In this document: piece by piece, positions 1-64,000 of the stretch
Position numbering within the stretch: the first letter of the stretch is position 1
Layout of the letters: each line of letters begins with the position of its first letter
Origin: Elusimicrobiota bacterium
Lineage (GTDB): Bacteria > Elusimicrobiota > Elusimicrobia > Elusimicrobiales > UBA9959
Assembly: GCA_016234365.1 (NCBI GenBank)
Contig: JACRER010000086.1
Location: forward strand, 1-64,000
Direction of reading: 5' to 3'
DNA length: 64,000 bases
Translations under genes and position numbers: made by a program
The notes under the pieces: model-generated
Seen by the model: only the letters and a program-made list of their open reading frames with translations
Told to the model about the DNA's origin: nothing
The model's database searches: none

Positions 1-2148
1 ATTGGCCACGTCGTAGACGCGGCCGCCGTTGAGCGGGCCCACCTGGCCGTTGCTGGAGTAGCCGCGGATGGTCTCCGCCCCGCCCAGGAAGTAACGCTCG
101 TACACCGGCACGTCCTTGGTGTCGCCGAAGTTCTTTACGAAACCGAGGCGGTTGCCGAAGGCCAGCACGAACGGGTAGTCGTCTATGGAGAAGAGCTTAA
201 GGTTGTAACTGTGGGAGAACGTGGGCTTGTAGTAGTTCACGTCGCCCTGCAGCGGGCCGCCGGCGAGTTCCACGCCGAGCGAGGTCTTGGAGCCCCGGGT
301 AGGGTCCCACACGTTGTCGCGGGTGTCGCGGGCTATTTCCACGTAGATGGAGGAAGTAACGCTGGTGCCTTCCTGCAGTTCGCCCTGGTAGAGCGTGTCC
401 ACGTCGGTGATGCGCACCTTCTCGTAGGTGTAGGAGGTGGTGAGGTGGTATTTGTCGTCCGCAAAACGCGGCGCCACGGTGAGCTTGCCGCCGGTGCGGC
501 GCTCGGTGTAGGCGGAAATGGTGTCGCGGTAAGGCTTGTAGTGCCGTGTGTTGAACACGTCCACGCCCAGCGTGGTGGGGCTGTTGCCCACCCACGGCGT
601 GCTCCAGCTCAGGTAGTAATCCTGCACCCGCTTGCCGAAGTTCCAGGACAGCGAGGTCTTGTAGGCCCGGCCGAACAGGTTCATGTGCGACAGCGCCAGC
701 GTGCCCACCAGGCCGTCGGTGGAAGAGATACCCGCGCCGGCGGTGAGCATGCCCGGCTTGCCTTCCGTCACGTCGAACACCAGGTCCACCTTGTCCGGGT
801 CCTGGGTGGGGTTGATGACCGGGCTGACGTCGTCGATGAAGCCCAGGTTGAAGATCTTCTCCTGGCTGCGGCGGATCTTGGACGAGCTGAAGACCTCGCC
901 CTCTTTCTGGGTGATCTCGCGGCGCAGCACGTAGGTCTTGGTGGCCTTGTTGCCTTCCACGTCTATGTGGTCCACGTAGATCTGGGAATTCTCCGTGATG
1001 TTGAAGGTGATGTCCGTCTCGCCCGTTTTTTCGTTGTAGACCTTATCGGGGACCATGGCGGCCTTGAGATAGCCTTTGTCGGCGTACTTGTCCTGGATGC
1101 CGCGGATCGTCTCGTCGAAACGCTCCTGGTTATAGAGCTTGCCGCGCCGGTACTCCACCGCCGGGTTCAGCTCGCTGGGCAGGTAGACGGTGTTGCCGTT
1201 GAAGTAGGTGGCGCCGAAGCGCTGCTTGGTGCCCTCGTTGAGCACCAGGTGGATGGTCACGCTGGAGCGCTCCTGGTTGAACGTGACGCTGGAGGAGGCT
1301 ATCTTGAAGTCGCCGTAGCCGTTGTTCTTGTAAAAAGTTTCCAGCGCCTTGAAGTCCGTGTCCAGGTCCTGCGGCGCGTAGATCTTCTTGGGGCGGTTCT
1401 TGAGCTGCTTGATAAGTTTTTTGGTCTTAAAGCCGGCCGCGCCGTCCAGGATCACGGCGGCCACCTTCGCCTTCTTGCCTTCGGTGACGTTTATGGTAAG
1501 AAAGCACAGCGAGGCGGCCGTGTCGTACTTGATCTCGTAATCGGCCTTGGCGTCTATGTAGCCTTTCTCGTGGTACTTGTCGGAGATCTTGATGATATCC
1601 TCGCGGATCTTGAGGTCGTCGAAGAAATCCTTTTCCTTGAGGGTCATCTCGTCTTTGACCGTGCCTTTGGACAGGCCCTTGGCGCCGACCACGGTTATGG
1701 TCTTTATCATGGGCTTTTCGGAGACGATGTAGGTTATCCTGGCGGTGCTGGAGGAGCCGGCCACCGGGGCCAGCTTGGGCGCTACGCGGCTGCCGGGAAC
1801 TTCTTCTATGTCCACTGAGACGCGGTCTATGCTGCCCAGGGCGAGGATGGCCTCTATGTCCTGCGCTACGAAATCGGAGTAGTAGAGGCGGCCTTTCTTA
1901 GCTTTGCCGGCCTTGACGATGGCCTTGGGTTTTACGTTGCGCGCGCCGGTGGCGGCCACGGCGGCGACTTCCCAGGGGCCTTTGGTCTTTTCTTTTTCCG
2001 GCAGGACCGAGGGTATTTCCACCGGGGCTGCGGGCACGGCCGCCTGGGCGGTGGTCATGCCGGGCAGGTCGGAGGGGGAGGCGGGCTGCGCGGCGGCGAA
2101 AGCTGCGGGGAAAGCGAGGAGCAGGGCGAGGAGTTGGGTTCGTTTCAT
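1..2148 (-). CDS. bamA: Outer membrane protein assembly factor BamA (POTRA repeats + Omp85 barrel), C-terminus beyond window edge
   Basis: Minus-strand translation from ATG at 2148: MKRTQLLALLLAFPAAFAAAQ (signal peptide), POTRA-like repeats (e.g. VTEGKPGMLTAGAGISSTDGLVGTLALSHMNLFGR) and barrel motif YERYFLGGAETIRGYSSNGQVGPLNGGRVYDVAN running to base 1. Missing from the supplied ORF track because its stop lies outside the window. Confidence 0.93.
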   Translation of the reverse strand, partial: MKRTQLLALLLAFPAAFAAAQPASPSDLPGMTTAQAAVPAAPVEIPSVLPEKEKTKGPWEVAAVAATGARNVKPKAIVKAGKAKKGRLYYSDFVAQDIEAILALGSIDRVSVDIEEVPGSRVAPKLAPVAGSSSTARITYIVSEKPMIKTITVVGAKGLSKGTVKDEMTLKEKDFFDDLKIREDIIKISDKYHEKGYIDAKADYEIKYDTAASLCFLTINVTEGKKAKVAAVILDGAAGFKTKKLIKQLKNRPKKIYAPQDLDTDFKALETFYKNNGYGDFKIASSSVTFNQERSSVTIHLVLNEGTKQRFGATYFNGNTVYLPSELNPAVEYRRGKLYNQERFDETIRGIQDKYADKGYLKAAMVPDKVYNEKTGETDITFNITENSQIYVDHIDVEGNKATKTYVLRREITQKEGEVFSSSKIRRSQEKIFNLGFIDDVSPVINPTQDPDKVDLVFDVTEGKPGMLTAGAGISSTDGLVGTLALSHMNLFGRAYKTSLSWNFGKRVQDYYLSWSTPWVGNSPTTLGVDVFNTRHYKPYRDTISAYTERRTGGKLTVAPRFADDKYHLTTSYTYEKVRITDVDTLYQGELQEGTSVTSSIYVEIARDTRDNVWDPTRGSKTSLGVELAGGPLQGDVNYYKPTFSHSYNLKLFSIDDYPFVLAFGNRLGFVKNFGDTKDVPVYERYFLGGAETIRGYSSNGQVGPLNGGRVYDVAN

Positions 2149-2277
2149 TATATCCTTGGGAAAAGGGAGCGGCCGGCCGGCGATCCGGACAGGCGTATAT
2201 TATTGATATCTTACTACTTTTGGGGCCGCCGGTCAGCCCCGGCTTGCAGGTTCCTGATTTTATGCTAAAATTAGCGC

Positions 2278-3618
2278 GTGCGTAAAACACAAACCAAGCC
2301 CAGGGGAAAACAGCCGATGAAAAAAGTCTATATCCTCGACACCAACGTCCTTATCCACGACCCGCTTTCTTTCACCAAATTCGAAGATAATACCGTGGTG
2401 ATCCCGATCTCGGTAATAGAAGAACTGGACAATTTCAAGCACACGGCCGACGAGCGCGGCAAGAGCGCGCGCGTGGTTTCGCGCAAGCTCGACGAGTTCC
2501 GCACCAAGGGCAAATTGAACGCCGGCGTGAAGATGGAGAACGGCGGCACGCTGATAGTGGACCTGGACCACGAACAGGTCCTGCCCAAAGAGTTCAAGCT
2601 GCTGGAGATGGACAACCGCATCCTGAACACCGCCTTCTGGTACGAGCAGAAGAAGCACAGCGCCATCCTGGTCACCAAAGACATCAACCTGCGCCTTAAG
2701 GCCGAGGCCGTGGGCCTGGTCTCCGAGGATTACGAGGCCGGCAAGGTGAACGTGGACGAGCTTTATCCCGGCCTGGTCGGTATAGAAGTGCCCGCCGCGG
2801 CCGTGGACAAGTTCTACAAGGACCACGAGCTGAAGAGCCCTGAAAAGGACCTTTCGGCCAACGAGTTCGTGGTGATCCACTCCAAAGAGGACCCCAAAAA
2901 GTCCGCTCTCGGCCGCGTGGACCCCAACGACCCCACCAAGATCCGCGCGCTGGGGCCCGAACCCTCGCCGTGGGGCATCCGCCCGCTCAACAAAGAGCAG
3001 CGCTGCGCCATGGAACTGCTGATGGACGATTCCGTGAAGCTCGTCACGCTGCTGGGCGCCGCCGGCACCGGCAAGACGCTGTGCACGCTGGTCTGCGGCC
3101 TGCAGAAAGCCGTGGAGGAGAACATTTACCGCAAGCTCATCATCTGCCGCCCTATCGTTCCGGTGGGCAAGGACATCGGCTTCATCCCCGGCACCAAGGA
3201 AGAGAAGCTCTCCACCTGGATGGGCGCCATCTACGATAACCTCGAGTACGTGATGGACAAGAAGCACCCCGAGGGCGCCATAGAGAAGTTCGAGTACCTG
3301 CTGCAGAACGAGAAGATAGAGATCGCTTCCGTGACGCATATCCGCGGCCGTTCGCTGCCCAAGCAGTACATGATAGTGGACGACGCGCAGAACCTGACGC
3401 CGCACGAGATAAAGACCATTCTCTCTCGCGCCGGCGAGGGTACCAAGGTGGTAGTGACCGGCGACCCGTACCAGATAGACAACCCCTACCTGGACATCGC
3501 CTCCAACGGCCTTACCTACATAGTGGACCGCATGCGCGGCCAGAAGCTCTACGGCCACCTGACGTTCACCAAAACCGAGCGCAGCCAGCTGGCCGCCCTC
3601 GTGGCCGAACTGCTGTAA
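2278..3618 (+). CDS. PhoH family protein (PIN domain + PhoH-like ATPase)
   Basis: PIN start KVYILDTNVLIHDP; Walker A LLGAAGTGKT; IVDDAQNLTPHEIKTILSRAGEGTKVVVTGDPYQID. GTG start at 2278, or ATG at 2317. Confidence 0.93.
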   Translation: MRKTQTKPRGKQPMKKVYILDTNVLIHDPLSFTKFEDNTVVIPISVIEELDNFKHTADERGKSARVVSRKLDEFRTKGKLNAGVKMENGGTLIVDLDHEQVLPKEFKLLEMDNRILNTAFWYEQKKHSAILVTKDINLRLKAEAVGLVSEDYEAGKVNVDELYPGLVGIEVPAAAVDKFYKDHELKSPEKDLSANEFVVIHSKEDPKKSALGRVDPNDPTKIRALGPEPSPWGIRPLNKEQRCAMELLMDDSVKLVTLLGAAGTGKTLCTLVCGLQKAVEENIYRKLIICRPIVPVGKDIGFIPGTKEEKLSTWMGAIYDNLEYVMDKKHPEGAIEKFEYLLQNEKIEIASVTHIRGRSLPKQYMIVDDAQNLTPHEIKTILSRAGEGTKVVVTGDPYQIDNPYLDIASNGLTYIVDRMRGQKLYGHLTFTKTERSQLAALVAELL

Positions 3619-3637
3619 AACCCCGCCTCAAAAAACG

Positions 3638-3666
3638 AAGGGCCCGGCATCTGCCGGGCCCTTTCG
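3638..3666 (+). terminator. Rho-independent terminator downstream of phoH-like gene
   Basis: GGGCCCGGCA-TC-TGCCGGGCCC hairpin followed by TTT, 20 nt after the stop codon. Confidence 0.75.
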
Positions 3667-3848
3667 CTTTGCGCCATAGCAGGCGACACGAGGGTATGGG
3701 TTCGGCGGGACAGCGGGGTGGAGTTTGCGGAGCGAACGACACAATTTGCCCTGAGCTTGCGTAAGCGCGAAGGCCGAGCATGGACGGCGGCAACGGTGTT
3801 GCCGACCGTGTGCCCGCCGGGCCCATCCCCTCGCGGCGCCTGCGGGGT

Positions 3849-4631
3849 TTAGGGCTTGGGGCAGTAGACCAGGCGGTCTACGCGCATGGCTTTCAGGGTT
3901 TTTTCCGACGAGTAGAACTGTTTGGGGAAGTGCATGAAGACGGTGTTGCCGCTCACCAGCAGCGGCTCTTTTATCAGCGGGTGCTTCACCTCGAAGGAGG
4001 CCGCCAGGCATTCGCGCCGGCAGCGTATGCCGGCGGCCGAAACGTGCGGCGGTATCTCCGGCGTGCCGAGCAGGCAGGTGCGCGCGCTGGTAATGTTAAG
4101 GTAAGGGTAATAAAGCGTCAGGTGCGGCGCGCCTGGGCCCAGCTTCGCGTTCAACTGCCGGCCGGTGGAGGAGATCTCGAAACGGCGCACCCCTTGCCGC
4201 GTAAAAAAACGCAGCGCCTGAGCGCTTACCAGCTGCAGCGAACCCCGCTGCAGCCGGAACAGGTCGTCGTAAAGCAGCCGGCCGGCGGAGATATTGCCTT
4301 CAAATCCGCACTCCCGTGCCAGCTCCAGCGCGCCCAGGTCGTTGACGGTTAACTCGAGGTCTTTCCCGCAGCGGCGCAGCGAGCGGAAAAATTTTGCCAG
4401 GCTCCTGACGCCGCGCTCCGTAAGCATGGGCGTGAGCACGCAGACTTTTTTATCTTTTCCAAGGAAGAACTCCGCGGTGCGGCGCAGCCGTTCCGGCGCG
4501 GGCAGCAGGTTCTCGCAGAATTCCGCGCCGACATAGAACCATTCGAACTTTGCCAGCGCCGCCTCCAGCGCCCCGGCGGCTTTAAGTTCAGCCGGCGTCA
4601 TGGTGCCGGTCTTTATTCCCTTGGCGGTCAT
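3849..4631 (-). CDS. UbiV-like U32-family partner protein (pair 1)
   Basis: FYVGAEFCENLLPAPERLRR...LELTVNDLGALEL...C-x-cluster TSARTCLLG...IRCRREC; overlaps the upstream U32 gene by 4 nt. Confidence 0.65.
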   Translation of the reverse strand: MTAKGIKTGTMTPAELKAAGALEAALAKFEWFYVGAEFCENLLPAPERLRRTAEFFLGKDKKVCVLTPMLTERGVRSLAKFFRSLRRCGKDLELTVNDLGALELARECGFEGNISAGRLLYDDLFRLQRGSLQLVSAQALRFFTRQGVRRFEISSTGRQLNAKLGPGAPHLTLYYPYLNITSARTCLLGTPEIPPHVSAAGIRCRRECLAASFEVKHPLIKEPLLVSGNTVFMHFPKQFYSSEKTLKAMRVDRLVYCPKP

Positions 4632-5587
4632 TTGCGGCCGCCTTCCCGGCCGCGCCAGCCGGCCAGCCTGCCCACAAATTCGGTTTTCGCCGCCGCCTTC
4701 GGCAGTTTCGCCGCCAGGCTTTCGGCAAGGTCCAGTATGGCGCGCAGTTCGCGCACCTTTTGCAGCCGCAGCTCCGGCGGGTCCCGGCGGACGCCGTACT
4801 TGAGGTACTGCACGCCCCCGGTGTAAAAATCGAAGAAAGCCGCGGCGTTGGCCAGCCGCGGCGGTCCGCCGCAGGTCATGCGCGCGTAAAGGCGCCTGGC
4901 CAGCGCGGCGGCCCCGGCCGCGCGCCGCGGGTCCGCGGCCACCGGCTTCACCCGCAGGCCGCCGGCCGTTTTGGCCCCGCAGCGGCACAAGGACGCTCCC
5001 TCCGTGCCCGAAGTGAAAGTGTGGAAGATCGGGTCGTGCAGGTTGCACCGGCCGTTGACGTAAACGCAGCCGAAGAACCTGTAATCGAAAATTTCCGTCT
5101 CTACGCCCGCTGCCAGGCATTCGCGCAAGAGCCCGGCGGCCTCCGCCGGCGCCAGCTGGCCGGGCAGGATGATGCGCGATACCCCGGCCCGGATAAAGTA
5201 ACGCGCCGTACGCGAGTTGAAACAGGGTTGGACCGAGCTGAGGTGGAGAGGTACCGCGGGGGGGGATTTCATTTCGCGGAACAACTCGAATAAAGTGGGG
5301 CTGGCTACTATAAAACCGTCCACGCCGGCCTCGGCCGCTTTCAGCAGGCTGCCGGCCAGGGCGCGCGCCTGCGGCCCGGAATAGGTGCGGCGCATGGAGT
5401 TGGCGGCCAGGTTCACCTTAAGGCCAAGCCGGTGCGCCTTGTCGACGGCGGTTTTAAGCGGGCCGCGCAGCACGCCGTGGCCGAACGACGGGACCTCCGC
5501 CACGGCGCAGTAAAGTTCGCCGGCGCCGGCCGCGGCCAGCGGGGCTATTTCATCGGCGTCGGAGAAGTAGGAGACTATCTTCATCAA
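4628..5587 (-). CDS. U32 family peptidase/UbiU-like Fe-S protein (pair 1)
   Basis: MMKIVSYFSDADEIAPLAAAGAGELYCAV...VNLAANS...GVSRIILPGQL...FFGCVYVNGRCNLHDP...SLCRCG. Confidence 0.75.
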   Translation of the reverse strand: MMKIVSYFSDADEIAPLAAAGAGELYCAVAEVPSFGHGVLRGPLKTAVDKAHRLGLKVNLAANSMRRTYSGPQARALAGSLLKAAEAGVDGFIVASPTLFELFREMKSPPAVPLHLSSVQPCFNSRTARYFIRAGVSRIILPGQLAPAEAAGLLRECLAAGVETEIFDYRFFGCVYVNGRCNLHDPIFHTFTSGTEGASLCRCGAKTAGGLRVKPVAADPRRAAGAAALARRLYARMTCGGPPRLANAAAFFDFYTGGVQYLKYGVRRDPPELRLQKVRELRAILDLAESLAAKLPKAAAKTEFVGRLAGWRGREGGRK

Positions 5588-6504
5588 AAGCCTTCTTCTT
5601 TTATGCTTCCCGGGGAGATCTTCGACGCGCGGAGTTCTTTGCCGCCGTGGATGCGGAGGTAATCCGCCCTGGCGCCGCAGCAGGCGGGCTTAAGCGCGCA
5701 GCGGCGGCAGGCCGCGCAGGCCGCGGCGGCTTTTACGCCGCCTTCCCGCACCTTATCGCCCCGGCGCCAGCGCTGGAACTCGAAAGAGAAGCCCTCGAAT
5801 TTTTCCAGCCGGCACAGCGGCACGTTCTGGACCACGGCTTTCATGCCGGCCAGTTTGAACTTGGCCAGGGCTATCTTTATGAACGGCGCGGCCTGTGAGT
5901 AGGCGGGCACCAGCGCCGGATCGTCGTTCACGCGCCCGGCGTTGCGGACGAACGTGAGGTTCATGAACGCGGCGCCGCGGAAGTTCTTAGCGGCCCAATC
6001 CGCGAAAGCCGGCAGGGCGCGGTAGTTGAAGGCTGAAACTATGTGGAAGAGGCGCAGTTTCTTTTCCGCGCCGAGTTCCTTAAGGTTCTTCAAGCCGGCC
6101 AGGGCCTGCGGGAATTTTACGCTGCGCGTGGCTTTGGCGTAGATCTCCGGGAGGTGCGAAGGGAAATTGACCGTGAAAAAATCCATCTCGCGCGCGGCGC
6201 GCCGGCACAGGGCGCGGTCCGCCAGGGCCACGGCGTTGGTGGAAAGCATGAAGTGTTCCACGCCGGCGCCGCGCAGCTTTTCCACAAGTTCCAGGAAGCC
6301 GGGGCTGGCGGCCGGGTCGCCGCCGCCTTCCAGGCTGATGGCCTTGATCTTGCGGCGCTTTATCTGCGCCACGGCGCGCGCCAGCGGCGGCATTTTCCCA
6401 GTCGGGGGGTTCTGGCAGTAGGCGCAGCTGACGTTGCAGGTGCTGGCGGCTTGCACGCAGAGCTGCTCGCTTATCCAGGCGCTGCCTTTCCGGGGCTTTT
6501 TCAC
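5584..6504 (-). CDS. Radical SAM protein, compact family
   Basis: CNVSCAYC; SLEGGGDPAASPGF; C-terminal CRRCALKPACCGARADYLRIHGGKEL. Confidence 0.9.
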   Translation of the reverse strand: MKKPRKGSAWISEQLCVQAASTCNVSCAYCQNPPTGKMPPLARAVAQIKRRKIKAISLEGGGDPAASPGFLELVEKLRGAGVEHFMLSTNAVALADRALCRRAAREMDFFTVNFPSHLPEIYAKATRSVKFPQALAGLKNLKELGAEKKLRLFHIVSAFNYRALPAFADWAAKNFRGAAFMNLTFVRNAGRVNDDPALVPAYSQAAPFIKIALAKFKLAGMKAVVQNVPLCRLEKFEGFSFEFQRWRRGDKVREGGVKAAAACAACRRCALKPACCGARADYLRIHGGKELRASKISPGSIKEEGF

Positions 6505-6648
6505 GGGATTATTTTATCATTTCCGCCGCGCGCGCCGTGGGTCTTTGGGCCTAGTACCGGGTGGGCCCTTAGACCCTCGGAAAAAATCAAGGAATAGTTC
6601 AGAATATATATGGCGTTCGCGCTTAAACCGTTGACTAAAGGACCCAGC

Positions 6649-7230
6649 ATGCTTAAGAACAAGAACCTGTGGTTGAAAGTCGCAGCCGTAGCCCTCTTCT
6701 CTTTCCAGTCTTCCGCGCTCACCGCGGGACAGGACTCCGCAAGATCTTCCGCCGCTATCCCGGCGCTGGCCGAACTGACGGCCTCCGTCCCGGCCAACCT
6801 GGTGGAACTGCCGGCGGCCCCCGAAGTGCGGGAGCCCGCTTGCGCCGAGAAACTTTCCGATAAGCTGTCGGCCGCGCCGCTGCCGGGCAAGTCGTTCCTG
6901 CCCGTGGTCCGCGACCAGCAGCGCATAGACGCCATCATGAAGCTGCTGCGCGACATCAACGGCGGCGTGCACCTGCCCTACTCGCAGGACGGCGCCACCT
7001 TCTCCAACAAAGAAGGCCGCCTGCCCAAGCAGCCCCTGGGCTTTTACAAGGAATACACGCTGCTCACCGGCAACGCGCCGCACACCGTGACCATCGGCGA
7101 TAAAACTTACCAGGTCGCCCCGGACCTGAGCGCCCGCGGCTCCGAGCGCGTCATAATCGGCGGCGGGCAGCGGATCTATTACACGCCGGACCATTACGCC
7201 AACTTCATCGAACTGACGGTGCAGAACTAG
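6649..7230 (+). CDS. Secreted guanyl-specific (barnase/N1-like) ribonuclease
   Basis: Signal peptide MLKNKNLWLKVAAVALFSFQSSALTAG; C-terminus GFYKEYTLLTGN...SERVIIGGGQRIYYTPDHYANFIEL resembles the barnase/T1-like catalytic region; RBS-like AAAGGA upstream of ATG 6649. Confidence 0.75.
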   Translation: MLKNKNLWLKVAAVALFSFQSSALTAGQDSARSSAAIPALAELTASVPANLVELPAAPEVREPACAEKLSDKLSAAPLPGKSFLPVVRDQQRIDAIMKLLRDINGGVHLPYSQDGATFSNKEGRLPKQPLGFYKEYTLLTGNAPHTVTIGDKTYQVAPDLSARGSERVIIGGGQRIYYTPDHYANFIELTVQN

Positions 7231-7233
7231 GCG

Positions 7234-7623
7234 ATGCCTGGCCCCGGGGAAAAGGTTTTCCTGGACTTCAGGGCCGGCAAACTTACGGCGGAGGGAATAA
7301 CTGAAATGTTCCCTCCGCCGGTCTATTTGGTGGCCTGGCTGGAAGGCACGCGGGTGCCGGACAAGGCCGCCCTTATGGACGCCGTGGCCGCCGCCCTCAA
7401 ATTTCCCTCCTATTTCGGCCGCAACTGGGACGCGCTGCTGGACTGCCTGCGCTCGCTGCCGGAGTTCAACCCGGCCGGCGGCTACGCGCTGGTCATAAAA
7501 GATTCCGCTTCCTTCCTTTCGGCTTCGAGCCGGGACAGGGAGGATTTTCTGGATGTGGCCAATACCGCCGCCGCTTTCCTGCGTGAAAAACTGAAGATAT
7601 CCTTCAAAGTCGTATTCCTTTAA
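7234..7623 (+). CDS. Barstar-family ribonuclease inhibitor
   Basis: FPSYFGRNWDALLDCLRSLPEF signature; starts 4 nt after the RNase stop. Confidence 0.85.
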   Translation: MPGPGEKVFLDFRAGKLTAEGITEMFPPPVYLVAWLEGTRVPDKAALMDAVAAALKFPSYFGRNWDALLDCLRSLPEFNPAGGYALVIKDSASFLSASSRDREDFLDVANTAAAFLREKLKISFKVVFL

Positions 7624-7747
7624 AAACCCGCCCGCGTATTGAAAAATAACGGTTTATGTATTAGACTATTAAGTAATCCCGGCGCTGCCGGGAGCGTACT
7701 CTTTTTGGCCGGTTCAATTCCGTCGGCGCCCGTTAAGGGGGTAGCAT

Positions 7748-8437
7748 ATGAACGAAGAAAAGGTCATAGTCTTGAGGTTGAGGTTCACGCGTACCAGGGC
7801 GCTGCTGGCGCTGGTTTTGCTGTTCCTCTGCTGGCATCCCCGGCCGCTCGATTCCGAAACGCTGACCCTTACCACTTATTACCCTGCCCCTTACGGCGGC
7901 TACGTCAGCATTCTCACCACCGGCAACACTTACCTGGCCAGGGATACCGGCAACGTCGGTATCGGTACGGCCACGCCGGCTGTCAAACTGGATATTAACG
8001 GCAACGGTTGGGCCCGCGGCCAGTTCCAGTGGGGCGCGTCCAAGGCCTCTTTGACCAGCGACCAGGGCGGTTCCATCGAAGTGGGCGGCGCCGGCACCCC
8101 GTATATCGACTTCAGCCAAAACACCGGGCAGGACTATTCCGCACGGCTCTGGCTGCCCATTGCCGGGCAATTGCAGGCGGTGGGAGACTTCAGCGTTACC
8201 GGCAACATCGTTGGCTCCAGCACCAACCGGATAATGAATTACTGCAGCGAAGTCGGCTTCGGCGGCGGCACGTCCTGGTGCCCGCCAGGGACCCGGGTAA
8301 TGGCGCAGTACGGCACCGGGCGCTCGTACGCCGGCCTGCTGTTCCTGGGCAACAGCGCCCTTGAGTCCGGCAGCGGCTGGGTGCCGCATTACGACCAGGG
8401 AACTTCCGGCACCATGCTGTGCTGCCGGATACAATAG
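7748..8437 (+). CDS. Secreted protein with TLTTYYPAPYGGY motif
   Basis: Hydrophobic N-terminal segment TRALLALVLLFLCWHPRPLDSETLTLTTYYPAPYGGYVSILTTGNTYLARDTGNVGIGTATP. Confidence 0.7.
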   Translation: MNEEKVIVLRLRFTRTRALLALVLLFLCWHPRPLDSETLTLTTYYPAPYGGYVSILTTGNTYLARDTGNVGIGTATPAVKLDINGNGWARGQFQWGASKASLTSDQGGSIEVGGAGTPYIDFSQNTGQDYSARLWLPIAGQLQAVGDFSVTGNIVGSSTNRIMNYCSEVGFGGGTSWCPPGTRVMAQYGTGRSYAGLLFLGNSALESGSGWVPHYDQGTSGTMLCCRIQ

Positions 8438-8453
8438 TTTTACGGGAGGGATT

Positions 8454-8933
8454 TTGAAGAACCAGCCTCGCGCAAATACGGAAGTCGCCGTTAACCTTAA
8501 AAAATACAGCCTTGAAACAGTACGCTACGCCGCGCACGCCGCAAGCGCCGCGGCGCGCGTTTTTATAAAACTTAAGGGGCCCGCCACCGCCGTGGTGGAG
8601 TTCTCCCCTACGGGCAAACTCCCCGGGCCAAAAATAGCCGCCGCGTTCCGGGCCGAACTGGACGACGAGACCCTGCGCGCCAAAATTTGGGCCGCCAACA
8701 GCGAGCTCAGGGATTTTATGATCCTCAAGGCGCTTTCCACCGAGCCCGCGCGGGCGCAGCAGGACGATTCCGGACTTACCCCCGAGCAGGAGAAGGAGCT
8801 GGACGACCTGATAGCGCAGGTAGAGAGCGAGATAAAGCAGGAGGCCGCCGCCGGCGCCTCGGCCGACCCGCTGGGCATAACCAAGACCTGGGAAGATAAA
8901 TATGGCGCAAAAAAACCCCGCAAAAAGAACTAG
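8454..8933 (+). CDS. HxsD-like His-Xaa-Ser system protein (copy 1)
   Basis: KKYSLETVRYAAHAAS...FRAELDDETLRAKIWAANSELRDFMILKALS resembles the HxsD C-terminal signature (LLNDYxLRE-type); TTG start at 8454 after GGGAGGG; directly precedes an HxsB-like gene. Confidence 0.65.
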   Translation: MKNQPRANTEVAVNLKKYSLETVRYAAHAASAAARVFIKLKGPATAVVEFSPTGKLPGPKIAAAFRAELDDETLRAKIWAANSELRDFMILKALSTEPARAQQDDSGLTPEQEKELDDLIAQVESEIKQEAAAGASADPLGITKTWEDKYGAKKPRKKN

Positions 8934-10353
8934 CCCGGCGGGCCCGCCGCAGCTGCTGTGGCGGCGCGAAGGCGCCGACTGCCTGGTCACCAACGATTTT
9001 GGCCACTATGCCTGGCTGAAGTGCAAGGATTTTAACCTGCTGGCCGCGGGCTCACTGGGCGAGAAGCATCCCAAATACGCCGAGCTGGCGGACAAGGGCT
9101 TTGTGCGCGACAGGCTGGACTTCGAAGGCCTGGCGGCCAAGTGGCGTTCCAAGAACGCCTACCTGGGCACCGGGCCCGGCCTGCACATCCTGGTCCTCAC
9201 GCTGCGCTGCAACCACAAGTGCCTGTACTGCCAGTCCGCGGCCGCCGGGGTGGGCGCGCGCAACGCCGACATGTCCGTGGAGACCGCGCGCAAGAGCGTG
9301 GATTTTGCGCTGCAGTCCTCCAACCCGGCCATAACCATAGAGTTCCAGGGCGGCGAACCGTTGCTCAACTGGGAAGCGCTCAAGGCGGCGGTGCTGCGCG
9401 CGCGCGCCGGGGCGAAAAAAGCCGGCAAACAGGTGAGCCTGGCGCTGGTCTCCAATTTCAGCCTGATGACGGAAGAAAAGGCCAGCTTCCTGGTGGAGAA
9501 CGAGGTTTCCGTCTGCACCTCGCTCGACGGCCCCGCCGACCTGCACAACCGCAACCGGCTGTTCTCCGGCGGCAACTCGCACGCGGCCACCATAAAGTGG
9601 CTGAAGTATTTTCAGGAGCGCTATAAGCACCAGGTGCCGGGCTACCGTACCTTCAAGCCCAGCGCCCTGCTCACCGTCTCGCGCTATTCGCTGGGCCGCC
9701 ACAAGGAGATCATCGACGAGTACGTGAAACACGGCCTCGAAGATATTTTCATCCGGCCGCTGGCGCCCATAGGCTACGCCAAGAAGTGCTGGGGGCAGAT
9801 AGGCTACGGCGCGGCCGAGTTCACCAAGTTCTACCTGGCCTCGCTGGATTACATCCACAAGCTCAACCGCAACGGCACGGTGATCCGCGAGAAGATGGCC
9901 GCGATGATGCTTGAGAAGATAGTGAACTCGCGCGACCCCGGCTACGTGGACGCCCGCTGCCCCTGCGGCGCCGCCATCGGCCAGATCGCTTACAACTACA
10001 ACGGCGACCTCTACACCTGCGACGAAGGGCGCATGGTGGGCTGGGAAGGCGACGACACCTTCCGCATCGGCAACGTGCGCGCTGATTCCTACCGCAAGGT
10101 GATGGCCAGCGCCGCCACCCGCGCCTGCGTGCTCTCCTCCAACCTGGAGTCGCAGCCGGACTGCGCGCGCTGCGTGTATAAGCCCTACTGCGGCGTCTGC
10201 CCCGTCTACAACTACGAGGTGCAGGGCTCGCTGTGGGGCGACATGGCCGCCAACGACCGCTGCGGCCTTTTTAAGGGTATTTTTGGCGCGCTGTTCGCGC
10301 TGCTGAAAAAGCCCGGCGGCGAAGCCATCCTGAAGAAATGGGCGGGAAAATGA
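8902..10353 (+). CDS. hxsB: His-Xaa-Ser system radical SAM maturase HxsB-like (copy 1)
   Basis: GPGLHILVLTLRCNHKCLYCQ, EFQGGEPLLNW, VCTSLDGPADLHNRNR, RPLAPIGYAKK, SPASM-like CPCGAAIGQIAYNYNGDLYTCDEGRM...CARCVYKPYCGVCPVYNY. Confidence 0.8.
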   Translation: MAQKNPAKRTSPAGPPQLLWRREGADCLVTNDFGHYAWLKCKDFNLLAAGSLGEKHPKYAELADKGFVRDRLDFEGLAAKWRSKNAYLGTGPGLHILVLTLRCNHKCLYCQSAAAGVGARNADMSVETARKSVDFALQSSNPAITIEFQGGEPLLNWEALKAAVLRARAGAKKAGKQVSLALVSNFSLMTEEKASFLVENEVSVCTSLDGPADLHNRNRLFSGGNSHAATIKWLKYFQERYKHQVPGYRTFKPSALLTVSRYSLGRHKEIIDEYVKHGLEDIFIRPLAPIGYAKKCWGQIGYGAAEFTKFYLASLDYIHKLNRNGTVIREKMAAMMLEKIVNSRDPGYVDARCPCGAAIGQIAYNYNGDLYTCDEGRMVGWEGDDTFRIGNVRADSYRKVMASAATRACVLSSNLESQPDCARCVYKPYCGVCPVYNYEVQGSLWGDMAANDRCGLFKGIFGALFALLKKPGGEAILKKWAGK

Positions 10354-10649
10354 AAGAAGAGAAAAAAGAATTTTCACTGACGGCGGACCCCCGGGTTTAT
10401 TCGGCCGAGGCTTTGCGCCTGGCCGCCTTCGTCTTCTCCGACAGGGCGGAGGTCTGCGTAAAACCCGGCAAAGGCGGGCTTGCCGTTTCCTTCGCGTCCG
10501 CCGCGCCCGGTTTCCACCCCGGCGACTTCATGAACGAAGCGCTCAACCAGCAGTGCCGCCTGGACCTGGCGAAAAAGAATTCCAAGGCCGCCGGCATGAT
10601 AGCCACCAAGGCCCTGCTGTCCGCCGCCGGAGAAAAGAAGAAAGCCTGA
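10350..10649 (+). CDS. HxsD-like protein (copy 2)
   Basis: YSAEALRLAAFVFSDRAEVCV...GDFMNEALNQQCRLDLAKKNSKAAGMIATKALLSA; ATGA overlap with upstream hxsB. Confidence 0.68.
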   Translation: MKEEKKEFSLTADPRVYSAEALRLAAFVFSDRAEVCVKPGKGGLAVSFASAAPGFHPGDFMNEALNQQCRLDLAKKNSKAAGMIATKALLSAAGEKKKA

Positions 10650-10692
10650 CGGCCCCTCCCGGCGGCCCGCAGGCCTCAGTAGCCGCCATCCT

Positions 10693-11574
10693 ATGCCCGA
10701 CATCGCGTTCTGGAATAAATGCAATAACAAGTGCGTCATGTGCACCAACGAGGGCGGCTTCGCGCGCAACGGCTCGCAGCATTACGGCCTGCGCCCGCAG
10801 GTGGAGAAACTTGAACGCTGGCTGGGCGGGCGCGGCCAGGTTTACCTTAAGAACGACGACACGCGCGGCGCCGTAAGCCTTACCGGCGGCGAACCCACCA
10901 TCCATCCCGACTTCTTCCGCCTGCTGGCCTATTTCCGCCGCCGCCTGCCTGGGCACGGCATTACCCTGCTTTCCAACGGCCGCCGCTTTGCGGACGCGGA
11001 GTTCGCGCGGCGCTTTCTTAAGATAGCCGTGCCGCCTTTTTTCGTGGCCGTGCCGGTGCACTCGGCGTCGCCCGCGCTGCACGACAAAATAGCCGGCGTG
11101 AAAGGCGCCTTCGCGCAGACCCTGGCCGGACTGCGCAACCTGTTCCCCGGCGGCACCGGGCTGGAGATCCGCCTGGTCCTGCACAAGCTCAATATAAAAA
11201 AACTGAAGCCCCTGCTCGCTTTCCTGCTGGATAATTTCCCGGATACCCGGCGTTACCGCGTCTGCGCCATACATTACGAGATAGAGGGCATGTCGCTGAC
11301 CAACCACCGCCGCCTGGCCATAGCCCTTAAAGAGTCCGCCGCGGCGTTGGGCGCGGCCCTGCCGCTGGTGAAACGCTTCAACGATTTCAGGCTGTATCAC
11401 TTCCCGCGCTGCCTGGTGCGCCCGGAACTGCGCCCCCTCTGCCGCGTGACGCTGCCGCCGGAAGACCGCGTTTATACCGCGAAATGCCGCGGCTGCCGCG
11501 CGCGGCGCGGCTGCCTGGGCCTGATGGCGGAATACTACAAGGCCTTCGGCGACGGGGAACTGCGCCGGCTATGA
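10693..11574 (+). CDS. HxsC-like radical SAM maturase; also carries the compact-family C-terminal motif
   Basis: WNKCNNKCVMCTNEGG, SLTGGEPTIHPDFFRLL, LLSNGRRFADAEFARRF, C-term CRGCRARRGCLGLMAEYYKAFGDGEL; follows hxsD-hxsB-hxsD. Confidence 0.68.
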   Translation: MPDIAFWNKCNNKCVMCTNEGGFARNGSQHYGLRPQVEKLERWLGGRGQVYLKNDDTRGAVSLTGGEPTIHPDFFRLLAYFRRRLPGHGITLLSNGRRFADAEFARRFLKIAVPPFFVAVPVHSASPALHDKIAGVKGAFAQTLAGLRNLFPGGTGLEIRLVLHKLNIKKLKPLLAFLLDNFPDTRRYRVCAIHYEIEGMSLTNHRRLAIALKESAAALGAALPLVKRFNDFRLYHFPRCLVRPELRPLCRVTLPPEDRVYTAKCRGCRARRGCLGLMAEYYKAFGDGELRRL

Positions 11575-12728
11575 AGTACCTGAACCTCCTTTTCCTGGCC
11601 GCTTTCGCCTGGTGGGGCGTTTCCGTGGCGGCCATCGATATGGCCACCCGCAAGATCCCCAACTCCAAGGTGGTCTTCGGATTCCGGCTGCTGCTGCTGG
11701 CGCTGGGGCTGCTGGCGGTGAACTCCTGGCTGGGCTATCAGGGCCAGGCTGCGAGTTTTCTTAACTGGAACTTCTACCCGCTTTGGGGGGTCCATTTTTT
11801 GTGGTCGGTGCTGGCCGGGCTGGTGCTGTGGTATTCAGGCATCTGGCCCGCCGGCGACGCCAAGTTCTTCATGCTGTGCGCGGCGTGGCTGCCGGTCATC
11901 AACCCGTTCCTGCGCAATTTCCCCAACTACCTGTTCATCGGCCTGCTGGTGAACACCTTTGTGGCGGCGGCGCTGGTGGCCTTCGGCTCCTTTATCGCCT
12001 CCGGTTTTTACCAGGCCAGTCCGGCCGACTTTTTCTCCGAGCTGTGGCGGGACGTTAAGGCGCGCTTCGCCTCGCTGGCCGGGGAAGGTTCCAAGGGCGG
12101 CTGGCTGATAGCCGGCTACCTGGCCAACCTCACCTTCCTGTTCCTGCTGCAGCAGGTGCTCAACATGGAGACCCGCTATTTCCTGGGCAAGGTGATCGGC
12201 CGCACCGACATCCTCTATTTCTTCCTGTTCTTCCTGTGGGACAAGGTGGGCGGCACGTTCGGCAGTAAAAAATGGACCTACTTCAGCACCGCCTGTTACG
12301 CGGCGTATTTCTTCGGCGGTTATTTTTTCTTCCACGACCGGCTGGTGGCGCTGCTGCTGGCCGCGTTCGCCAACGTTTTTAAATTCAGCCTGCTGCTTTT
12401 CTTCGGGCGCTTCATGCTGGAGCACCTGATGGAAAAAAAGGACACGGTCTACGTGGGGCCGCGCGAACTGGAGCCCGGCATGATCCTTTCCGCCAAGGCC
12501 GCCCGCACGCTTAAGGATAACCCGGTCTTCGACGGCGAGTTCGACGATAATTTCAAGGACGGCCTGACTCCGGAGCAGGTGGAGCTGCTCAGGGGCTGGC
12601 TGGCCAAGCTGCCGGTGCAGGACCCCAAGATAGAGACCGTGAAGGGCCGGCCCTTCGCGCTATGGATCTTTGCCGGGGCGGCGCTGACGCTGCTGCTGGA
12701 CCGCGGCCTCATGAGCTTCTTTAAATGA
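11571..12728 (+). CDS. A24-type (prepilin peptidase-like) polytopic membrane protein with extra C-terminal region
   Basis: Asp motifs AIDMATRKIPNSKVVF and WPAGDAKFFMLC; multiple TM segments; C-terminal soluble ~85 aa then terminal TM. ATGA overlap with upstream gene. Confidence 0.68.
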   Translation: MKYLNLLFLAAFAWWGVSVAAIDMATRKIPNSKVVFGFRLLLLALGLLAVNSWLGYQGQAASFLNWNFYPLWGVHFLWSVLAGLVLWYSGIWPAGDAKFFMLCAAWLPVINPFLRNFPNYLFIGLLVNTFVAAALVAFGSFIASGFYQASPADFFSELWRDVKARFASLAGEGSKGGWLIAGYLANLTFLFLLQQVLNMETRYFLGKVIGRTDILYFFLFFLWDKVGGTFGSKKWTYFSTACYAAYFFGGYFFFHDRLVALLLAAFANVFKFSLLLFFGRFMLEHLMEKKDTVYVGPRELEPGMILSAKAARTLKDNPVFDGEFDDNFKDGLTPEQVELLRGWLAKLPVQDPKIETVKGRPFALWIFAGAALTLLLDRGLMSFFK

Positions 12729-13651
12729 ACAAAGACGGGAAAATGCTGAAGGTGGTGCTGTTCACGGGCTACGCCTGCAACAACAACTGCGTCTTCTGCA
12801 TAGACGCCGATAAGCGCGCCCTGCCGGAAAAAACCACCGGGCAGCTGCTCAAAGAAGTCCTGAAGGCTAAGCATAAGGGCGCCTATATACTCGAGATCAT
12901 CGGCGGCGAGGCCACCATACGCCCGGATTTCATCCGGATAGTGGCCGCGGCCAAGAAGCTTGGTATACCGCAGGTGACCTGCGCCACCAACGGGCGCGTG
13001 TTCGCGGACCCGGCCGCCGCCAAAAAGATAATGGCGTCCGGCATAGATTCCGTGATCTTCTCCGTGCACGGCCCCGACGCGGCCACGCACGACGCCCTTA
13101 CCCGCGCGCCGGGCAGTTTTGCGCAGCTGAAGAAGGGGATGCGCAACCTGCGCGCGCTCGGGTTCGGGCGCATAAGCGGCAATACCACGGTGGTGCGCCA
13201 GAACATGGCCGCGCTGCCGCGGCTGGCGGAGTTCTACATAAAGAACCGCGTGCCCAACGTGGAATATATTTTCGTGGACCCCAATTACGGCGGGGCCCGC
13301 AATGATTTCAAGGCGCTGGTGCCGCGCATCTCCAAGGCCGCGCCGTACATGCGCCGCGCGCTGGCGCTGGGGTGCCGGGCGGGGCTGGACCAGTGGAAGG
13401 TGCGCTACGTGCCGCTCTGCCATTTTAAGGACTGCCTGGGGCAGATCAGCGAGATCAACGAGCGCGAGCTGTTCCTGACCGAACATTGGGCGCCGGATTT
13501 TAAGAACGCCGACGCCATAGGTTCGCGGGCCGCCGTGGGGCGCCGCAAAACCGCCCGCTGCCGCGGCTGCCGGCTTTTCTCCGCGTGCGAGGGCATCTGG
13601 GTGGAATACCTGAAGAATTTCGGCGATTCCGAGCTGAAGGCCGTAAAATGA
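12725..13651 (+). CDS. Radical SAM protein, compact family
   Basis: GYACNNNCVFCIDADK, IIGGEATIRPDF, CRGCRLFSACEGIWVEYLKNFGDSELKAVK. Confidence 0.88.
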   Translation: MNKDGKMLKVVLFTGYACNNNCVFCIDADKRALPEKTTGQLLKEVLKAKHKGAYILEIIGGEATIRPDFIRIVAAAKKLGIPQVTCATNGRVFADPAAAKKIMASGIDSVIFSVHGPDAATHDALTRAPGSFAQLKKGMRNLRALGFGRISGNTTVVRQNMAALPRLAEFYIKNRVPNVEYIFVDPNYGGARNDFKALVPRISKAAPYMRRALALGCRAGLDQWKVRYVPLCHFKDCLGQISEINERELFLTEHWAPDFKNADAIGSRAAVGRRKTARCRGCRLFSACEGIWVEYLKNFGDSELKAVK

Positions 13652-14847
13652 AAAAAGAGAAAGACGGCTCCGGCCGCTGCTACGAGCTGATCCTCAACTA
13701 CAACTGCAACGCGCGCTGCCTGTTCTGCTCGCAGGGCGATTTCGACAAGTCGCAGAACGCGCCGTTCGACGCCGTCGCGCGGAATATTTACGGGGCCTAC
13801 AAGGACGGCTACCGGCGGCTCGGCCTCACCGGCGGTGAGCCGCTGATCCGCCCGGACATCCTTAAGGTGGTGGCCCTGGGCAAGTCCGTGGGGTTCCGGT
13901 TCATCCGGGTGCAAACCAACGGCATTAAACTGGCGGACCCGGCCTTCTGCCGCGCCCTCGTGAAAGCCGGCCTTACTTTCTGCAAATTCTCTTTTACCAC
14001 CGACGACGCGCGCGAGCACGACCGGCTGGTGGGCGTGCCGGGCGCGCTGAAGAGGGCGCTGGCGGGGCTGGCGCACCTGCGGCGGCTGAAGATCCGCCTG
14101 GGCACCAATATCCTGGTGAACAGGAGCAACTACGCGCGCCTGCCGCAGATCATAAAATTCTACCTGGAGCGCGGCATCACCAATTTCGTCATCATCTACC
14201 CCGTCTACACAGGCGCCATGGCCGACAACTGTAAAAAGCTGGGCGTGCGCCTGTCGGACTGCGAGCCGTATTTCGAGGAGGCGGTGAAAGTTATGGAAGC
14301 CGCCGGCCTGCCGGGGGAGATCCTGTTCCTCAACGTCCCGCCGTGTTTTTTGAAAGGCCGCGAAAAGCTGGCCATCGGCCTGGACCTTTTTAATACCGTA
14401 GTGACGGACCCGGCTGGCGGCCGCACCGACCTGGACGCCAACGCGGAGGCGGCCAAGGTAAAGGGCCCGCCGTGCCGCCGCTGCGCGCTGAATAAAAAAT
14501 GCCGCGGCGCGGACGTCCACTATATAAAGCGCTTCGGCTGGAAAGGTTTCTTGCCGGTCAAAAAAGGCGCCGCCGCCAAAAAGGCCGGCGCCGCGGGCCG
14601 CGTCTACCTCTCCGACAACGAGAAATGCCTGGTGGAGATCCTGCGCCTGAAGCCCGGCGCGGCCACAAAGGACGTTCTGGCGCTTTCAAAGAACATCGTG
14701 CTCTGCCGTGACTGCTCCGACGGCAACACCGTGATGAACGCGGCGGCCAGCCTGGGCGCCAAGGGCTTTGTTAAAAGCGTCTTCGAGCGCGGCGCCTACC
14801 GCTGGACGCTCGCCGTCCCCTACCGGGAGCTTCGCGGCCTGCTGTGA
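13648..14847 (+). CDS. Radical SAM protein, compact family, with C-terminal winged-helix-like extension
   Basis: CYELILNYNCNARCLFCSQGDF, GLTGGEPLIRPD, CRRCALNKKCRGADVHYIKRFG, then ~85 aa YLSDNEKCLVEILRLKPGAATKDVLALSKNIVLCRDC...; paralog at 30003-31151. Confidence 0.88.
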   Translation: MKKEKDGSGRCYELILNYNCNARCLFCSQGDFDKSQNAPFDAVARNIYGAYKDGYRRLGLTGGEPLIRPDILKVVALGKSVGFRFIRVQTNGIKLADPAFCRALVKAGLTFCKFSFTTDDAREHDRLVGVPGALKRALAGLAHLRRLKIRLGTNILVNRSNYARLPQIIKFYLERGITNFVIIYPVYTGAMADNCKKLGVRLSDCEPYFEEAVKVMEAAGLPGEILFLNVPPCFLKGREKLAIGLDLFNTVVTDPAGGRTDLDANAEAAKVKGPPCRRCALNKKCRGADVHYIKRFGWKGFLPVKKGAAAKKAGAAGRVYLSDNEKCLVEILRLKPGAATKDVLALSKNIVLCRDCSDGNTVMNAAASLGAKGFVKSVFERGAYRWTLAVPYRELRGLL

Positions 14848-14863
14848 GCGCCGGCCCTGCCCT

Positions 14864-15454
14864 ATGAGCCATACCGTGCTGTTCGGACTGCTTTCGGTGG
14901 CCTTGCAGCTCTGCTCGCGGGCGGTGTACTTTACGTCCATCTTCCGCGGCCGCACCAGGCCGCACGCCTTCTCCTGGCTGATCTGGGCCGCCATCTCCGG
15001 CATCGGTTTCGCCGCGCAGGTGGCCGAGGGCGCCGGCCCCGGTTCCTGGGCGCGCGGCTTCAGCGCGGCCACCTGCCTGGTGCTCGCCGTGCTGGGTTAT
15101 TACAAGGGAGAGAAGAACATTACGCGCGGCGACTGGCTTACGCTGGCGGTGGCGTTCTCGGCCATCCCGCTCTGGGTGGCCACCAAAACCCCGGTCTGGT
15201 CCGTGTTCATAGTCTGCATCATAGATACCATCGGCTATACCCCCACCATCCGCAAATCCTGGCACAAACCCGGCGAAGAAACGCCGGTAAGTTATTTTAT
15301 CTCCACCGCCTGCGCGGCCAGCGCCATTTTAGCGGTGGAGAACTACACCCTTTCCACCTGGCTTTATTCCGCGGTGCTGGTGGCGACCAACAGCGCCATG
15401 GGCGCCATAATACTGGCGCGCCGCAGCGCCGTGCGTTCGGCCGCGGCCGCCTGA
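14864..15454 (+). CDS. Small polytopic membrane protein, unknown function
   Basis: 197 aa, multiple hydrophobic segments (FGLLSVALQLCSRAVYF, SVFIVCIIDTIGYTP). Confidence 0.6.
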   Translation: MSHTVLFGLLSVALQLCSRAVYFTSIFRGRTRPHAFSWLIWAAISGIGFAAQVAEGAGPGSWARGFSAATCLVLAVLGYYKGEKNITRGDWLTLAVAFSAIPLWVATKTPVWSVFIVCIIDTIGYTPTIRKSWHKPGEETPVSYFISTACAASAILAVENYTLSTWLYSAVLVATNSAMGAIILARRSAVRSAAAA

Positions 15455-15496
15455 GGCCCGCCCGCTTTTTGTTATGATTTACCTGGGGAAGCTCAT

Positions 15497-16342
15497 ATGG
15501 CCCTGATACATCTTTTCAGGAAATGCAACCAGCAGTGCGTGTTCTGCTCCTACCCGGCCGAGGGCGGCGGGGAGGAAGCGGCGTCGCTTAAAGACTGGCT
15601 TAAAGAGATGGCCGCCATGCCGCCGGGGCTGGTGCAGGTGTCCGGCGGGGAGCCGCTGCTGGCCCCCGCCGTGGAACTTGCCGCCCTGCTGGCCGCGGTT
15701 AAAAAACTGGGCCGGCCCGTGGAACTGCAGACCAACGCCATCGCCGCTTGCGGCATGCGGACGGAAAACCTTTCGAAAATTATAAAAGCCCTTAACGCGG
15801 CGGGCGGCTACTTTAACGTTAATTTCCCGGCCGCTAGCGCCGGGCTGGACCTTAAGATAACCAAAACGCGCGGCGCCTTTAAAAAGCGCCTGGCCGGGGT
15901 GAACCGCCTTATAAAAGCCGGCGCCAAGGTGCGGCTTACGCACGTTATCAGTTCGCTCAACTACAGGGAACTGCCGGAGTTCGCGGCTTTCGCCGTGAAG
16001 CACCTGAAAGGCGCCGCCTGGGTGCAGTTCAGCTACATCAAGGGCATAGGCCGGGCGGAAGGCAGCGTGTTCCTGCCGCGCTACGCCGAGGTAAAACCTT
16101 TGCTGGAGCGGGCGCTCTTCATCTGCGAAAAGAACGGGCTGCGCTGCGAAGTGGACCATATCCCGCCCTGCTTTCTGGGCGGGTTCTACCGGCTTAACGT
16201 GGATATGGCCAAGATGCGCGACGGCGCGCCCGGCCCTCATTTGGAAGAGAAGGCGCGCGTGCCGGCCTGCCGCGGCTGCCGTTTTTACGAACTCTGCCCC
16301 GGCCCCAGGAAAGACTATATAGCGGTGCACGGCGACCTATGA
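15497..16342 (+). CDS. Radical SAM protein, compact family
   Basis: LFRKCNQQCVFCSYP, QVSGGEPLLAP, CRGCRFYELCPGPRKDYIAVHGDL. Confidence 0.88.
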   Translation: MALIHLFRKCNQQCVFCSYPAEGGGEEAASLKDWLKEMAAMPPGLVQVSGGEPLLAPAVELAALLAAVKKLGRPVELQTNAIAACGMRTENLSKIIKALNAAGGYFNVNFPAASAGLDLKITKTRGAFKKRLAGVNRLIKAGAKVRLTHVISSLNYRELPEFAAFAVKHLKGAAWVQFSYIKGIGRAEGSVFLPRYAEVKPLLERALFICEKNGLRCEVDHIPPCFLGGFYRLNVDMAKMRDGAPGPHLEEKARVPACRGCRFYELCPGPRKDYIAVHGDL

Positions 16343-17586
16343 ACGAAAAGATCTCCTCGTTGAAAAAAGAATTCCCGGCCCTGAAAGAGACCTTTGGCGG
16401 CAAGCGCCTGGTGTACCTGGACAGCGCCTGTACCGCGCTTAAAATGAAATGCGCGGCCGACGAGCAGCGCCGCCACCTGCTGGCGCTGGGCGGCTGCGGC
16501 GGCAAACGCTCTTTCCATTCCATGGCGGCGGCCATGGAGGAGGAATTTTACGGGGCCCGCGCCAAAGTGGCGGCCTTTATGGGGGCGGGTTCCCCAGAAG
16601 AAGTGGTTTTTACCTCGGGCGTGACCGACGCCGCCAACCTGCTGGCCAATTCTTTCCCGTTCACGGCCGCCCGCAACCAGGTGGTGCTGTCGCCGCTGGA
16701 GCATAACGCGGTCTTCCTGCCGTTCGAGCGGCTGGCCGCGGCAGGTAAAATAAAACTGCGCGTGGCGCCCCTGAAAGGGCTGAAACCGGACCCGGAGGCC
16801 CTGGGCCGCCTGATAGGCAAAAAAACCGCGCTGGTCTGCCTTACGCACGCTTCCAATATTTTCGGCGGCCGCGAGGAACTGGCCCGCGCCGCGGACCTGG
16901 CGCACGCGGCCGGAGCGTACCTGTTCACCGACGACGCGCAGTACGCGCCCACGCACGGCGGCTGCGGGGCCCTGCATGGCGCGGACGCCTGCGCCTTCTC
17001 CGGGCATAAACTGGGCGCGCCGTACGGCACAGGCGCGCTTTACGTAAAGCGCGAACTGCTGGCCCGGCTGCGCCCCTGGCGCGTAGGCGGCGGCACCGTG
17101 GAGGACGTGGCTTCTTGCGGCGGCGGGTTCCGGGTAAAATATCTGGGCGGTTACCAGGGCTTCGAGGCCGGCGTGCAGAATTACGCCGGGGTAGCGGGGC
17201 TGGCGGCCGCCATTGCGCGGCTGGAGAAATGCGGTTTTGGCAATATCCGGGAGCACGTTTGTGGCCTGGTGGGCGGGGCGCTGGAAGGGCTGGCGGGGGT
17301 AAAAGGCGTTAAGGTGCTCGGTAAACGGGAAGACCTGCTGGAAGGTTCTCTGGTATCCATTACGGCCGAGAAAAAAGGTTTTTCCGTGCCGGACTTCAAC
17401 TTATTCCTGGATCACCAGCTGAAAGGCCGCTTTATTGCCGTGCGCACCGGCCGGCATTGCGCGGACCTGGCGTGCCTTTCCTCCGGCGTGCGCGAGACTA
17501 TCCGGCTTTCCTACTTCGCTTATAACACCCACGCGGATACGGAGGCTTTCCTGGCCGCGCTGGAACTTTATCTTTCCTCGCTCTAA
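16339..17586 (+). CDS. Class V aminotransferase / cysteine desulfurase (SufS-like)
   Basis: YLDSACTALK, VVFTSGVTDAANLLA, LFTDDAQYAPTHGG, FSGHKLGAPYGTGALYVK (PLP Lys), RTGRHCADL (retained Cys). ATGA overlap with the upstream radical SAM gene. Confidence 0.85.
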   Translation: MNEKISSLKKEFPALKETFGGKRLVYLDSACTALKMKCAADEQRRHLLALGGCGGKRSFHSMAAAMEEEFYGARAKVAAFMGAGSPEEVVFTSGVTDAANLLANSFPFTAARNQVVLSPLEHNAVFLPFERLAAAGKIKLRVAPLKGLKPDPEALGRLIGKKTALVCLTHASNIFGGREELARAADLAHAAGAYLFTDDAQYAPTHGGCGALHGADACAFSGHKLGAPYGTGALYVKRELLARLRPWRVGGGTVEDVASCGGGFRVKYLGGYQGFEAGVQNYAGVAGLAAAIARLEKCGFGNIREHVCGLVGGALEGLAGVKGVKVLGKREDLLEGSLVSITAEKKGFSVPDFNLFLDHQLKGRFIAVRTGRHCADLACLSSGVRETIRLSYFAYNTHADTEAFLAALELYLSSL

Positions 17587-18740
17587 GCGCTGAGCCGCAG
17601 CTCCCCGCAGCCTATTCCCCGCGCAAAGCGCCGGATCCGGGCGGCGTCTTTGCCCGGCAGCGGCCTTGCGGTTTTCAGCTCTATTTTAGCGTAGCCCTTA
17701 AGCCTGGCGTTGAAAACGCGCAGGCAAAGTTCTTCCGGGGACGTTTGCGGCGCGCGGATCACCGCCCGGCCCCCGCTTGCCGGCAGAGCCTTGAAACGGG
17801 CGCTACCGCAGGGCGAGATCTCCGAAGTGCCGTAAAGTTCCGCATAAAAATCCCAGACGCCGCCGCAGATCATCCCCAGGGCGCATTTTGCGCAGGCCGG
17901 GAGTTTGCGCTTGCGCTCGCCGTCGTAGATGGCCTTCAGGAAGGGCATGGGCTCTTCCTTGGAACTGTCGCAGGTGAGGGTGCCTGAGTTCTCCTGCAGC
18001 GACCGGGAAAGGAAAAGGCTTTCCGTGCCTTTCATAAGGCACCAGGGGATTATGCCGCAGCTGCTCAGCTCTACCCGCACGCCCGCGGCTTTCAATATAC
18101 CGGCCGCGGCGCTAAGGCGCGGCGGTATTTCCGACAGGCGCGGGTAAATGCGCATGTTCCCCATCTTGTGCGGCGGCGGGTAAAGGTAGGAGAAAGTAAC
18201 GGTGTGGAGCCCGGGGAAGTGCACGGCCGCGAACCTGGCGAAAGCCGGCAGGGCGCGGGCGTTGAGCCGCGTCATGGCGTGGTAGAGAGAAGGCCGGCAG
18301 CCTTCGGCGAGCATGTTCTTTACCGCGCGGACGGTCTTTGGAAAGTTCCCTGCGGAGCCGGTAAGAAAATCTGAAACTTCCGGTTTATGCGAATGAAGCG
18401 AGACGCAGAAGAGCAGGCGCTCCCTGGCCTTGGGGTGCACTTCCAGCAGCGCGCGCAGTTCTTTCTTGTCGGCCAGCAGCGCGCCGTTGGTGAGCAGGCT
18501 TACCTCTTTGTAGCCGCTTTGCAGGGCGGCCCCCACCAGCCGCCGCAGCCCGGAGTAAAGCGTGGGTTCGCCGCCGTCTATGGCCAGGGCGGAGAACCCG
18601 GCGCGTCTTTTAGCCTTAAGGAGTTTTACGGCCTTGGCGACGGGGAACTCTTTATCCGCGCCGGCGGGCGCCGTGCCCTTAACGCAGAACAGGCAGTCCT
18701 CGTTGCAGCGCCAAAGGGGGGAGAACTGGAATTTTTTCAT
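17583..18740 (-). CDS. Radical SAM protein, compact family
   Basis: PLWRCNEDCLFCVKG, AIDGGEPTLYSGL, CAKCALGMICGGVWDFYAELYGTSEI. Confidence 0.87.
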   Translation of the reverse strand: MKKFQFSPLWRCNEDCLFCVKGTAPAGADKEFPVAKAVKLLKAKRRAGFSALAIDGGEPTLYSGLRRLVGAALQSGYKEVSLLTNGALLADKKELRALLEVHPKARERLLFCVSLHSHKPEVSDFLTGSAGNFPKTVRAVKNMLAEGCRPSLYHAMTRLNARALPAFARFAAVHFPGLHTVTFSYLYPPPHKMGNMRIYPRLSEIPPRLSAAAGILKAAGVRVELSSCGIIPWCLMKGTESLFLSRSLQENSGTLTCDSSKEEPMPFLKAIYDGERKRKLPACAKCALGMICGGVWDFYAELYGTSEISPCGSARFKALPASGGRAVIRAPQTSPEELCLRVFNARLKGYAKIELKTARPLPGKDAARIRRFARGIGCGELRLSA

Positions 18741-19660
18741 GCCGGGCGGCGCCGGGGGCGGCGCTTCAGCTGGTGCGCGGCCAGTTTTATGATGGGCCGC
18801 GGGTCTTTGGCGGAAGCTTTCAGCTCGCCCGTACCAAAAAGCTTGGCATAGTCCGAGCGGATGCCGGGGCAGATGCGTTTAAGCGAACACTTCGCGCATT
18901 CGCCGCCCAGGGTCTTCTCGCCCAGGTAAAGAGCCCCCGAGCGGTGCGCCAGTTTGAAAGTGTCTATGGAGCGGTCCTCGTAGCCGGCTATGACGCAGAG
19001 CGGGAAGCCGTCGGTTAGGAAAGGCACGCCGCGCCCGTCGAGCACGGAGAAGGCCTTGAGCAGTTTAGGCTTAAGGGCGCCGAAGCGCGGCAGCAGCCAG
19101 GTGCGCTTTTCCACGCTGCCCAGCACTTTTACCATGTTCAGTTCCACGTAGAGGATGCCGCCGAAATTGTCGGCCAGGAATTTGGCGTACTGCGGCAGGA
19201 AGCGGCAGGTTACGGAGTTCACCACATGGGTAAGGCGGACCCTGGATGGGCCGGCCACGGCCATGAGGTTCTTTATGGCGGCCAGCCGGCTTTTGAAATT
19301 GCCCTTGGTCTGCGTTACCAGGTCGAAGAGGCGGGCGTTGTGGGCCGGCAGCTGCACGTTGAACATGGTTACCCCGGCTTCCAGCAGGCTGCGCACCAGG
19401 CCCGCTTTGTCCAGGTTGAAGCCGTTGGTGACCAGAATGATGTCGCGCGTGCCCTGGGCCTTGGCGTAGCGCACCCATTTAAGCAGGTCGGCCGCCATAA
19501 CGGGTTCGCCGCCTTCCACGCAGATGGAATCCTTGAAAGTATTTATCAGCCGCCGTATCCGGCCCGGGGAATCGGTGGGGTCCTCGTTGGCGCGCGAGCA
19601 ATAAAGGCATTTCTGGCCGCAGAGGGCGGTCAGACAGATTATCGGCTCGTTCTTTTTCAT
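18737..19660 (-). CDS. Radical SAM protein, compact family
   Basis: LTALCGQKCLYCSRAN, SICVEGGEPVMAADL, CAKCSLKRICPGIRSDYAKLFGTGELKAS. Confidence 0.87.
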   Translation of the reverse strand: MKKNEPIICLTALCGQKCLYCSRANEDPTDSPGRIRRLINTFKDSICVEGGEPVMAADLLKWVRYAKAQGTRDIILVTNGFNLDKAGLVRSLLEAGVTMFNVQLPAHNARLFDLVTQTKGNFKSRLAAIKNLMAVAGPSRVRLTHVVNSVTCRFLPQYAKFLADNFGGILYVELNMVKVLGSVEKRTWLLPRFGALKPKLLKAFSVLDGRGVPFLTDGFPLCVIAGYEDRSIDTFKLAHRSGALYLGEKTLGGECAKCSLKRICPGIRSDYAKLFGTGELKASAKDPRPIIKLAAHQLKRRPRRRPA

Positions 19661-19801
19661 GGGCGCATGCCGCCGGCGGAAGGCCGTGGCGGAAACCGAA
19701 TTATATAATATTGCCGGGAAAGTCCGCCGGGCCGATTTACAAGGCGAGGGCAGAGATATAGAATATAGACGGATTTAACCGAACTTCACGGAGGAAATAC
19801 A

Positions 19802-20992
19802 ATGACCAAAGAAAAACTTATCCGCAAAGCCGCCGACAAATATAAGAAAGACATGGTGGCTTTTGCCCGCAACATCATCCGCACGCCCAGCTTCTCCTGC
19901 CAGGAAGGCAAGCTCGTCGCCCTCATTAAGAAGGAAATGCTCAAGGTCGGCTTCGACAAGGTGAAGATCGACAAGATCGGCAACGTCATCGGCTTCATCG
20001 GCCACGGCAAAAAGAAGATCATGATGGACGCCCACATCGACACCGTAGGTATTGGCGACCCCAAGGCCTGGAAGATCAACCCCTTCGCGGGCATTTACAA
20101 GAACGACACCATTTACGGCCGCGGCGCCACCGACCAGAAACTGTCCATGGCCTCCATGGTGTACGCCGGCAAGATCATAAAGGACCTCAAACTCGAAGGG
20201 GACTACACGCTGATGGTGGTGGGCTCCGTGATGGAGGAGGACTGCGACGGCCTGCCGATCCTGCACCTCGTCAATAAAGAGAAGCTCCGCCCCGACTTCA
20301 TGGTGATCACCGAGCCGACCGACCTGAAGGTCTACCGCGGCCACCGCGGCCGCATGGAGATGAAGGTTATCACCAAGGGCCGCTCCTGCCACGCCTCCGC
20401 CCCCGAGCGCGGCGACAACGCCGTGGTGAAGATGTCCGAGATAGTGAAGGAAATAACCGCCATCAACAAGAAGCTCAAGACCGACAAGTTCATCGGCAAG
20501 GGCTCCGTGGCCGTGACCTCCATCGAGTGCAAAACCCCGTCGCTCAACGCCGTGCCCGACGAGTGCACCATTTACCTGGACCGCCGCCTGACCATAGGCG
20601 AGACGCTCAAGAGCTCGGTGGCCGAGATACAGCGCCTGCCGTCCGTGAAGAAAGCCAAGGCCAAAGTCGAAGTGCTGTGGTACGACGCCGTGGCCTGGAC
20701 CGGCGCCAAAGTGGGCCAGGAAAAATATTTCCCCACCTGGGTGCTGCCGCGCGAGCACAAGCTGGTGAAGGCCGGCGAGCTGGCGGGCAAAGTGGCCCTG
20801 GGCAAAACGCCTGTAGTGGATAAGTGGGTGTTCTCCACCAACGGCGTGGCTTCGGCCGGCCGCCTTAAGATCCCCACCATCGGCTTCGGCCCCGGCAACG
20901 AGGTGTACGCGCACACCGTCAACGAGTTCATGCCCGCCGAGGACCTGGTGAAGGCCTGCGCCTTCTACGCCGCCCTGCCGCAATACCTGTAA
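19802..20992 (+). CDS. ygeY: M20-family hydrolase, YgeY-like
   Basis: IIRTPSFSCQEGKLVALIKKEM, MMDAHIDTVGIGD, GRGATDQK, MEEDCDGLP; RBS GGAGG upstream; ygeW-like gene nearby. Confidence 0.85.
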   Translation: MTKEKLIRKAADKYKKDMVAFARNIIRTPSFSCQEGKLVALIKKEMLKVGFDKVKIDKIGNVIGFIGHGKKKIMMDAHIDTVGIGDPKAWKINPFAGIYKNDTIYGRGATDQKLSMASMVYAGKIIKDLKLEGDYTLMVVGSVMEEDCDGLPILHLVNKEKLRPDFMVITEPTDLKVYRGHRGRMEMKVITKGRSCHASAPERGDNAVVKMSEIVKEITAINKKLKTDKFIGKGSVAVTSIECKTPSLNAVPDECTIYLDRRLTIGETLKSSVAEIQRLPSVKKAKAKVEVLWYDAVAWTGAKVGQEKYFPTWVLPREHKLVKAGELAGKVALGKTPVVDKWVFSTNGVASAGRLKIPTIGFGPGNEVYAHTVNEFMPAEDLVKACAFYAALPQYL

Positions 20993-21013
20993 GCCCGGTA
21001 TCCGGGGGCAAGC

Positions 21014-22159
21014 ATGGGGCGCGCGTCGGTAGTTTGTAAAACATTCGCCGGAGGTGCGGGCGGAGCCGAGCATTATATCTCCGTTTCCGCGCCGGCCGGC
21101 GGCGGGTTCGACTACCAGTTGCGCGCCGTGGAAGACGCCTACGCCGCCGCGCTGCGCGCTCTCAGGCTTCCCCCTTCCTCCGCGGTTTTCCGAAGAATAT
21201 TCCTCAGCGATCCCGCCAACCAGGCCGCCAGGCTGGCCGCCAGCCGGCTGGCCGCGGACCCGCGCGGCGGCGCGGCCGCCGTTTCCGTTTTTGGCCAACC
21301 GCCGCTGCCTGCCGGGCGCCTGGCGCTGCTGGCCTATCATCTGGGCGGGAAGTTCTCTTCGCGCCGCCTGTCCCCGCGGCATGTGCTCGTGGAGAAGGGC
21401 GGGCTGGGGCATCTCTGGTCGGTCGGGCTGGGCGGCGCCGCCGCCGGCCGGTCCTCGGCGGAGCAGACCCGCGGGGCTTTTGCGCAGCTGGAGAACAGGC
21501 TGAAGGCTAGCGGCGCTACGCTGCGCGGCAACTGCGTCAGGACCTGGCTTCAGGTCCGCGATATAGACGTGAACTATTCCGGCATGGTGGCCGCGCGCCG
21601 CGCGCTGTTCCTGAAGGCCGGCCTCACTCCCCGCACTCACTACATCGCCAGCACCGGCATCAACGGGGAAGCCGCGGATCAAAGCGGGCTGGTGGTGCTT
21701 GATTCGTATTCCGTCCTTGGTCTTCGCCGGGGCCAGGTGGAGTATCTTAACGCCTCGGGCCGCCTCTGCCACGCGAAAAAATACAAGGTCACCTTCGAGC
21801 GCGGGGTGCGCCTCGCCTACGCCGACCGGGCCCATTGCCTTATCTCCGGCACGGCCAGTATCGACGAGAAGGGGCTTGTAATGCATCCCGGGGACGCTTT
21901 GCGGCAAATGGAACGGGCCGTGGGCAACGTGGCCGCCCTGCTCAGGGCCGGAGGCGCGCGCCCAAAGGACCTGCAGCACCTCACGGTTTATATCCGCGAC
22001 GCCGCCGATCACCCCGCGGTAAGCGGGTTCCTTAAGGATAACTTTCCGTCCCTGCCCGTTTGCGTGGTGCGTGCGCCGGTCTGCCGGCCGGGCTGGCTGG
22101 TGGAGGTGGAGGGGGCGGCCGCGGTAAGCGCGCGCTGCGCCGGTCTGCCGGCTTTTTGA
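21014..22159 (+). CDS. Two-domain Rid/YjgF-family protein (chorismatase-like architecture)
   Basis: C-terminal Rid-like GTASIDEKGLVMHPGDALRQMERAVGNVAALLRAGGARPKDLQHLTVYIRDAADHPAV; N-terminal ~130 aa weakly Rid-like. Confidence 0.68.
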   Translation: MGRASVVCKTFAGGAGGAEHYISVSAPAGGGFDYQLRAVEDAYAAALRALRLPPSSAVFRRIFLSDPANQAARLAASRLAADPRGGAAAVSVFGQPPLPAGRLALLAYHLGGKFSSRRLSPRHVLVEKGGLGHLWSVGLGGAAAGRSSAEQTRGAFAQLENRLKASGATLRGNCVRTWLQVRDIDVNYSGMVAARRALFLKAGLTPRTHYIASTGINGEAADQSGLVVLDSYSVLGLRRGQVEYLNASGRLCHAKKYKVTFERGVRLAYADRAHCLISGTASIDEKGLVMHPGDALRQMERAVGNVAALLRAGGARPKDLQHLTVYIRDAADHPAVSGFLKDNFPSLPVCVVRAPVCRPGWLVEVEGAAAVSARCAGLPAF

Positions 22160-22180
22160 ACCTTATCCCCTGGCAAAAAA

Positions 22181-22206
22181 AACCGGGCTCCTCGCGGAGC
22201 CCGGTC
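22181..22206 (-). terminator. Rho-independent terminator, orientation fits the minus-strand ygeW-like gene
   Basis: CCGGGCTCC-TCGC-GGAGCCCGG hairpin flanked on the + strand left side by an A run (U tract on the minus strand). Confidence 0.7.
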
Positions 22207-22212
22207 TGAATT

Positions 22213-22291
22213 AGGGGACGTTCTTAACTATTGGACTATTTAGCAAGATAGTTCCAAGGAATAAATAGTCCAATAGTTAAGAACGTCCCCT
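22213..22291. repeat. Long perfect inverted repeat, MITE-/REP-like palindromic element
   Basis: AGGGGACGTTCTTAACTATTGGACTATTTA (22213-22242) is the exact reverse complement of 22262-22291; 19-nt loop. Confidence 0.85.
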
Positions 22292-22307
22292 TTACACCCT
22301 TTACATT

Positions 22308-23498
22308 TTACAGCACGCGCTTCTTGTTGGTCTTGAGAAGTTCGCCTATGACCTTGGCGGGGTTCTTCTTGGAGCAGGCGGCTATCATGGCGGCGATGAC
22401 GAAAGGCTTGTAGCCGGCTTCCTTGTAGGTGCCGATGCGGGCCTTTTCGAACACCGAGGCGCTCACCTCGCCGGCCTTGCAGCTGACGTCGGTGATGTCG
22501 GCGGGCAGGCAGTGCATGTAAACGGCCTTGCCGCCCTTGGTGAGCTTCATCTTGGCCTCGTCGCATTCCCAGCTCTTGAACTTGGCGTTGTTAGCCAGGC
22601 ACTCCTGCTCCAGGCCTTTGAGGCCGGCGTGGTCGTTCTTTTCCAGCAGCGCGGTGCGGCGCTCCATTACCTTGAACGGCGCCCAGCTCTTGGGGTACAC
22701 GATGTCGGCGTTCTTAAAGGCGCTCTCCATGCTGTTGGAGACCTTGAACGAGCCGCCGGACTTCTTGGCGTGCTTCTTGGCCACTTCGATGGTGTCGGGC
22801 AGCAGGTCGTAGCCCTCGGGGTAGGCCAGCTCCACTTCCATGCCGAAGCGGCTCATCAGCGTGATGACGCCCTGCGGCACGGAGAGCGGCTTGCCGTAGC
22901 TGGGGGAGTAGGCCCAGGTCATGGCGATCTTCTTGCCCTTGAGGTTCTCGAAGCCGCCGAAATGGTTCTTGATGAACAGCAGGTCCGACATGCTCTGGGT
23001 GGGGTGGTCCAGGTCGCACTGCAGGTTCACCACGGGCGGGCGCTGGTTCAACACGCCCTGCTTGAAGCCGTCGTCGAGGGCCTCGGCCACTTCCTTCATG
23101 TAGGTGTGGCCCTTGCCGATGAACATGTCGTCGCGGATGCCGATGGCCTCGGTGAGGAACGAGATCATGTTGGCGGTTTCGCGCACGGTCTCGCCGTGGG
23201 CTATCTGGCTCTTGCCCTCGTCCAGGTCCTGCACCGCGAGGCCCAGCAGGTTGCAGGCGCTGGAGAAAGAGAAGCGCGTGCGGGTGGAATTGTCGCGGAA
23301 GTTCGACACGGCCAGGCCTGTCTTGAACATGTCCGTGGTTATGTTCTGGGCGTGCATTTCCTTCAGGATCTCGGCGATCTTGAGCACCGCGTGGATCTCC
23401 TTGTCGGATTTTTCCCAGGTCAGCAGGAAGTCCTTGCCGTAAAGGTCGGCGTTGAGTTTTTCGAGTTCGGTTAAAGAGCTTTTGATGTCCATTGCCAT
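22308..23498 (-). CDS. ygeW: Knotted carbamoyltransferase YgeW-like
   Basis: SNFRDNSTRTRFSFSSACNLLGL, NLQCDLDHPTQSMSDLLFIK, YMHCLPADI; ATCase/OTCase-superfamily motifs. Confidence 0.88.
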   Translation of the reverse strand: MAMDIKSSLTELEKLNADLYGKDFLLTWEKSDKEIHAVLKIAEILKEMHAQNITTDMFKTGLAVSNFRDNSTRTRFSFSSACNLLGLAVQDLDEGKSQIAHGETVRETANMISFLTEAIGIRDDMFIGKGHTYMKEVAEALDDGFKQGVLNQRPPVVNLQCDLDHPTQSMSDLLFIKNHFGGFENLKGKKIAMTWAYSPSYGKPLSVPQGVITLMSRFGMEVELAYPEGYDLLPDTIEVAKKHAKKSGGSFKVSNSMESAFKNADIVYPKSWAPFKVMERRTALLEKNDHAGLKGLEQECLANNAKFKSWECDEAKMKLTKGGKAVYMHCLPADITDVSCKAGEVSASVFEKARIGTYKEAGYKPFVIAAMIAACSKKNPAKVIGELLKTNKKRVL

Positions 23499-23611
23499 TG
23501 TTGGTCTCCAGGTGGGTGCGGCCACGCGGCCGTTTTGGTTAAGTTATCCAATTAAAGGTATTTCCCCGATATATTGTCAAGGAGCGTTCCTGCCGGCGGC
23601 GAGTTTTTTAT

Positions 23612-25024
23612 ATGATATCTCCACGGATGAAAGAACAGAACGCCCCGTCGCATTTTACCTGGCGCCGCCTTAAGAAGGGCGTGCTGGTTACCGGCTATAT
23701 GGGCGGCTGGGCCGTGCTGAAGCCGGAGGAGTTCCGGCTTTTCTCCGCCGGGAAACTTAAAGAGGGCCCGGCCCTGGCCAGGCTGGAGAAGGCCGGCCTG
23801 CTGCGCTCCCGCCTGGATTTCGATTCCATTTTCACGGATTGGCGGGATTCCAACGAGTATATTTCCAAAGGCCCCGGCCTGCATATCATGGTGCTGACGC
23901 AGGTCTGCAACCATAACTGCGTCTACTGCCAGGCGGGCGAGGTTACCGGGCGCTCCATGTCCCTGGCCACGGCGAAGAAGGCCGTGGACCTGGCTTTCAG
24001 TGCGCCGGTGCCGGGGCTTACCATAGAGTTCCAGGGCGGAGAGCCGCTGGCCAACTGGCCGGCGCTTAAGGAAGCCGCTCTTTACGCCCGCGCCAAGGCC
24101 GCCAAGACCGGCAAGGAACTGGCGCTGGCGCTGGTCTCCAATTTCAGCCTGATGGACGAGGCCAAGGCCAAGTTCATAATAGACCAGGACATTTCCGTCT
24201 GCACCTCGCTCGACGGCCCGGCGGACCTGCACAACGCCAACCGGCCGTTCTCCGGCGGCGACTCCCATGCCGCGGCGGCGAAGTGGATAAAATATTTCCA
24301 GGCCCGGCGCGGCACCGAACCGCCCGGAGGGCCCAGCGCGCTACTAACGGTCACCCGGGCGTCGCTGCCGCGCGCGCGGGAGATAGTGGACGAATATGCG
24401 CGCCTCAAACTCCCCTATGTTTTCCTGCGCCCGCTTTCCCCGATGGGGCTGGCGGCGGAGCGCTGGGGCGCCATAGGTTACGAGCCGGAAGAATTCGTGA
24501 AGTTCTACCGCGAAGCCCTGGACCGCGTGCTGGAACTTAACCGCAAGGGCGTCCCGATAAGGGAGAAGACCGCCTTCCTGGTGGCTAAAAAAATAGGCGC
24601 TTCCCAGGACAACCGCTACGTAGACCTGCGCTGTCCCTGCGGCGCGGGCCTGGGGCAGCTCGCTTACGACTGGGACGGCGGCGTTTATACCTGCGACGAG
24701 GGCCGGATGCTGGCCCGCGGCGGGGACCTCTCTTTCCGGCTGGGCAGCGTCAGAGACGATTACCGGGACATCATAGGGGCCGACGCGGTGAAGGCCTGCG
24801 CCATCTCCTCCAGCCTGGACCTGCAGCCGGTCTGCGCCCGCTGCGCCTACCGGCCTTTCTGCGGCGTCTGCCCGGCCTACAACCAGGCGGCTCAGGGCGG
24901 CTTCTGGGGGTCCATGCCCGCCAACGCCCGCTGCCGCGCGCTGCTGGGGATCTTTGACGCGGTCTTCGAGCGCCTGCTGGACGGTAAAACCGGGCCGGTC
25001 CTTAAAAAGTGGCTTGAATACTGA
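23612..25024 (+). CDS. hxsB: His-Xaa-Ser system radical SAM maturase HxsB-like (copy 2)
   Basis: GPGLHIMVLTQVCNHNCVYCQ, EFQGGEPLANW, VCTSLDGPADLHNANRPFSGG, RPLSPMGLAAE, CARCAYRPFCGVCPAYNQ; closely parallels 8902-10353. Confidence 0.83.
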   Translation: MISPRMKEQNAPSHFTWRRLKKGVLVTGYMGGWAVLKPEEFRLFSAGKLKEGPALARLEKAGLLRSRLDFDSIFTDWRDSNEYISKGPGLHIMVLTQVCNHNCVYCQAGEVTGRSMSLATAKKAVDLAFSAPVPGLTIEFQGGEPLANWPALKEAALYARAKAAKTGKELALALVSNFSLMDEAKAKFIIDQDISVCTSLDGPADLHNANRPFSGGDSHAAAAKWIKYFQARRGTEPPGGPSALLTVTRASLPRAREIVDEYARLKLPYVFLRPLSPMGLAAERWGAIGYEPEEFVKFYREALDRVLELNRKGVPIREKTAFLVAKKIGASQDNRYVDLRCPCGAGLGQLAYDWDGGVYTCDEGRMLARGGDLSFRLGSVRDDYRDIIGADAVKACAISSSLDLQPVCARCAYRPFCGVCPAYNQAAQGGFWGSMPANARCRALLGIFDAVFERLLDGKTGPVLKKWLEY

Positions 25025-25098
25025 CGAATTTTCTGCTAGAACATTAGGATATCGTAGAGCGCCCGCCTGTTGGAGGCGGGGTGGGGAATTATCACTTT

Positions 25099-26214
25099 AT
25101 GAAGAAATGGACGATATTGGTTATAGTGGTGCTGGCCGCGGTTCTCCTTTTCATGCAGTACCTGATGGAGAAGCGCAAGTCGGATACCGCGATCCCTGGC
25201 CGCCCCGTTCAGTCCGCCGAGCCGCAGCTGGGCGTGGCGCTTCCGGAGTCCGCGACCGGGTACGTTTCCCCGGCCGAGGTTTATCTGCCTCCTCCCGCCG
25301 GAGTCAAAAGCACGGGCCAGATCTCCTTCCCGATGCCTCCGACCGGCTACAAGGGCGCCTGTGAGGGCGGCAGTTTGAGCGACATGCTGGCCACTCACGA
25401 CAAATACTGGGGCTTCTTCGCGCGAACGGCGGCGTTCAGCCAGCAGGATTCCCAGCGCATGTACGGCCTGCTGGGGGATTACGCCGCCTGTAACGCGGCC
25501 GCTCGCCACGACCTGGGTTTTTGCGCGTACCTGCCGCAGAGTTTCGAACGCGGCACCGAGCGCAGTTCCGAAGACATGGCTCCCTATCAGGCCTGTTGGA
25601 AGAACTCCCTGCCGGTGATCTACGAGGGGTTCCGGGCCGGCCTGGTCAAAGACCAGTCCTCTTGCCGCTACACCATGGAGCAGGCCGACAGGAACATCGT
25701 AAGCAGGTTCTCGATACCGGAAATGTGCGCCGAACTGGGCAAGAGCCGGGGTGCCGCCGAGACCTACCTGCGCAATATTTTCCGGGATATGCCCTCGTCC
25801 AGGGCCGACGAACTGCTGGATACCTCTTTCCCCGAGAAAGCGGCGGATTGCCGCAAAGACCAGGACTGCATGAACCGCTATTCCACCTATGCCGCGCTGA
25901 AGTCCGGCAATGGCGCGGCCTGCCCCAAGGGCACCGACGCCCACTGCAAAGCCCTGATAGAGCGCTCGGTGGAGCCTTGCGACAAGGTGCTGCAGGATAT
26001 GTCGCAGTTCTACTGCGCTACCGTCGCCAAGGTGAAGAAGGCCACCGGCGGTTATATCGGGCTTTCCAAGGACGAGCTTAAGCTGGAGCTTGCCAAGCTC
26101 AAGGCCCAGAAAACCGAGGCCGACGACATGAAGAAAGAGCAGAATAAAATAATGGAAGAGGTTAACAAGCGCGTGCGCGAACAGAAGAAGAACAAGGGCG
26201 GCGGCGGGGAGTGA
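25099..26214 (+). CDS. Membrane-anchored, Cys-rich protein of unknown function between hxsB and hxsA
   Basis: N-terminal anchor KKWTILVIVVLAAVLLFMQYL, 12 cysteines after it, charged coiled-coil-like C-terminus. Confidence 0.7.
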   Translation: MKKWTILVIVVLAAVLLFMQYLMEKRKSDTAIPGRPVQSAEPQLGVALPESATGYVSPAEVYLPPPAGVKSTGQISFPMPPTGYKGACEGGSLSDMLATHDKYWGFFARTAAFSQQDSQRMYGLLGDYAACNAAARHDLGFCAYLPQSFERGTERSSEDMAPYQACWKNSLPVIYEGFRAGLVKDQSSCRYTMEQADRNIVSRFSIPEMCAELGKSRGAAETYLRNIFRDMPSSRADELLDTSFPEKAADCRKDQDCMNRYSTYAALKSGNGAACPKGTDAHCKALIERSVEPCDKVLQDMSQFYCATVAKVKKATGGYIGLSKDELKLELAKLKAQKTEADDMKKEQNKIMEEVNKRVREQKKNKGGGGE

Positions 26215-26218
26215 TCTT

Positions 26219-26539
26219 ATGAAAAAGAAACAATCCAAAATAAAAAAGAACGTTAAACTCTTCTTCTCCAGCGAAGAGGGGAAGATGCTGGACTCCGACA
26301 TCGTTAAGACGGGGTTGGCGCTCGGCATCCTGGGCCTGACGATGGCCGACCAGGCCAGCGCCCAGAACGTGCACACCAATTACTTCAGCGCGTCTTACCA
26401 CGTGAGCCACACCAGCCACGGCTCGCACGGCTCCCACGGTTCTCACGGGTCCCACGCGTCGCACGGCTCGCACGGGTCGCATGGCTCGCATGGTTCGCAT
26501 GGCTCCCACGGCTCGCACGGGTCCCACGGCTCGTACTGA
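26219..26539 (+). CDS. hxsA: His-Xaa-Ser repeat protein HxsA-like (putative precursor)
   Basis: C-terminal 15 consecutive HxS units (HVS HTS HGSx4 HAS HGSx8) then Tyr-stop; N-terminal basic region and hydrophobic segment IVKTGLALGILGLTMADQASAQ. Confidence 0.85.
   Translation: MKKKQSKIKKNVKLFFSSEEGKMLDSDIVKTGLALGILGLTMADQASAQNVHTNYFSASYHVSHTSHGSHGSHGSHGSHASHGSHGSHGSHGSHGSHGSHGSHGSY
26399..26533 (+). repeat. 15 x 9-bp tandem repeat encoding His-Xaa-Ser
   Basis: Units such as CACGGCTCG, CACGGGTCC, CATGGTTCG; His, Gly and Ser codons vary synonymously. Confidence 0.95.
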
Positions 26540-26548
26540 CGGGGCCTC

Positions 26549-27724
26549 ATGCCCGGGGCTGCCTCTATGAGAGGCTTGTTCTACCATTTCAGCCCCGCTA
26601 AAGATATAGGTCACGGCGTTCATCTTTTCCGTCTTGCTTCGGCCCTGGCGGCCGGCGGCAGGACGGAATTGACGCTTCTACGCGACGCTTCCGCAGATTA
26701 TCCTCCCGCCTCGGCCTGGAAATATGGGCCGGTGATCTCGCTTAAGCCCGGCACCCCGGCGGCCCGGGCCGCCCGCATCCTGCGCGAGCTGCGCGCCGCC
26801 TCTCCCGACTTCCTGGCCACCGCGTTCTTCCCCCTGGGGCGCACCGGCTGCGCCGCCGAGATAGAGCCCGCGCTTAAGGCCGCCCGCGCCGCAGGAGTGG
26901 CTCTCTACTCCACCGTGCCCATGCCGTATTTTTCCCACAACGAGCGCGCGCTGCCGGAGTTGTTCCGGTTCGCGCAGTACTACGACAGGATCTTCATAAA
27001 TTCCCCGCTGGGTTACGACCTGCGCTACATGGCCGCGGCGGCGCCGGCGGAGCGGCGCGTTTCGGCGCTTTCTTTCGCCCGGGTATTCGACCGGCTCAAG
27101 GATAAACTGTGCTTCACCGGGTACGTGCTCCCGGAAAAAAAGCCGGCGCGGCCGCGCGGCCGCGGCGGTAAATTCATCCTGGTGCACCGCTTCTGCGGTC
27201 CCACGTCGCCGGGGATAGTCACCTGCGCCATCCTCGCCAAGAAACTTTTGAAAAGCCGGCTGCCCATGGTCATAGTTTCAGGCCCGGCCAGCACGCCTGG
27301 CGAAATGCGCGGCTGGCGCGCGCTCCTGGCCAAGGAAGGCGCCGGCATAAAATTACTGAAGGAAACGCCGAACTTCTTCGGGCTCCTGGCCGGGTGCGCC
27401 GTCTCCGTGGGCACGGCCGGCGGGACCGTCTATGAGGCGCTGTATCTGAACCGGCGCAGCGTCCTGATCCCTTATAAAGGCCGGCCCGGCGCCGAGCGCT
27501 CCGACCAGCTGGCCCGCGCGGCCATGCTGCGCGACCTCGCCGGCGCCGCCGTGCTGGATTACGATTCGCTTACCCCGGCCTCGCTGGCCGCCGCCATAGA
27601 CGCGGCGCTCCTGGACCGCTCGCCGGGCTGCGCGGCCCCGGCCGGGATATTTTCCGGCGCCGAGGTGTTCGCGCGGACGGTGCGCCATGACCTGGGAGGA
27701 GGCAAACGTGCCCAGGCTGTTTAA
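26549..27724 (+). CDS. Glycosyltransferase-like protein (MurG/GT28-like C-terminal fold)
   Basis: SPAKDIGHGVHLFRLASALAAGG, MVIVSGPAS, SVGTAGGTVYEALYLNRRSVLIPYKGRPGAERSDQLARAAML. Confidence 0.6.
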   Translation: MPGAASMRGLFYHFSPAKDIGHGVHLFRLASALAAGGRTELTLLRDASADYPPASAWKYGPVISLKPGTPAARAARILRELRAASPDFLATAFFPLGRTGCAAEIEPALKAARAAGVALYSTVPMPYFSHNERALPELFRFAQYYDRIFINSPLGYDLRYMAAAAPAERRVSALSFARVFDRLKDKLCFTGYVLPEKKPARPRGRGGKFILVHRFCGPTSPGIVTCAILAKKLLKSRLPMVIVSGPASTPGEMRGWRALLAKEGAGIKLLKETPNFFGLLAGCAVSVGTAGGTVYEALYLNRRSVLIPYKGRPGAERSDQLARAAMLRDLAGAAVLDYDSLTPASLAAAIDAALLDRSPGCAAPAGIFSGAEVFARTVRHDLGGGKRAQAV

Positions 27725-28685
27725 TTCCGTGATGCTGGAGCTTACCTACAGGTGCAACCTGGCCTGCCGGTTCTGCTACCTGCGCGCCGGCGGCAGGCTC
27801 AACTCCGGCGGCGCGGAGCTGTCCGCGCGGCAGGTGAAGAAGATCGTGGCGCGTTTCCCGCGGGGGACGGATTTTTATCTTTCCGGCGGAGAGCCGCTGC
27901 TAAGGGACGACCTGCCGGAGATAGCGGCCTTTATCCGCCGGCGCGGGTCGCGGTTCGGGGTGAACACCAACGGCACGCTGCTTACCGGGGCCATGGCGCG
28001 CCGCCTCGCGGCCCTTTCCCCGGAGTACGTTATCTTCTCGCTGCACGGGCCGGAAAAACTGCACGACGCCCTCTGCGGGGCCAAGGGCGCCTGGCGCGCG
28101 CTGGTAGCCAATATGGCCGCTTTCGCCCGGCTGGCCGGGCCGCGCACCGAAATTATCGTAAATTGCGTGGTGACCGGGGAGAACGCCGGCAGCCTGGCCG
28201 CGGTTTACCGCATAGCGGCCAAAGCCGGCGCGCACCGGGTGATCTTCAGCCATCTGCAGTTCCTGCGGCCGGCGGAGGGCGAGGGCCTGGCCCCGGCGCT
28301 TAAGGCCGGAGGGGTGCTTACCCCCGCGCGGGCCCCGGAGCCGGTGAACGTCCAGCTGGTACGCGCGCAATTGGAGAAGTTAAGGGCCGGCAGGAAGGCG
28401 GGGCCCCACCTGGAAGTGCGGCCGCTGCTGGACGGGGACGGGCTGAAAAAATACTATAACGGCAGGCTGCGCCCTTTGGGCCGCTGCCTTAAGGCGCTCG
28501 ATACCCTTAACGTGGAGCCCGACGGCAGCGTGCGGCTCTGCGTGTCTTACGGGCTAAAGATCGGCGACGCGCTGAAAACCGGCCTTGGCCGCCTGGCTGC
28601 GGCTAAAAAGCGCAAGCTGAGCGGCGCGCTCCCGCCCGGGTGCGCGCGCTGCTGCCACAGATTTTCTATTTTCCGTCACTTCTGA
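27708..28685 (+). CDS. Radical SAM protein with partial SPASM-like C-terminus
   Basis: LELTYRCNLACRFCYLRAGG, FYLSGGEPLLRDDLP, LNVEPDGSVRLCVSYGLKIGDAL. GTG 27708 preceded by GGGAGGAGG; ORF extends to 27687. Confidence 0.87.
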   Translation: MPRLFNSVMLELTYRCNLACRFCYLRAGGRLNSGGAELSARQVKKIVARFPRGTDFYLSGGEPLLRDDLPEIAAFIRRRGSRFGVNTNGTLLTGAMARRLAALSPEYVIFSLHGPEKLHDALCGAKGAWRALVANMAAFARLAGPRTEIIVNCVVTGENAGSLAAVYRIAAKAGAHRVIFSHLQFLRPAEGEGLAPALKAGGVLTPARAPEPVNVQLVRAQLEKLRAGRKAGPHLEVRPLLDGDGLKKYYNGRLRPLGRCLKALDTLNVEPDGSVRLCVSYGLKIGDALKTGLGRLAAAKKRKLSGALPPGCARCCHRFSIFRHF

Positions 28686-28695
28686 CGCCGGGTTC

Positions 28696-30018
28696 TCAGG
28701 AAGAAAACCACGGGTCGGGGGCTGAATAGACGCCATGCGCGGCCCTGGCCGCGGCGCGGCTTCCTCCAAGACACTTAAACAGGTAATCGCAGCCTCGGCA
28801 GGCGGCCGGCAGGCCGGCGCACGAGGTTATTTCGGCCAGCCGCGCGGAGCGCCAGGCAGCGGCCAGGTCTTTGCCCAGGCGGTCCTCTATATAATAACTC
28901 GGCTTGAAAAATCCGCGGGGATCGAAGACCAGCCGGGTGTGCCCGTCGTCGTAGGCCGCGCCCAGCAGTTTTACCCGTTGCGCTTGCGGCACCAGGCAGA
29001 GCGGCAGGGGATTTGCCAGCAGCGTCGCCGGGACGCCGGGCGGCAGGGCGGCTATCAGGGCGGACAGCCGCCGGAAATCCTGCGGGCCCAGTTCGTATTG
29101 CGCGGCCGTGGCCCTTTTTCTGCCGTCGGGCATGGGCCGGTAGATCTCCCACACGTCCGCCTTAAGGCCCGCTGCCAGCCGGTGAAAAACTCGGAAGCCG
29201 GCCAGCAGTTCCGAAGAAGCTACCGTGCCCAGACGCAATACAGGCACGGTTTTGCGCAGCAGCCGCATGTTGAGCAGTTTGACGCGCAGGTCGCCGCCGG
29301 TGATCCGTTTTTCTTCCGCGGGCGAGGCTGCCTGCAGGGAAACCAGGACGTTGTCTATAAAGGGCGCGGCATCACGGAAGAGTTTTGGCGCGGGCAGGGC
29401 GGCGTTGGTGTTCACCAGCGTGTAGAGGCCTGCCTTTTTGGCCGCTTTCAACAGGGGCAGCAGGGACGGGCTCAAAAAAGGTTCTCCGCCGGTGAACCGG
29501 ACGTTCTTAACTCCCAGCGCGGCGGCGGCGTTAAGCGTGCGCAGCAGAACCGGCAACGGTTGTACTTCGCCGGAGGCCGAGGCAAAACAGAGGCGGCAGT
29601 TGAGGTTGCACTTTTTGGTGAGCTCGAAGACCACTTCGGCCGGCACCGGAAGGACGGGGGAGAGTTCCCCGGCGCGCGGGCTGGAGAAAGGGCCGCCCTT
29701 CGCCAGGCCGGGGCAGAGCCGCTGCAGCCGGCAGGCGGCGCAGGCTTTTACGCGGAAGTAGGCCGCGCCGGGCTTTTTACGGTAAAGTACGTGGTCCCAC
29801 GCGTCCGGCATAAAGCAGGCGGGCAATCCTTCCAGGAAAACATTGAAATGCGGTTCCAGCAAATTCAGGGCTTTGTATAAAAGTTCCCGCGCGGGCCCGC
29901 GGCTGGCGCCGGGTAGCAGCGTCAGGCGCACGGTGGAGGCTTTGGCGTCTATCTTAAAGGACACTCCGCGTTTTTTTAGTTCCGCGGCAACTTCCCCGGC
30001 GGTCAGTTCTTTCGCCAT
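28696..30018 (-). CDS. Radical SAM protein with ~110 aa N-terminal domain and Cys clusters at both ends
   Basis: N-term CAACRLQRLCPG; core LTKKCNLNCRLCFAS, FTGGEPFLSPSL; C-term CRGCDYLFKCLGG. Confidence 0.85.
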   Translation of the reverse strand: MAKELTAGEVAAELKKRGVSFKIDAKASTVRLTLLPGASRGPARELLYKALNLLEPHFNVFLEGLPACFMPDAWDHVLYRKKPGAAYFRVKACAACRLQRLCPGLAKGGPFSSPRAGELSPVLPVPAEVVFELTKKCNLNCRLCFASASGEVQPLPVLLRTLNAAAALGVKNVRFTGGEPFLSPSLLPLLKAAKKAGLYTLVNTNAALPAPKLFRDAAPFIDNVLVSLQAASPAEEKRITGGDLRVKLLNMRLLRKTVPVLRLGTVASSELLAGFRVFHRLAAGLKADVWEIYRPMPDGRKRATAAQYELGPQDFRRLSALIAALPPGVPATLLANPLPLCLVPQAQRVKLLGAAYDDGHTRLVFDPRGFFKPSYYIEDRLGKDLAAAWRSARLAEITSCAGLPAACRGCDYLFKCLGGSRAAARAAHGVYSAPDPWFSS

Positions 30019-31151
30019 AGGTAGCTCCCGCCGCTGAATTCCCGGCTGACCAGGCCTTTTTTTATAAGCGCCTGGCCGGTGGTAAGTACGCCGGCCCCGT
30101 CGCGGCAGTCCTGGCAGAGAGGGATGCGCCGGGCCAGCTGCAGCGCCCTGCGCGTGGAAACGGGGCTTTCCTGGCGCAGGATCTCCATGAAACAGGCTTC
30201 CATGGCGTTGAGGTAGCCTGGCAGCGGTTTGCCGCGGCCCGCCGGCTTGATCTTTCCGGCGGGGCGTATCCCGCTCCAGCCAAAAAGTTCCGCGTAATTC
30301 CGGTCCAAGCCCAGGCAGCGCCGCTTGAGGCGGCAGGCCGCGCAGGGCGGGCCCTTTACCCTGGATCCGGAGATGTTCTCGTCCAGGTCCCAGGCGAGGC
30401 CGCGCGGGGAGTAGACCACGGTATTGAATTTGTAGAGGTCCACGGCCTTGGCGGCGTGCCTTCCCAGTACGCAGGGCGGCAGGTTGAGCGCTTTTATATC
30501 CCCGTCCAGGCCGGAGGCCGAGGCCAGGTCCAGGGCGCGGACCACGTAAGGTGCGGCTTTGGGAATGGGAACGCCGTCCGCAAGGTGGCCGCGCATATTG
30601 CCGGTGTAGATGGGGTAGATGAGCACGAAGTTGGTTACGCCCCGGCGCATAAAAAACCTGAGCGTGGCCGGCAGGCCGCGGTAGTTGCGTTTTGTGATAA
30701 GCAGGTTCACTCCCACCGACAGGCGCAGGGCCAGCATGTTGTCCAGGCCGCGCAGGCTGCGCTTAAAGGAGCCCGGCCGGCCGGTCAGGGCGTCGTGCGG
30801 GCCCGGCGCGCGGCCCAGAAAAGTGAATTTGCAGACGTTGAGCCCGGCGTCGGCGAGCCGCTTTGCCAGGGCGGGGTCTTCCAGTTTCATGCCGTTGGTC
30901 TGCAGGCGCACGGCGCGGAAGCCGGTTTTGCGGGCCGCGGCCACCAGCGCCGGCAGGTCGCGGCGCAGCAGGGCTTCCCCGCCGGAGAATCCAAGGCGGC
31001 GGTAGCCGGCCTTGCGCGCCGCGTAAATGCGGCGCACGGCCTGCGCGGCCGTGGTCCTGAGGGCGGGGTCAAAGTCCCCCTGCGAGCAGAACCTGCAGTT
31101 AAGGTCGCAGTTGTGGTTGAGGATTATCTCGTAGCAGTCTTTTTTCCCCAT
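30003..31151 (-). CDS. Radical SAM protein, compact family, with C-terminal winged-helix-like extension
   Basis: CYEIILNHNCDLNCRFCSQGDF, GFSGGEALLRRDL, CAACRLKRRCLGLDRNYAELFG; C-terminal extension like that of 13648-14847. Confidence 0.88.
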   Translation of the reverse strand: MGKKDCYEIILNHNCDLNCRFCSQGDFDPALRTTAAQAVRRIYAARKAGYRRLGFSGGEALLRRDLPALVAAARKTGFRAVRLQTNGMKLEDPALAKRLADAGLNVCKFTFLGRAPGPHDALTGRPGSFKRSLRGLDNMLALRLSVGVNLLITKRNYRGLPATLRFFMRRGVTNFVLIYPIYTGNMRGHLADGVPIPKAAPYVVRALDLASASGLDGDIKALNLPPCVLGRHAAKAVDLYKFNTVVYSPRGLAWDLDENISGSRVKGPPCAACRLKRRCLGLDRNYAELFGWSGIRPAGKIKPAGRGKPLPGYLNAMEACFMEILRQESPVSTRRALQLARRIPLCQDCRDGAGVLTTGQALIKKGLVSREFSGGSYLWRKN

Positions 31152-31160
31152 CGGGGTCCT

Positions 31161-31847
31161 TTAATCCTGGTACAGTTCCACCAGGCGTTTTATGGACCTG
31201 TGCCGCGAGGGCCGGTTGGGAACGAAATACGCGTTGCCGCGCATGTACAGGGGTTCCGGCAGGGCTTTGGGGTTGGTGAGCTTTATGGTGTCGCCTTTAC
31301 AGGCGCGCGCGCAGGGCGCGGAATTGAACGCCTTGGTGAAGGAGCAGAAGCGCGTTACCGAGACGAAGCGCAGGGGGTAGTGGAAATGCACGGCCCCGCG
31401 GAAACCTTTCAGCCTGGCGAGCGTTTCTTCGGAGTCAGCCTCCACCGCCGGTACGCCGTATTCCTTGCAGAAGGCGTTGAGGAACTTCTTGTCCATCTCC
31501 GCTATCTCCCAGGTGAGCAGCCGCCCTATCAGCGGCACGGCGAGGGGGAAATCTTTTTTGATCAGGCGCAGCAGGCCCCAGTCGTTCACTACCACCTCGA
31601 ACTTGCGCTTCCGGGCCGAAAGCCCGCGGAGCAGCGCCCTGGCCGCTTCGAGGCCGCGGTTGCTGAGCAGGGGCGTGGCCAGCACCACCTTCCCGGAGTA
31701 CAGGGAGCGGAGTTTGCGCAGGTCCGCCGCGGAGGGAAGTTTGTTCTCGCAGAATTCGCTGCCGAGGTAGACGCAGTCGCGGCCGGAGAGGCGCTCCGGC
31801 GTGGCGCGGCTAAGTTCCCAGGGGCTTAAAGATATACTTTTTTCCAT
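31161..31847 (-). CDS. UbiV-like U32-family partner protein (pair 2)
   Basis: DCVYLGSEFCENKLPSAADLRKL, FEVVVNDWGLLRLI, RFCSFTKAFNSAPCARACKG; Cys layout resembles UbiV. Confidence 0.72.
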   Translation of the reverse strand: MEKSISLSPWELSRATPERLSGRDCVYLGSEFCENKLPSAADLRKLRSLYSGKVVLATPLLSNRGLEAARALLRGLSARKRKFEVVVNDWGLLRLIKKDFPLAVPLIGRLLTWEIAEMDKKFLNAFCKEYGVPAVEADSEETLARLKGFRGAVHFHYPLRFVSVTRFCSFTKAFNSAPCARACKGDTIKLTNPKALPEPLYMRGNAYFVPNRPSRHRSIKRLVELYQD

Positions 31848-32736
31848 AGTTCTGGGCCTCGCGGACGGAGCGGAATCCCTCGTGGACGAACAGTTCGCGG
31901 GAGATCCCTTTTTCCAGCAGCTTCATCAGGTACACGGTCTTGTGGAATACTTCTATGACCTCGGCCACGTTGGGGCCGCGCGCCACCTTCATGCAGTCGG
32001 CGCCCATGTGGTAAAGGTCGTAAAGGGTGGAAAGCAGCGTGCGGGTGTCGGGCATGGGCATGGCGAATTCCCCGCCCGGCGAGCGCAGTTTGGACTGGCA
32101 GGTGTAGGGCACCTGCTTTTTCCCCGGGATTATTTCCTGCGAGCAGGGGCAGCTCATGGTGCAGAGCGGGTTGAGGTTGATCTCGTAGAACATCGGCAGG
32201 CAGAAGATCTCTATCTCCACGCCCTTGCGGTCGCGGAAGAAGGGGGCGGATTCCTGCGACGTGAGCTGCTGCGGCAGCACTATCCTGGATACGCCGCGCT
32301 CACGGAAGAAATCCATGGCGCCGCGGTTAAAACAGATGGCAAGCGTGCTCAGGGTGAAGAACGGGCGGATGTCGGCCGCGCGGAAATGGTCCAGCAGCGC
32401 TATGTCGCGGATGATCACGCCGTATACGCCTTTCTTGACCAGGTCTTTAACCATGGCGGTCGTGCGGCGGAAGTCGGCGGAGGGGAAAATATCGTTGGCT
32501 ACCAGGAAGACCTTCCTGTTCATACGCCGGGCCAGTTCCACCGTGTCGTGGATGCCCTCCACGGAGGAGTAGTTCTCCTGCGGTTTGCCGTGGTTGGGGA
32601 TGGCGGGGATGCCGCAGTATACCTCGTCGGCGCCGTGGCGGAAGAAGTATTCCGCCTCCGCGGCGGTGCGCACCCCCACGGTGGTCAGCATGCGGGAGGA
32701 GCGCGGTTTTGCGTCGGTTCCGGTCTTAGCCTTCAT
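31810..32736 (-). CDS. U32 family UbiU-like protein (pair 2)
   Basis: GADEVYCGIPAIPNHGKPQENYSS, VFLVANDIF, GVSRIVLPQQL, CLPMFYEINLNPLCTMSCPCSQ. Confidence 0.8.
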   Translation of the reverse strand: MKAKTGTDAKPRSSRMLTTVGVRTAAEAEYFFRHGADEVYCGIPAIPNHGKPQENYSSVEGIHDTVELARRMNRKVFLVANDIFPSADFRRTTAMVKDLVKKGVYGVIIRDIALLDHFRAADIRPFFTLSTLAICFNRGAMDFFRERGVSRIVLPQQLTSQESAPFFRDRKGVEIEIFCLPMFYEINLNPLCTMSCPCSQEIIPGKKQVPYTCQSKLRSPGGEFAMPMPDTRTLLSTLYDLYHMGADCMKVARGPNVAEVIEVFHKTVYLMKLLEKGISRELFVHEGFRSVREAQNYGKKYIFKPLGT

Positions 32737-32744
32737 ACGGAATA

Positions 32745-33443
32745 TTATATATAAGAAACCCGGCCCCGGCCCGGCAGGAGGGTGAGCGCGCGGCGCCAGA
32801 TCCCCGCCGGCGCGGGCGCGCGGCCGGCCCCGGAGAAATAGGCCTTCTCGCTCAGCAGCAGGCCGAAGCCGAGTTCCTTGTTGGAGAGCTTCAGCGCCCC
32901 GGAGCCGCAGGCGTGGCCGCAGGGAAAACGGTAATGGCGCTCGAACGGGCAGTAGGAAGTTACCGCCTTGAAGACCGAGCGCTGGTGGAGCGAGACTTTA
33001 AGCCCCAGGCGCCGCGAGGCCCTGCCGGCGAGTTCCGCCGTGTCCGCTTCCGCCGAGACTATGCCGTGTTCGCGCAGGAAAGCCGCGGCCCAGCCGCGCT
33101 CCAGCTTTACCAGTTCCCTCGTCAAAAGCCTGCCGGCCGATACCGGCACGCCGGCTTTGGCGGCCGCCGGCAAAAAGCCCCAGTCGTTGACTATCACCTC
33201 GGAGACCAGCGTGCGGGCCCCGGCCAGGAGTTTGCGCCAGGCGGCCAGGCCGGCGTCGGTCATGATGGAAGTGGCCAGGCCCGCGCCGCCGGGGCAGAGG
33301 GCGCGCAGGCGGCGGAGGGTTTTGGGCGAAGGCAGCTGGCTCTGGCAGAATTCGCTGCCTACCAGCAGCCTGTCCCAGCCGCGGGCTCCCGCCGCCGTAA
33401 GGCGGTCAGCCTGCGAAGGGCTTAAGAGTAAAACTTTTTCCAT
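32745..33443 (-). CDS. UbiV-like U32-family partner protein (pair 3)
   Basis: RLLVGSEFCQSQLPSPKTLRRL, SEVIVNDWGFLP, SYCPFERHYRFPCGHACGSGALKL. Confidence 0.72.
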   Translation of the reverse strand: MEKVLLLSPSQADRLTAAGARGWDRLLVGSEFCQSQLPSPKTLRRLRALCPGGAGLATSIMTDAGLAAWRKLLAGARTLVSEVIVNDWGFLPAAAKAGVPVSAGRLLTRELVKLERGWAAAFLREHGIVSAEADTAELAGRASRRLGLKVSLHQRSVFKAVTSYCPFERHYRFPCGHACGSGALKLSNKELGFGLLLSEKAYFSGAGRAPAPAGIWRRALTLLPGRGRVSYI

Positions 33444-34284
33444 ATTCGAGCGGTTTGCTGTCTATCTTCCTGCCTTCGTGCAGGAAAAGCTTTCTTGAGA
33501 TCCCCTTTTCCAGGAGCTTCAGCATGTAGCGGGCCTTGTGGAACAGGTCCGCCTGGCGCAGGGTGTTGGGCCAGCGCGCCACTTTAAGGTAGCCCACGCC
33601 CGCCCGGTGGAAGTCGTAGACGGCGTTGAGCATATAATCGGGGCCCGGCATCGGCATATGGAAGGTGCCGGCTTTGCTGCGGAACGGCAGCAGGCAGGTG
33701 AAGTCGCGGAAACTGCCGCTGGCGGCTTCGCTGGTCTGCGGGCAGGGCAGGTAGCACTGGGAATCCAGGTTGACGCCGTAGTAGAGGGCGGGGCAGAAAA
33801 CCTCGGTTTCCACGCCGAGCCGGTTCTTTATGAGGCCGGCCGCGTTCTCCGGCATCATCTGCATGGGCAGGACCAGCCGGGAGATGCCCAGGTCCGCAAA
33901 GAACCGCAGCGTCCCGGCGTTAAAGCAGTTGGCCAGCGTGCTGAGGGTGAAATAGAAACGGAACTTTTTCTTTTTAAAATAGGCCAGCAGCGCCGGGTCG
34001 CGCAGGATGGCGCCGGCAAGGCCGGCTTCCTTTAGCCCGGCCAGCAGCCGCAGCGTGGAGGTGTAGTCCTCTTCCTTTACGAATTCGTTCACGGCCAGGA
34101 ACACTTTTTTCCCGGCCGGGGCCGCCAGGGCTATCACCCGGCGGATCTCGGCGGGGGAGCTGAAATTTTCCCGCGCCAGGCGGTTGTTGCTTACCCGGGC
34201 GATGCCGCAGTAAACTTCGTCGGCCCCGGCTGAGAGGAAGTACATTGCTTCCCGCAGCGATTTTACCCCGACGGTCATTTTCAT
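33406..34284 (-). CDS. U32 family UbiU-like protein (pair 3)
   Basis: GADEVYCGIARVSNNRLARENFSS, VFLAVNEFV, GISRLVLPMQM, CPALYYGVNLDSQCYLPCPQT. Confidence 0.8.
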   Translation of the reverse strand: MKMTVGVKSLREAMYFLSAGADEVYCGIARVSNNRLARENFSSPAEIRRVIALAAPAGKKVFLAVNEFVKEEDYTSTLRLLAGLKEAGLAGAILRDPALLAYFKKKKFRFYFTLSTLANCFNAGTLRFFADLGISRLVLPMQMMPENAAGLIKNRLGVETEVFCPALYYGVNLDSQCYLPCPQTSEAASGSFRDFTCLLPFRSKAGTFHMPMPGPDYMLNAVYDFHRAGVGYLKVARWPNTLRQADLFHKARYMLKLLEKGISRKLFLHEGRKIDSKPLEYGKSFTLKPFAG

Positions 34285-35354
34285 GGCGCCGGCCTCCGGG
34301 AGGTGTCGCGGCTGCCGCTCATGTACGCCGTCCTGCCGCAGCGCGAGCAGGTGGGCAGAAAGCCACCACGGCGCAGCAGGGCCTTCCTGAAGCCGGCGTA
34401 GGCCGGGCTGTTGAAAGCGCCCAGGCAGCCGTCCTTCAGGGCGCTGCCCAGCCTATGGCCGAGCGGCTGGCAGGAAACTATCTCTCCGGAGGGCGCTATC
34501 CAGACGCCGTTCCAGGGGCTCATGCAGAAACCTTTTTTGCTCAGCCGCGACGCGGGATCGTACCATTTGCGCATTTCCCCGGCGGAGAGTTCCAGGTCGA
34601 AGCGCACCCGCGGGTCTTTTTCGGCCTTGATCTTATGGATCTGCGCGTACAGGCGCCGCGCGGAGATGCCGCGGGCCAGGTCCTGCGAAACTTTCAGGTT
34701 GGCCGCGCAGCCCAGTTCGCTTTTAAAAATGCCGGCCGTTTCGGCCAGGTCCCGGGCGGTTATGAAATCCAGGTGGTGGAAGGCTATGGCGTCGGGCCCC
34801 AATGCCGCGAGGGCCTTGTACACCGAATGCAGCCTGGCGTGGTTGGCCTTGTTTACGGTGCACCAGAACACCAGGCGCGAAGAGGCGCGGCGGGGGGGGG
34901 CGTTAAGGCGCGCGCAGACCTGCGCTATCTTTGCAAAAGCGCCGGGCCGGCCTACGCAGGCGTCGTGTATAGCCGGCGTGCCGTGTACCGAAACGGTCAG
35001 TTCATCCAGGCCGGCGGCGAACAGTTTTTCAACCGAGGCCGGCGCGTGCGACAAGCTGGTGATGACCCGGCAATAATGCCCCGCCGCCTTTATGCGCTTT
35101 ACCAGCGCGGGCAGGTCCGGGCGCAGCAGGGGTTCCCCGCCGGAGATATAGAATTTGCGCCGCTTGCCGGCCAGCGAGTCCACCAGGCGGGCCAGCTGCC
35201 GCGGGGTCATTTCCCCGGCGGGCTTGGCCGCCGCGGAGCTTTTAGCCATAAAACAGAAGCGGCAGGCGAGCGGGCAGCGGTAGGTGATGTCCAGCGTGAT
35301 GTATTGCGGGTCCAGCGGGCGGCGCGACTTGGTTTTAGCCGAAAGGGCGGTCAT
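34281..35354 (-). CDS. Radical SAM/SPASM protein
   Basis: LDITYRCPLACRFCFMAK, FYISGGEPLLRPDLP, SVHGTPAIHDACVGRPG, GVWIAPSGEIVSCQPLGHRLGS. Confidence 0.9.
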   Translation of the reverse strand: MTALSAKTKSRRPLDPQYITLDITYRCPLACRFCFMAKSSAAAKPAGEMTPRQLARLVDSLAGKRRKFYISGGEPLLRPDLPALVKRIKAAGHYCRVITSLSHAPASVEKLFAAGLDELTVSVHGTPAIHDACVGRPGAFAKIAQVCARLNAPPRRASSRLVFWCTVNKANHARLHSVYKALAALGPDAIAFHHLDFITARDLAETAGIFKSELGCAANLKVSQDLARGISARRLYAQIHKIKAEKDPRVRFDLELSAGEMRKWYDPASRLSKKGFCMSPWNGVWIAPSGEIVSCQPLGHRLGSALKDGCLGAFNSPAYAGFRKALLRRGGFLPTCSRCGRTAYMSGSRDTSRRPAP

Positions 35355-36364
35355 GATCTGAAAAATCCTTTTACCAGCCCGGCCACGAAAGCGGCCTCGC
35401 TTTCAGCCATCATCGGGTAGGACGGCAGGTGCAGGGCGCCGGCGGCGTAAGCGGTGCTGGCCGGGAAAGAGCCGGCGGCGCCGGCGAGGAGGTGCAGGGG
35501 TTCGTACGTGCGGCCAAGCGGCACTTTGCGGGCCAGCAGGAATTTTTCCAGTTCGCGCTTGCGTTCGGTAAGCACCGGGAAATCCTGGGACTGCCGGCCC
35601 ACAGCGGGTATGAGCAGGCCTTTGACGCCGGAGAGGGCGCGCCGGTAGGCGTCGTTGTTCTTCTTGAGCCCGGCCAGCGTTCGTTCGAGCAGGGAAAGTT
35701 TCAGCTCCATCAGCGGGGCCGCCTTCGGGGAGGGGGCGGGGGAGGCCGCCGCGGCCCGGGCGGCCTTTTTGAAAAGCACGGGGTCGTCGCACAGCAGGGC
35801 GCCGGCCTTGGCGCCGGGGAATGAGACCGGCTTATAAGAGGACAGGGAAAAAACGCTGATATCCCCGAAAGAGCCGTACGGGCGGCCGCCGGAGGAAACC
35901 CCGATTATCTGCGAAGCGTCCTCCAGGACGGGAAAACCCTTGGCCAGCGCCAGCGCGCGGACCAGGTTTACGGGGGCGGAGGCGGAGAACATGGGCGTAA
36001 AAATAAGCGCGTCCAGCGGGCCTGCGGCCTGCAGCGCTTTGGCGCTGACGTTCAGGTTGGAGGCGTTAATGTCCAGGAATTCCGGCCGGGCGCCAAGCGC
36101 GTTGGCGCAATCCAGCGCCGAGGGGTGGGTAAGGTCGGTCATGCCCACGCGGCGGCCTTTGGTAGCGCCGAGGGCCGCGAGGCCGGCCCGGATGGCGTCC
36201 CGGCCGCTGCCGGTGATAAGACAGTAGCGGCGCCCGGTAAAGGCGGCGAGTTTTTTTGCGAACCGGTCCATGGCGTCGGGCCCGGCGGCTTTGGCCAGCC
36301 AGTCGGCGCGCCGCGCCAGCAGCGTGTCGTCCAGGCGGCAGGGGTCGAACAGTTCTGGCTTCAC
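35351..36364 (-). CDS. DegT/DnrJ/EryC1/StrS-type PLP-dependent aminotransferase
   Basis: YCLITGSGRDAIRAGLAAL, VLEDASQIIGVSSGGRPYGSFGDISVFSLSSYKP (PLP Lys); GTG start overlapping the upstream stop (GTGA). Confidence 0.82.
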   Translation of the reverse strand: MKPELFDPCRLDDTLLARRADWLAKAAGPDAMDRFAKKLAAFTGRRYCLITGSGRDAIRAGLAALGATKGRRVGMTDLTHPSALDCANALGARPEFLDINASNLNVSAKALQAAGPLDALIFTPMFSASAPVNLVRALALAKGFPVLEDASQIIGVSSGGRPYGSFGDISVFSLSSYKPVSFPGAKAGALLCDDPVLFKKAARAAAASPAPSPKAAPLMELKLSLLERTLAGLKKNNDAYRRALSGVKGLLIPAVGRQSQDFPVLTERKRELEKFLLARKVPLGRTYEPLHLLAGAAGSFPASTAYAAGALHLPSYPMMAESEAAFVAGLVKGFFRS

Positions 36365-37287
36365 CGCTTTCTCCCGCGGCCGGCCGCCGGTTTTTTTACC
36401 GGCTTGAATTCGTCCCAGCCGTAGAGCGCCGGGTATTCGCGCCAGGGGCCCTCGCAGCGGCTGAAATGGAGGCATTCCGGGCAGCGGGGCCCGCGGGCCT
36501 TGCCCTCGTCGCGGCGGTAGGCCGCGTAATCTTTTATAAAGCGGTCCGCGTCGGCCACCGGGCCCGGGGGGATCATGCTCTCGGCGACGTTGGCCTCGTA
36601 ACCTTTCATCAGGCAGAACGGGATGGCCTCGGTGTAACAGGCGATGCCGCGGCGCAGGCCCAGGTCGAGGGCTTTTTTAACGTAGGGCATCACTTCGGTC
36701 TTGCGCGGCACGATGTTCTTTTTGTTCTCTGCGGCCGTGCCCACTATGTGCACGAAGGCGAACTGGTACTGGGTGACGCCCAGCTTAATAAGGAGCGCGG
36801 CTATGGCGGGCAGTTCCTTGTAATTGTCGGAGGTGATGACGGTATTGGTGATGACCGGCAGGCCGGTGCGCGCCGCGTTGGCGATGCCGGCCACGCTCTG
36901 GGTAAAACTGCCGGGCGCGCCGGTAAGCGAGTCGTGCGTGGCGGCGCAGGCGCCGTGCAGGCTGGGGCCGAATTCCGTGAGACCGGCTTTGACCAGTTCC
37001 GCGCAGAAGCCGGGGTAGGCGAGCGTGCGGCCGTTGCTCTGCAGCTGTATGGCGGTAAAGCCGGTCTTTTTGGCCGCGCGCACCAGGTCCAGTATTTTGG
37101 GGTGCATGCTGGGCTCGCCGCCGGTGAACACCACGCCGCGCACGCCGTCCTTCCACGCCTTCTTCAGCTCGGCGGCCACCTTGGCCCCGGTGCGGTCCGG
37201 GTACATGTCGCGCTTATGCCCCTGCGCGCAGAAGCGGCAGAGGTTATTGCAGTGGAAAGTTATCTTTATGTCTATGCGCTTGTGCAT
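36361..37287 (-). CDS. Radical SAM protein, compact family
   Basis: ITFHCNNLCRFCAQGHK, VFTGGEPSMHPKIL, CPECLHFSRCEGPWREYPALYGWDEF. Confidence 0.88.
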   Translation of the reverse strand: MHKRIDIKITFHCNNLCRFCAQGHKRDMYPDRTGAKVAAELKKAWKDGVRGVVFTGGEPSMHPKILDLVRAAKKTGFTAIQLQSNGRTLAYPGFCAELVKAGLTEFGPSLHGACAATHDSLTGAPGSFTQSVAGIANAARTGLPVITNTVITSDNYKELPAIAALLIKLGVTQYQFAFVHIVGTAAENKKNIVPRKTEVMPYVKKALDLGLRRGIACYTEAIPFCLMKGYEANVAESMIPPGPVADADRFIKDYAAYRRDEGKARGPRCPECLHFSRCEGPWREYPALYGWDEFKPVKKPAAGRGRKR

Positions 37288-37336
37288 GTTGTAATAGATT
37301 TTAACTTATGGGGGGCCGCGCTTACAGGCCTGGCGG

Positions 37337-38119
37337 TCAGAGCGCGAGCACCTGCCGCGCAGGGGCGAACTCGAAAGAATCCAGCAGGGCGGCTACCTTG
37401 CGCGGGACGCTCCCGGCGTTAAGGAACTGACCGGCCGCGGCTACAGGTCCCGCGCCCTCCGGGCGCGCCGTTTCGAATTCCCAGGAGTGGAAATAAAGCA
37501 TGCCCGGCGTGCCGGCGGCGTTCAGCTCGGCCAGCCGCGCGGCCACGAAGCCGGCCGGGAGCAGCCGCAGAAAAGAGCCGCCCAGGAAGGGCAGGCCCAG
37601 CCCGGCGCAGGAAAAGACCGAGGGCGGGAATTCCCTGAGGCCGCACGCGGCCGTGTAGGGGGCGCGCGGCCTGCCCGACAAGAGGACCGGGTACAGGCTG
37701 GAATCGTAAGCGTAGCCCGCCGTCTTCAGCGCGGCCAGGAAGGCGGCCTCGTCCTGGAGCACGGAAAAAGTGGGGGCTCGGTAGCCGGCGGGGCGCGTGC
37801 CGGTGAGCGCGGCCAGCGCGTCGGCCGAGGCGCGCAGGCTTTCCAGGAATTCTTCCGCCGTAAGCCGGCAGACGGCGCGGTGGGTGGCGCCGTGGCTGGC
37901 TATTTCATGCCCGGCGGCGGCTATGGCCTTTACCGCGGCGGGATGGTTCTTGGCCACGGAGCCGAGTATGAAAAAGGTCGCTTTTACGCAATGCCTTTCG
38001 AGCAGGGCCAGGATGGCCGCGATGTTTTCGGGCAGGCGGCTGCAGGCGCCCGCCGGGCGGCCGTTGAAAAGGATGGTGTCGAACCATTCCTCCACGTCTA
38101 TCGTGATGGCGTTCAGCAT
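37337..38119 (-). CDS. Polysaccharide deacetylase (NodB-like, exosortase-locus subtype)
   Basis: AITIDVEEWF, KATFFILGSVAKNHP, GHEIASHGATHR, GYRAPTFSV. Confidence 0.88.
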   Translation of the reverse strand: MLNAITIDVEEWFDTILFNGRPAGACSRLPENIAAILALLERHCVKATFFILGSVAKNHPAAVKAIAAAGHEIASHGATHRAVCRLTAEEFLESLRASADALAALTGTRPAGYRAPTFSVLQDEAAFLAALKTAGYAYDSSLYPVLLSGRPRAPYTAACGLREFPPSVFSCAGLGLPFLGGSFLRLLPAGFVAARLAELNAAGTPGMLYFHSWEFETARPEGAGPVAAAGQFLNAGSVPRKVAALLDSFEFAPARQVLAL

Positions 38120-38991
38120 GCGAGGGACTTTTTTTCGGGCCGCGCACAGAGGCAGACCGTGTTGCCCAGCCGCAGCAGGGTGTCCGCGGCTGTGAGCCTT
38201 GCGGCCAGCGACAGCGCTCGGACCCAGAAAGGCGGGGTTTTTTTAAGCGTCAGGAAAAGACGGTCCTCGTCGGAGACTATGCTGGCCTGCGTCAGGACCC
38301 GCGGTTCCAGGCCGGCCGCGCCGAGCAGCCTGGGCAGCGACCCGGCGGTGAAGAAGTTTATGTGGCCGTGGTGCAGCGGGGCGCCGCGGTAGAGGCCCAG
38401 CAGTTTCCGGGCCGCGGCGCGCAGCGTAAGGGAAGATTCGTCGGGCAGTTCCAGGTAGACCAGGCCGCCGGGGGCCAGGTACTCGGCCGCGGCCCGCAGG
38501 AATCTGGCCGGATCCGGAGCGAACTGCAGGGAATCCACCAGTACTACCAGGTCGAAGGAGCCTTTCTCTCCGGGGGAGGGCAGGAAAGAGTTCTCCACAG
38601 AGCCGGCCAGTTCAGGGAAATTTTTCTTCAGGCAGCCGTAAAAGACGGGGGAGGCCTCCGTACCGCGGTAGAAGGCCGCGGTACGGCTGAGGCTGTGGGC
38701 AAGGCAACCCAGTCCGGCGCCGACTTCCAGTACTTTCAGCCGGGCGAGGCCGCCGGCCAGTTTTTCTATGCGCGCCGCCCGGCGGGCGTCTACGCGCAGC
38801 CGCGCTTCCAAAAAACCCGGGTCGGCCAGCCGGTCTATGCAGCGGTCGGCGCAGTCCGCGCATTTAGCCGCCGTGCAGCTGCGGTAGGGTTCGCGGTACA
38901 GCAGCCCGCAGTCCGGGCAGCGCATTATGGCGCCGTCGCCGCAACGCAGGGCCTGCCCGGCGCGGTGGCCGCCGCAGAGGGGACAGTTCAC
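38113..38991 (-). CDS. Class I SAM-dependent methyltransferase with N-terminal Cys-rich (zinc-ribbon-like) region
   Basis: MNCPLCGG...RCPDCGLLY; VLEVGAGLGCLAHSL; LAPGGLVYLELPDE. Confidence 0.8.
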   Translation of the reverse strand: MNCPLCGGHRAGQALRCGDGAIMRCPDCGLLYREPYRSCTAAKCADCADRCIDRLADPGFLEARLRVDARRAARIEKLAGGLARLKVLEVGAGLGCLAHSLSRTAAFYRGTEASPVFYGCLKKNFPELAGSVENSFLPSPGEKGSFDLVVLVDSLQFAPDPARFLRAAAEYLAPGGLVYLELPDESSLTLRAAARKLLGLYRGAPLHHGHINFFTAGSLPRLLGAAGLEPRVLTQASIVSDEDRLFLTLKKTPPFWVRALSLAARLTAADTLLRLGNTVCLCARPEKKSLAC

Positions 38992-39722
38992 GCTTTTCCC
39001 TGCCAGCGCGGCGCCTTGCGCATAAAAGGTTTCAGCAGCAGGTAGTGCCAGCGGTGCATTTTTTCATGCAACAGGTCCGGCAGGTTGCCGTAAAGCGCCG
39101 CCAGCGCGCGCCAGTAACCGGGCAGGTAGACGCTGCGGCCGCCGCCGAGGGCCGCGGCCATGAGGCCTTTTCCGCAGCCGGAACCGTCGCCGAGGTAGGC
39201 CGGGATGATGTTGGTGACGGAAATGTTCAGGCCGGCCGCGGCGGCGTTCTGCCGCAGGCCTTCCAGATAATTGAAAAGGAAGGCCTTTGCGGCGTTATAC
39301 GCCGGGCAGCGCGCGTTGCCGCGCACGCCGCCGATGGAGGTGACGCAGGACAGGCGCCCGCCGCCCCGGGTTTTGAAGTAGGAGTAAGCCGCGTTGAGCG
39401 CCGCGGCGCAGCCGGCGGCATTGAGCGCTATGGTAGGTTCCTCTATGGCCCAGTCGGCTTGCGGATCGTCGGAGTAAAAACCCGCGCAGACCGCCACGGC
39501 GTCCACCTCGCCGAGCGAGGCCAGGAGGTCCCAGGCCGCCGCCCGCGCTCCGGGGCCGGACAGGTCCAGCCGGCTCGCGGTAGCCGACGGGAAAGCCGCG
39601 GAGAAATCTTTCAGCGCCTCCGGCCTGACCCCGGTGACCGCCGTTTCCCAGCCGGCGGCAATAAGTTCCACGGCCAGCGCGCGGCCGAGCCCGGAAGTGC
39701 CGCCTATAACGAGAGCTTTCAT
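38988..39722 (-). CDS. Short-chain dehydrogenase/reductase
   Basis: ALVIGGTSGLGRALAVEL; YNAAKAFLF. Confidence 0.88.
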   Translation of the reverse strand: MKALVIGGTSGLGRALAVELIAAGWETAVTGVRPEALKDFSAAFPSATASRLDLSGPGARAAAWDLLASLGEVDAVAVCAGFYSDDPQADWAIEEPTIALNAAGCAAALNAAYSYFKTRGGGRLSCVTSIGGVRGNARCPAYNAAKAFLFNYLEGLRQNAAAAGLNISVTNIIPAYLGDGSGCGKGLMAAALGGGRSVYLPGYWRALAALYGNLPDLLHEKMHRWHYLLLKPFMRKAPRWQGKA

Positions 39723-39802
39723 ACCGTTGATTCTATAATAATTGGAGCCGCGGGTTATACTTCGCGAAAATACTATAATTTGGTTGCGTTGGAGGAAAAA
39801 AC

Positions 39803-40804
39803 ATGGGCATTACACTGGTTACCGGCGCCGCCGGGTTCATTGGGTCGCATCTTACCGAAGCGCTGGCCAAGTCCGGCAAAAAAGTCCGCGCGCTGGTGCA
39901 GGCGGACAGCCGGCATCTGGATTTTGTAAAAGGGCTGGGAGTGGAGCTGGTCTACGCCGACCTGCTGGATAAGGACAGCCTGGCCCGGGCGATGGAAGGC
40001 GTGGACGAAGTGTACCACCTCGCGGCCGCGGTGCGGCCTTCCGGCTGGTTCTATTCCCGCAACGGGCTTTTTAAGGAGTTGGACAAGGTTAATCATGAGG
40101 GTACGCTGAACCTGGCCGCCGCCGCGCGCGGCAAAGTGAAGCTCTTCCTGTATTACAGCAGCATCGCGTCCGCCGGGGTGCGGCCGCTGATGGACGAAAC
40201 TTGCGACGCCCTGCCGGAGACGGAATACGGCTGGAGCAAGTTCAACGGCGAGAAAGCGCTGCTCGACCTCTGGAAGTCGGAAAAATTCCCGGTCAAAGTG
40301 GTGCGGCCCGGATCGGTCTTCGGCCCACGCCACCTGAGCATGGGGCTGCTCTTCAAGTTCTTCCGGTTCTCTTTCTTCCCGTTCTTCGGCCCCGGCAACA
40401 ACAGCGTGCCGTTCACTTACGTCGAGAACCTGGTGGACGCCACCAGGCTGGTGGCGGAGAAGGCCCCGTTCGGGGAAGTTTACTTCGTCACCGAGGACCC
40501 GGTAAGCATGCGTGCTTTCTTCAGCGGCCTGGCCGCGGCCGCCGGGATGCGGGTCGGGGCGTTCTACGTGCCGGTCTGGATGCTATATCCGGGTTTCCTG
40601 CTCAAGGAAGCCGTGGAGCGCCTGTTCTTTATGCGCTTCTTCCCGCTGCGTATGGACGTGCGCCTGGACAGCATAAGGGTGGCTTCCCACGACTGGATCT
40701 GCAGCAACGCCAAGATCAAGGCCCTCGGCTGGGCGCCGCGCGTTCCGCTGCAGGAAGCGCTGGCCAGGACCGGCCGGTGGTACGTGGAGAACGGGCTGGC
40801 CTGA
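39803..40804 (+). CDS. NAD-dependent epimerase/dehydratase (extended SDR)
   Basis: ITLVTGAAGFIGSHLTEAL; YGWSKFNGEKAL; VVRPGSVFGPRH. Confidence 0.88.
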   Translation: MGITLVTGAAGFIGSHLTEALAKSGKKVRALVQADSRHLDFVKGLGVELVYADLLDKDSLARAMEGVDEVYHLAAAVRPSGWFYSRNGLFKELDKVNHEGTLNLAAAARGKVKLFLYYSSIASAGVRPLMDETCDALPETEYGWSKFNGEKALLDLWKSEKFPVKVVRPGSVFGPRHLSMGLLFKFFRFSFFPFFGPGNNSVPFTYVENLVDATRLVAEKAPFGEVYFVTEDPVSMRAFFSGLAAAAGMRVGAFYVPVWMLYPGFLLKEAVERLFFMRFFPLRMDVRLDSIRVASHDWICSNAKIKALGWAPRVPLQEALARTGRWYVENGLA

Positions 40805-40805
40805 T

Positions 40806-41798
40806 ATGTATTTCGAGAGCACGCTGGCGGAGAAAGCCCGGAAGTTCTTCAGACTGGTCCTGGGGAGCTACGCTTTTCCGCCGCGCGATATAACGGTGGA
40901 AGTCACTACGCGCTGCTCCCGCGGGTGCGCCGTCTGTTTCCGCGGCCCGCTGGGCGTGCGGCCGGAGGACATGCCGCGGGAACTTTTCACTAAAACGCTC
41001 TCCGAGATCCGCGCCGCTTACGCCGGCCGCGGGCCGCGCTACCTCAACTTCGTGGGGCTGGGCGAACCGTTCTGCCGGCCCGACCTGCCAAAGCTGTTGC
41101 GGGAGGCCGCGGCCGCGCTGCCGGGCACGGAGCTCAATCTTTCCACCGGGCTTGTTCCTTTCGACGCGGCCGCTTTCGAGGGCCTGGTGCGCGATAAGAC
41201 CATCAACCGGCTCAGCGTTTCCCTGGACGGCGTGGAAAAAGGCGGGGCTTTCCACGGCTTCACGCCTGAAGTCTCGGCGGCTTTTCTGGAATTGAAGGGG
41301 ATAAAGGAAAGGAACCCCGGCTTTAAGATAAGGATCCAGACACTGCTGACCTCCTGGCCGGCGGTAGAGGCCGCGGTGCGCTACGCCGCCGAACTCGGAG
41401 CGGAAGAGATACAGCTGATGCGCGTGGACCTGCACGCGTTCGGGGACGCGCCTCCCGCGGCCCGGCCGGCTTTCGCCGAGGAACGGGCCATGGTGGCCGC
41501 CGCTAAAAAACTGGCGGCAAAACTCGGCCTGGCCTGCCGCAACAACAACGTTTACGACCTGTTCATGGATATCGCCGGCCGCGGCGGCCGCCGCTGCCTT
41601 ATTTCCGACGATCATGTTTTCATAACCGCCGCCGGGGACCTGATCCCCTGTTTTTACCTGCGCGAGGTTAAATTCGGCAACCTTTCGCGGCAGACGCTCG
41701 CGCAAGCCTGCGCCGGCAGGAAAGAAAAAGACCTTTACGGCCGCCAGACAACGCTCTGCCGCGGCTGCGATATCTACCGCAAGGAGCACGCCGCGTGA
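40806..41798 (+). CDS. Radical SAM/SPASM protein
   Basis: VEVTTRCSRGCAVCFRGPLG, SVSLDGVEKGG, FITAAGDLIPCFYLREVKFGNL...CRGCDIYRK. Confidence 0.87.
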   Translation: MYFESTLAEKARKFFRLVLGSYAFPPRDITVEVTTRCSRGCAVCFRGPLGVRPEDMPRELFTKTLSEIRAAYAGRGPRYLNFVGLGEPFCRPDLPKLLREAAAALPGTELNLSTGLVPFDAAAFEGLVRDKTINRLSVSLDGVEKGGAFHGFTPEVSAAFLELKGIKERNPGFKIRIQTLLTSWPAVEAAVRYAAELGAEEIQLMRVDLHAFGDAPPAARPAFAEERAMVAAAKKLAAKLGLACRNNNVYDLFMDIAGRGGRRCLISDDHVFITAAGDLIPCFYLREVKFGNLSRQTLAQACAGRKEKDLYGRQTTLCRGCDIYRKEHAA

Positions 41799-43210
41799 GG
41801 GTCCTGCTCGTCCATCCGCCGCAGCCTCAGGCCAGGGCGCAGAGGGAGCTGGAGAACCTTATGCCTCCGCTGAACCTGCTGTACCTGGCGGCCTATCTCA
41901 GGCGCGAAGGGCATGAGGTCAAGGTGCTGGATCTTTACGCGGAACCGCGCGGCCCGGCGGAAGAACTTTCGGCGATGGCCGGTTTTTCTCCCGAAATGGC
42001 CGGTTTCGCCACCTACCCCGGAAGCATCGACGAGGTCTACCGCCTGAGCGCCGCGCTGAAAACGGCTTCGCCCAAAACTTTTGTGGTACTGGGGGGCTTG
42101 TACGCGAGTTATCTTCCCGAGATAGCCCTGTCGCAGTGTCCGGCCGACGCCGTGGTGATGGGAGAGGGGGAGGCGACGCTTGCGGAGCTGGCCGGCCGGC
42201 TGGCCGGGGGGGTGTCTCCCGCGGGGCTGACCGGGCTCTGCCTGCGCGTCCCCGGCGGTTTCTCGCGCGGCGCGCCGCGGCCGCCGCTGCCCGGCCTGGA
42301 CGCGCTGCCCTGGCCGGCTTATGACCTGATAAATTTCGACGCTTACCGCCTGCCGCCCACGCGGGCCGTTACCGGCGGGCGCGTGTCTTCCGTGCTTTCC
42401 GCGCGCGGCTGCAATTTCAACTGCAGTTTCTGCGCGCACCATTACGGCTACGCCTGCCATGTGCGGGTCAGGCGGCCGGAGGACGTGGTGGAGGAGATGG
42501 CGCACGTGGCGCAAACCTACGGCGTGAAGGAATTCCGCTTCGAGGACTGCGCTTTCACCGCCGACCCCTCCCGCGCCGAAAAGATCTGCGGCCTGCTGAA
42601 AGAGCGCCTGCCGGGGCTGGCCTGGAACTGCGACGTGCGCGCCGATACCGCCTCCGACAGGCTGTTCGCGGCGATGCGCGCGGCCGGCTGCTCCAGGGTT
42701 TTTCTCGGCGTAGAGACCGGTTCCCCGAAACTGCTCGGCGCGCCGGGCGCCAACAAGGCCATACGCCTGGACCAGGTCCGCGCCGCGGTGCGGCTCGCTA
42801 AAAAGCACGGGATGCGCATCAATTGTTCCTTCGTCCTTGGCTTGCCGGGTGAAACGCGCCAAACGGCGCGGGAAAGCCTGGACTTCGCGCTGGAACTGGA
42901 CCCTGATTACGCCATGTTCTCGGTATTGATGCCCGTAGTGGGGTCCTCCATCTTCGACCAGGCCGTAAAAGAAGGGAAGATAGACCCGGCCGCTTACCGG
43001 GGCGGGCATTACCTTGCCGCCTATTCCGGGGCGGGGCGGGTGGTCCCCATGTGCGACCTGCCCGCGGAGGAGCTGGTGGCGCTGATGCTGGCGTTCAATA
43101 AAAAATTCTGCTCCCGCCCGGCTTACGTGCTGAGGCGCCTGCTGGCGGTGCGCTCGGCGGCGGAACTGCGCAGCCTGGCCTGGGGAGCCGCCCACATTTT
43201 CGCAAGATGA
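41795..43210 (+). CDS. B12-binding-domain radical SAM protein (type A)
   Basis: VLLVHPPQ...LMPPLNLLYLAAYLRREGHEV; VVMGEGEATL; ARGCNFNCSFCAHHYGY; GTG start 41795. Confidence 0.9.
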   Translation: MRVLLVHPPQPQARAQRELENLMPPLNLLYLAAYLRREGHEVKVLDLYAEPRGPAEELSAMAGFSPEMAGFATYPGSIDEVYRLSAALKTASPKTFVVLGGLYASYLPEIALSQCPADAVVMGEGEATLAELAGRLAGGVSPAGLTGLCLRVPGGFSRGAPRPPLPGLDALPWPAYDLINFDAYRLPPTRAVTGGRVSSVLSARGCNFNCSFCAHHYGYACHVRVRRPEDVVEEMAHVAQTYGVKEFRFEDCAFTADPSRAEKICGLLKERLPGLAWNCDVRADTASDRLFAAMRAAGCSRVFLGVETGSPKLLGAPGANKAIRLDQVRAAVRLAKKHGMRINCSFVLGLPGETRQTARESLDFALELDPDYAMFSVLMPVVGSSIFDQAVKEGKIDPAAYRGGHYLAAYSGAGRVVPMCDLPAEELVALMLAFNKKFCSRPAYVLRRLLAVRSAAELRSLAWGAAHIFAR

Positions 43211-44592
43211 AAGTCCTGCTCGTTAATCCGCCCCACGTTTTTTCAAGCGGGAACCCCATGGGCCGCGCCGGGTTGTCCATGCCGCCGCTCGGCCTGCTGG
43301 CCATAGCCGCTTACCTCAGGCGCGAGATCCCCGGCGTGGAAGTAAAAGTGGCGGACTGCCCCGGCTCCCGCCTGACTCCGGAGGCCTTCGCGCGCGAGGT
43401 CTTGGCCTTTGCCCCTGACGTCGCCGGGGTAAGCGTCTATACCGGGACGTTCAGCGCTTCGGCCGCCGCGGCCGCCGCCGTAAGGAAGGCGGCGCCCAAG
43501 TGTTTCATCGCCGCGGGCGGGCACCACGCTACGGCCCGCCCCGAACAGTGCCTCGCCGGTGGTTTCGACGCCGCGGTGATAGGCGAGGGGGAAAGAACTT
43601 TCTGCGAACTGGTGCGCCGCCTGGCAGCCGGCGTTCCTCCGGCCGGGCTGGCCGGGCTGCTGCTGGAGGCTGGCGGGGCCGTGACGCGGCCGGATCTGCT
43701 GGAGATGGACTCCCTGCCGCTGCCCGCCAGGGACCTGCTGGATATGACGGCTTACCGCCCGGCGCTGTTCGGCTACAGGCGCCTGCCCGTGATGAGCATG
43801 GTAACTTCGCGCGGTTGCCCGTTCTCCTGTTCCTTCTGTTCCAAAGAGGTCTTCGGTTCGGCTTACCGGGCGCAGAGCCCGCGCAGGGTGCTGGAAGAAA
43901 TGCGGGTCCTGGCGCAAACCTGCGGCGCGCGCGAGATAAGTTTTCAGGACGATACTTTTACCGCCGACCGCGGGCGGGTAATGGAACTTTGCCGGCTGCT
44001 GGGCGAGAGCGGCCTGGACCTTACCTGGTCCTGTATGACGCGGGTGGACCTGGTGGACGCGGAGCTGCTGGGCGCCATGGCGCGTTCCGGCTGCGTTTCC
44101 GTGGCTTTCGGAGTGGACGGCGCCGGGGACGCGGCCTGCGGGGCGATGAATAAGGGTTTTACCGTCGCCCGGGCAAGGGCCGCGGTGGCAGCGGCGCGCG
44201 CGGCCGGCATAGCCACGCGCGGCTATTATATTTTCGGTTATCCCGGGGAGACGCGCGCCTCGCTGGAGGCCGCGCTGCGCGGCATAACGGCGATAGATAC
44301 GGATCACGTCTTCTTCGCCTTCGCCCACCCGTTCTTCGGCACGCCGCTTTACCGTGAGGCCCGGGAGAAGGGGCTGCTGGCGGTTTCCGACGAGGAACTG
44401 CTGGACGCGCACGACAACACGGTGCCGCTGGTGAAGGTGCCTGGGATGACGGAACGGGAACTGGCGGGGTTCTGCAGGCGGGCCTATCTGGAGTATTACC
44501 TGCGGCCAGGGCCTTTACTGCGCCTGCTGGCCTCTCCCGGGGGGCTGAGCGGCGCCTTCAGGGCGGCGAGGTCCTTGCTGCGCTGGTATTGA
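43207..44592 (+). CDS. B12-binding-domain radical SAM protein
   Basis: VLLVNPPHVFSSG...MPPLGLLAIAAYLRREIP; VIGEGERTF; SRGCPFSCSFCSKEVFG. Confidence 0.9.
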   Translation: MKVLLVNPPHVFSSGNPMGRAGLSMPPLGLLAIAAYLRREIPGVEVKVADCPGSRLTPEAFAREVLAFAPDVAGVSVYTGTFSASAAAAAAVRKAAPKCFIAAGGHHATARPEQCLAGGFDAAVIGEGERTFCELVRRLAAGVPPAGLAGLLLEAGGAVTRPDLLEMDSLPLPARDLLDMTAYRPALFGYRRLPVMSMVTSRGCPFSCSFCSKEVFGSAYRAQSPRRVLEEMRVLAQTCGAREISFQDDTFTADRGRVMELCRLLGESGLDLTWSCMTRVDLVDAELLGAMARSGCVSVAFGVDGAGDAACGAMNKGFTVARARAAVAAARAAGIATRGYYIFGYPGETRASLEAALRGITAIDTDHVFFAFAHPFFGTPLYREAREKGLLAVSDEELLDAHDNTVPLVKVPGMTERELAGFCRRAYLEYYLRPGPLLRLLASPGGLSGAFRAARSLLRWY

Positions 44593-44593
44593 A

Positions 44594-46060
44594 CTAACCC
44601 ACAAAATCTTCCGATTTGAACGCGCCGAATTTTACGGCCCGCCACGCGTCGCGCACGAAGCCATGGAGTTCCCGTTTGCCCAGGTGCTGGATCAGCGCCA
44701 GCAGTTTCATGTCCTTATCCCGGCCGAAAAAGCCGCTCCACCGGACCTTCCTGAGCAGGGCCGGGTTGAAGTAATAGCGGCGGTAAGCCCGCCGGAAAAA
44801 AGAGGGGCAGTCCACCGGATGGCGCACGGTCTGGTGGGCGTTGTCCAGCTGCCAGAGCGGCACTCCGGGCAGCAGCCGCTTCTGCGCGGCGTAGCCGGCG
44901 TAGGTTTGGGTGCCGGGGTACGGAGTGAGGATGTTGTACTTGACCATGGACGGCCCGTCCCGCATGGAAGCGCGCACCGTTTCCAGCATGTCCTGCTCGC
45001 CCTCGTTCTCGAAACCGAAAATGTAGGAGCACAGCGTGTGTACGCCTTTTTTTCTCATCCGTTCCAGCAGCGCCGGAGGGTCGTACTCGTCCTTGATCTT
45101 TTGCAGGCGGTCCCGGTTCTTGGCGTTGACGCTCTCCATGCCGAAATAGACCAGGCGGATATTGGCTTGCGAGAATTTTTCTATCAGGGCGTCTGCGCCG
45201 CGCAGGAAGTTGTCCACCCTGGCGGCCACCATGAATTCGAACTGGCGGTTGAGCCCGCTCTTTATGATGCCGTCGATTATTGCCAGGCCGTGCTCGTACG
45301 GCGCCAGGAAATCGTTGTCCACGAACATGATCCGGCCCATGAACGGGAAATCGCGCTTTATCCGCAGCATTTCCTCTATCACTTTTTCCGGGGAGCGCAA
45401 ACGGTAGCGGCGGCCTTCTTTCGGGGCCTGCACGCAGAACTCGCAGGCGAACGGGCAGCCGCGCTTGCTCTCCATGTTGGTGGTGGCCACTTGCTTGAAG
45501 GTGCGCAGGGAGTAGACTTTGTAGCTCTTCTGCGGGAAAAGGTGCCGGGCGGGGAAGGGGAGTTCGTCCAGGTTCTCGACCCGGTCTCCCGGCCCGGTGA
45601 AAACGACCGCGCCGTCGTGCCGGAAAGCCAGGCCCTTGATCTCGCCGAGAGGTTTGCCCGCCGCCAGAGCGCTCATGGAGAGCTCGCCCTCGTTCACCAC
45701 GCAGACGTCGGCCTGGGGGCATTCCGCCAGGAGGCGTTCGTAGGAGAAGGTGGCGGGCAGGCCGCCGAAGACCACCAGCGCGCCGGCGGCCTCTTTCGCG
45801 GCCGCGGCCACCTTGTAGGCGTTAAGGACCGTGCCGTAAAGCAGCGGGACGGCGACGATGTGGGGTTTGAGGCGGCTCAGCCTGGTTTTGAGGTCGCCCA
45901 GGGAGCGGCAGTCCACGGCGCAGTCTATGGCCGTCACTTCATGGCCCTCGGCGAGCAGGCGCGCGGCCAGGCCGGCGGCCCCCAGGTACAGGAGGTCGCT
46001 GCTGAACGTCCATAACTTGTCCATTATGGGCGGGACTATGAAGACTATTCTTTTTTTCAT
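44594..46060 (-). CDS. B12-binding-domain radical SAM protein
   Basis: KKRIVFIVPPIMDKLWTFSSDLLYLGAAGLAARL; KRGCPFACEFCVQAPK; FGMESVNAKNRDRL. ATG 46060. Confidence 0.9.
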   Translation of the reverse strand: MKKRIVFIVPPIMDKLWTFSSDLLYLGAAGLAARLLAEGHEVTAIDCAVDCRSLGDLKTRLSRLKPHIVAVPLLYGTVLNAYKVAAAAKEAAGALVVFGGLPATFSYERLLAECPQADVCVVNEGELSMSALAAGKPLGEIKGLAFRHDGAVVFTGPGDRVENLDELPFPARHLFPQKSYKVYSLRTFKQVATTNMESKRGCPFACEFCVQAPKEGRRYRLRSPEKVIEEMLRIKRDFPFMGRIMFVDNDFLAPYEHGLAIIDGIIKSGLNRQFEFMVAARVDNFLRGADALIEKFSQANIRLVYFGMESVNAKNRDRLQKIKDEYDPPALLERMRKKGVHTLCSYIFGFENEGEQDMLETVRASMRDGPSMVKYNILTPYPGTQTYAGYAAQKRLLPGVPLWQLDNAHQTVRHPVDCPSFFRRAYRRYYFNPALLRKVRWSGFFGRDKDMKLLALIQHLGKRELHGFVRDAWRAVKFGAFKSEDFVG

Positions 46061-46196
46061 TCCCTGCGGCCGCTCGGCGGCTGTTCCCAGTATATAACAT
46101 AAGGGTATTTTCCGGCTACCGGCCGTACGACGGCGCACGGCTTATTGTGATATAATTGAAAATCGGTTTTTCATAGGGGAAAGCCGGTCCCGGACG

Positions 46197-47609
46197 ATGA
46201 AAATACTGCTCATCAAAGCCGCCAGGCTGAAAAGTTCTCCCAGCAGGCGCCACGACGGCGTCATGCCGCCGCTCGGGCTGCTTTATTTGTCCGCGGCGCT
46301 GAAAAAGGCCGGCTACTCCGACGTTACGCTGCTGCATATAGCCCTGGAAGGGCTGGACGCCGCCGGCGTGGAGCGCGAGATAGCGCGGCAGCGGCCGGAT
46401 GTGGTGGGCATAAGCGCCATGACCTCCGAAGCGGTCTCCATGCACGAGACCGCGGCCGCCGCCAGGAAAGCCGGGGTGCCGCTGGTGGTGGCGGGCGGCG
46501 CCCACCCCACGGGCTACACCGCCGAGTGCCTCGCCGACGCCAATATAGACGCGGTGGTGCGCAACGAAGGGGAACTGACTTTTCCGGAGCTGCTGGCCGC
46601 GCATGAGCGCGGGGAGGGGTTCGGCGGCGTGAAAGGGGTTTCCTGGCGCCGGGGCGGCGAACTTGTGGATAATCCGCAGCGGGAATTCATCGAGGACCTG
46701 GATTCGCTCCCGCTGCCGGATTGGGACCTGGCCGATCCCGGCCGCTATACGGCTTTTGTGCCCCACTCGCCCATGCTTTACGGCCGCCGCTACATGAGCG
46801 TCTTCACTTCGCGCGGCTGCCCGTTCCGCTGTACCTATTGTCATAACGTTTTCGGCAAGCGGTTCCGCGCGCATTCCCCCGCGCGGGTGCTGCTGGAGCT
46901 TAAGCTGCTGAAAGAGAAGTACGGCGTCACCGATATCGAGATCGCCGACGACGTTTTTAACCTGGACCGGGCCAGGGCCGCCGCCGTGATGCGCGGGCTG
47001 ATAACCGGCGGGTACGGCCTGGGGCTGTTCTTCGGCAACGGCCTGCGGGCCGAACTGCTGGACGAGGAGTTGGTGGCGCTGTTCGCCCTGGCCGGCGTAC
47101 GCTACGTCAGCGCGGCGGTAGAGACCGCCAGCCCCCGGCTGCGCGAAAAGATAAAAAAGAACGCCGATCTCGGGAAACTGCGGGCGGCCGTGGAGCTGCT
47201 GGCGAAAAAGCGGATCTTCGTGAACGCCTTCGTGATGATGGGGTTCCCGGGGGAAACGCTGCGGGAGATGCTGGTCACGGCGCGCTACCTGTGGTCGCTG
47301 CCGGCGCATTCCTTTCTGCTGTTCTTCTGCCGCGGGTACGCCGGCGCCGAACTTTGCGCCCAGCTGCCTCCCGCAAAACGGATAGACCCGAAGACCGACA
47401 ATACCTGCTTTGTGCCTTACGGCGGCTGCGCCGACCAGCCCGCCTGGCTGCTGCTGGCCGTGAAACAGCTGACCACGGCGGTATTTTATTTCGGCAACCC
47501 GGGCCGGTTATGGCGCATTTTCCGGGACCTGCCTTTCGGCGGGCCCCGGTTGTACTGGTTCCTGTTCAGGACAATGACCCTTAAATTCCTCACCCCTGGC
47601 CGGCGTTAG
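46197..47609 (+). CDS. B12-binding-domain radical SAM protein (type B)
   Basis: ILLIKAARLK...MPPLGLLYLSAALKKAGY; SRGCPFRCTYCHNVFGKRFRAHSP. Confidence 0.9.
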   Translation: MKILLIKAARLKSSPSRRHDGVMPPLGLLYLSAALKKAGYSDVTLLHIALEGLDAAGVEREIARQRPDVVGISAMTSEAVSMHETAAAARKAGVPLVVAGGAHPTGYTAECLADANIDAVVRNEGELTFPELLAAHERGEGFGGVKGVSWRRGGELVDNPQREFIEDLDSLPLPDWDLADPGRYTAFVPHSPMLYGRRYMSVFTSRGCPFRCTYCHNVFGKRFRAHSPARVLLELKLLKEKYGVTDIEIADDVFNLDRARAAAVMRGLITGGYGLGLFFGNGLRAELLDEELVALFALAGVRYVSAAVETASPRLREKIKKNADLGKLRAAVELLAKKRIFVNAFVMMGFPGETLREMLVTARYLWSLPAHSFLLFFCRGYAGAELCAQLPPAKRIDPKTDNTCFVPYGGCADQPAWLLLAVKQLTTAVFYFGNPGRLWRIFRDLPFGGPRLYWFLFRTMTLKFLTPGRR

Positions 47610-47639
47610 CCCGGGGAATATTTCGTAAGATGATATAGC

Positions 47640-49115
47640 ATGAAAGTACTCCTGGTCTCCCCGGCGCTGCGCAACATGGACGTTTACCAGGTGCGCGCGC
47701 GCGGCTGCATGCCCCCGCTGAACCTGATGTACATGGCCGCAGTACTGGAGCGCGCCGGGCACACGGTCAGGATCCTGGACCTTTACGCCGAGGGGCTGTC
47801 TGAAGCTGAGTTCCTGGCCCGGGCGAGGGAGTTCGGGCCCGAGCTGGCAGGTTTCGCCACTTATACGGCCAGTTTCGACATGGCCGCCGCCGGGGCACGC
47901 CTGCTGAAAAAAGAATTTCCTGGTTTAAAGACCGCTGCCGGCGGCATCCACGCCAGCTACCTGCCGGCCCAGTGCCTGCGCGGCGGGGATTTCGATTGCG
48001 CGGTGGTGGGCGAGGGCGAGGCCACCATGCTGGAGTTGGCGGACGAGCTAGCCTCCGGGAAAAGCCTCGAAGGCGTTGCCGGCCTGGTACTCATGAAAGA
48101 GGGCAAGCCGTTCGCCACTCCCCCGCGCGCGCTGATAGAGGACCTGGATTCCCTGCCCGAGCCGGCCTATCACCTCATAAACCTTTCCAATTATTACCTG
48201 GGCATCACGCGGGCCGTAAGCACGGCGCCGGCCGCCTCCGTGCTGACCATGCGCGGCTGCCCGTACCAATGCACTTTCTGCAGCCATCATTACGGCTACG
48301 GCGGCCGCATCCGCAAACGGAGCCCGCGGCTGGTGGTCGCGGAAATGAAAAAACTTTACGACCGGCACGGGGTCCGCGAGTTCCAGTTCGAGGACCCCTC
48401 GTTCACCTGCGACCCCGGGCACGTCAAGGAGATCTGCCGCCTGATCCTGGAGAGCGGCATGAATATCTCCTGGAACTGCAACGTGCGCGCCAACACCGCC
48501 TCGGAGGAACTGTTCGCCGCCATGGAGGCCGCCGGCTGCCGCCGCGCCTTGCTCGGCGTGGAATCCGGCTCGCAGGAGATGCTGGACCGCATGAAAAAAG
48601 GCATCACGCTGGACGCGGTGCGCAAGACCATGGCCCTGGCCCGCCGCCACAAGATGCGCGTGAACGCGGCGTTCATCCTGGGCACGCCCGGCGAGACCGA
48701 GGAAACGGCCCGCCAGACCAACGCTTTCGCCCGGGAACTGGACCCGGACTACGTAATGTTCTCGGTTTACATCCCCAGCCCGGGCGGCGAACTGTTCGAC
48801 GGGCTGGCCGCGGAGGGGCGGCTGGACCTGGACAAGGTTTACGGCGCGGACTACATCACGGTGTATTCCGAACGGGAGCCCATGGTGGAGATGAGCGCCG
48901 TGCCGGCAAAAAAACTCCTGCGGCTGATGGAAGAATATACCCGGGGCTTCTACCTGCGCCCCGCCTACGTTTTCAAGCGGCTGCGCACGCTGCTGCTGCC
49001 CGGCGAGATAAGCCGGGTGGCCTGGGGCGTGGCGCTGATCTTCAGCCACCGGTTCAGGCGCCTCGGCGACAGGCTGGCGGGCAAAGGACAGGATGAGAAC
49101 AGCTGGACATATTAG
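47640..49115 (+). CDS. B12-binding-domain radical SAM protein (type A)
   Basis: VLLVSPALRNMD...MPPLNLMYMAAVLERAGH; MRGCPYQCTFCSHHYGYGGRIRKRSP. Confidence 0.9.
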   Translation: MKVLLVSPALRNMDVYQVRARGCMPPLNLMYMAAVLERAGHTVRILDLYAEGLSEAEFLARAREFGPELAGFATYTASFDMAAAGARLLKKEFPGLKTAAGGIHASYLPAQCLRGGDFDCAVVGEGEATMLELADELASGKSLEGVAGLVLMKEGKPFATPPRALIEDLDSLPEPAYHLINLSNYYLGITRAVSTAPAASVLTMRGCPYQCTFCSHHYGYGGRIRKRSPRLVVAEMKKLYDRHGVREFQFEDPSFTCDPGHVKEICRLILESGMNISWNCNVRANTASEELFAAMEAAGCRRALLGVESGSQEMLDRMKKGITLDAVRKTMALARRHKMRVNAAFILGTPGETEETARQTNAFARELDPDYVMFSVYIPSPGGELFDGLAAEGRLDLDKVYGADYITVYSEREPMVEMSAVPAKKLLRLMEEYTRGFYLRPAYVFKRLRTLLLPGEISRVAWGVALIFSHRFRRLGDRLAGKGQDENSWTY

Positions 49116-50067
49116 GCGGCTGGCGCTGCTTTACAGGATCTTCGCCCGGCGGGCCCTGCCCGGCCTGCTGCCGCGCCTGGCCGGTTACGTCTGGCGCCGT
49201 TACGCGCTGCGCCGCCGCGTGCCGCTGACGGTCATGATCGCGGTGACCGGCCGCTGCCAGTGCGACTGCGCCCACTGCTCGGCCAGCGGCCTGCCCGCGG
49301 GCGAGCTCTCGACAGCGGAATTAAAGAGGGTGATGGCCGAAGCCGCCGCCATGGGCTCGCCGAAAATAGGGTTTACCGGCGGGGAGCCGCTGCTGCGCGC
49401 CGACATGGCCGAGCTGACGGCCTTCGCCGCCGGCCTGGGCCTGAGCGTTTCCATAGACACTAACGGTATTTTGCTGGACGCCGCGAAAGTGGCCGAACTC
49501 AAGGCCGCGGGTATTTCCAATATCAACGTGAGCCTGGATTCCCCGGACGCCCGGCGCCACGACCGCCTGCGCAACCGGCCGGGCTGCTTCGACTCCGCGC
49601 TGGCGGCGGTAAAGGCCTGCGCCGCCGCCGGGGTTCCCTGCGTGGTCTCTACTTATCTCACCGACAGGGCGCTGGCGGAGGGCCGCCTGGCAGCGCTGAT
49701 ACGGCTGGCCAGGGAGAGCGGCGCCTCCGGAGTGCGCGCCCTCTTCCCTATTTACACGGGGAAGCTGGGCGACCGCCGCCGGCCGCTGCTCAGCGCCGCG
49801 CATAAACGTCTTTTTTTCGAAAAGTACGCGGAGCCCGGGTTCGTTTATTCCGAGAGCCCGCTTTACGATTATCTGTCCGGCGCCGTACAGTGCACGGCGT
49901 CGCGCGGCGTCAGCGTTTATGTGGGGGCGGAAGGTTCCGTGCGCAGTTGTTATGTGTCCCGCGAGGGTATGGGCAACGTCCGCGACGCCGGACTCGAGGC
50001 CGTGCTGGAGAGGGCGGGTTATTTCAGCGGGGGCGGCTGCGGCGGCCTGGACTGCGGGGCCTGCTAG
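49093..50067 (+). CDS. Radical SAM/SPASM protein with CQCxCxxC cluster
   Basis: VTGRCQCDCAHCSASGL, GFTGGEPLLRADM, SIDTNGILL, SVYVGAEGSVRSCYVSREGMGNV. Confidence 0.9.
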   Translation: MRTAGHIRRLALLYRIFARRALPGLLPRLAGYVWRRYALRRRVPLTVMIAVTGRCQCDCAHCSASGLPAGELSTAELKRVMAEAAAMGSPKIGFTGGEPLLRADMAELTAFAAGLGLSVSIDTNGILLDAAKVAELKAAGISNINVSLDSPDARRHDRLRNRPGCFDSALAAVKACAAAGVPCVVSTYLTDRALAEGRLAALIRLARESGASGVRALFPIYTGKLGDRRRPLLSAAHKRLFFEKYAEPGFVYSESPLYDYLSGAVQCTASRGVSVYVGAEGSVRSCYVSREGMGNVRDAGLEAVLERAGYFSGGGCGGLDCGAC

Positions 50068-50150
50068 GAGCCTGTCCGACATAAGCAATTTCGCCTGCAA
50101 TTCTCGCTTTTGGCCTGCGCCTTTGCGGCGCTCAACTTACAGGCTCCTAG
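50064..50150. repeat. Small element with 12-bp terminal inverted repeats (MITE-like)
   Basis: CTAGGAGCCTGT (50064-50075) and its reverse complement ACAGGCTCCTAG (50139-50150), 87 bp overall. Confidence 0.65.
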
Positions 50151-51205
50151 GCGCAGCTGCGCGGCGAGTTGAGCTGGTCCTCGTTGCGGCTGGTAAAAGC
50201 GCGGTCGTTCATGGGACAGTCGAAGTGGTCCGAGCCCTTTTTGAACATTTCCGAAGACCACATGCGCTTGACGATGGTTTCCAGCGGCTCCTTGCGGATG
50301 TTGCCGAAGGCGGCGGGCAGGTAGCAGCAGGCCAGAACGTCCCCGAAAGCCGAGACGTCGAACTTATTGCCTATCATCGAGTTGCACCAGAAAGGCACGT
50401 TCTTGTGCTGGAGGAATTCCGTTTCCCAGCAGACGTCGGGCGCCACCAGGCCGCGCAGTTTGGCGATCTCTTCCGGGGTGAGGGGGACGTCCTTGTCCTT
50501 CCATTTCCCGCTCTGGATGGAGGATAGGAAGCGAACGCCTACCCCGATCTCGCGGGCCAGGGCTATCATCTTTTCGAAGTCGCCGTTGGCGAGGTTCTCG
50601 CGGGTGGCGTAAATGGAGACGTTGGCCGGGATGCCGTGCTTGGCGCAGAGGCGCAGGCCGTCCACGGCCTTGCGCCAGCAGCCGGGCACGCCGCGGTTGA
50701 CGTCGTGGTCGGCCTCGCGCGGGCTGTCCAGGCTCACCCGGATGCGCTCTATGCCGGCGGCCTTGAGCCGGAGCACCATGGCCTCGTCGAGCAGCAGGCC
50801 GTTGGTGTCCACGGACGCCATCATGCCCAGCGCGCGGGTGCGGGCCACGAATTCGGGGAGCTGCGGCACCACCAGCGGTTCGCCGCCGAAGAAATGCACG
50901 CAGGCGCCGCCCAGGCGGCCCAGGTCGTCTATGAACTTAAGGATCTCCGCGCTCGTGAGCTCGCCTCCGGGCGGCGGCGCTTTTTTGCCCACGCCGCAAT
51001 GCGCGCAGGAGCACTGGCACTTGTAGGACATGGAGAGCACCACCGTTACGCCGTAAAGCGGCACGAAGCGGCGGATGAACGGCAGGATGGTGCGGAAATA
51101 GAAGGCCGTGAAGGCGATGAACCAGGAAGTGCCGTAAACGCCGCTGAAAAAGGGGCGAAGGCGGAAGGAAAATTTGTTCAGGAGCATCGTCGCGTTCATG
51201 GGCAT
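50147..51205 (-). CDS. Radical SAM/SPASM protein with CQCxCxxC cluster
   Basis: LSMSYKCQCSCAHCGVGKK, FFGGEPLVVPQLPEF, SVDTNGLLL, VSAFGDVLACCYLPAAFGNIRKE. Confidence 0.9.
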   Translation of the reverse strand: MPMNATMLLNKFSFRLRPFFSGVYGTSWFIAFTAFYFRTILPFIRRFVPLYGVTVVLSMSYKCQCSCAHCGVGKKAPPPGGELTSAEILKFIDDLGRLGGACVHFFGGEPLVVPQLPEFVARTRALGMMASVDTNGLLLDEAMVLRLKAAGIERIRVSLDSPREADHDVNRGVPGCWRKAVDGLRLCAKHGIPANVSIYATRENLANGDFEKMIALAREIGVGVRFLSSIQSGKWKDKDVPLTPEEIAKLRGLVAPDVCWETEFLQHKNVPFWCNSMIGNKFDVSAFGDVLACCYLPAAFGNIRKEPLETIVKRMWSSEMFKKGSDHFDCPMNDRAFTSRNEDQLNSPRSCA

Positions 51206-51249
51206 ATTCTAGCAAACCTTTACCCTTTCCTTTTGGTAGACTATGGCGT

Positions 51250-52692
51250 ATGAAACGCCCGCGCGTCCTGCTTATAAAGAGCCGCAGCCTGGCCACCAAG
51301 CTCCAGGGCGCCTCCATGCCGCCGCTGGGGCTTCTTTATGTGGCGGCCGCGCTGCGCGCCAGGCTTGGGGCGGACGTGCGGATACTGGATGCCTACCTGG
51401 ACCGCGACATACTGAAAAGGACGGCCGAAGAGGCCGGGGTGTGGATGCCGGACGTGGTAGGGATAAGCGCGCTTACCGCCGAATCTTTTTTGGCCGGCAA
51501 GATAGCGGCCGCCGTTAAGGCCGCGGCTCCGGCGGTGCCGGTGGTCTTGGGCGGGCCCTATCCCTCCTCGGACCCCGAGGGCGCGCTGGCGGATCCCTGC
51601 GTGGACGCGGCGGTGATAGGAGAGGGAGAGGAAACCTTTTGCGAACTGGCCGCGATAATTGCCGCCGAGGGGCCGCGCTGGAAAATGCCGGGCGCCGCCG
51701 ATAAGGTCGCTGGCCTGGCGCTGAGCCGGGATGGGGCCGTGGAGCGCACGGCGCCGAGGCCTCCGATAGCGAACCTGGATTCCCTGCCATTGCCGGCCTG
51801 GGACCTGATCGATTACAAAAAGTTCTGGAAGACGGGGGGGATGGCCTCCGTCGGGGTGAGGCCGTACCTGCCGTTATTCACCTCGCGCGGCTGCCCCTAC
51901 CGGTGCGTTTACTGTCATAGCATCTTCGGCAAGCGTTTCCGCGGCCGGTCCCCGGAAAGCGTAGCCGAGGAAGTCGCGCTGATACACCGGCTGGGCACCA
52001 GGGATATCGAAGTGCTGGATGATATAGCCAACTTCGACGCGGACCGGTTCGACGGCACGCTGGAACTGCTGCTGCGGCGGGGCCTCGAGTCCAAACTCAG
52101 TTTTCCCAACGGTATCCGCGCGGACATCGTGCGCCCGGAGTCTCTGGACCTGCTCAAGCGGGTCGGCACCGGGGAGATCTCCGTGGCGGTCGAGACCGCT
52201 TCGCAGCGCCTTCAGGAACTGATAGGCAAGAACCTGTCGCTGGAAAAGATCTCCAGGACCATCGACATGCTGGCTGCCCGGCGCATCTTCACCCGGGGCT
52301 TCTTCATGCTCGGCCTGCCTACCGAGACCGAAGAGGAACTGCGCGCCACCATCCGCTTCGCCTGCGAGTCCAGGCTGCATATAGCCCTGTTCTTTACGCC
52401 GAACCCGTACCCGAATACCGGTCTCAGGGAAATGTACGAGAAGGCCGGCCGGCTGCCCTCCGCGGTAAACTCCATAGATTATGAGTATACGGCCGCGCCG
52501 TTCAACGCCAGCGCGATGAGCGACGAGACCTATCACCGGCTGTACCGCGGCGCTTTCCTGAAATTCCACCTCGACTTGGTGCGCGTTCTGCGCATAGCGA
52601 GGGACGCGCCCTTTGGCTGGGACCTGCCGCGGCGCGCCTGGCGGCTGTTCAGGAATAACCTGGACCAGCGCCGGTTGCGCGAAACCTGCTGA
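51250..52692 (+). CDS. B12-binding-domain radical SAM protein (type B)
   Basis: VLLIKSRSLATKLQGASMPPLGLLYVAAAL; SRGCPYRCVYCHSIFGKRFRGRSPE. Confidence 0.9.
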   Translation: MKRPRVLLIKSRSLATKLQGASMPPLGLLYVAAALRARLGADVRILDAYLDRDILKRTAEEAGVWMPDVVGISALTAESFLAGKIAAAVKAAAPAVPVVLGGPYPSSDPEGALADPCVDAAVIGEGEETFCELAAIIAAEGPRWKMPGAADKVAGLALSRDGAVERTAPRPPIANLDSLPLPAWDLIDYKKFWKTGGMASVGVRPYLPLFTSRGCPYRCVYCHSIFGKRFRGRSPESVAEEVALIHRLGTRDIEVLDDIANFDADRFDGTLELLLRRGLESKLSFPNGIRADIVRPESLDLLKRVGTGEISVAVETASQRLQELIGKNLSLEKISRTIDMLAARRIFTRGFFMLGLPTETEEELRATIRFACESRLHIALFFTPNPYPNTGLREMYEKAGRLPSAVNSIDYEYTAAPFNASAMSDETYHRLYRGAFLKFHLDLVRVLRIARDAPFGWDLPRRAWRLFRNNLDQRRLRETC

Positions 52693-52754
52693 CCCGCGCC
52701 CGCCTCGGGCCGCCCCGGCGGGGCGGTCCGGTATATTATGATAAAATTGACCCA

Positions 52755-55316
52755 ATGAAGACGGTCTTCGTCCGCGCCGCCACGGAAAGTCTCGGCATAG
52801 AACATCTCTCCGCCGCCCTGAAGGCGCGCGGGCATGACACGGCGCTGGTCTATGAGCCGTTGCTGTTCGATTCTTTCCGGCTGCGGCTGCCTTTCTTCGA
52901 GCCGGAGAGCGCGGCCCGCACCGCCCGCCGGGTGGTGGAGCTGAGGCCGGGGCTGGTGGGCTTTTCCGCGGAGTCGGATCATTTTCCCTGGGCGCTGGCC
53001 GTGGCGCGCGAAATAAAGCGCCTGAGCCGGGTGCCGCTCATTTTTGGCGGGGTGCATCCCAGCACGGCCCCCGAGACCGCGCTGGCCCGGCCCGAGGTGG
53101 ACCTGCTGTGCGTGGGCGACGGGGAGAGCGCGCTCTGCGCGCTGGCCGACCGGCTGGCCGCCGGAGCGGGCCCTGAAGGCATCCCCAACATCTGGTACAA
53201 GCGCGGCGCCGAGCAGGTAAAAGGCCCGGTGCGGCTGGAGACCGACCTGGACGCGCTGCCTTTCCCGGACAAGGACCTGTTCTTTAACGAGTATCCGGGT
53301 TTCGTGCGGGATACTTATTCCATCGTCACCGGCCGCGGCTGTCCCAACGCCTGTTCCTACTGCCACAATAGTTCCATGCGCCGCGTCCTGTCGCGGCTCG
53401 GCTGCCGCGACCGGTTCCTGCGCCGGCGCAGTGTGGATAACGTGCTTAAGGAATTGGCCGCTGCGAAGGGGAAGTACGGCTTCCGGCGCGTTTCTTTCTG
53501 CGACGATATCTTTATTTCCGACCGGGCCTGGCTGGAGGAATTCGCGGCCGCCTATCCGCGCCGGGTAGGGCTGCCTTTCTTCTGCAACGTCCATCCGGCC
53601 GACGCCGACGAGCGGGCCGTTGCCCTTTTAAAGGCCGCCGGCGCCTCCGCGGTGAATATCGGCGTGCAGACGGTGAGCGAAAAGCTGCGGCGTGAATGCC
53701 TTGGCCGCGCCGAAAGCACCGAGTCCTCGGTGAAAGCCCTGCGCCTGCTGCGCGACGCGGGGTTGTTCGTCTATACCAATTTTATCTTCGGGCTGCCGGG
53801 CCAGGACGACGCCGAGCTGGAGCGGGTGGCGGCCTTCGCCGCCGCCAACCCGGCCGGTTTTCACGACGTGAACTGGCTGCGTTATTATCCGGGCACGGCC
53901 ATTTTTGAAAAAGCCCGCGGCGCCGGGCTGCTGGCTCGCAAGGATGCCGCCGCGGTGGAGGGAGGGGAGTTCTCGGTCCCCTACGGCCATGGCGGGCACA
54001 GTTACACCGCCCGCCGGGCCCGGCTGCGCAACCTGGTCTTTCTCTCTTCGCTTTTTCCCGCCGCCGCGAGAGGCGCGCTGGCCGCCGGGGCGTGGCGCCT
54101 GCTGCCGGCGTTCAGCCTGCGCCTGCCCGCCGTGGCCGCGCGCGCGCTGCTGGCGCGGCTGCGCGGCAACCCGGCGCCCTATCCTAATTTTTCCCTGGCA
54201 GGGAGCCTGCGCTACTTCCTGCATTACCTGCGGGCCGTTTACGCCGCCCGCGCCGCCGCGGGAGCCATCGGCGCGGCGCGGCGGGCTTTTGTCTTCGCCC
54301 GGGGGGCGCTGTTCCTTGCCGGGTTGCTGGATACCCGCCGGGTCTCGCGTTACGCCGCTTACTCTTTCCGGAGAGGCGTTCTGCGCCAAAGGGTCCCCGG
54401 CATGGCGGCCTTTGCCGCCACTTTCGCCTGCCAGTGCCGCTGCGGGGCCTGCTCCTCCGCCGGATTCCGCGAACTCTTTGGCGAAAAGATAATGGCCAGG
54501 GAAACGGCGCTGGGCCGGCTGCGCGAACTGGCCGCCCTCGGCGTGCCGCGGCTTCATTTCACCGGCGGGGAGAACACCCTGGCGCCGTACCTGACGGACC
54601 TGGCGGCCGCCGCGGCCGGCGCCGGCATTACGGTGTTCGTGGAAACCAACGGCCTCAACGTCACGCGTGAACTGGTGACCGGCCTGAAGCGGGCCGGGCT
54701 GGCCTGCCTGAACGTAAGCCTGGACGCCGCCGAGCCGGCCGCTCACGACGCCGCGCGCCGTTCGCCCGGCTGCCATGCCGCCGCTTTGAAGGCCTTGCGC
54801 CTGGCTAAAGAGGCCGGCCTTCCGGCCATGGCTTCCTGCTACGCCACACGGGAGTCGGCCGCGGACGGCTCGCTGGCGGCGCTGCTGGCCGCGGCCCGTA
54901 AAGCCGGCGCCGGCGCCGTCCGGATACTGCCGCCGGTGCCTTCCGGCGCCTGGGCCGGGCGGCTGGAAGCGCTGCGCCTGGAGGGCGCGGACAGGGAGAA
55001 CGTGCTGGCGGCCGCGTTCGCGGCCGGCCTGCCGGTGCTGGACAGGACGGCAATGGTGAACTGCGAACTGCCTTCCGCCTACAAGCTCATGATACTGCCC
55101 GACGGAGGCGTCGCTCCCTGCGAACATCTGCCCTATATTTTCCGCGGCTCCGAGAAGGTCGCCATTACCGAGATCGTAAACTCCGCTTACGGGGAAAAGA
55201 GATTCGGGCCGGTGGTGAAATGCTGGGCAAGGGATGCCGCCTGGCGCGCCAGGCACCCGGAGGCGGGCGGCAGCGCCATTTATATCCCGCTGGCCGGAGA
55301 GGGAGTGGCGCCATGA
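52755..55316 (+). CDS. Fusion: B12-binding radical SAM domain + second C-terminal radical SAM domain (CQCxCxxC type)
   Basis: First domain GRGCPNACSYCHNSSMRR; second domain TFACQCRCGACSSAGF ... FTGGENTLAPYL ... FVETNGLN ... KLMILPDGGVAPCEHLPYIFRGS; single uninterrupted 853-aa frame. Confidence 0.88.
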   Translation: MKTVFVRAATESLGIEHLSAALKARGHDTALVYEPLLFDSFRLRLPFFEPESAARTARRVVELRPGLVGFSAESDHFPWALAVAREIKRLSRVPLIFGGVHPSTAPETALARPEVDLLCVGDGESALCALADRLAAGAGPEGIPNIWYKRGAEQVKGPVRLETDLDALPFPDKDLFFNEYPGFVRDTYSIVTGRGCPNACSYCHNSSMRRVLSRLGCRDRFLRRRSVDNVLKELAAAKGKYGFRRVSFCDDIFISDRAWLEEFAAAYPRRVGLPFFCNVHPADADERAVALLKAAGASAVNIGVQTVSEKLRRECLGRAESTESSVKALRLLRDAGLFVYTNFIFGLPGQDDAELERVAAFAAANPAGFHDVNWLRYYPGTAIFEKARGAGLLARKDAAAVEGGEFSVPYGHGGHSYTARRARLRNLVFLSSLFPAAARGALAAGAWRLLPAFSLRLPAVAARALLARLRGNPAPYPNFSLAGSLRYFLHYLRAVYAARAAAGAIGAARRAFVFARGALFLAGLLDTRRVSRYAAYSFRRGVLRQRVPGMAAFAATFACQCRCGACSSAGFRELFGEKIMARETALGRLRELAALGVPRLHFTGGENTLAPYLTDLAAAAAGAGITVFVETNGLNVTRELVTGLKRAGLACLNVSLDAAEPAAHDAARRSPGCHAAALKALRLAKEAGLPAMASCYATRESAADGSLAALLAAARKAGAGAVRILPPVPSGAWAGRLEALRLEGADRENVLAAAFAAGLPVLDRTAMVNCELPSAYKLMILPDGGVAPCEHLPYIFRGSEKVAITEIVNSAYGEKRFGPVVKCWARDAAWRARHPEAGGSAIYIPLAGEGVAP

Positions 55317-56587
55317 ACCTGCGCAAGGAACTGGTGCTTCTGGCGGGCGGCCTGGTGCGGCGGGATTTTTCGCGGATAGCCGGCTCGTTCGGGGCCGGGG
55401 AACGCGGCGCTCTGGCGACGCTGAACGAAAGGCTTGCCCGGGCCAGGGAATTGCTTCCGGCGTACGACGCGGCCTGCGCGAAAGCTCTGAAAGGCGCCCG
55501 CCGGCTCTCCTCGATGGAGGAATTCCGGCTGCTGCCGGCCATGTCGAGGGCGGACCTGGCCGGTTATTCCGGCCATGGGGCGCTGGCCAGTCTGCACAGC
55601 GGGGGGACCGGCAGTTTTGGTCGAGTGGAGACCCGGCTGGACCTTCCCGCCGTGGCGGCGCGTTACGCCGCGCTCCTTTCCGTCCTGGAAACGACAGGCT
55701 GGCGTATGGGCGACAAGACCGCCGCGCTGCATCCGGTGGAATACTCTTTCTTCGACACGCTGGGCGAGCGGTTGGCGGAGCGCCGCTACGGCGGCGTGGT
55801 TTTTGAATTTTTCCAGCAATACCTGCTGTACCGCCTGGTCCACAACCGCAAGAACGTCTACTACGGCGGGAACGTTTTTTCCGACCCGGCCGCCGCCAGG
55901 TCCGCGGCAGAAGCGGCCGCGGCGGAAAAACCTAAACTGCTGATAGCGCGCCCCGACGTGCTGATGGCGGTGCTGAAAACCCTGCGCAAGAGCGCCGGGC
56001 CGGAGTTTAAAGGCCTTAGGGCCGTACTGACCGTGGGCACGGCGCTGGGAGAGACCGTGCGGGCCGAGGCGCAGGAGAGGCTGGGGGCCGCGGTCTTCGA
56101 CATGTACGCCTCGACCGAGCTCGGCTACGTGGCGCTCTCCGGAGCCTGCGGGCGGCTGCACGCGGACGAAGCCGGCCACCTGCTTGAAAGTTCCGGGGAC
56201 GGCGGGCTGCTCTGCACCGATCTCGATAACGCGCTTACCCCCGTACTGCGCTACGATACGGGCGACCTGGGTGAGCTGTCGGCCTCCGCCTGCTCCTGCG
56301 GCCGGCGCGGCCCGGCGCTGAAGTTCCGCGGCCGGCGCGGTAAATTCGCGGAGACCGCCTCCGGCCGGCTTTACGAAACGGAAGTTATAGACCGGGTTTT
56401 TCAGAGCGGGCTGCCTTTTTTCCAGCTGGACGCGGCAACCTCTTCCCTGCTGCTGCCGGCCGGCTGCGGCGAGCGGGAAGCCGCGGCGGTAAGGGAGGCC
56501 CTTGGTCTGCGTGCCGGGGAGTATGGCGCGTCCAGGCCGGGAAGTCTTAAAATATCTTCTTCCGGTAAGTTCTGCTATCTGCCATGA
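55313..56587 (+). CDS. Adenylate-forming/phenylacetate-CoA ligase-like protein
   Basis: SLHSGGTGSFG, YASTELGYVALSGACGRLHADEAGHLLE, VLRYDTGDLGELSASACSCGRRGPALKFRGRRG. Confidence 0.72.
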   Translation: MNLRKELVLLAGGLVRRDFSRIAGSFGAGERGALATLNERLARARELLPAYDAACAKALKGARRLSSMEEFRLLPAMSRADLAGYSGHGALASLHSGGTGSFGRVETRLDLPAVAARYAALLSVLETTGWRMGDKTAALHPVEYSFFDTLGERLAERRYGGVVFEFFQQYLLYRLVHNRKNVYYGGNVFSDPAAARSAAEAAAAEKPKLLIARPDVLMAVLKTLRKSAGPEFKGLRAVLTVGTALGETVRAEAQERLGAAVFDMYASTELGYVALSGACGRLHADEAGHLLESSGDGGLLCTDLDNALTPVLRYDTGDLGELSASACSCGRRGPALKFRGRRGKFAETASGRLYETEVIDRVFQSGLPFFQLDAATSSLLLPAGCGEREAAAVREALGLRAGEYGASRPGSLKISSSGKFCYLP

Positions 56588-58251
56588 ACCTCTTGCTTGA
56601 AAAGATAAGCCGTATTTTCCGCTCCGTCCCCGGCGGCATTTCCGCCGCCGCGGCCGGCCTGTTCGCCGCCGCCCTGGCCGCGTATTCCCTGACGGTGGTC
56701 TTTCCCCCGGCCGTGGACCTGCGTTATTCGTTCTATCTCGACAGCGCGAGTTTCTATTGGCTCCAGGCTCTTTGGGACCGCGGCCTTTTCGGCGGGGACC
56801 CGCTGGCCGCGCTGTACTACTCCAATATGTTCCGTTTCTGCCCGGAGTCGTTCTGGGTGTGGCCTACGGCGCTGTTCGTAAAGGCCGCGGGGTACGCGGC
56901 CGGGCTGAAGCTGCTGGCCGTCGCGGCCTGCGCGGCCTCCGCGCTGCTGCTGCGCAGGCTGGCGCTGGCCTCGCCGGCCCGTCCGGCCGCAGGCGCGGCG
57001 ACGCTGCTGTTCGCGGTGCTATTCCTTTCTACGGACACTTTCTTCGGGGTTCCCAGGGTTTACGGGTGCCTGGTCTTCCTTGCCTACGCCTGGGCGGCGG
57101 AAGAGCGGCGCTTTACGCTGCTGCCGTTGTTGGCCGCGCTGTGTTTCGCGGTCTATCCGGTGCTGGCCGCCGGGCTCGCCGCGACTTCCCTGTTGGTCCC
57201 TTTCTTTTTCCGGGAAGAGTTCTCCGACCGCAGCCTGGTAAGGAGCTATCTGGCCGCGCTGGCGGCGGGCGCCGCGGTCATCCTGATCTTCCTGGGCCTC
57301 AGCCGCGTGGTGCTGCACGCCACTCCGGACCCGGAGAACCTCAGGGCTTTTGAGATGGATAAATTTTACCAGCGAGTCTCCGGAGCGCTGGATCCGCGCA
57401 ACCCCGTGGACGCGCTATTCAACTTTATCTTCAACTTCAACGAGCATAGCCGGCTTTACCGGATCCTTTCCGTCCTTTTCGCCCTGATCTACGGCCTGGG
57501 GGTGCTGGTGCAGCCTCGCCGGCCGGGCATGCTGCCGCGCGTCCTGCTGCCGCTGCTGGCCGGGTGCGCTGCGGCCTTCATCGTTCTTTATCCGATGCAT
57601 CCGGTTACCGCCTCGAGACAGCTGGTTTTTATTCTGCCGCTGGCTTTGGTCTTTCTGGCCGCCGAGGGAATAATGACGATATTCGGAGAAAAGTTCAGTG
57701 CGGCGCCGGCCGCGCTGGCGCTAGGCGGGCTGTTCCTGTGCCTGCACCCGTTCTTTAACGAAGTTTACTCCATGCGCGCTTACGCGCCGGTCTACGATTT
57801 TTTCTCCGCGCAGCCGCGTGGTTCCGTCGTGGCCGGCTACCCGGAAAGCGACCTGCTCTTCACTATCCCGGTCTTTGCCGCTCAGCCGGCGGTCCTTTCG
57901 TCCGGGACCGCCGACCAGGAACTGCTCTTCCTGACGTCCCTGAAGGATTACGCCGCCAGGCGCCGGGAATTATTCTCCGCCCTCTATTGCACGGACCCCG
58001 GCGCGCCCGGGCGCCTCGCTTCGGGATCCGGAGTTAAATGGCTCCTGTTCGAAAAGAACTATTACTCGCCGGCCTTCCTCGCCGGCGCCGCGGCGTCGCC
58101 CAGGCCCGCGGACAGGGAAACCGCGGCCTTGCTGGCGGCGGGGGGCGACCCGGCCGCCTGTTACGCGGCCTATTCATCCAGGGCCGCCTTCTCCTGGAAG
58201 AACGGCGGCAGCGAAGGTTTTGCCGTGCGCCTGGCGGAGGCCGCGAAATGA
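56584..58251 (+). CDS. Polytopic membrane protein, GT-C-like
   Basis: 555 aa, many TM segments, N-terminal luminal-type loop PAVDLRYSFYLDSASFYWL. Confidence 0.6.
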   Translation: MNLLLEKISRIFRSVPGGISAAAAGLFAAALAAYSLTVVFPPAVDLRYSFYLDSASFYWLQALWDRGLFGGDPLAALYYSNMFRFCPESFWVWPTALFVKAAGYAAGLKLLAVAACAASALLLRRLALASPARPAAGAATLLFAVLFLSTDTFFGVPRVYGCLVFLAYAWAAEERRFTLLPLLAALCFAVYPVLAAGLAATSLLVPFFFREEFSDRSLVRSYLAALAAGAAVILIFLGLSRVVLHATPDPENLRAFEMDKFYQRVSGALDPRNPVDALFNFIFNFNEHSRLYRILSVLFALIYGLGVLVQPRRPGMLPRVLLPLLAGCAAAFIVLYPMHPVTASRQLVFILPLALVFLAAEGIMTIFGEKFSAAPAALALGGLFLCLHPFFNEVYSMRAYAPVYDFFSAQPRGSVVAGYPESDLLFTIPVFAAQPAVLSSGTADQELLFLTSLKDYAARRRELFSALYCTDPGAPGRLASGSGVKWLLFEKNYYSPAFLAGAAASPRPADRETAALLAAGGDPAACYAAYSSRAAFSWKNGGSEGFAVRLAEAAK

Positions 58252-58937
58252 CGCCTGTAACGCGGTCTTCCCCCAACGACCCGCAGGAATGGGACGCCTG
58301 GGCGGCTTCTTACTCCTCCGACGTGGACTGGCTGGAGGCGATCCACGATCCCGACCTGAGGGAACTTCTGGCCCCTGCCGGCAAGCGCGTGGTGGACGCC
58401 GGCTGCGGCACGGGCCGCCGCGCAAGGGCCGTGCTGGCCGGCGCGGCCGCCGTTCTGGCCGTGGATTTTTCGGAGGCCATGTCGCAGGCGGCCCGGATGG
58501 AATTGAGCGGCGTGAGCGGGGCGCAAGTGCTGCGCCTGGACCTCGAAAGGGAAGACCTTCCGGGCGCGGGGAGTTTTGACGCGGCTATGGCCGTTTCCGT
58601 CATGCACCACATAGCCGATCCCGCCGCGTTCCTGGGGAGGCTTAAACTGGCCCTCCGGCCCGGCGGGCGGCTGGTATTGGTGGACCATGTCGCGGGCCGG
58701 CCGCTCCGGGAACTTGCCAGGTATTACGGCGGCATGTTCCTTGCGTACAACCCGGTGCGGCTGGCCGGCGCTTTTTTAAAAGGTTTTGCGGCGGACACTA
58801 TGCTCTCGCGGCACAAGAAGCGGGAAGCCCAGTTCACGCTCGAGGAGTTCAGCGGGCGCTACTCGGGACTGCTGCCCGGCTGCCGCGTCGAGACGCGCCA
58901 CGGGATCTTTGCCTACCTTATTTGGGACAAACCCTGA
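58248..58937 (+). CDS. Class I SAM-dependent methyltransferase
   Basis: VVDAGCGTGRRARAVLAGAAAVLAVDFSEAM; VSVMHHIADPAAFLGRL; LRPGGRLVLVDHV. Confidence 0.88.
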   Translation: MTPVTRSSPNDPQEWDAWAASYSSDVDWLEAIHDPDLRELLAPAGKRVVDAGCGTGRRARAVLAGAAAVLAVDFSEAMSQAARMELSGVSGAQVLRLDLEREDLPGAGSFDAAMAVSVMHHIADPAAFLGRLKLALRPGGRLVLVDHVAGRPLRELARYYGGMFLAYNPVRLAGAFLKGFAADTMLSRHKKREAQFTLEEFSGRYSGLLPGCRVETRHGIFAYLIWDKP

Positions 58938-58959
58938 GCCGCGGCGCGCGCGGCCTCGT

Positions 58960-60537
58960 TTATTCCGTGCTCGGTCCGAACTCCGGCTGCTGCGGCAGCA
59001 TCTCCTGCAATTGCCCGGGCCTGATGTTGAAGAACTCCGGCAGGTTCAGGGAGAACCTGTCCTTGTCGCGCAGCTGCGTCAGGATCACCGGGGGGGAATC
59101 TTCTCCCTTCTCGTTTATATGCGTCAGGACTATGTCGGTCCTGTCGTGATGCGACTTGGAAGCGAAGGCCAGCCAGCGCCCGTTTGGCGACCAGCTGTGC
59201 CAGGAGTCGGCGCGGGGGCCGTTGCACGAAAGTTTTCGCGCCGTCCCGCCCGCGGCGGGGACCAGGTAAAGGTCGCTGTCGTCTCGGATCAGCATGGACC
59301 CGTTGGCGCTGACGTTGAACGCCACCCATTTGCCGTCGGGAGAGATGCGGGGCGCGTAGTTGCTCATGCCGTTGCCGCCGGCCCCGCGCAAAAGCTCGGG
59401 TTTTCCGCCCCGGCCGTTGTTGAAAGGTATGCGGTAAATGTCGTAGCGGAAAGGGTATATCTTGTCCAGTTCGCGCCAGCCCAGTTTCCGCGGGTCCTCT
59501 TTCCATTCGCCGGCCAGTTTTGCGCGCGCCATTTCCCGCAGCGGTTCGGGTATCGGCCCGCCGAAAAAATAAATATATTTGCCGTCGGGGCTCCAGGAAA
59601 AGGGGACGTGGAGAAAATTCTCGTCGTCGCCGCCCGGCAGCGTCCGGATCTCCGGGGAGTCGGTCGCGCGGTATTTTATCACCCCGCGGATCTGAAAGGT
59701 GTACTGCATCATGTCGGTGCAGAGCGTGTGCAGCAGCGTCATTCCGCCGGCGCTGGTGGCCACGAACCTGCCGTCGGGTGAAATGGCCGAGGCGTTGGCC
59801 TGTTCCGGGGTGACGCGCTTCCAGGGGTTGTAGCCGTTCCAGCTGAAGATCTGTTCGGGGGTTATTTTGACGCTGCGGCCCGGGTCCCTCATCAGGAGGT
59901 AACTTCCCTTGTCCCTGTCCACCACGTTGAATTCAAAGCCGATGGTGCGGCCGTTCAGCGAGATGGCGTGGCAGTTGAAGCAGCGGTGCTGCTCCTTCAT
60001 TACCGTGACCGGCGGTTCATAGGAGGAAAGCCAGGCCAGCCGCCATTTGACGAGGTGATACTGGTCCATCTCAGGGAAACCCGGGCCGGGGGGGACGACC
60101 CTGTAGAAGATAGGGGCTCCTACGGGGTCCTCCGAAATAGAGAAGCTGGCGCGCGCGGATGCCGCGCCGCCGCCCGCCGTTTTGGGCCGGACCTCGAAGA
60201 CGGCCTTGCGCTGCGCGGCGGATCTTTTAAGGTCGTTCCACAGCGCTTCCGGGGGCGTCCAGGCGCTTTTCTGGGAACGCGTAGTGAAGGTGCCGGTGGA
60301 GCCGGCGACGGAAATGGTTAGCTCCCATTCTCCGCTTTCCGGAGCGGGGCCCTGCCAGCGGAATTCCGGGGAGCGCATATCCGGGGGGTACAGCGTTCCG
60401 TCGTACGGGTAAAGTATTTCCGGAGGCGGGGGCGGAGCTACCGGGGACAGCGACAGCCACCCCGGCTTTGCGTTGAAGAGGAAAATTATAGCGGCGGCCA
60501 GAACGGCGCCGCAGGCGATCATCAGCTTATCTTTCAT
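58960..60537 (-). CDS. Anchored/secreted TolB-like beta-propeller protein with one CxxCH heme c motif
   Basis: N-terminal hydrophobic segment KLMIACGAVLAAAIIFLF; HRCFNCHAIS; ISPDGRFVATS, SWSPDGKYIYFFGG, ISPDGKWVAFNV, SWSPNGRWLAFAS repeats. ATG 60537. Confidence 0.8.
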   Translation of the reverse strand: MKDKLMIACGAVLAAAIIFLFNAKPGWLSLSPVAPPPPPEILYPYDGTLYPPDMRSPEFRWQGPAPESGEWELTISVAGSTGTFTTRSQKSAWTPPEALWNDLKRSAAQRKAVFEVRPKTAGGGAASARASFSISEDPVGAPIFYRVVPPGPGFPEMDQYHLVKWRLAWLSSYEPPVTVMKEQHRCFNCHAISLNGRTIGFEFNVVDRDKGSYLLMRDPGRSVKITPEQIFSWNGYNPWKRVTPEQANASAISPDGRFVATSAGGMTLLHTLCTDMMQYTFQIRGVIKYRATDSPEIRTLPGGDDENFLHVPFSWSPDGKYIYFFGGPIPEPLREMARAKLAGEWKEDPRKLGWRELDKIYPFRYDIYRIPFNNGRGGKPELLRGAGGNGMSNYAPRISPDGKWVAFNVSANGSMLIRDDSDLYLVPAAGGTARKLSCNGPRADSWHSWSPNGRWLAFASKSHHDRTDIVLTHINEKGEDSPPVILTQLRDKDRFSLNLPEFFNIRPGQLQEMLPQQPEFGPSTE

Positions 60538-60583
60538 ATCTGGAATATTAGCAAATTGGATATTTCCGCCGGTCCGGCCTGGG

Positions 60584-61624
60584 CTACTTTCCGGCCTGGG
60601 CGCGGATCGCCGTACCGAGGGCGGCAAGCAAGCGCAGGGGGGCCAGGCGCAGCAGCAGGCGCGGCAGCGCGTAGCGCGCCTGTTCCGGGTCCGGCCCTTC
60701 GTGCGCGAGGTTCAGGCGGTCCCGGTAGAAATAGTTTATCTTTTCTTCCCTGCCGCCCCATTTGGCTTTATGGGCGCAGACTCCGGACCCTGCGCGGGTC
60801 CGCATAAAATCGTAGGCCCGGAAGCCTTCGGCGCAGGCCAGGCGGATGGTCTCATCGAACAGCTTCACCTTGGGGAAGAAGGTTTCGAATTCCGGCAGCC
60901 CGGCGTTCACGTCTGCCCGAAAAACGCCCCCTCCGGCCAGCGCGAACAGCAGCGCAGCGTCGCGCCCGCCCACCGAGGCGACGAAAAGCCTGCCCAGGCC
61001 GGCGGCCATCAGCCGGTTGAAATGGCCGGCAGGCAGCGGAGGGGAACCGAACCGGCGCATCTGCCGCAGGTAGATCCCGTAAACCCCGCTGAAGGCCTCC
61101 GGGGAGGTCTCTTCGCGCACGGCCACGGTCTTGTCGGCCTTGCGCAGGTTCTTTATAAGGTTGGTGTCGAAGCGCCCGCGCAGTTCGGGGTAGGGGCGCG
61201 TGGTGTCCAGGATGAAGCGCAGGTAGGGCGAGGTCTCCCGGAAATGCGCGTTCCCGGCCAGCAGGCCCGCGCCGTGCAGTTCCGCGGCGGCGGCGCCGGT
61301 TTCGGCGGCCAGGGAGTCCAGCGCCGCGGCCAGCGCGGCGGCAAGTTCCGCGCGTTCGGCCGCGGAGAATTCCACTCCGGGGCCCGCCCAGAGCCCGGCC
61401 TCGTCGGAGAAGGGCATGGAGACTATCCGCCGGCCGAAAAATACCGAGCGCAGCGCCGCGCAGGCGAACCCGCCCGCGGGCTCGCCATTCCTCTTTATAA
61501 GGAAAAGCCGCAAGTCCTGGCCGTAAACCTCCGCGCAAAGCCGCAGCCACTCCTGGGAGCAGGAGTATGGAGCTGCGGAGAGTAGCTCCGCCGGCAGCGT
61601 TTTAGCGGGCTCCAGTTCTATCAC
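60584..61624 (-). CDS. FemAB/GNAT-like acyl/aminoacyltransferase
   Basis: SCSQEWLRLCAEVYGQDLRLFLIKRNGEPAGGF, FDTNLIKNLRKADKTVAV, YGIYLRQMRRFGSPPLP; GTG start overlapping the upstream stop. Confidence 0.72.
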   Translation of the reverse strand: MIELEPAKTLPAELLSAAPYSCSQEWLRLCAEVYGQDLRLFLIKRNGEPAGGFACAALRSVFFGRRIVSMPFSDEAGLWAGPGVEFSAAERAELAAALAAALDSLAAETGAAAAELHGAGLLAGNAHFRETSPYLRFILDTTRPYPELRGRFDTNLIKNLRKADKTVAVREETSPEAFSGVYGIYLRQMRRFGSPPLPAGHFNRLMAAGLGRLFVASVGGRDAALLFALAGGGVFRADVNAGLPEFETFFPKVKLFDETIRLACAEGFRAYDFMRTRAGSGVCAHKAKWGGREEKINYFYRDRLNLAHEGPDPEQARYALPRLLLRLAPLRLLAALGTAIRAQAGK

Positions 61625-62610
61625 GCGGTCTCCCGCAGTTCGGCCGCAAGGGCCTCGGGGGTGGAAAGCCGCGGGCTCCAGCCGAGCGCGCAAAGGCTGG
61701 TGGTGTCGTGCCCCCAGTTCGCCACGGCTTCGCGGAAAGAGCCGGGTTCCGCAAGGAAGCCCGCGGCCGGCAGCCAGAGCCCGGCGGGCCGCATCGCGGG
61801 GCCAGCGAGGAACGCCGCCAGCGCCAGCGGCCACTCTGGAACTTTCAATATCTTCGCTTTCACCCCGAGGGCTTCGGACGACATGCGGGCCAGGTCGTTC
61901 CAGGTGCGCGGGCCTTCGCTTACCGTGTAAGCGGCCCGGTCTTCTCCAGACTCCGCCAGCCGCAACAGCGCGTCTACCAGGCTTTCAACCCAGCAGACGG
62001 AAAGAGTGTTGTTGCCGCGGCCCGGCACGGGTACCAGCCCGGAGCGCACCGCGGAGAAAAATTTGTTCCAATTGGGAGAATCCTTGCCGTAGATCATCGC
62101 GGGGCGCGCTATCACCAGCCGGCAGGAAGAACCAGGGGGGATGCCCTGCATGACGGCTGTTTCTGAATCGAGTTTCGACCTGCCATAGAGCGTCATCGGA
62201 CGGCAGGGGTCGGTCTCGCGCAGCGAGACCCCCGGGCCCTGGGCGGCGATGCTGCTGAGGTGCAGGAAAAGTTTCGCGCCGGCGGCGGCCGCGGCGCTCG
62301 CGGCGTTGCGCGCGCCGTCGCGGTTTACCGCTTCGAGCGTTTTTAAGAATTCGCGGCGCGAGATAATGGCGCCGCGCGGGCGAACGAGCGCGGCGCAATG
62401 CAGGACGGCCGAAATGCCTTTTGCGGCCGGCTCCAGGGAGGCCGGCTCCAGCAGGTCGCCGCGGACTATTTCGGCGCCTGAAAGTTCAGCGGGAACGGGA
62501 GAGAAATGGCGCAGCAGGCAGCGAACTTCCGCCCCGCTTTTGAGCAGCCTGGCGGACAGCCGTTTGCCTATGAAACCGGCGGCGCCGGTAATGAGGATCT
62601 TGCCTTTCAC
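61621..62610 (-). CDS. NAD-dependent epimerase/dehydratase
   Basis: ILITGAAGFIGKRLSARL; LYGRSKLDSETAV; IARPAMIYGKDSPNW. Confidence 0.88.
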   Translation of the reverse strand: MKGKILITGAAGFIGKRLSARLLKSGAEVRCLLRHFSPVPAELSGAEIVRGDLLEPASLEPAAKGISAVLHCAALVRPRGAIISRREFLKTLEAVNRDGARNAASAAAAAGAKLFLHLSSIAAQGPGVSLRETDPCRPMTLYGRSKLDSETAVMQGIPPGSSCRLVIARPAMIYGKDSPNWNKFFSAVRSGLVPVPGRGNNTLSVCWVESLVDALLRLAESGEDRAAYTVSEGPRTWNDLARMSSEALGVKAKILKVPEWPLALAAFLAGPAMRPAGLWLPAAGFLAEPGSFREAVANWGHDTTSLCALGWSPRLSTPEALAAELRETA

Positions 62611-64000
62611 CTACCGGTTATTTTAGCAAGAATGAAGCGGAGGTAGAGACGGACGAAGCGGAGCGTATGGAAGTCCCTGCGCGGGCGGCTGAGCAGGCGG
62701 GAAAGCACGCGCAGCGGCAGGCCGGCGCCAAAGGCGAAAAGCGCCGGGCGCGCCGCCAGGAACCGGCGGCTGAAGGCCGGCAGGCGGGGCAGCAAAGTCA
62801 GCAGCGAGGCCCAGGCGCGCTGGCGCCGGGGCGGCAGCGGCGAGTAACCCGCCGGGCGCATCAGGCCGCCGGGGGCCGGCTTGGCCGGCCCGGCGGCCCC
62901 GGCCAGCGGCGTACCGGGATAGAGGCGCAGGTAGAAAACCTCGTTGTGGTCCGGGGAGTTGTCCGCGTAGAAGGCGGCCAGTTCCGCCAGTTCCGCCTCG
63001 CTTTCGTCGGGCAGGTCCAGGATATTGTCGCAGGTGACGTAGACGCCGGCTTCTTTCAGCGCCTTTATGGCGGCGGCGATGTCCGCGTTGGCGGCGCGCC
63101 GCCCCAGCAGGTCTGCGCGCTTACCCTCGTCGAAGCGCTGCACTCCCAGCTGCACTTTAAAGCAGCCCGCCGCGGCCAGGCGGGACGCGTAAGAGGCCAG
63201 GCGCGAGTCCGGAAAGACAAAACAGGAGAACGGCAGGGCGGCCGCTTCGGCGTAGAGCGGCAGGAAGCGGTCCAGCCAGTCATAGCCGGAGTTAAAAACC
63301 TCGTCCGTGAAGTGGACGAAGTTCGCGCCCGCGTCCCGGGCGGCGGCCAGTTCGGCGGCGGTGTTCTCCGGCGAACGGCGGCGCAGGCAGGGCACGCCGG
63401 AGGCGCGGTGAAGTTCCCGGTAGACCGCGTTGCAGCAGTAGGAGCAGGCGTGCGGGCAGCCGCGCGAGGAGGAAACGAGGTAGCCGCAAGAGAAGACCGG
63501 CGCCGCGGCGGAGAACAGGGCTTTGTCGGGACGCGGCAGGGCGTCCAGGTCCGCGGGCGGCACCGGCGGCGGGCCTTTGACTATGGCGCCGTTGCGCTTT
63601 GCCCAGACGCCGGCCGGCGGCGGGCCCTCCGGCGCGGCCAGCAGCGCCGGCAGCGCCAGGTCGCCCTCGCCGAGGCAGACAAAATCCACGCAGTCTTGCG
63701 AGAGGGTGGCTTCCGGGGCGGAGGACGGATGGATGCCGCCGAAGATGGTGCGGGCGCCGGTGCGGCGCTTCAGTTCCCGGGCCATCCCCAGGGCCCAGGG
63801 CAGCGTGTCGGTAAAAACTGAAAAGGCGACAAAGTCGGGGCGAAACGCTTCGGCCTGCCGCAGCGCGCCGGCGCGGAAGCTGAAGAGGCGGGCCAACGCC
63901 GGCACGCGCCAGAACCCTGCCTCGTCGAAAAGGCACGGGTCTATGACCAGGCGCACTTCGTGGCCGGCCGCCTTCAGGGCCGCGGAAAGGTACTCTATCC
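62607..64000 (-). CDS. B12-binding-domain radical SAM protein, N-terminus beyond window edge
   Basis: SRGCPHACSYCCNAVYREL; IFGGIHPSSAPEATL; the frame continues upstream to the edge (IEYLSAALKAAGHEVRLVIDP), so the ORF-track start at 63956 is probably internal. Confidence 0.88.
   Translation of the reverse strand, partial: IEYLSAALKAAGHEVRLVIDPCLFDEAGFWRVPALARLFSFRAGALRQAEAFRPDFVAFSVFTDTLPWALGMARELKRRTGARTIFGGIHPSSAPEATLSQDCVDFVCLGEGDLALPALLAAPEGPPPAGVWAKRNGAIVKGPPPVPPADLDALPRPDKALFSAAAPVFSCGYLVSSSRGCPHACSYCCNAVYRELHRASGVPCLRRRSPENTAAELAAARDAGANFVHFTDEVFNSGYDWLDRFLPLYAEAAALPFSCFVFPDSRLASYASRLAAAGCFKVQLGVQRFDEGKRADLLGRRAANADIAAAIKALKEAGVYVTCDNILDLPDESEAELAELAAFYADNSPDHNEVFYLRLYPGTPLAGAAGPAKPAPGGLMRPAGYSPLPPRRQRAWASLLTLLPRLPAFSRRFLAARPALFAFGAGLPLRVLSRLLSRPRRDFHTLRFVRLYLRFILAKITGR

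Follow-up and report, generated by a model that had tools for sequence, protein, structure and literature searches.

The window, i.e. the whole stretch of 64,000 nucleotides that was analysed, belongs to an uncultured bacterium of the Elusimicrobia group and harbors at positions 26219..26539 of the forward strand the gene hxsA4, which encodes a precursor of 106 amino acids with an uninterrupted core of 15 tandem His-X-Ser units (26399..26533). Unless stated otherwise, the hxs genes, P377 and the two genes that follow hxsA4 lie on this strand. The tract reads HVS-HTS-(HGS)4-HAS-(HGS)8-Y-stop, with V, T, four G, A and eight G in the X positions, and is closed by a C-terminal Tyr cap (26534..26536). 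The protein sequence preceding the repeats is MKKKQSKIKKNVKLFFSSEEGKMLDSDIVKTGLALGILGLTMADQASAQNVHTNYFSASY. The coordinates, the frame and the 15-unit tract given for this gene in an earlier note proved to be exact on re-reading of the interval, and the start codon is backed by comparable N-termini in 40 homologs. In 50 first-order Markov shuffles of the window the longest His-X-Ser run arising by chance comprised 2 units, and besides hxsA4 no run of more than one unit is present anywhere in the window. At the DNA level, TRF reports the array with a period of 9/18 bp and 80-83% matches.

Upstream of the core, the homolog alignment together with a hydropathy and motif scan delineates a leader of amino acids 1-48 (26219..26362), comprising a basic N-terminus, a conserved F(L/F)xSEEGKMLD(S/A)DIVK block and the hydrophobic stretch IVKTGLALGILGL. 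The residues A-S-A, a signal-peptidase-I-like motif, precede Q49, with which a linker of amino acids 49-60 begins (QNVHTNYFSASY; 26363..26398); in the alignment it displays a conserved H-[ST]-N-Y-F-like motif. Among the HxsA4 homologs the EE-type block of the leader is invariant, and an AxA-like motif follows the hydrophobic stretch in most of them. In hxsA4 this stretch starts only at residue ~28, which is late for a classical signal peptide. Judging from these features, export of the HxsA4 product appears fairly probable.

The HxsA4 protein scores 72 bits against the NCBIfam model NF038313 (HxsA4; cut-off 55), and the gene located two positions upstream encodes an HxsB protein that likewise exceeds its cut-off (429.8 vs 370 bits). 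Because of these two matches the previous call of an HxsA-type precursor holds, and we are nearly certain that 26219..26539 encodes an HxsA4-type precursor of a His-Xaa-Ser (Hxs) RiPP. According to family profile searches, hxsA4 is the genome's only member of the HxsA4 family. His-Xaa-Ser systems have carried a name for years, and the locus is a further member of the known, named HxsA4 family. What goes beyond the existing annotation is the selection at the level of the peptide, the fixed register and caps, and a dedicated, unnamed membrane partner, P377.

The codons of the core vary from unit to unit. His is encoded by CAC (12) and CAT (3), Gly by GGC (7), GGG (3) and GGT (2), and Ser by TCG (8), TCC (4) and TCT (1). 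The variation at these codons had been recognised before, but the first two Ser codons, which are AGC and belong to the other serine codon family, had been overlooked. Altogether, 11 distinct 9-base units are found among the 15 that encode the tract. Compared with the consensus unit they carry 25 nucleotide changes but no more than 3 amino-acid changes, each of which affects X. Placing the changes at random would be expected to alter 14.8 amino acids on average, and a value as low as 3 was reached in none of 20,000 simulations. Moreover, alignment of the tract with those of two genomes from the same genus (L032 and L048) showed that all 45 residues are identical; each pair differs by 15 synonymous changes and by no nonsynonymous one. 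Since the 15-unit peptide is identical in these two close relatives despite the silent differences, we conclude that selection acts on the peptide, as had been suggested. An excess of synonymous changes per site was also observed in most other pairs of tracts aligned in register; here switches between TCN and AGY serine codons were scored as nonsynonymous steps, which inflates the nonsynonymous counts in several pairs.

An unselected slippage array within a hypothetical open reading frame would account for the number of units, which differs among species and ranges from 5 to 27 across the 40 HxsA4 homologs. We regard the chance of this as practically negligible: it is at odds with the lack of nonsynonymous differences from either relative, with the 7-11 distinct DNA units that close relatives use for nearly one peptide unit, with the fixed non-Gly unit 7 and end caps, and with the curated family that covers hxsA4. 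Because the peptide is under purifying selection, pure slippage was rejected as an explanation. Slippage may add units to the array, but it is the peptide that is maintained.

The homolog set comprises hxsA4 of the window and 39 sequences from genomes of the same family. The His-X-Ser frame, on whose conservation the earlier note had made its reading depend, is kept in all 40, the sole exception being one unit in one homolog (HGS to LGS in L044). In 22 of the 40, units 1-7 follow the order xx-GGGG-[A/S] with a non-Gly unit 7, and the length differences among these 22 lie mainly in the later HGS run. Three C-terminal caps occur in the set, namely Tyr, [A/S]RGGWC and GQW, all of which bear an aromatic residue, and W- or Y-bearing caps are found again in other phyla.

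The genome comparison covered 61 genomes, 37 from the own family and 24 from a sister family. HxsA4 was detected in 34 of the 61 (own genome included), every one in the own family, to which HxsB over the cut-off is likewise confined in this comparison; HxsC-like proteins at E<=1e-30 occur in 33 genomes of the own family and in 0 of the 24 of the sister family. Across the phylum, 67 of 296 sampled genomes encode HxsA4 over the cut-off; named relatives are Elusimicrobia MAGs, e.g. GWA2_61_42 and GWD2_63_28. The combination of leader, tail and adjacent HxsB is also found in MAGs labelled Omnitrophota, Azambacteria, Moranbacteria, Deltaproteobacteria and Diapherotrites. Look-alikes consisting of the tail only, with neither leader nor HxsB, are present in Paenibacillus, Bacillus, Peribacillus and Brevibacillus and serve as a negative control. 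In addition, we observed about 59 His-Gly-Ser units with a Trp end in a Myxococcales MAG (L093, contig JAJYLH010000024.1), where HxsC-like and HxsD-like matches lie in the same locus.

The genes around hxsA4 are arranged on the same strand in the order hxsB-P377-hxsA4, after which come the genes for a GT28-like and a radical SAM protein. The product of hxsB (23612..25024) is a radical SAM/SPASM maturase of 470 amino acids, as indicated by its TIGR03978 score, its Cys positions, including CNHNCVYC at amino acids 99-106, and its placement in the HxsB tree. In 35 of the 39 relative loci HxsB is encoded on the same strand at most 4.5 kb upstream of HxsA4. The GT28-like glycosyltransferase gene (26549..27724; PF04101, 25.1 bits vs 22) starts 9 bases after hxsA4. 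It adjoins hxsA4 in only part of the relatives, and also does so in a different genus (L057). The enzyme is a possible accessory factor that could glycosylate Ser residues of the product. The radical SAM protein encoded behind it (27687..28685; PF04055) shows the same partial distribution.

A second set of hxs genes is located at 8.4-11.6 kb. It consists of a gene for an HxsD-like protein (8361..8933; TIGR03976, 22.9 bits, below the cut-off of 50), a second hxsB (8902..10353; TIGR03978, 484.9 bits vs 370), a gene for another HxsD-like protein (10338..10649; TIGR03976, 32 bits, again below 50) and a gene for an HxsC-like radical SAM protein (10693..11574; TIGR03977, 161.7 bits, below the cut-off of 267.9). 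This divergent HxsC-like type is the one encoded in the 33 genomes of the own family and in none of the sister family. An HxsC4-like radical SAM gene on the reverse strand (36361..37287) scores 144.9 bits against NF038332, far below the cut-off of 500. Many relatives show the arrangement HxsD-HxsB-HxsD-P377-HxsA4, in which the HxsD-like proteins flank hxsB. In the HxsB tree, the copy adjacent to hxsA4 and the HxsD-flanked copy are sister duplicates, and a third clade is formed by those HxsB proteins that are paired with HxsC in the relatives; a swap of P377-hxsA4 and hxsC between the two hxsB copies was rejected on the basis of this tree. In two inspected relatives (L133 and L134) the HxsD-flanked operon includes P377 but lacks hxsA4, and an HxsC4-like radical SAM gene and HxsC come next; the likeness of that radical SAM gene to the one at 36361..37287 was judged by reading the sequences. 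The structural model built for HxsD (pLDDT 82) gave no PDB match at E<=0.001 and thus lends no support to a PqqD-like RiPP recognition element.

The surroundings form an unusually dense radical-SAM island, with 25 proteins over the Pfam Radical_SAM cut-off between 5584 and 63956, several of which are B12-binding (41795-55316 and 62607-63956). A Barnase-type ribonuclease gene (6610-7230) is directly followed by a gene for a barstar-type inhibitor (7234-7623), and about ten of the relative loci have such a pair upstream of HxsA4. Just upstream of the HxsD-HxsB set, positions 7748-8437 encode a secreted-looking protein with a TLTTYYPAPYG stretch; its position is conserved in many relatives, and profile searches returned no family match for it. 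Further downstream (31161-34284), each U32-peptidase-like gene is paired with a short partner gene, and these tandem pairs are repeated twice, PF01136 being confirmed for one of them.

P377 (25081..26214) ends 4 bases before hxsA4; its conserved start is MKKW at 25099. The N-terminus is predicted to span the membrane and thereby to anchor the protein, a GVxLP motif is present, and eight Cys residues are invariant in the 16 aligned members. No Pfam or NCBIfam family covers the protein in profile searches, and its model (pLDDT 84) gave no PDB fold match at E<=0.001, so that no known periplasmic fold is supported. P377 occurs in 33 of the 37 genomes of the own family and in 0 of the 24 of the sister family, and in 29 of 39 loci it lies at most 1.5 kb upstream of hxsA4. 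In loci with divergent EAAC-type leaders and GQW caps it is absent or gives no more than a weak N-terminal match. What is new here is that this unnamed protein, encoded directly upstream of hxsA4, usually accompanies it. We infer from the sequences a role of P377 together with the HxsA4 product.

Linkage and gene context make HxsA4 a strongly supported candidate for radical-SAM modification by HxsB, and a radical-SAM modification of the peptide as such can be predicted with high probability; by analogy, the chances that it consists of a His-Ser linkage are about even. The best reading, to which we attach somewhat more than even weight, is that of a RiPP that is modified at its i/i+2 His-Ser pairs and exported. 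In the cytoplasm, HxsB, possibly together with HxsD, would recognise the leader, in which the SEEGKMLD block is conserved, and each His-X-Ser unit would be oxidised by this HxsB, the second HxsB and the HxsC-like enzyme. Most likely, the oxidation would link the imidazole of His to the beta-carbon of the Ser at i+2, yielding an i/i+2 cyclophane with a change of -2.016 Da per unit, or up to -30.24 Da over the core; the 15 small rings would turn the tract into a stiff chain. The precursor would be exported via the hydrophobic stretch and cut after Ala48, between ASA and Q, and the remaining peptide of 58 residues (49-106), with a calculated monoisotopic mass of 5909.46 when unmodified, may stay with, or be handled by, the membrane-anchored, Cys-rich P377 outside the membrane.

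This ring is proposed because the HxS spacing suits the rings made by HaaB, YhhB and ScaB, three enzymes that connect C2 of His with the C-beta of residue i+2; MscB joins Phe to the C-beta of Ser (PMC11002830). Every HxS unit presents an aromatic residue at i together with residue i+2, the core motif of the triceptides. What counts against the ring is that HxsB is outside every known cyclophane-forming family tested, as it reached 42.9 bits with the GrrM/OscB model (cut-off 310) and 31.4 bits with the YhhB model (cut-off 445). A further point against the preferred reading is that the HxsC-like and HxsD-like genes, whose scores stay under their family cut-offs, are located about 15-18 kb upstream. 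The literature searched for Hxs chemistry yielded a single find, in which HxsB and HxsC are named as putative maturases (PMC9062424); neither the chemistry of the HxsB product nor a paper on the product or function of His-Xaa-Ser systems was found in it.

Among the solved structures, the nearest relatives of HxsB include anSME (4k37, 3.3e-10) beside the radical SAM protein 5wgg. HxsB might therefore act like anSME and turn Ser into formylglycine in every unit, or oxidise the side chain in another way at the cost of 2 Da, with no ring being formed, and the constancy of Ser in the repeat, which equals that of His, would agree with this. Ser oxidation alone gives no account of the equally constant His at its fixed spacing, however, and HxsB belongs to a family distinct from anSME (TIGR03942, 59.1 bits vs a cut-off of 349.45), and we consider such an activity unlikely. 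Because Ser-to-formylglycine conversion likewise removes 2 Da and anSME is near HxsB, a loss of 2 Da per unit would by itself be no proof of a crosslink.

The 16 His residues of the predicted 58-residue mature peptide suggest a different emphasis, in which the tail mainly chelates Zn, Ni or Cu for buffering or delivery, and the radical-SAM modification only tunes the ligands. Other His-crosslinked RiPPs bind copper (PMC10206099), but a general reading of the neighbours of hxsA4 disclosed no metal transporter or regulator beside it. Metal binding by the HxsA4 product is possible; as its main function we rate it somewhat unlikely. A collagen-like triple helix, in which Gly at every third residue (G-S-H) would be decisive and the HxS reading incidental, is highly improbable. 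The match to Pfam Collagen that might suggest it is weak and stays under the cut-off (PF01391, 26.5 vs 27.2 bits), the Gly position varies, with roughly one unit in four across the 40 homologs being non-Gly, while His and Ser are fixed, Pro is lacking, and the gene is linked to HxsB. The collagen reading was rejected on the basis of this score and of the missing strict Gly periodicity.

Taken together, the exported RiPP with i/i+2 His-Ser modification remains the reading that we prefer, and the locus offers a clean substrate, with 15 near-identical units in a fixed register and a sharp border between leader and core. It also supplies a named enzyme set and a conserved membrane partner that is unnamed in Pfam and NCBIfam. 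If every unit were cross-linked, this would make the product a radical-SAM peptide with a very high density of modifications, one that could readily serve as a repeat scaffold. More speculatively, and with a rather low probability in our view, HxsA4 and P377 may form an exported, membrane-tethered rod with up to 27 tandem His-Ser rings, a structure that would represent a novel kind of surface polymer or metal-binding ladder; P377 would then be a dedicated partner, so far undescribed, of a subgroup of Hxs systems.

With the HxsA4 systems described by NF038313 the locus shares the leader, the C-terminal tandem HxS units, the hxsB gene two genes upstream and the presence of HxsC-like and HxsD-like genes, here within the same window. 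It differs in that the latter score under the curated cut-offs and lie about 15-18 kb away, in that a second HxsB is present, and in that the unnamed eight-Cys protein P377 is inserted between HxsB and HxsA4. The HxS repeat model of HxsA3 (NF038309) matches partly (37 bits vs a cut-off of 65), and the protein is not a member of that family. The triceptides made by HaaB, YhhB, ScaB and MscB (PMC11002830) likewise combine an aromatic residue at i, a modified C-beta at i+2 and a radical SAM/SPASM maturase; the aromatic residue at i and the maturase are encoded here as well, and the modification at i+2 is predicted. In contrast, HxsB constitutes a family of its own and acts, as we propose, on 15 tandem units. 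The poly-cyclopropylglycine TVG peptide (PMC9062424) is comparable as a tandem-repeat RiPP precursor that is repeatedly modified by one radical SAM enzyme, whereas it differs in its Val chemistry, its repeat and its enzyme family.
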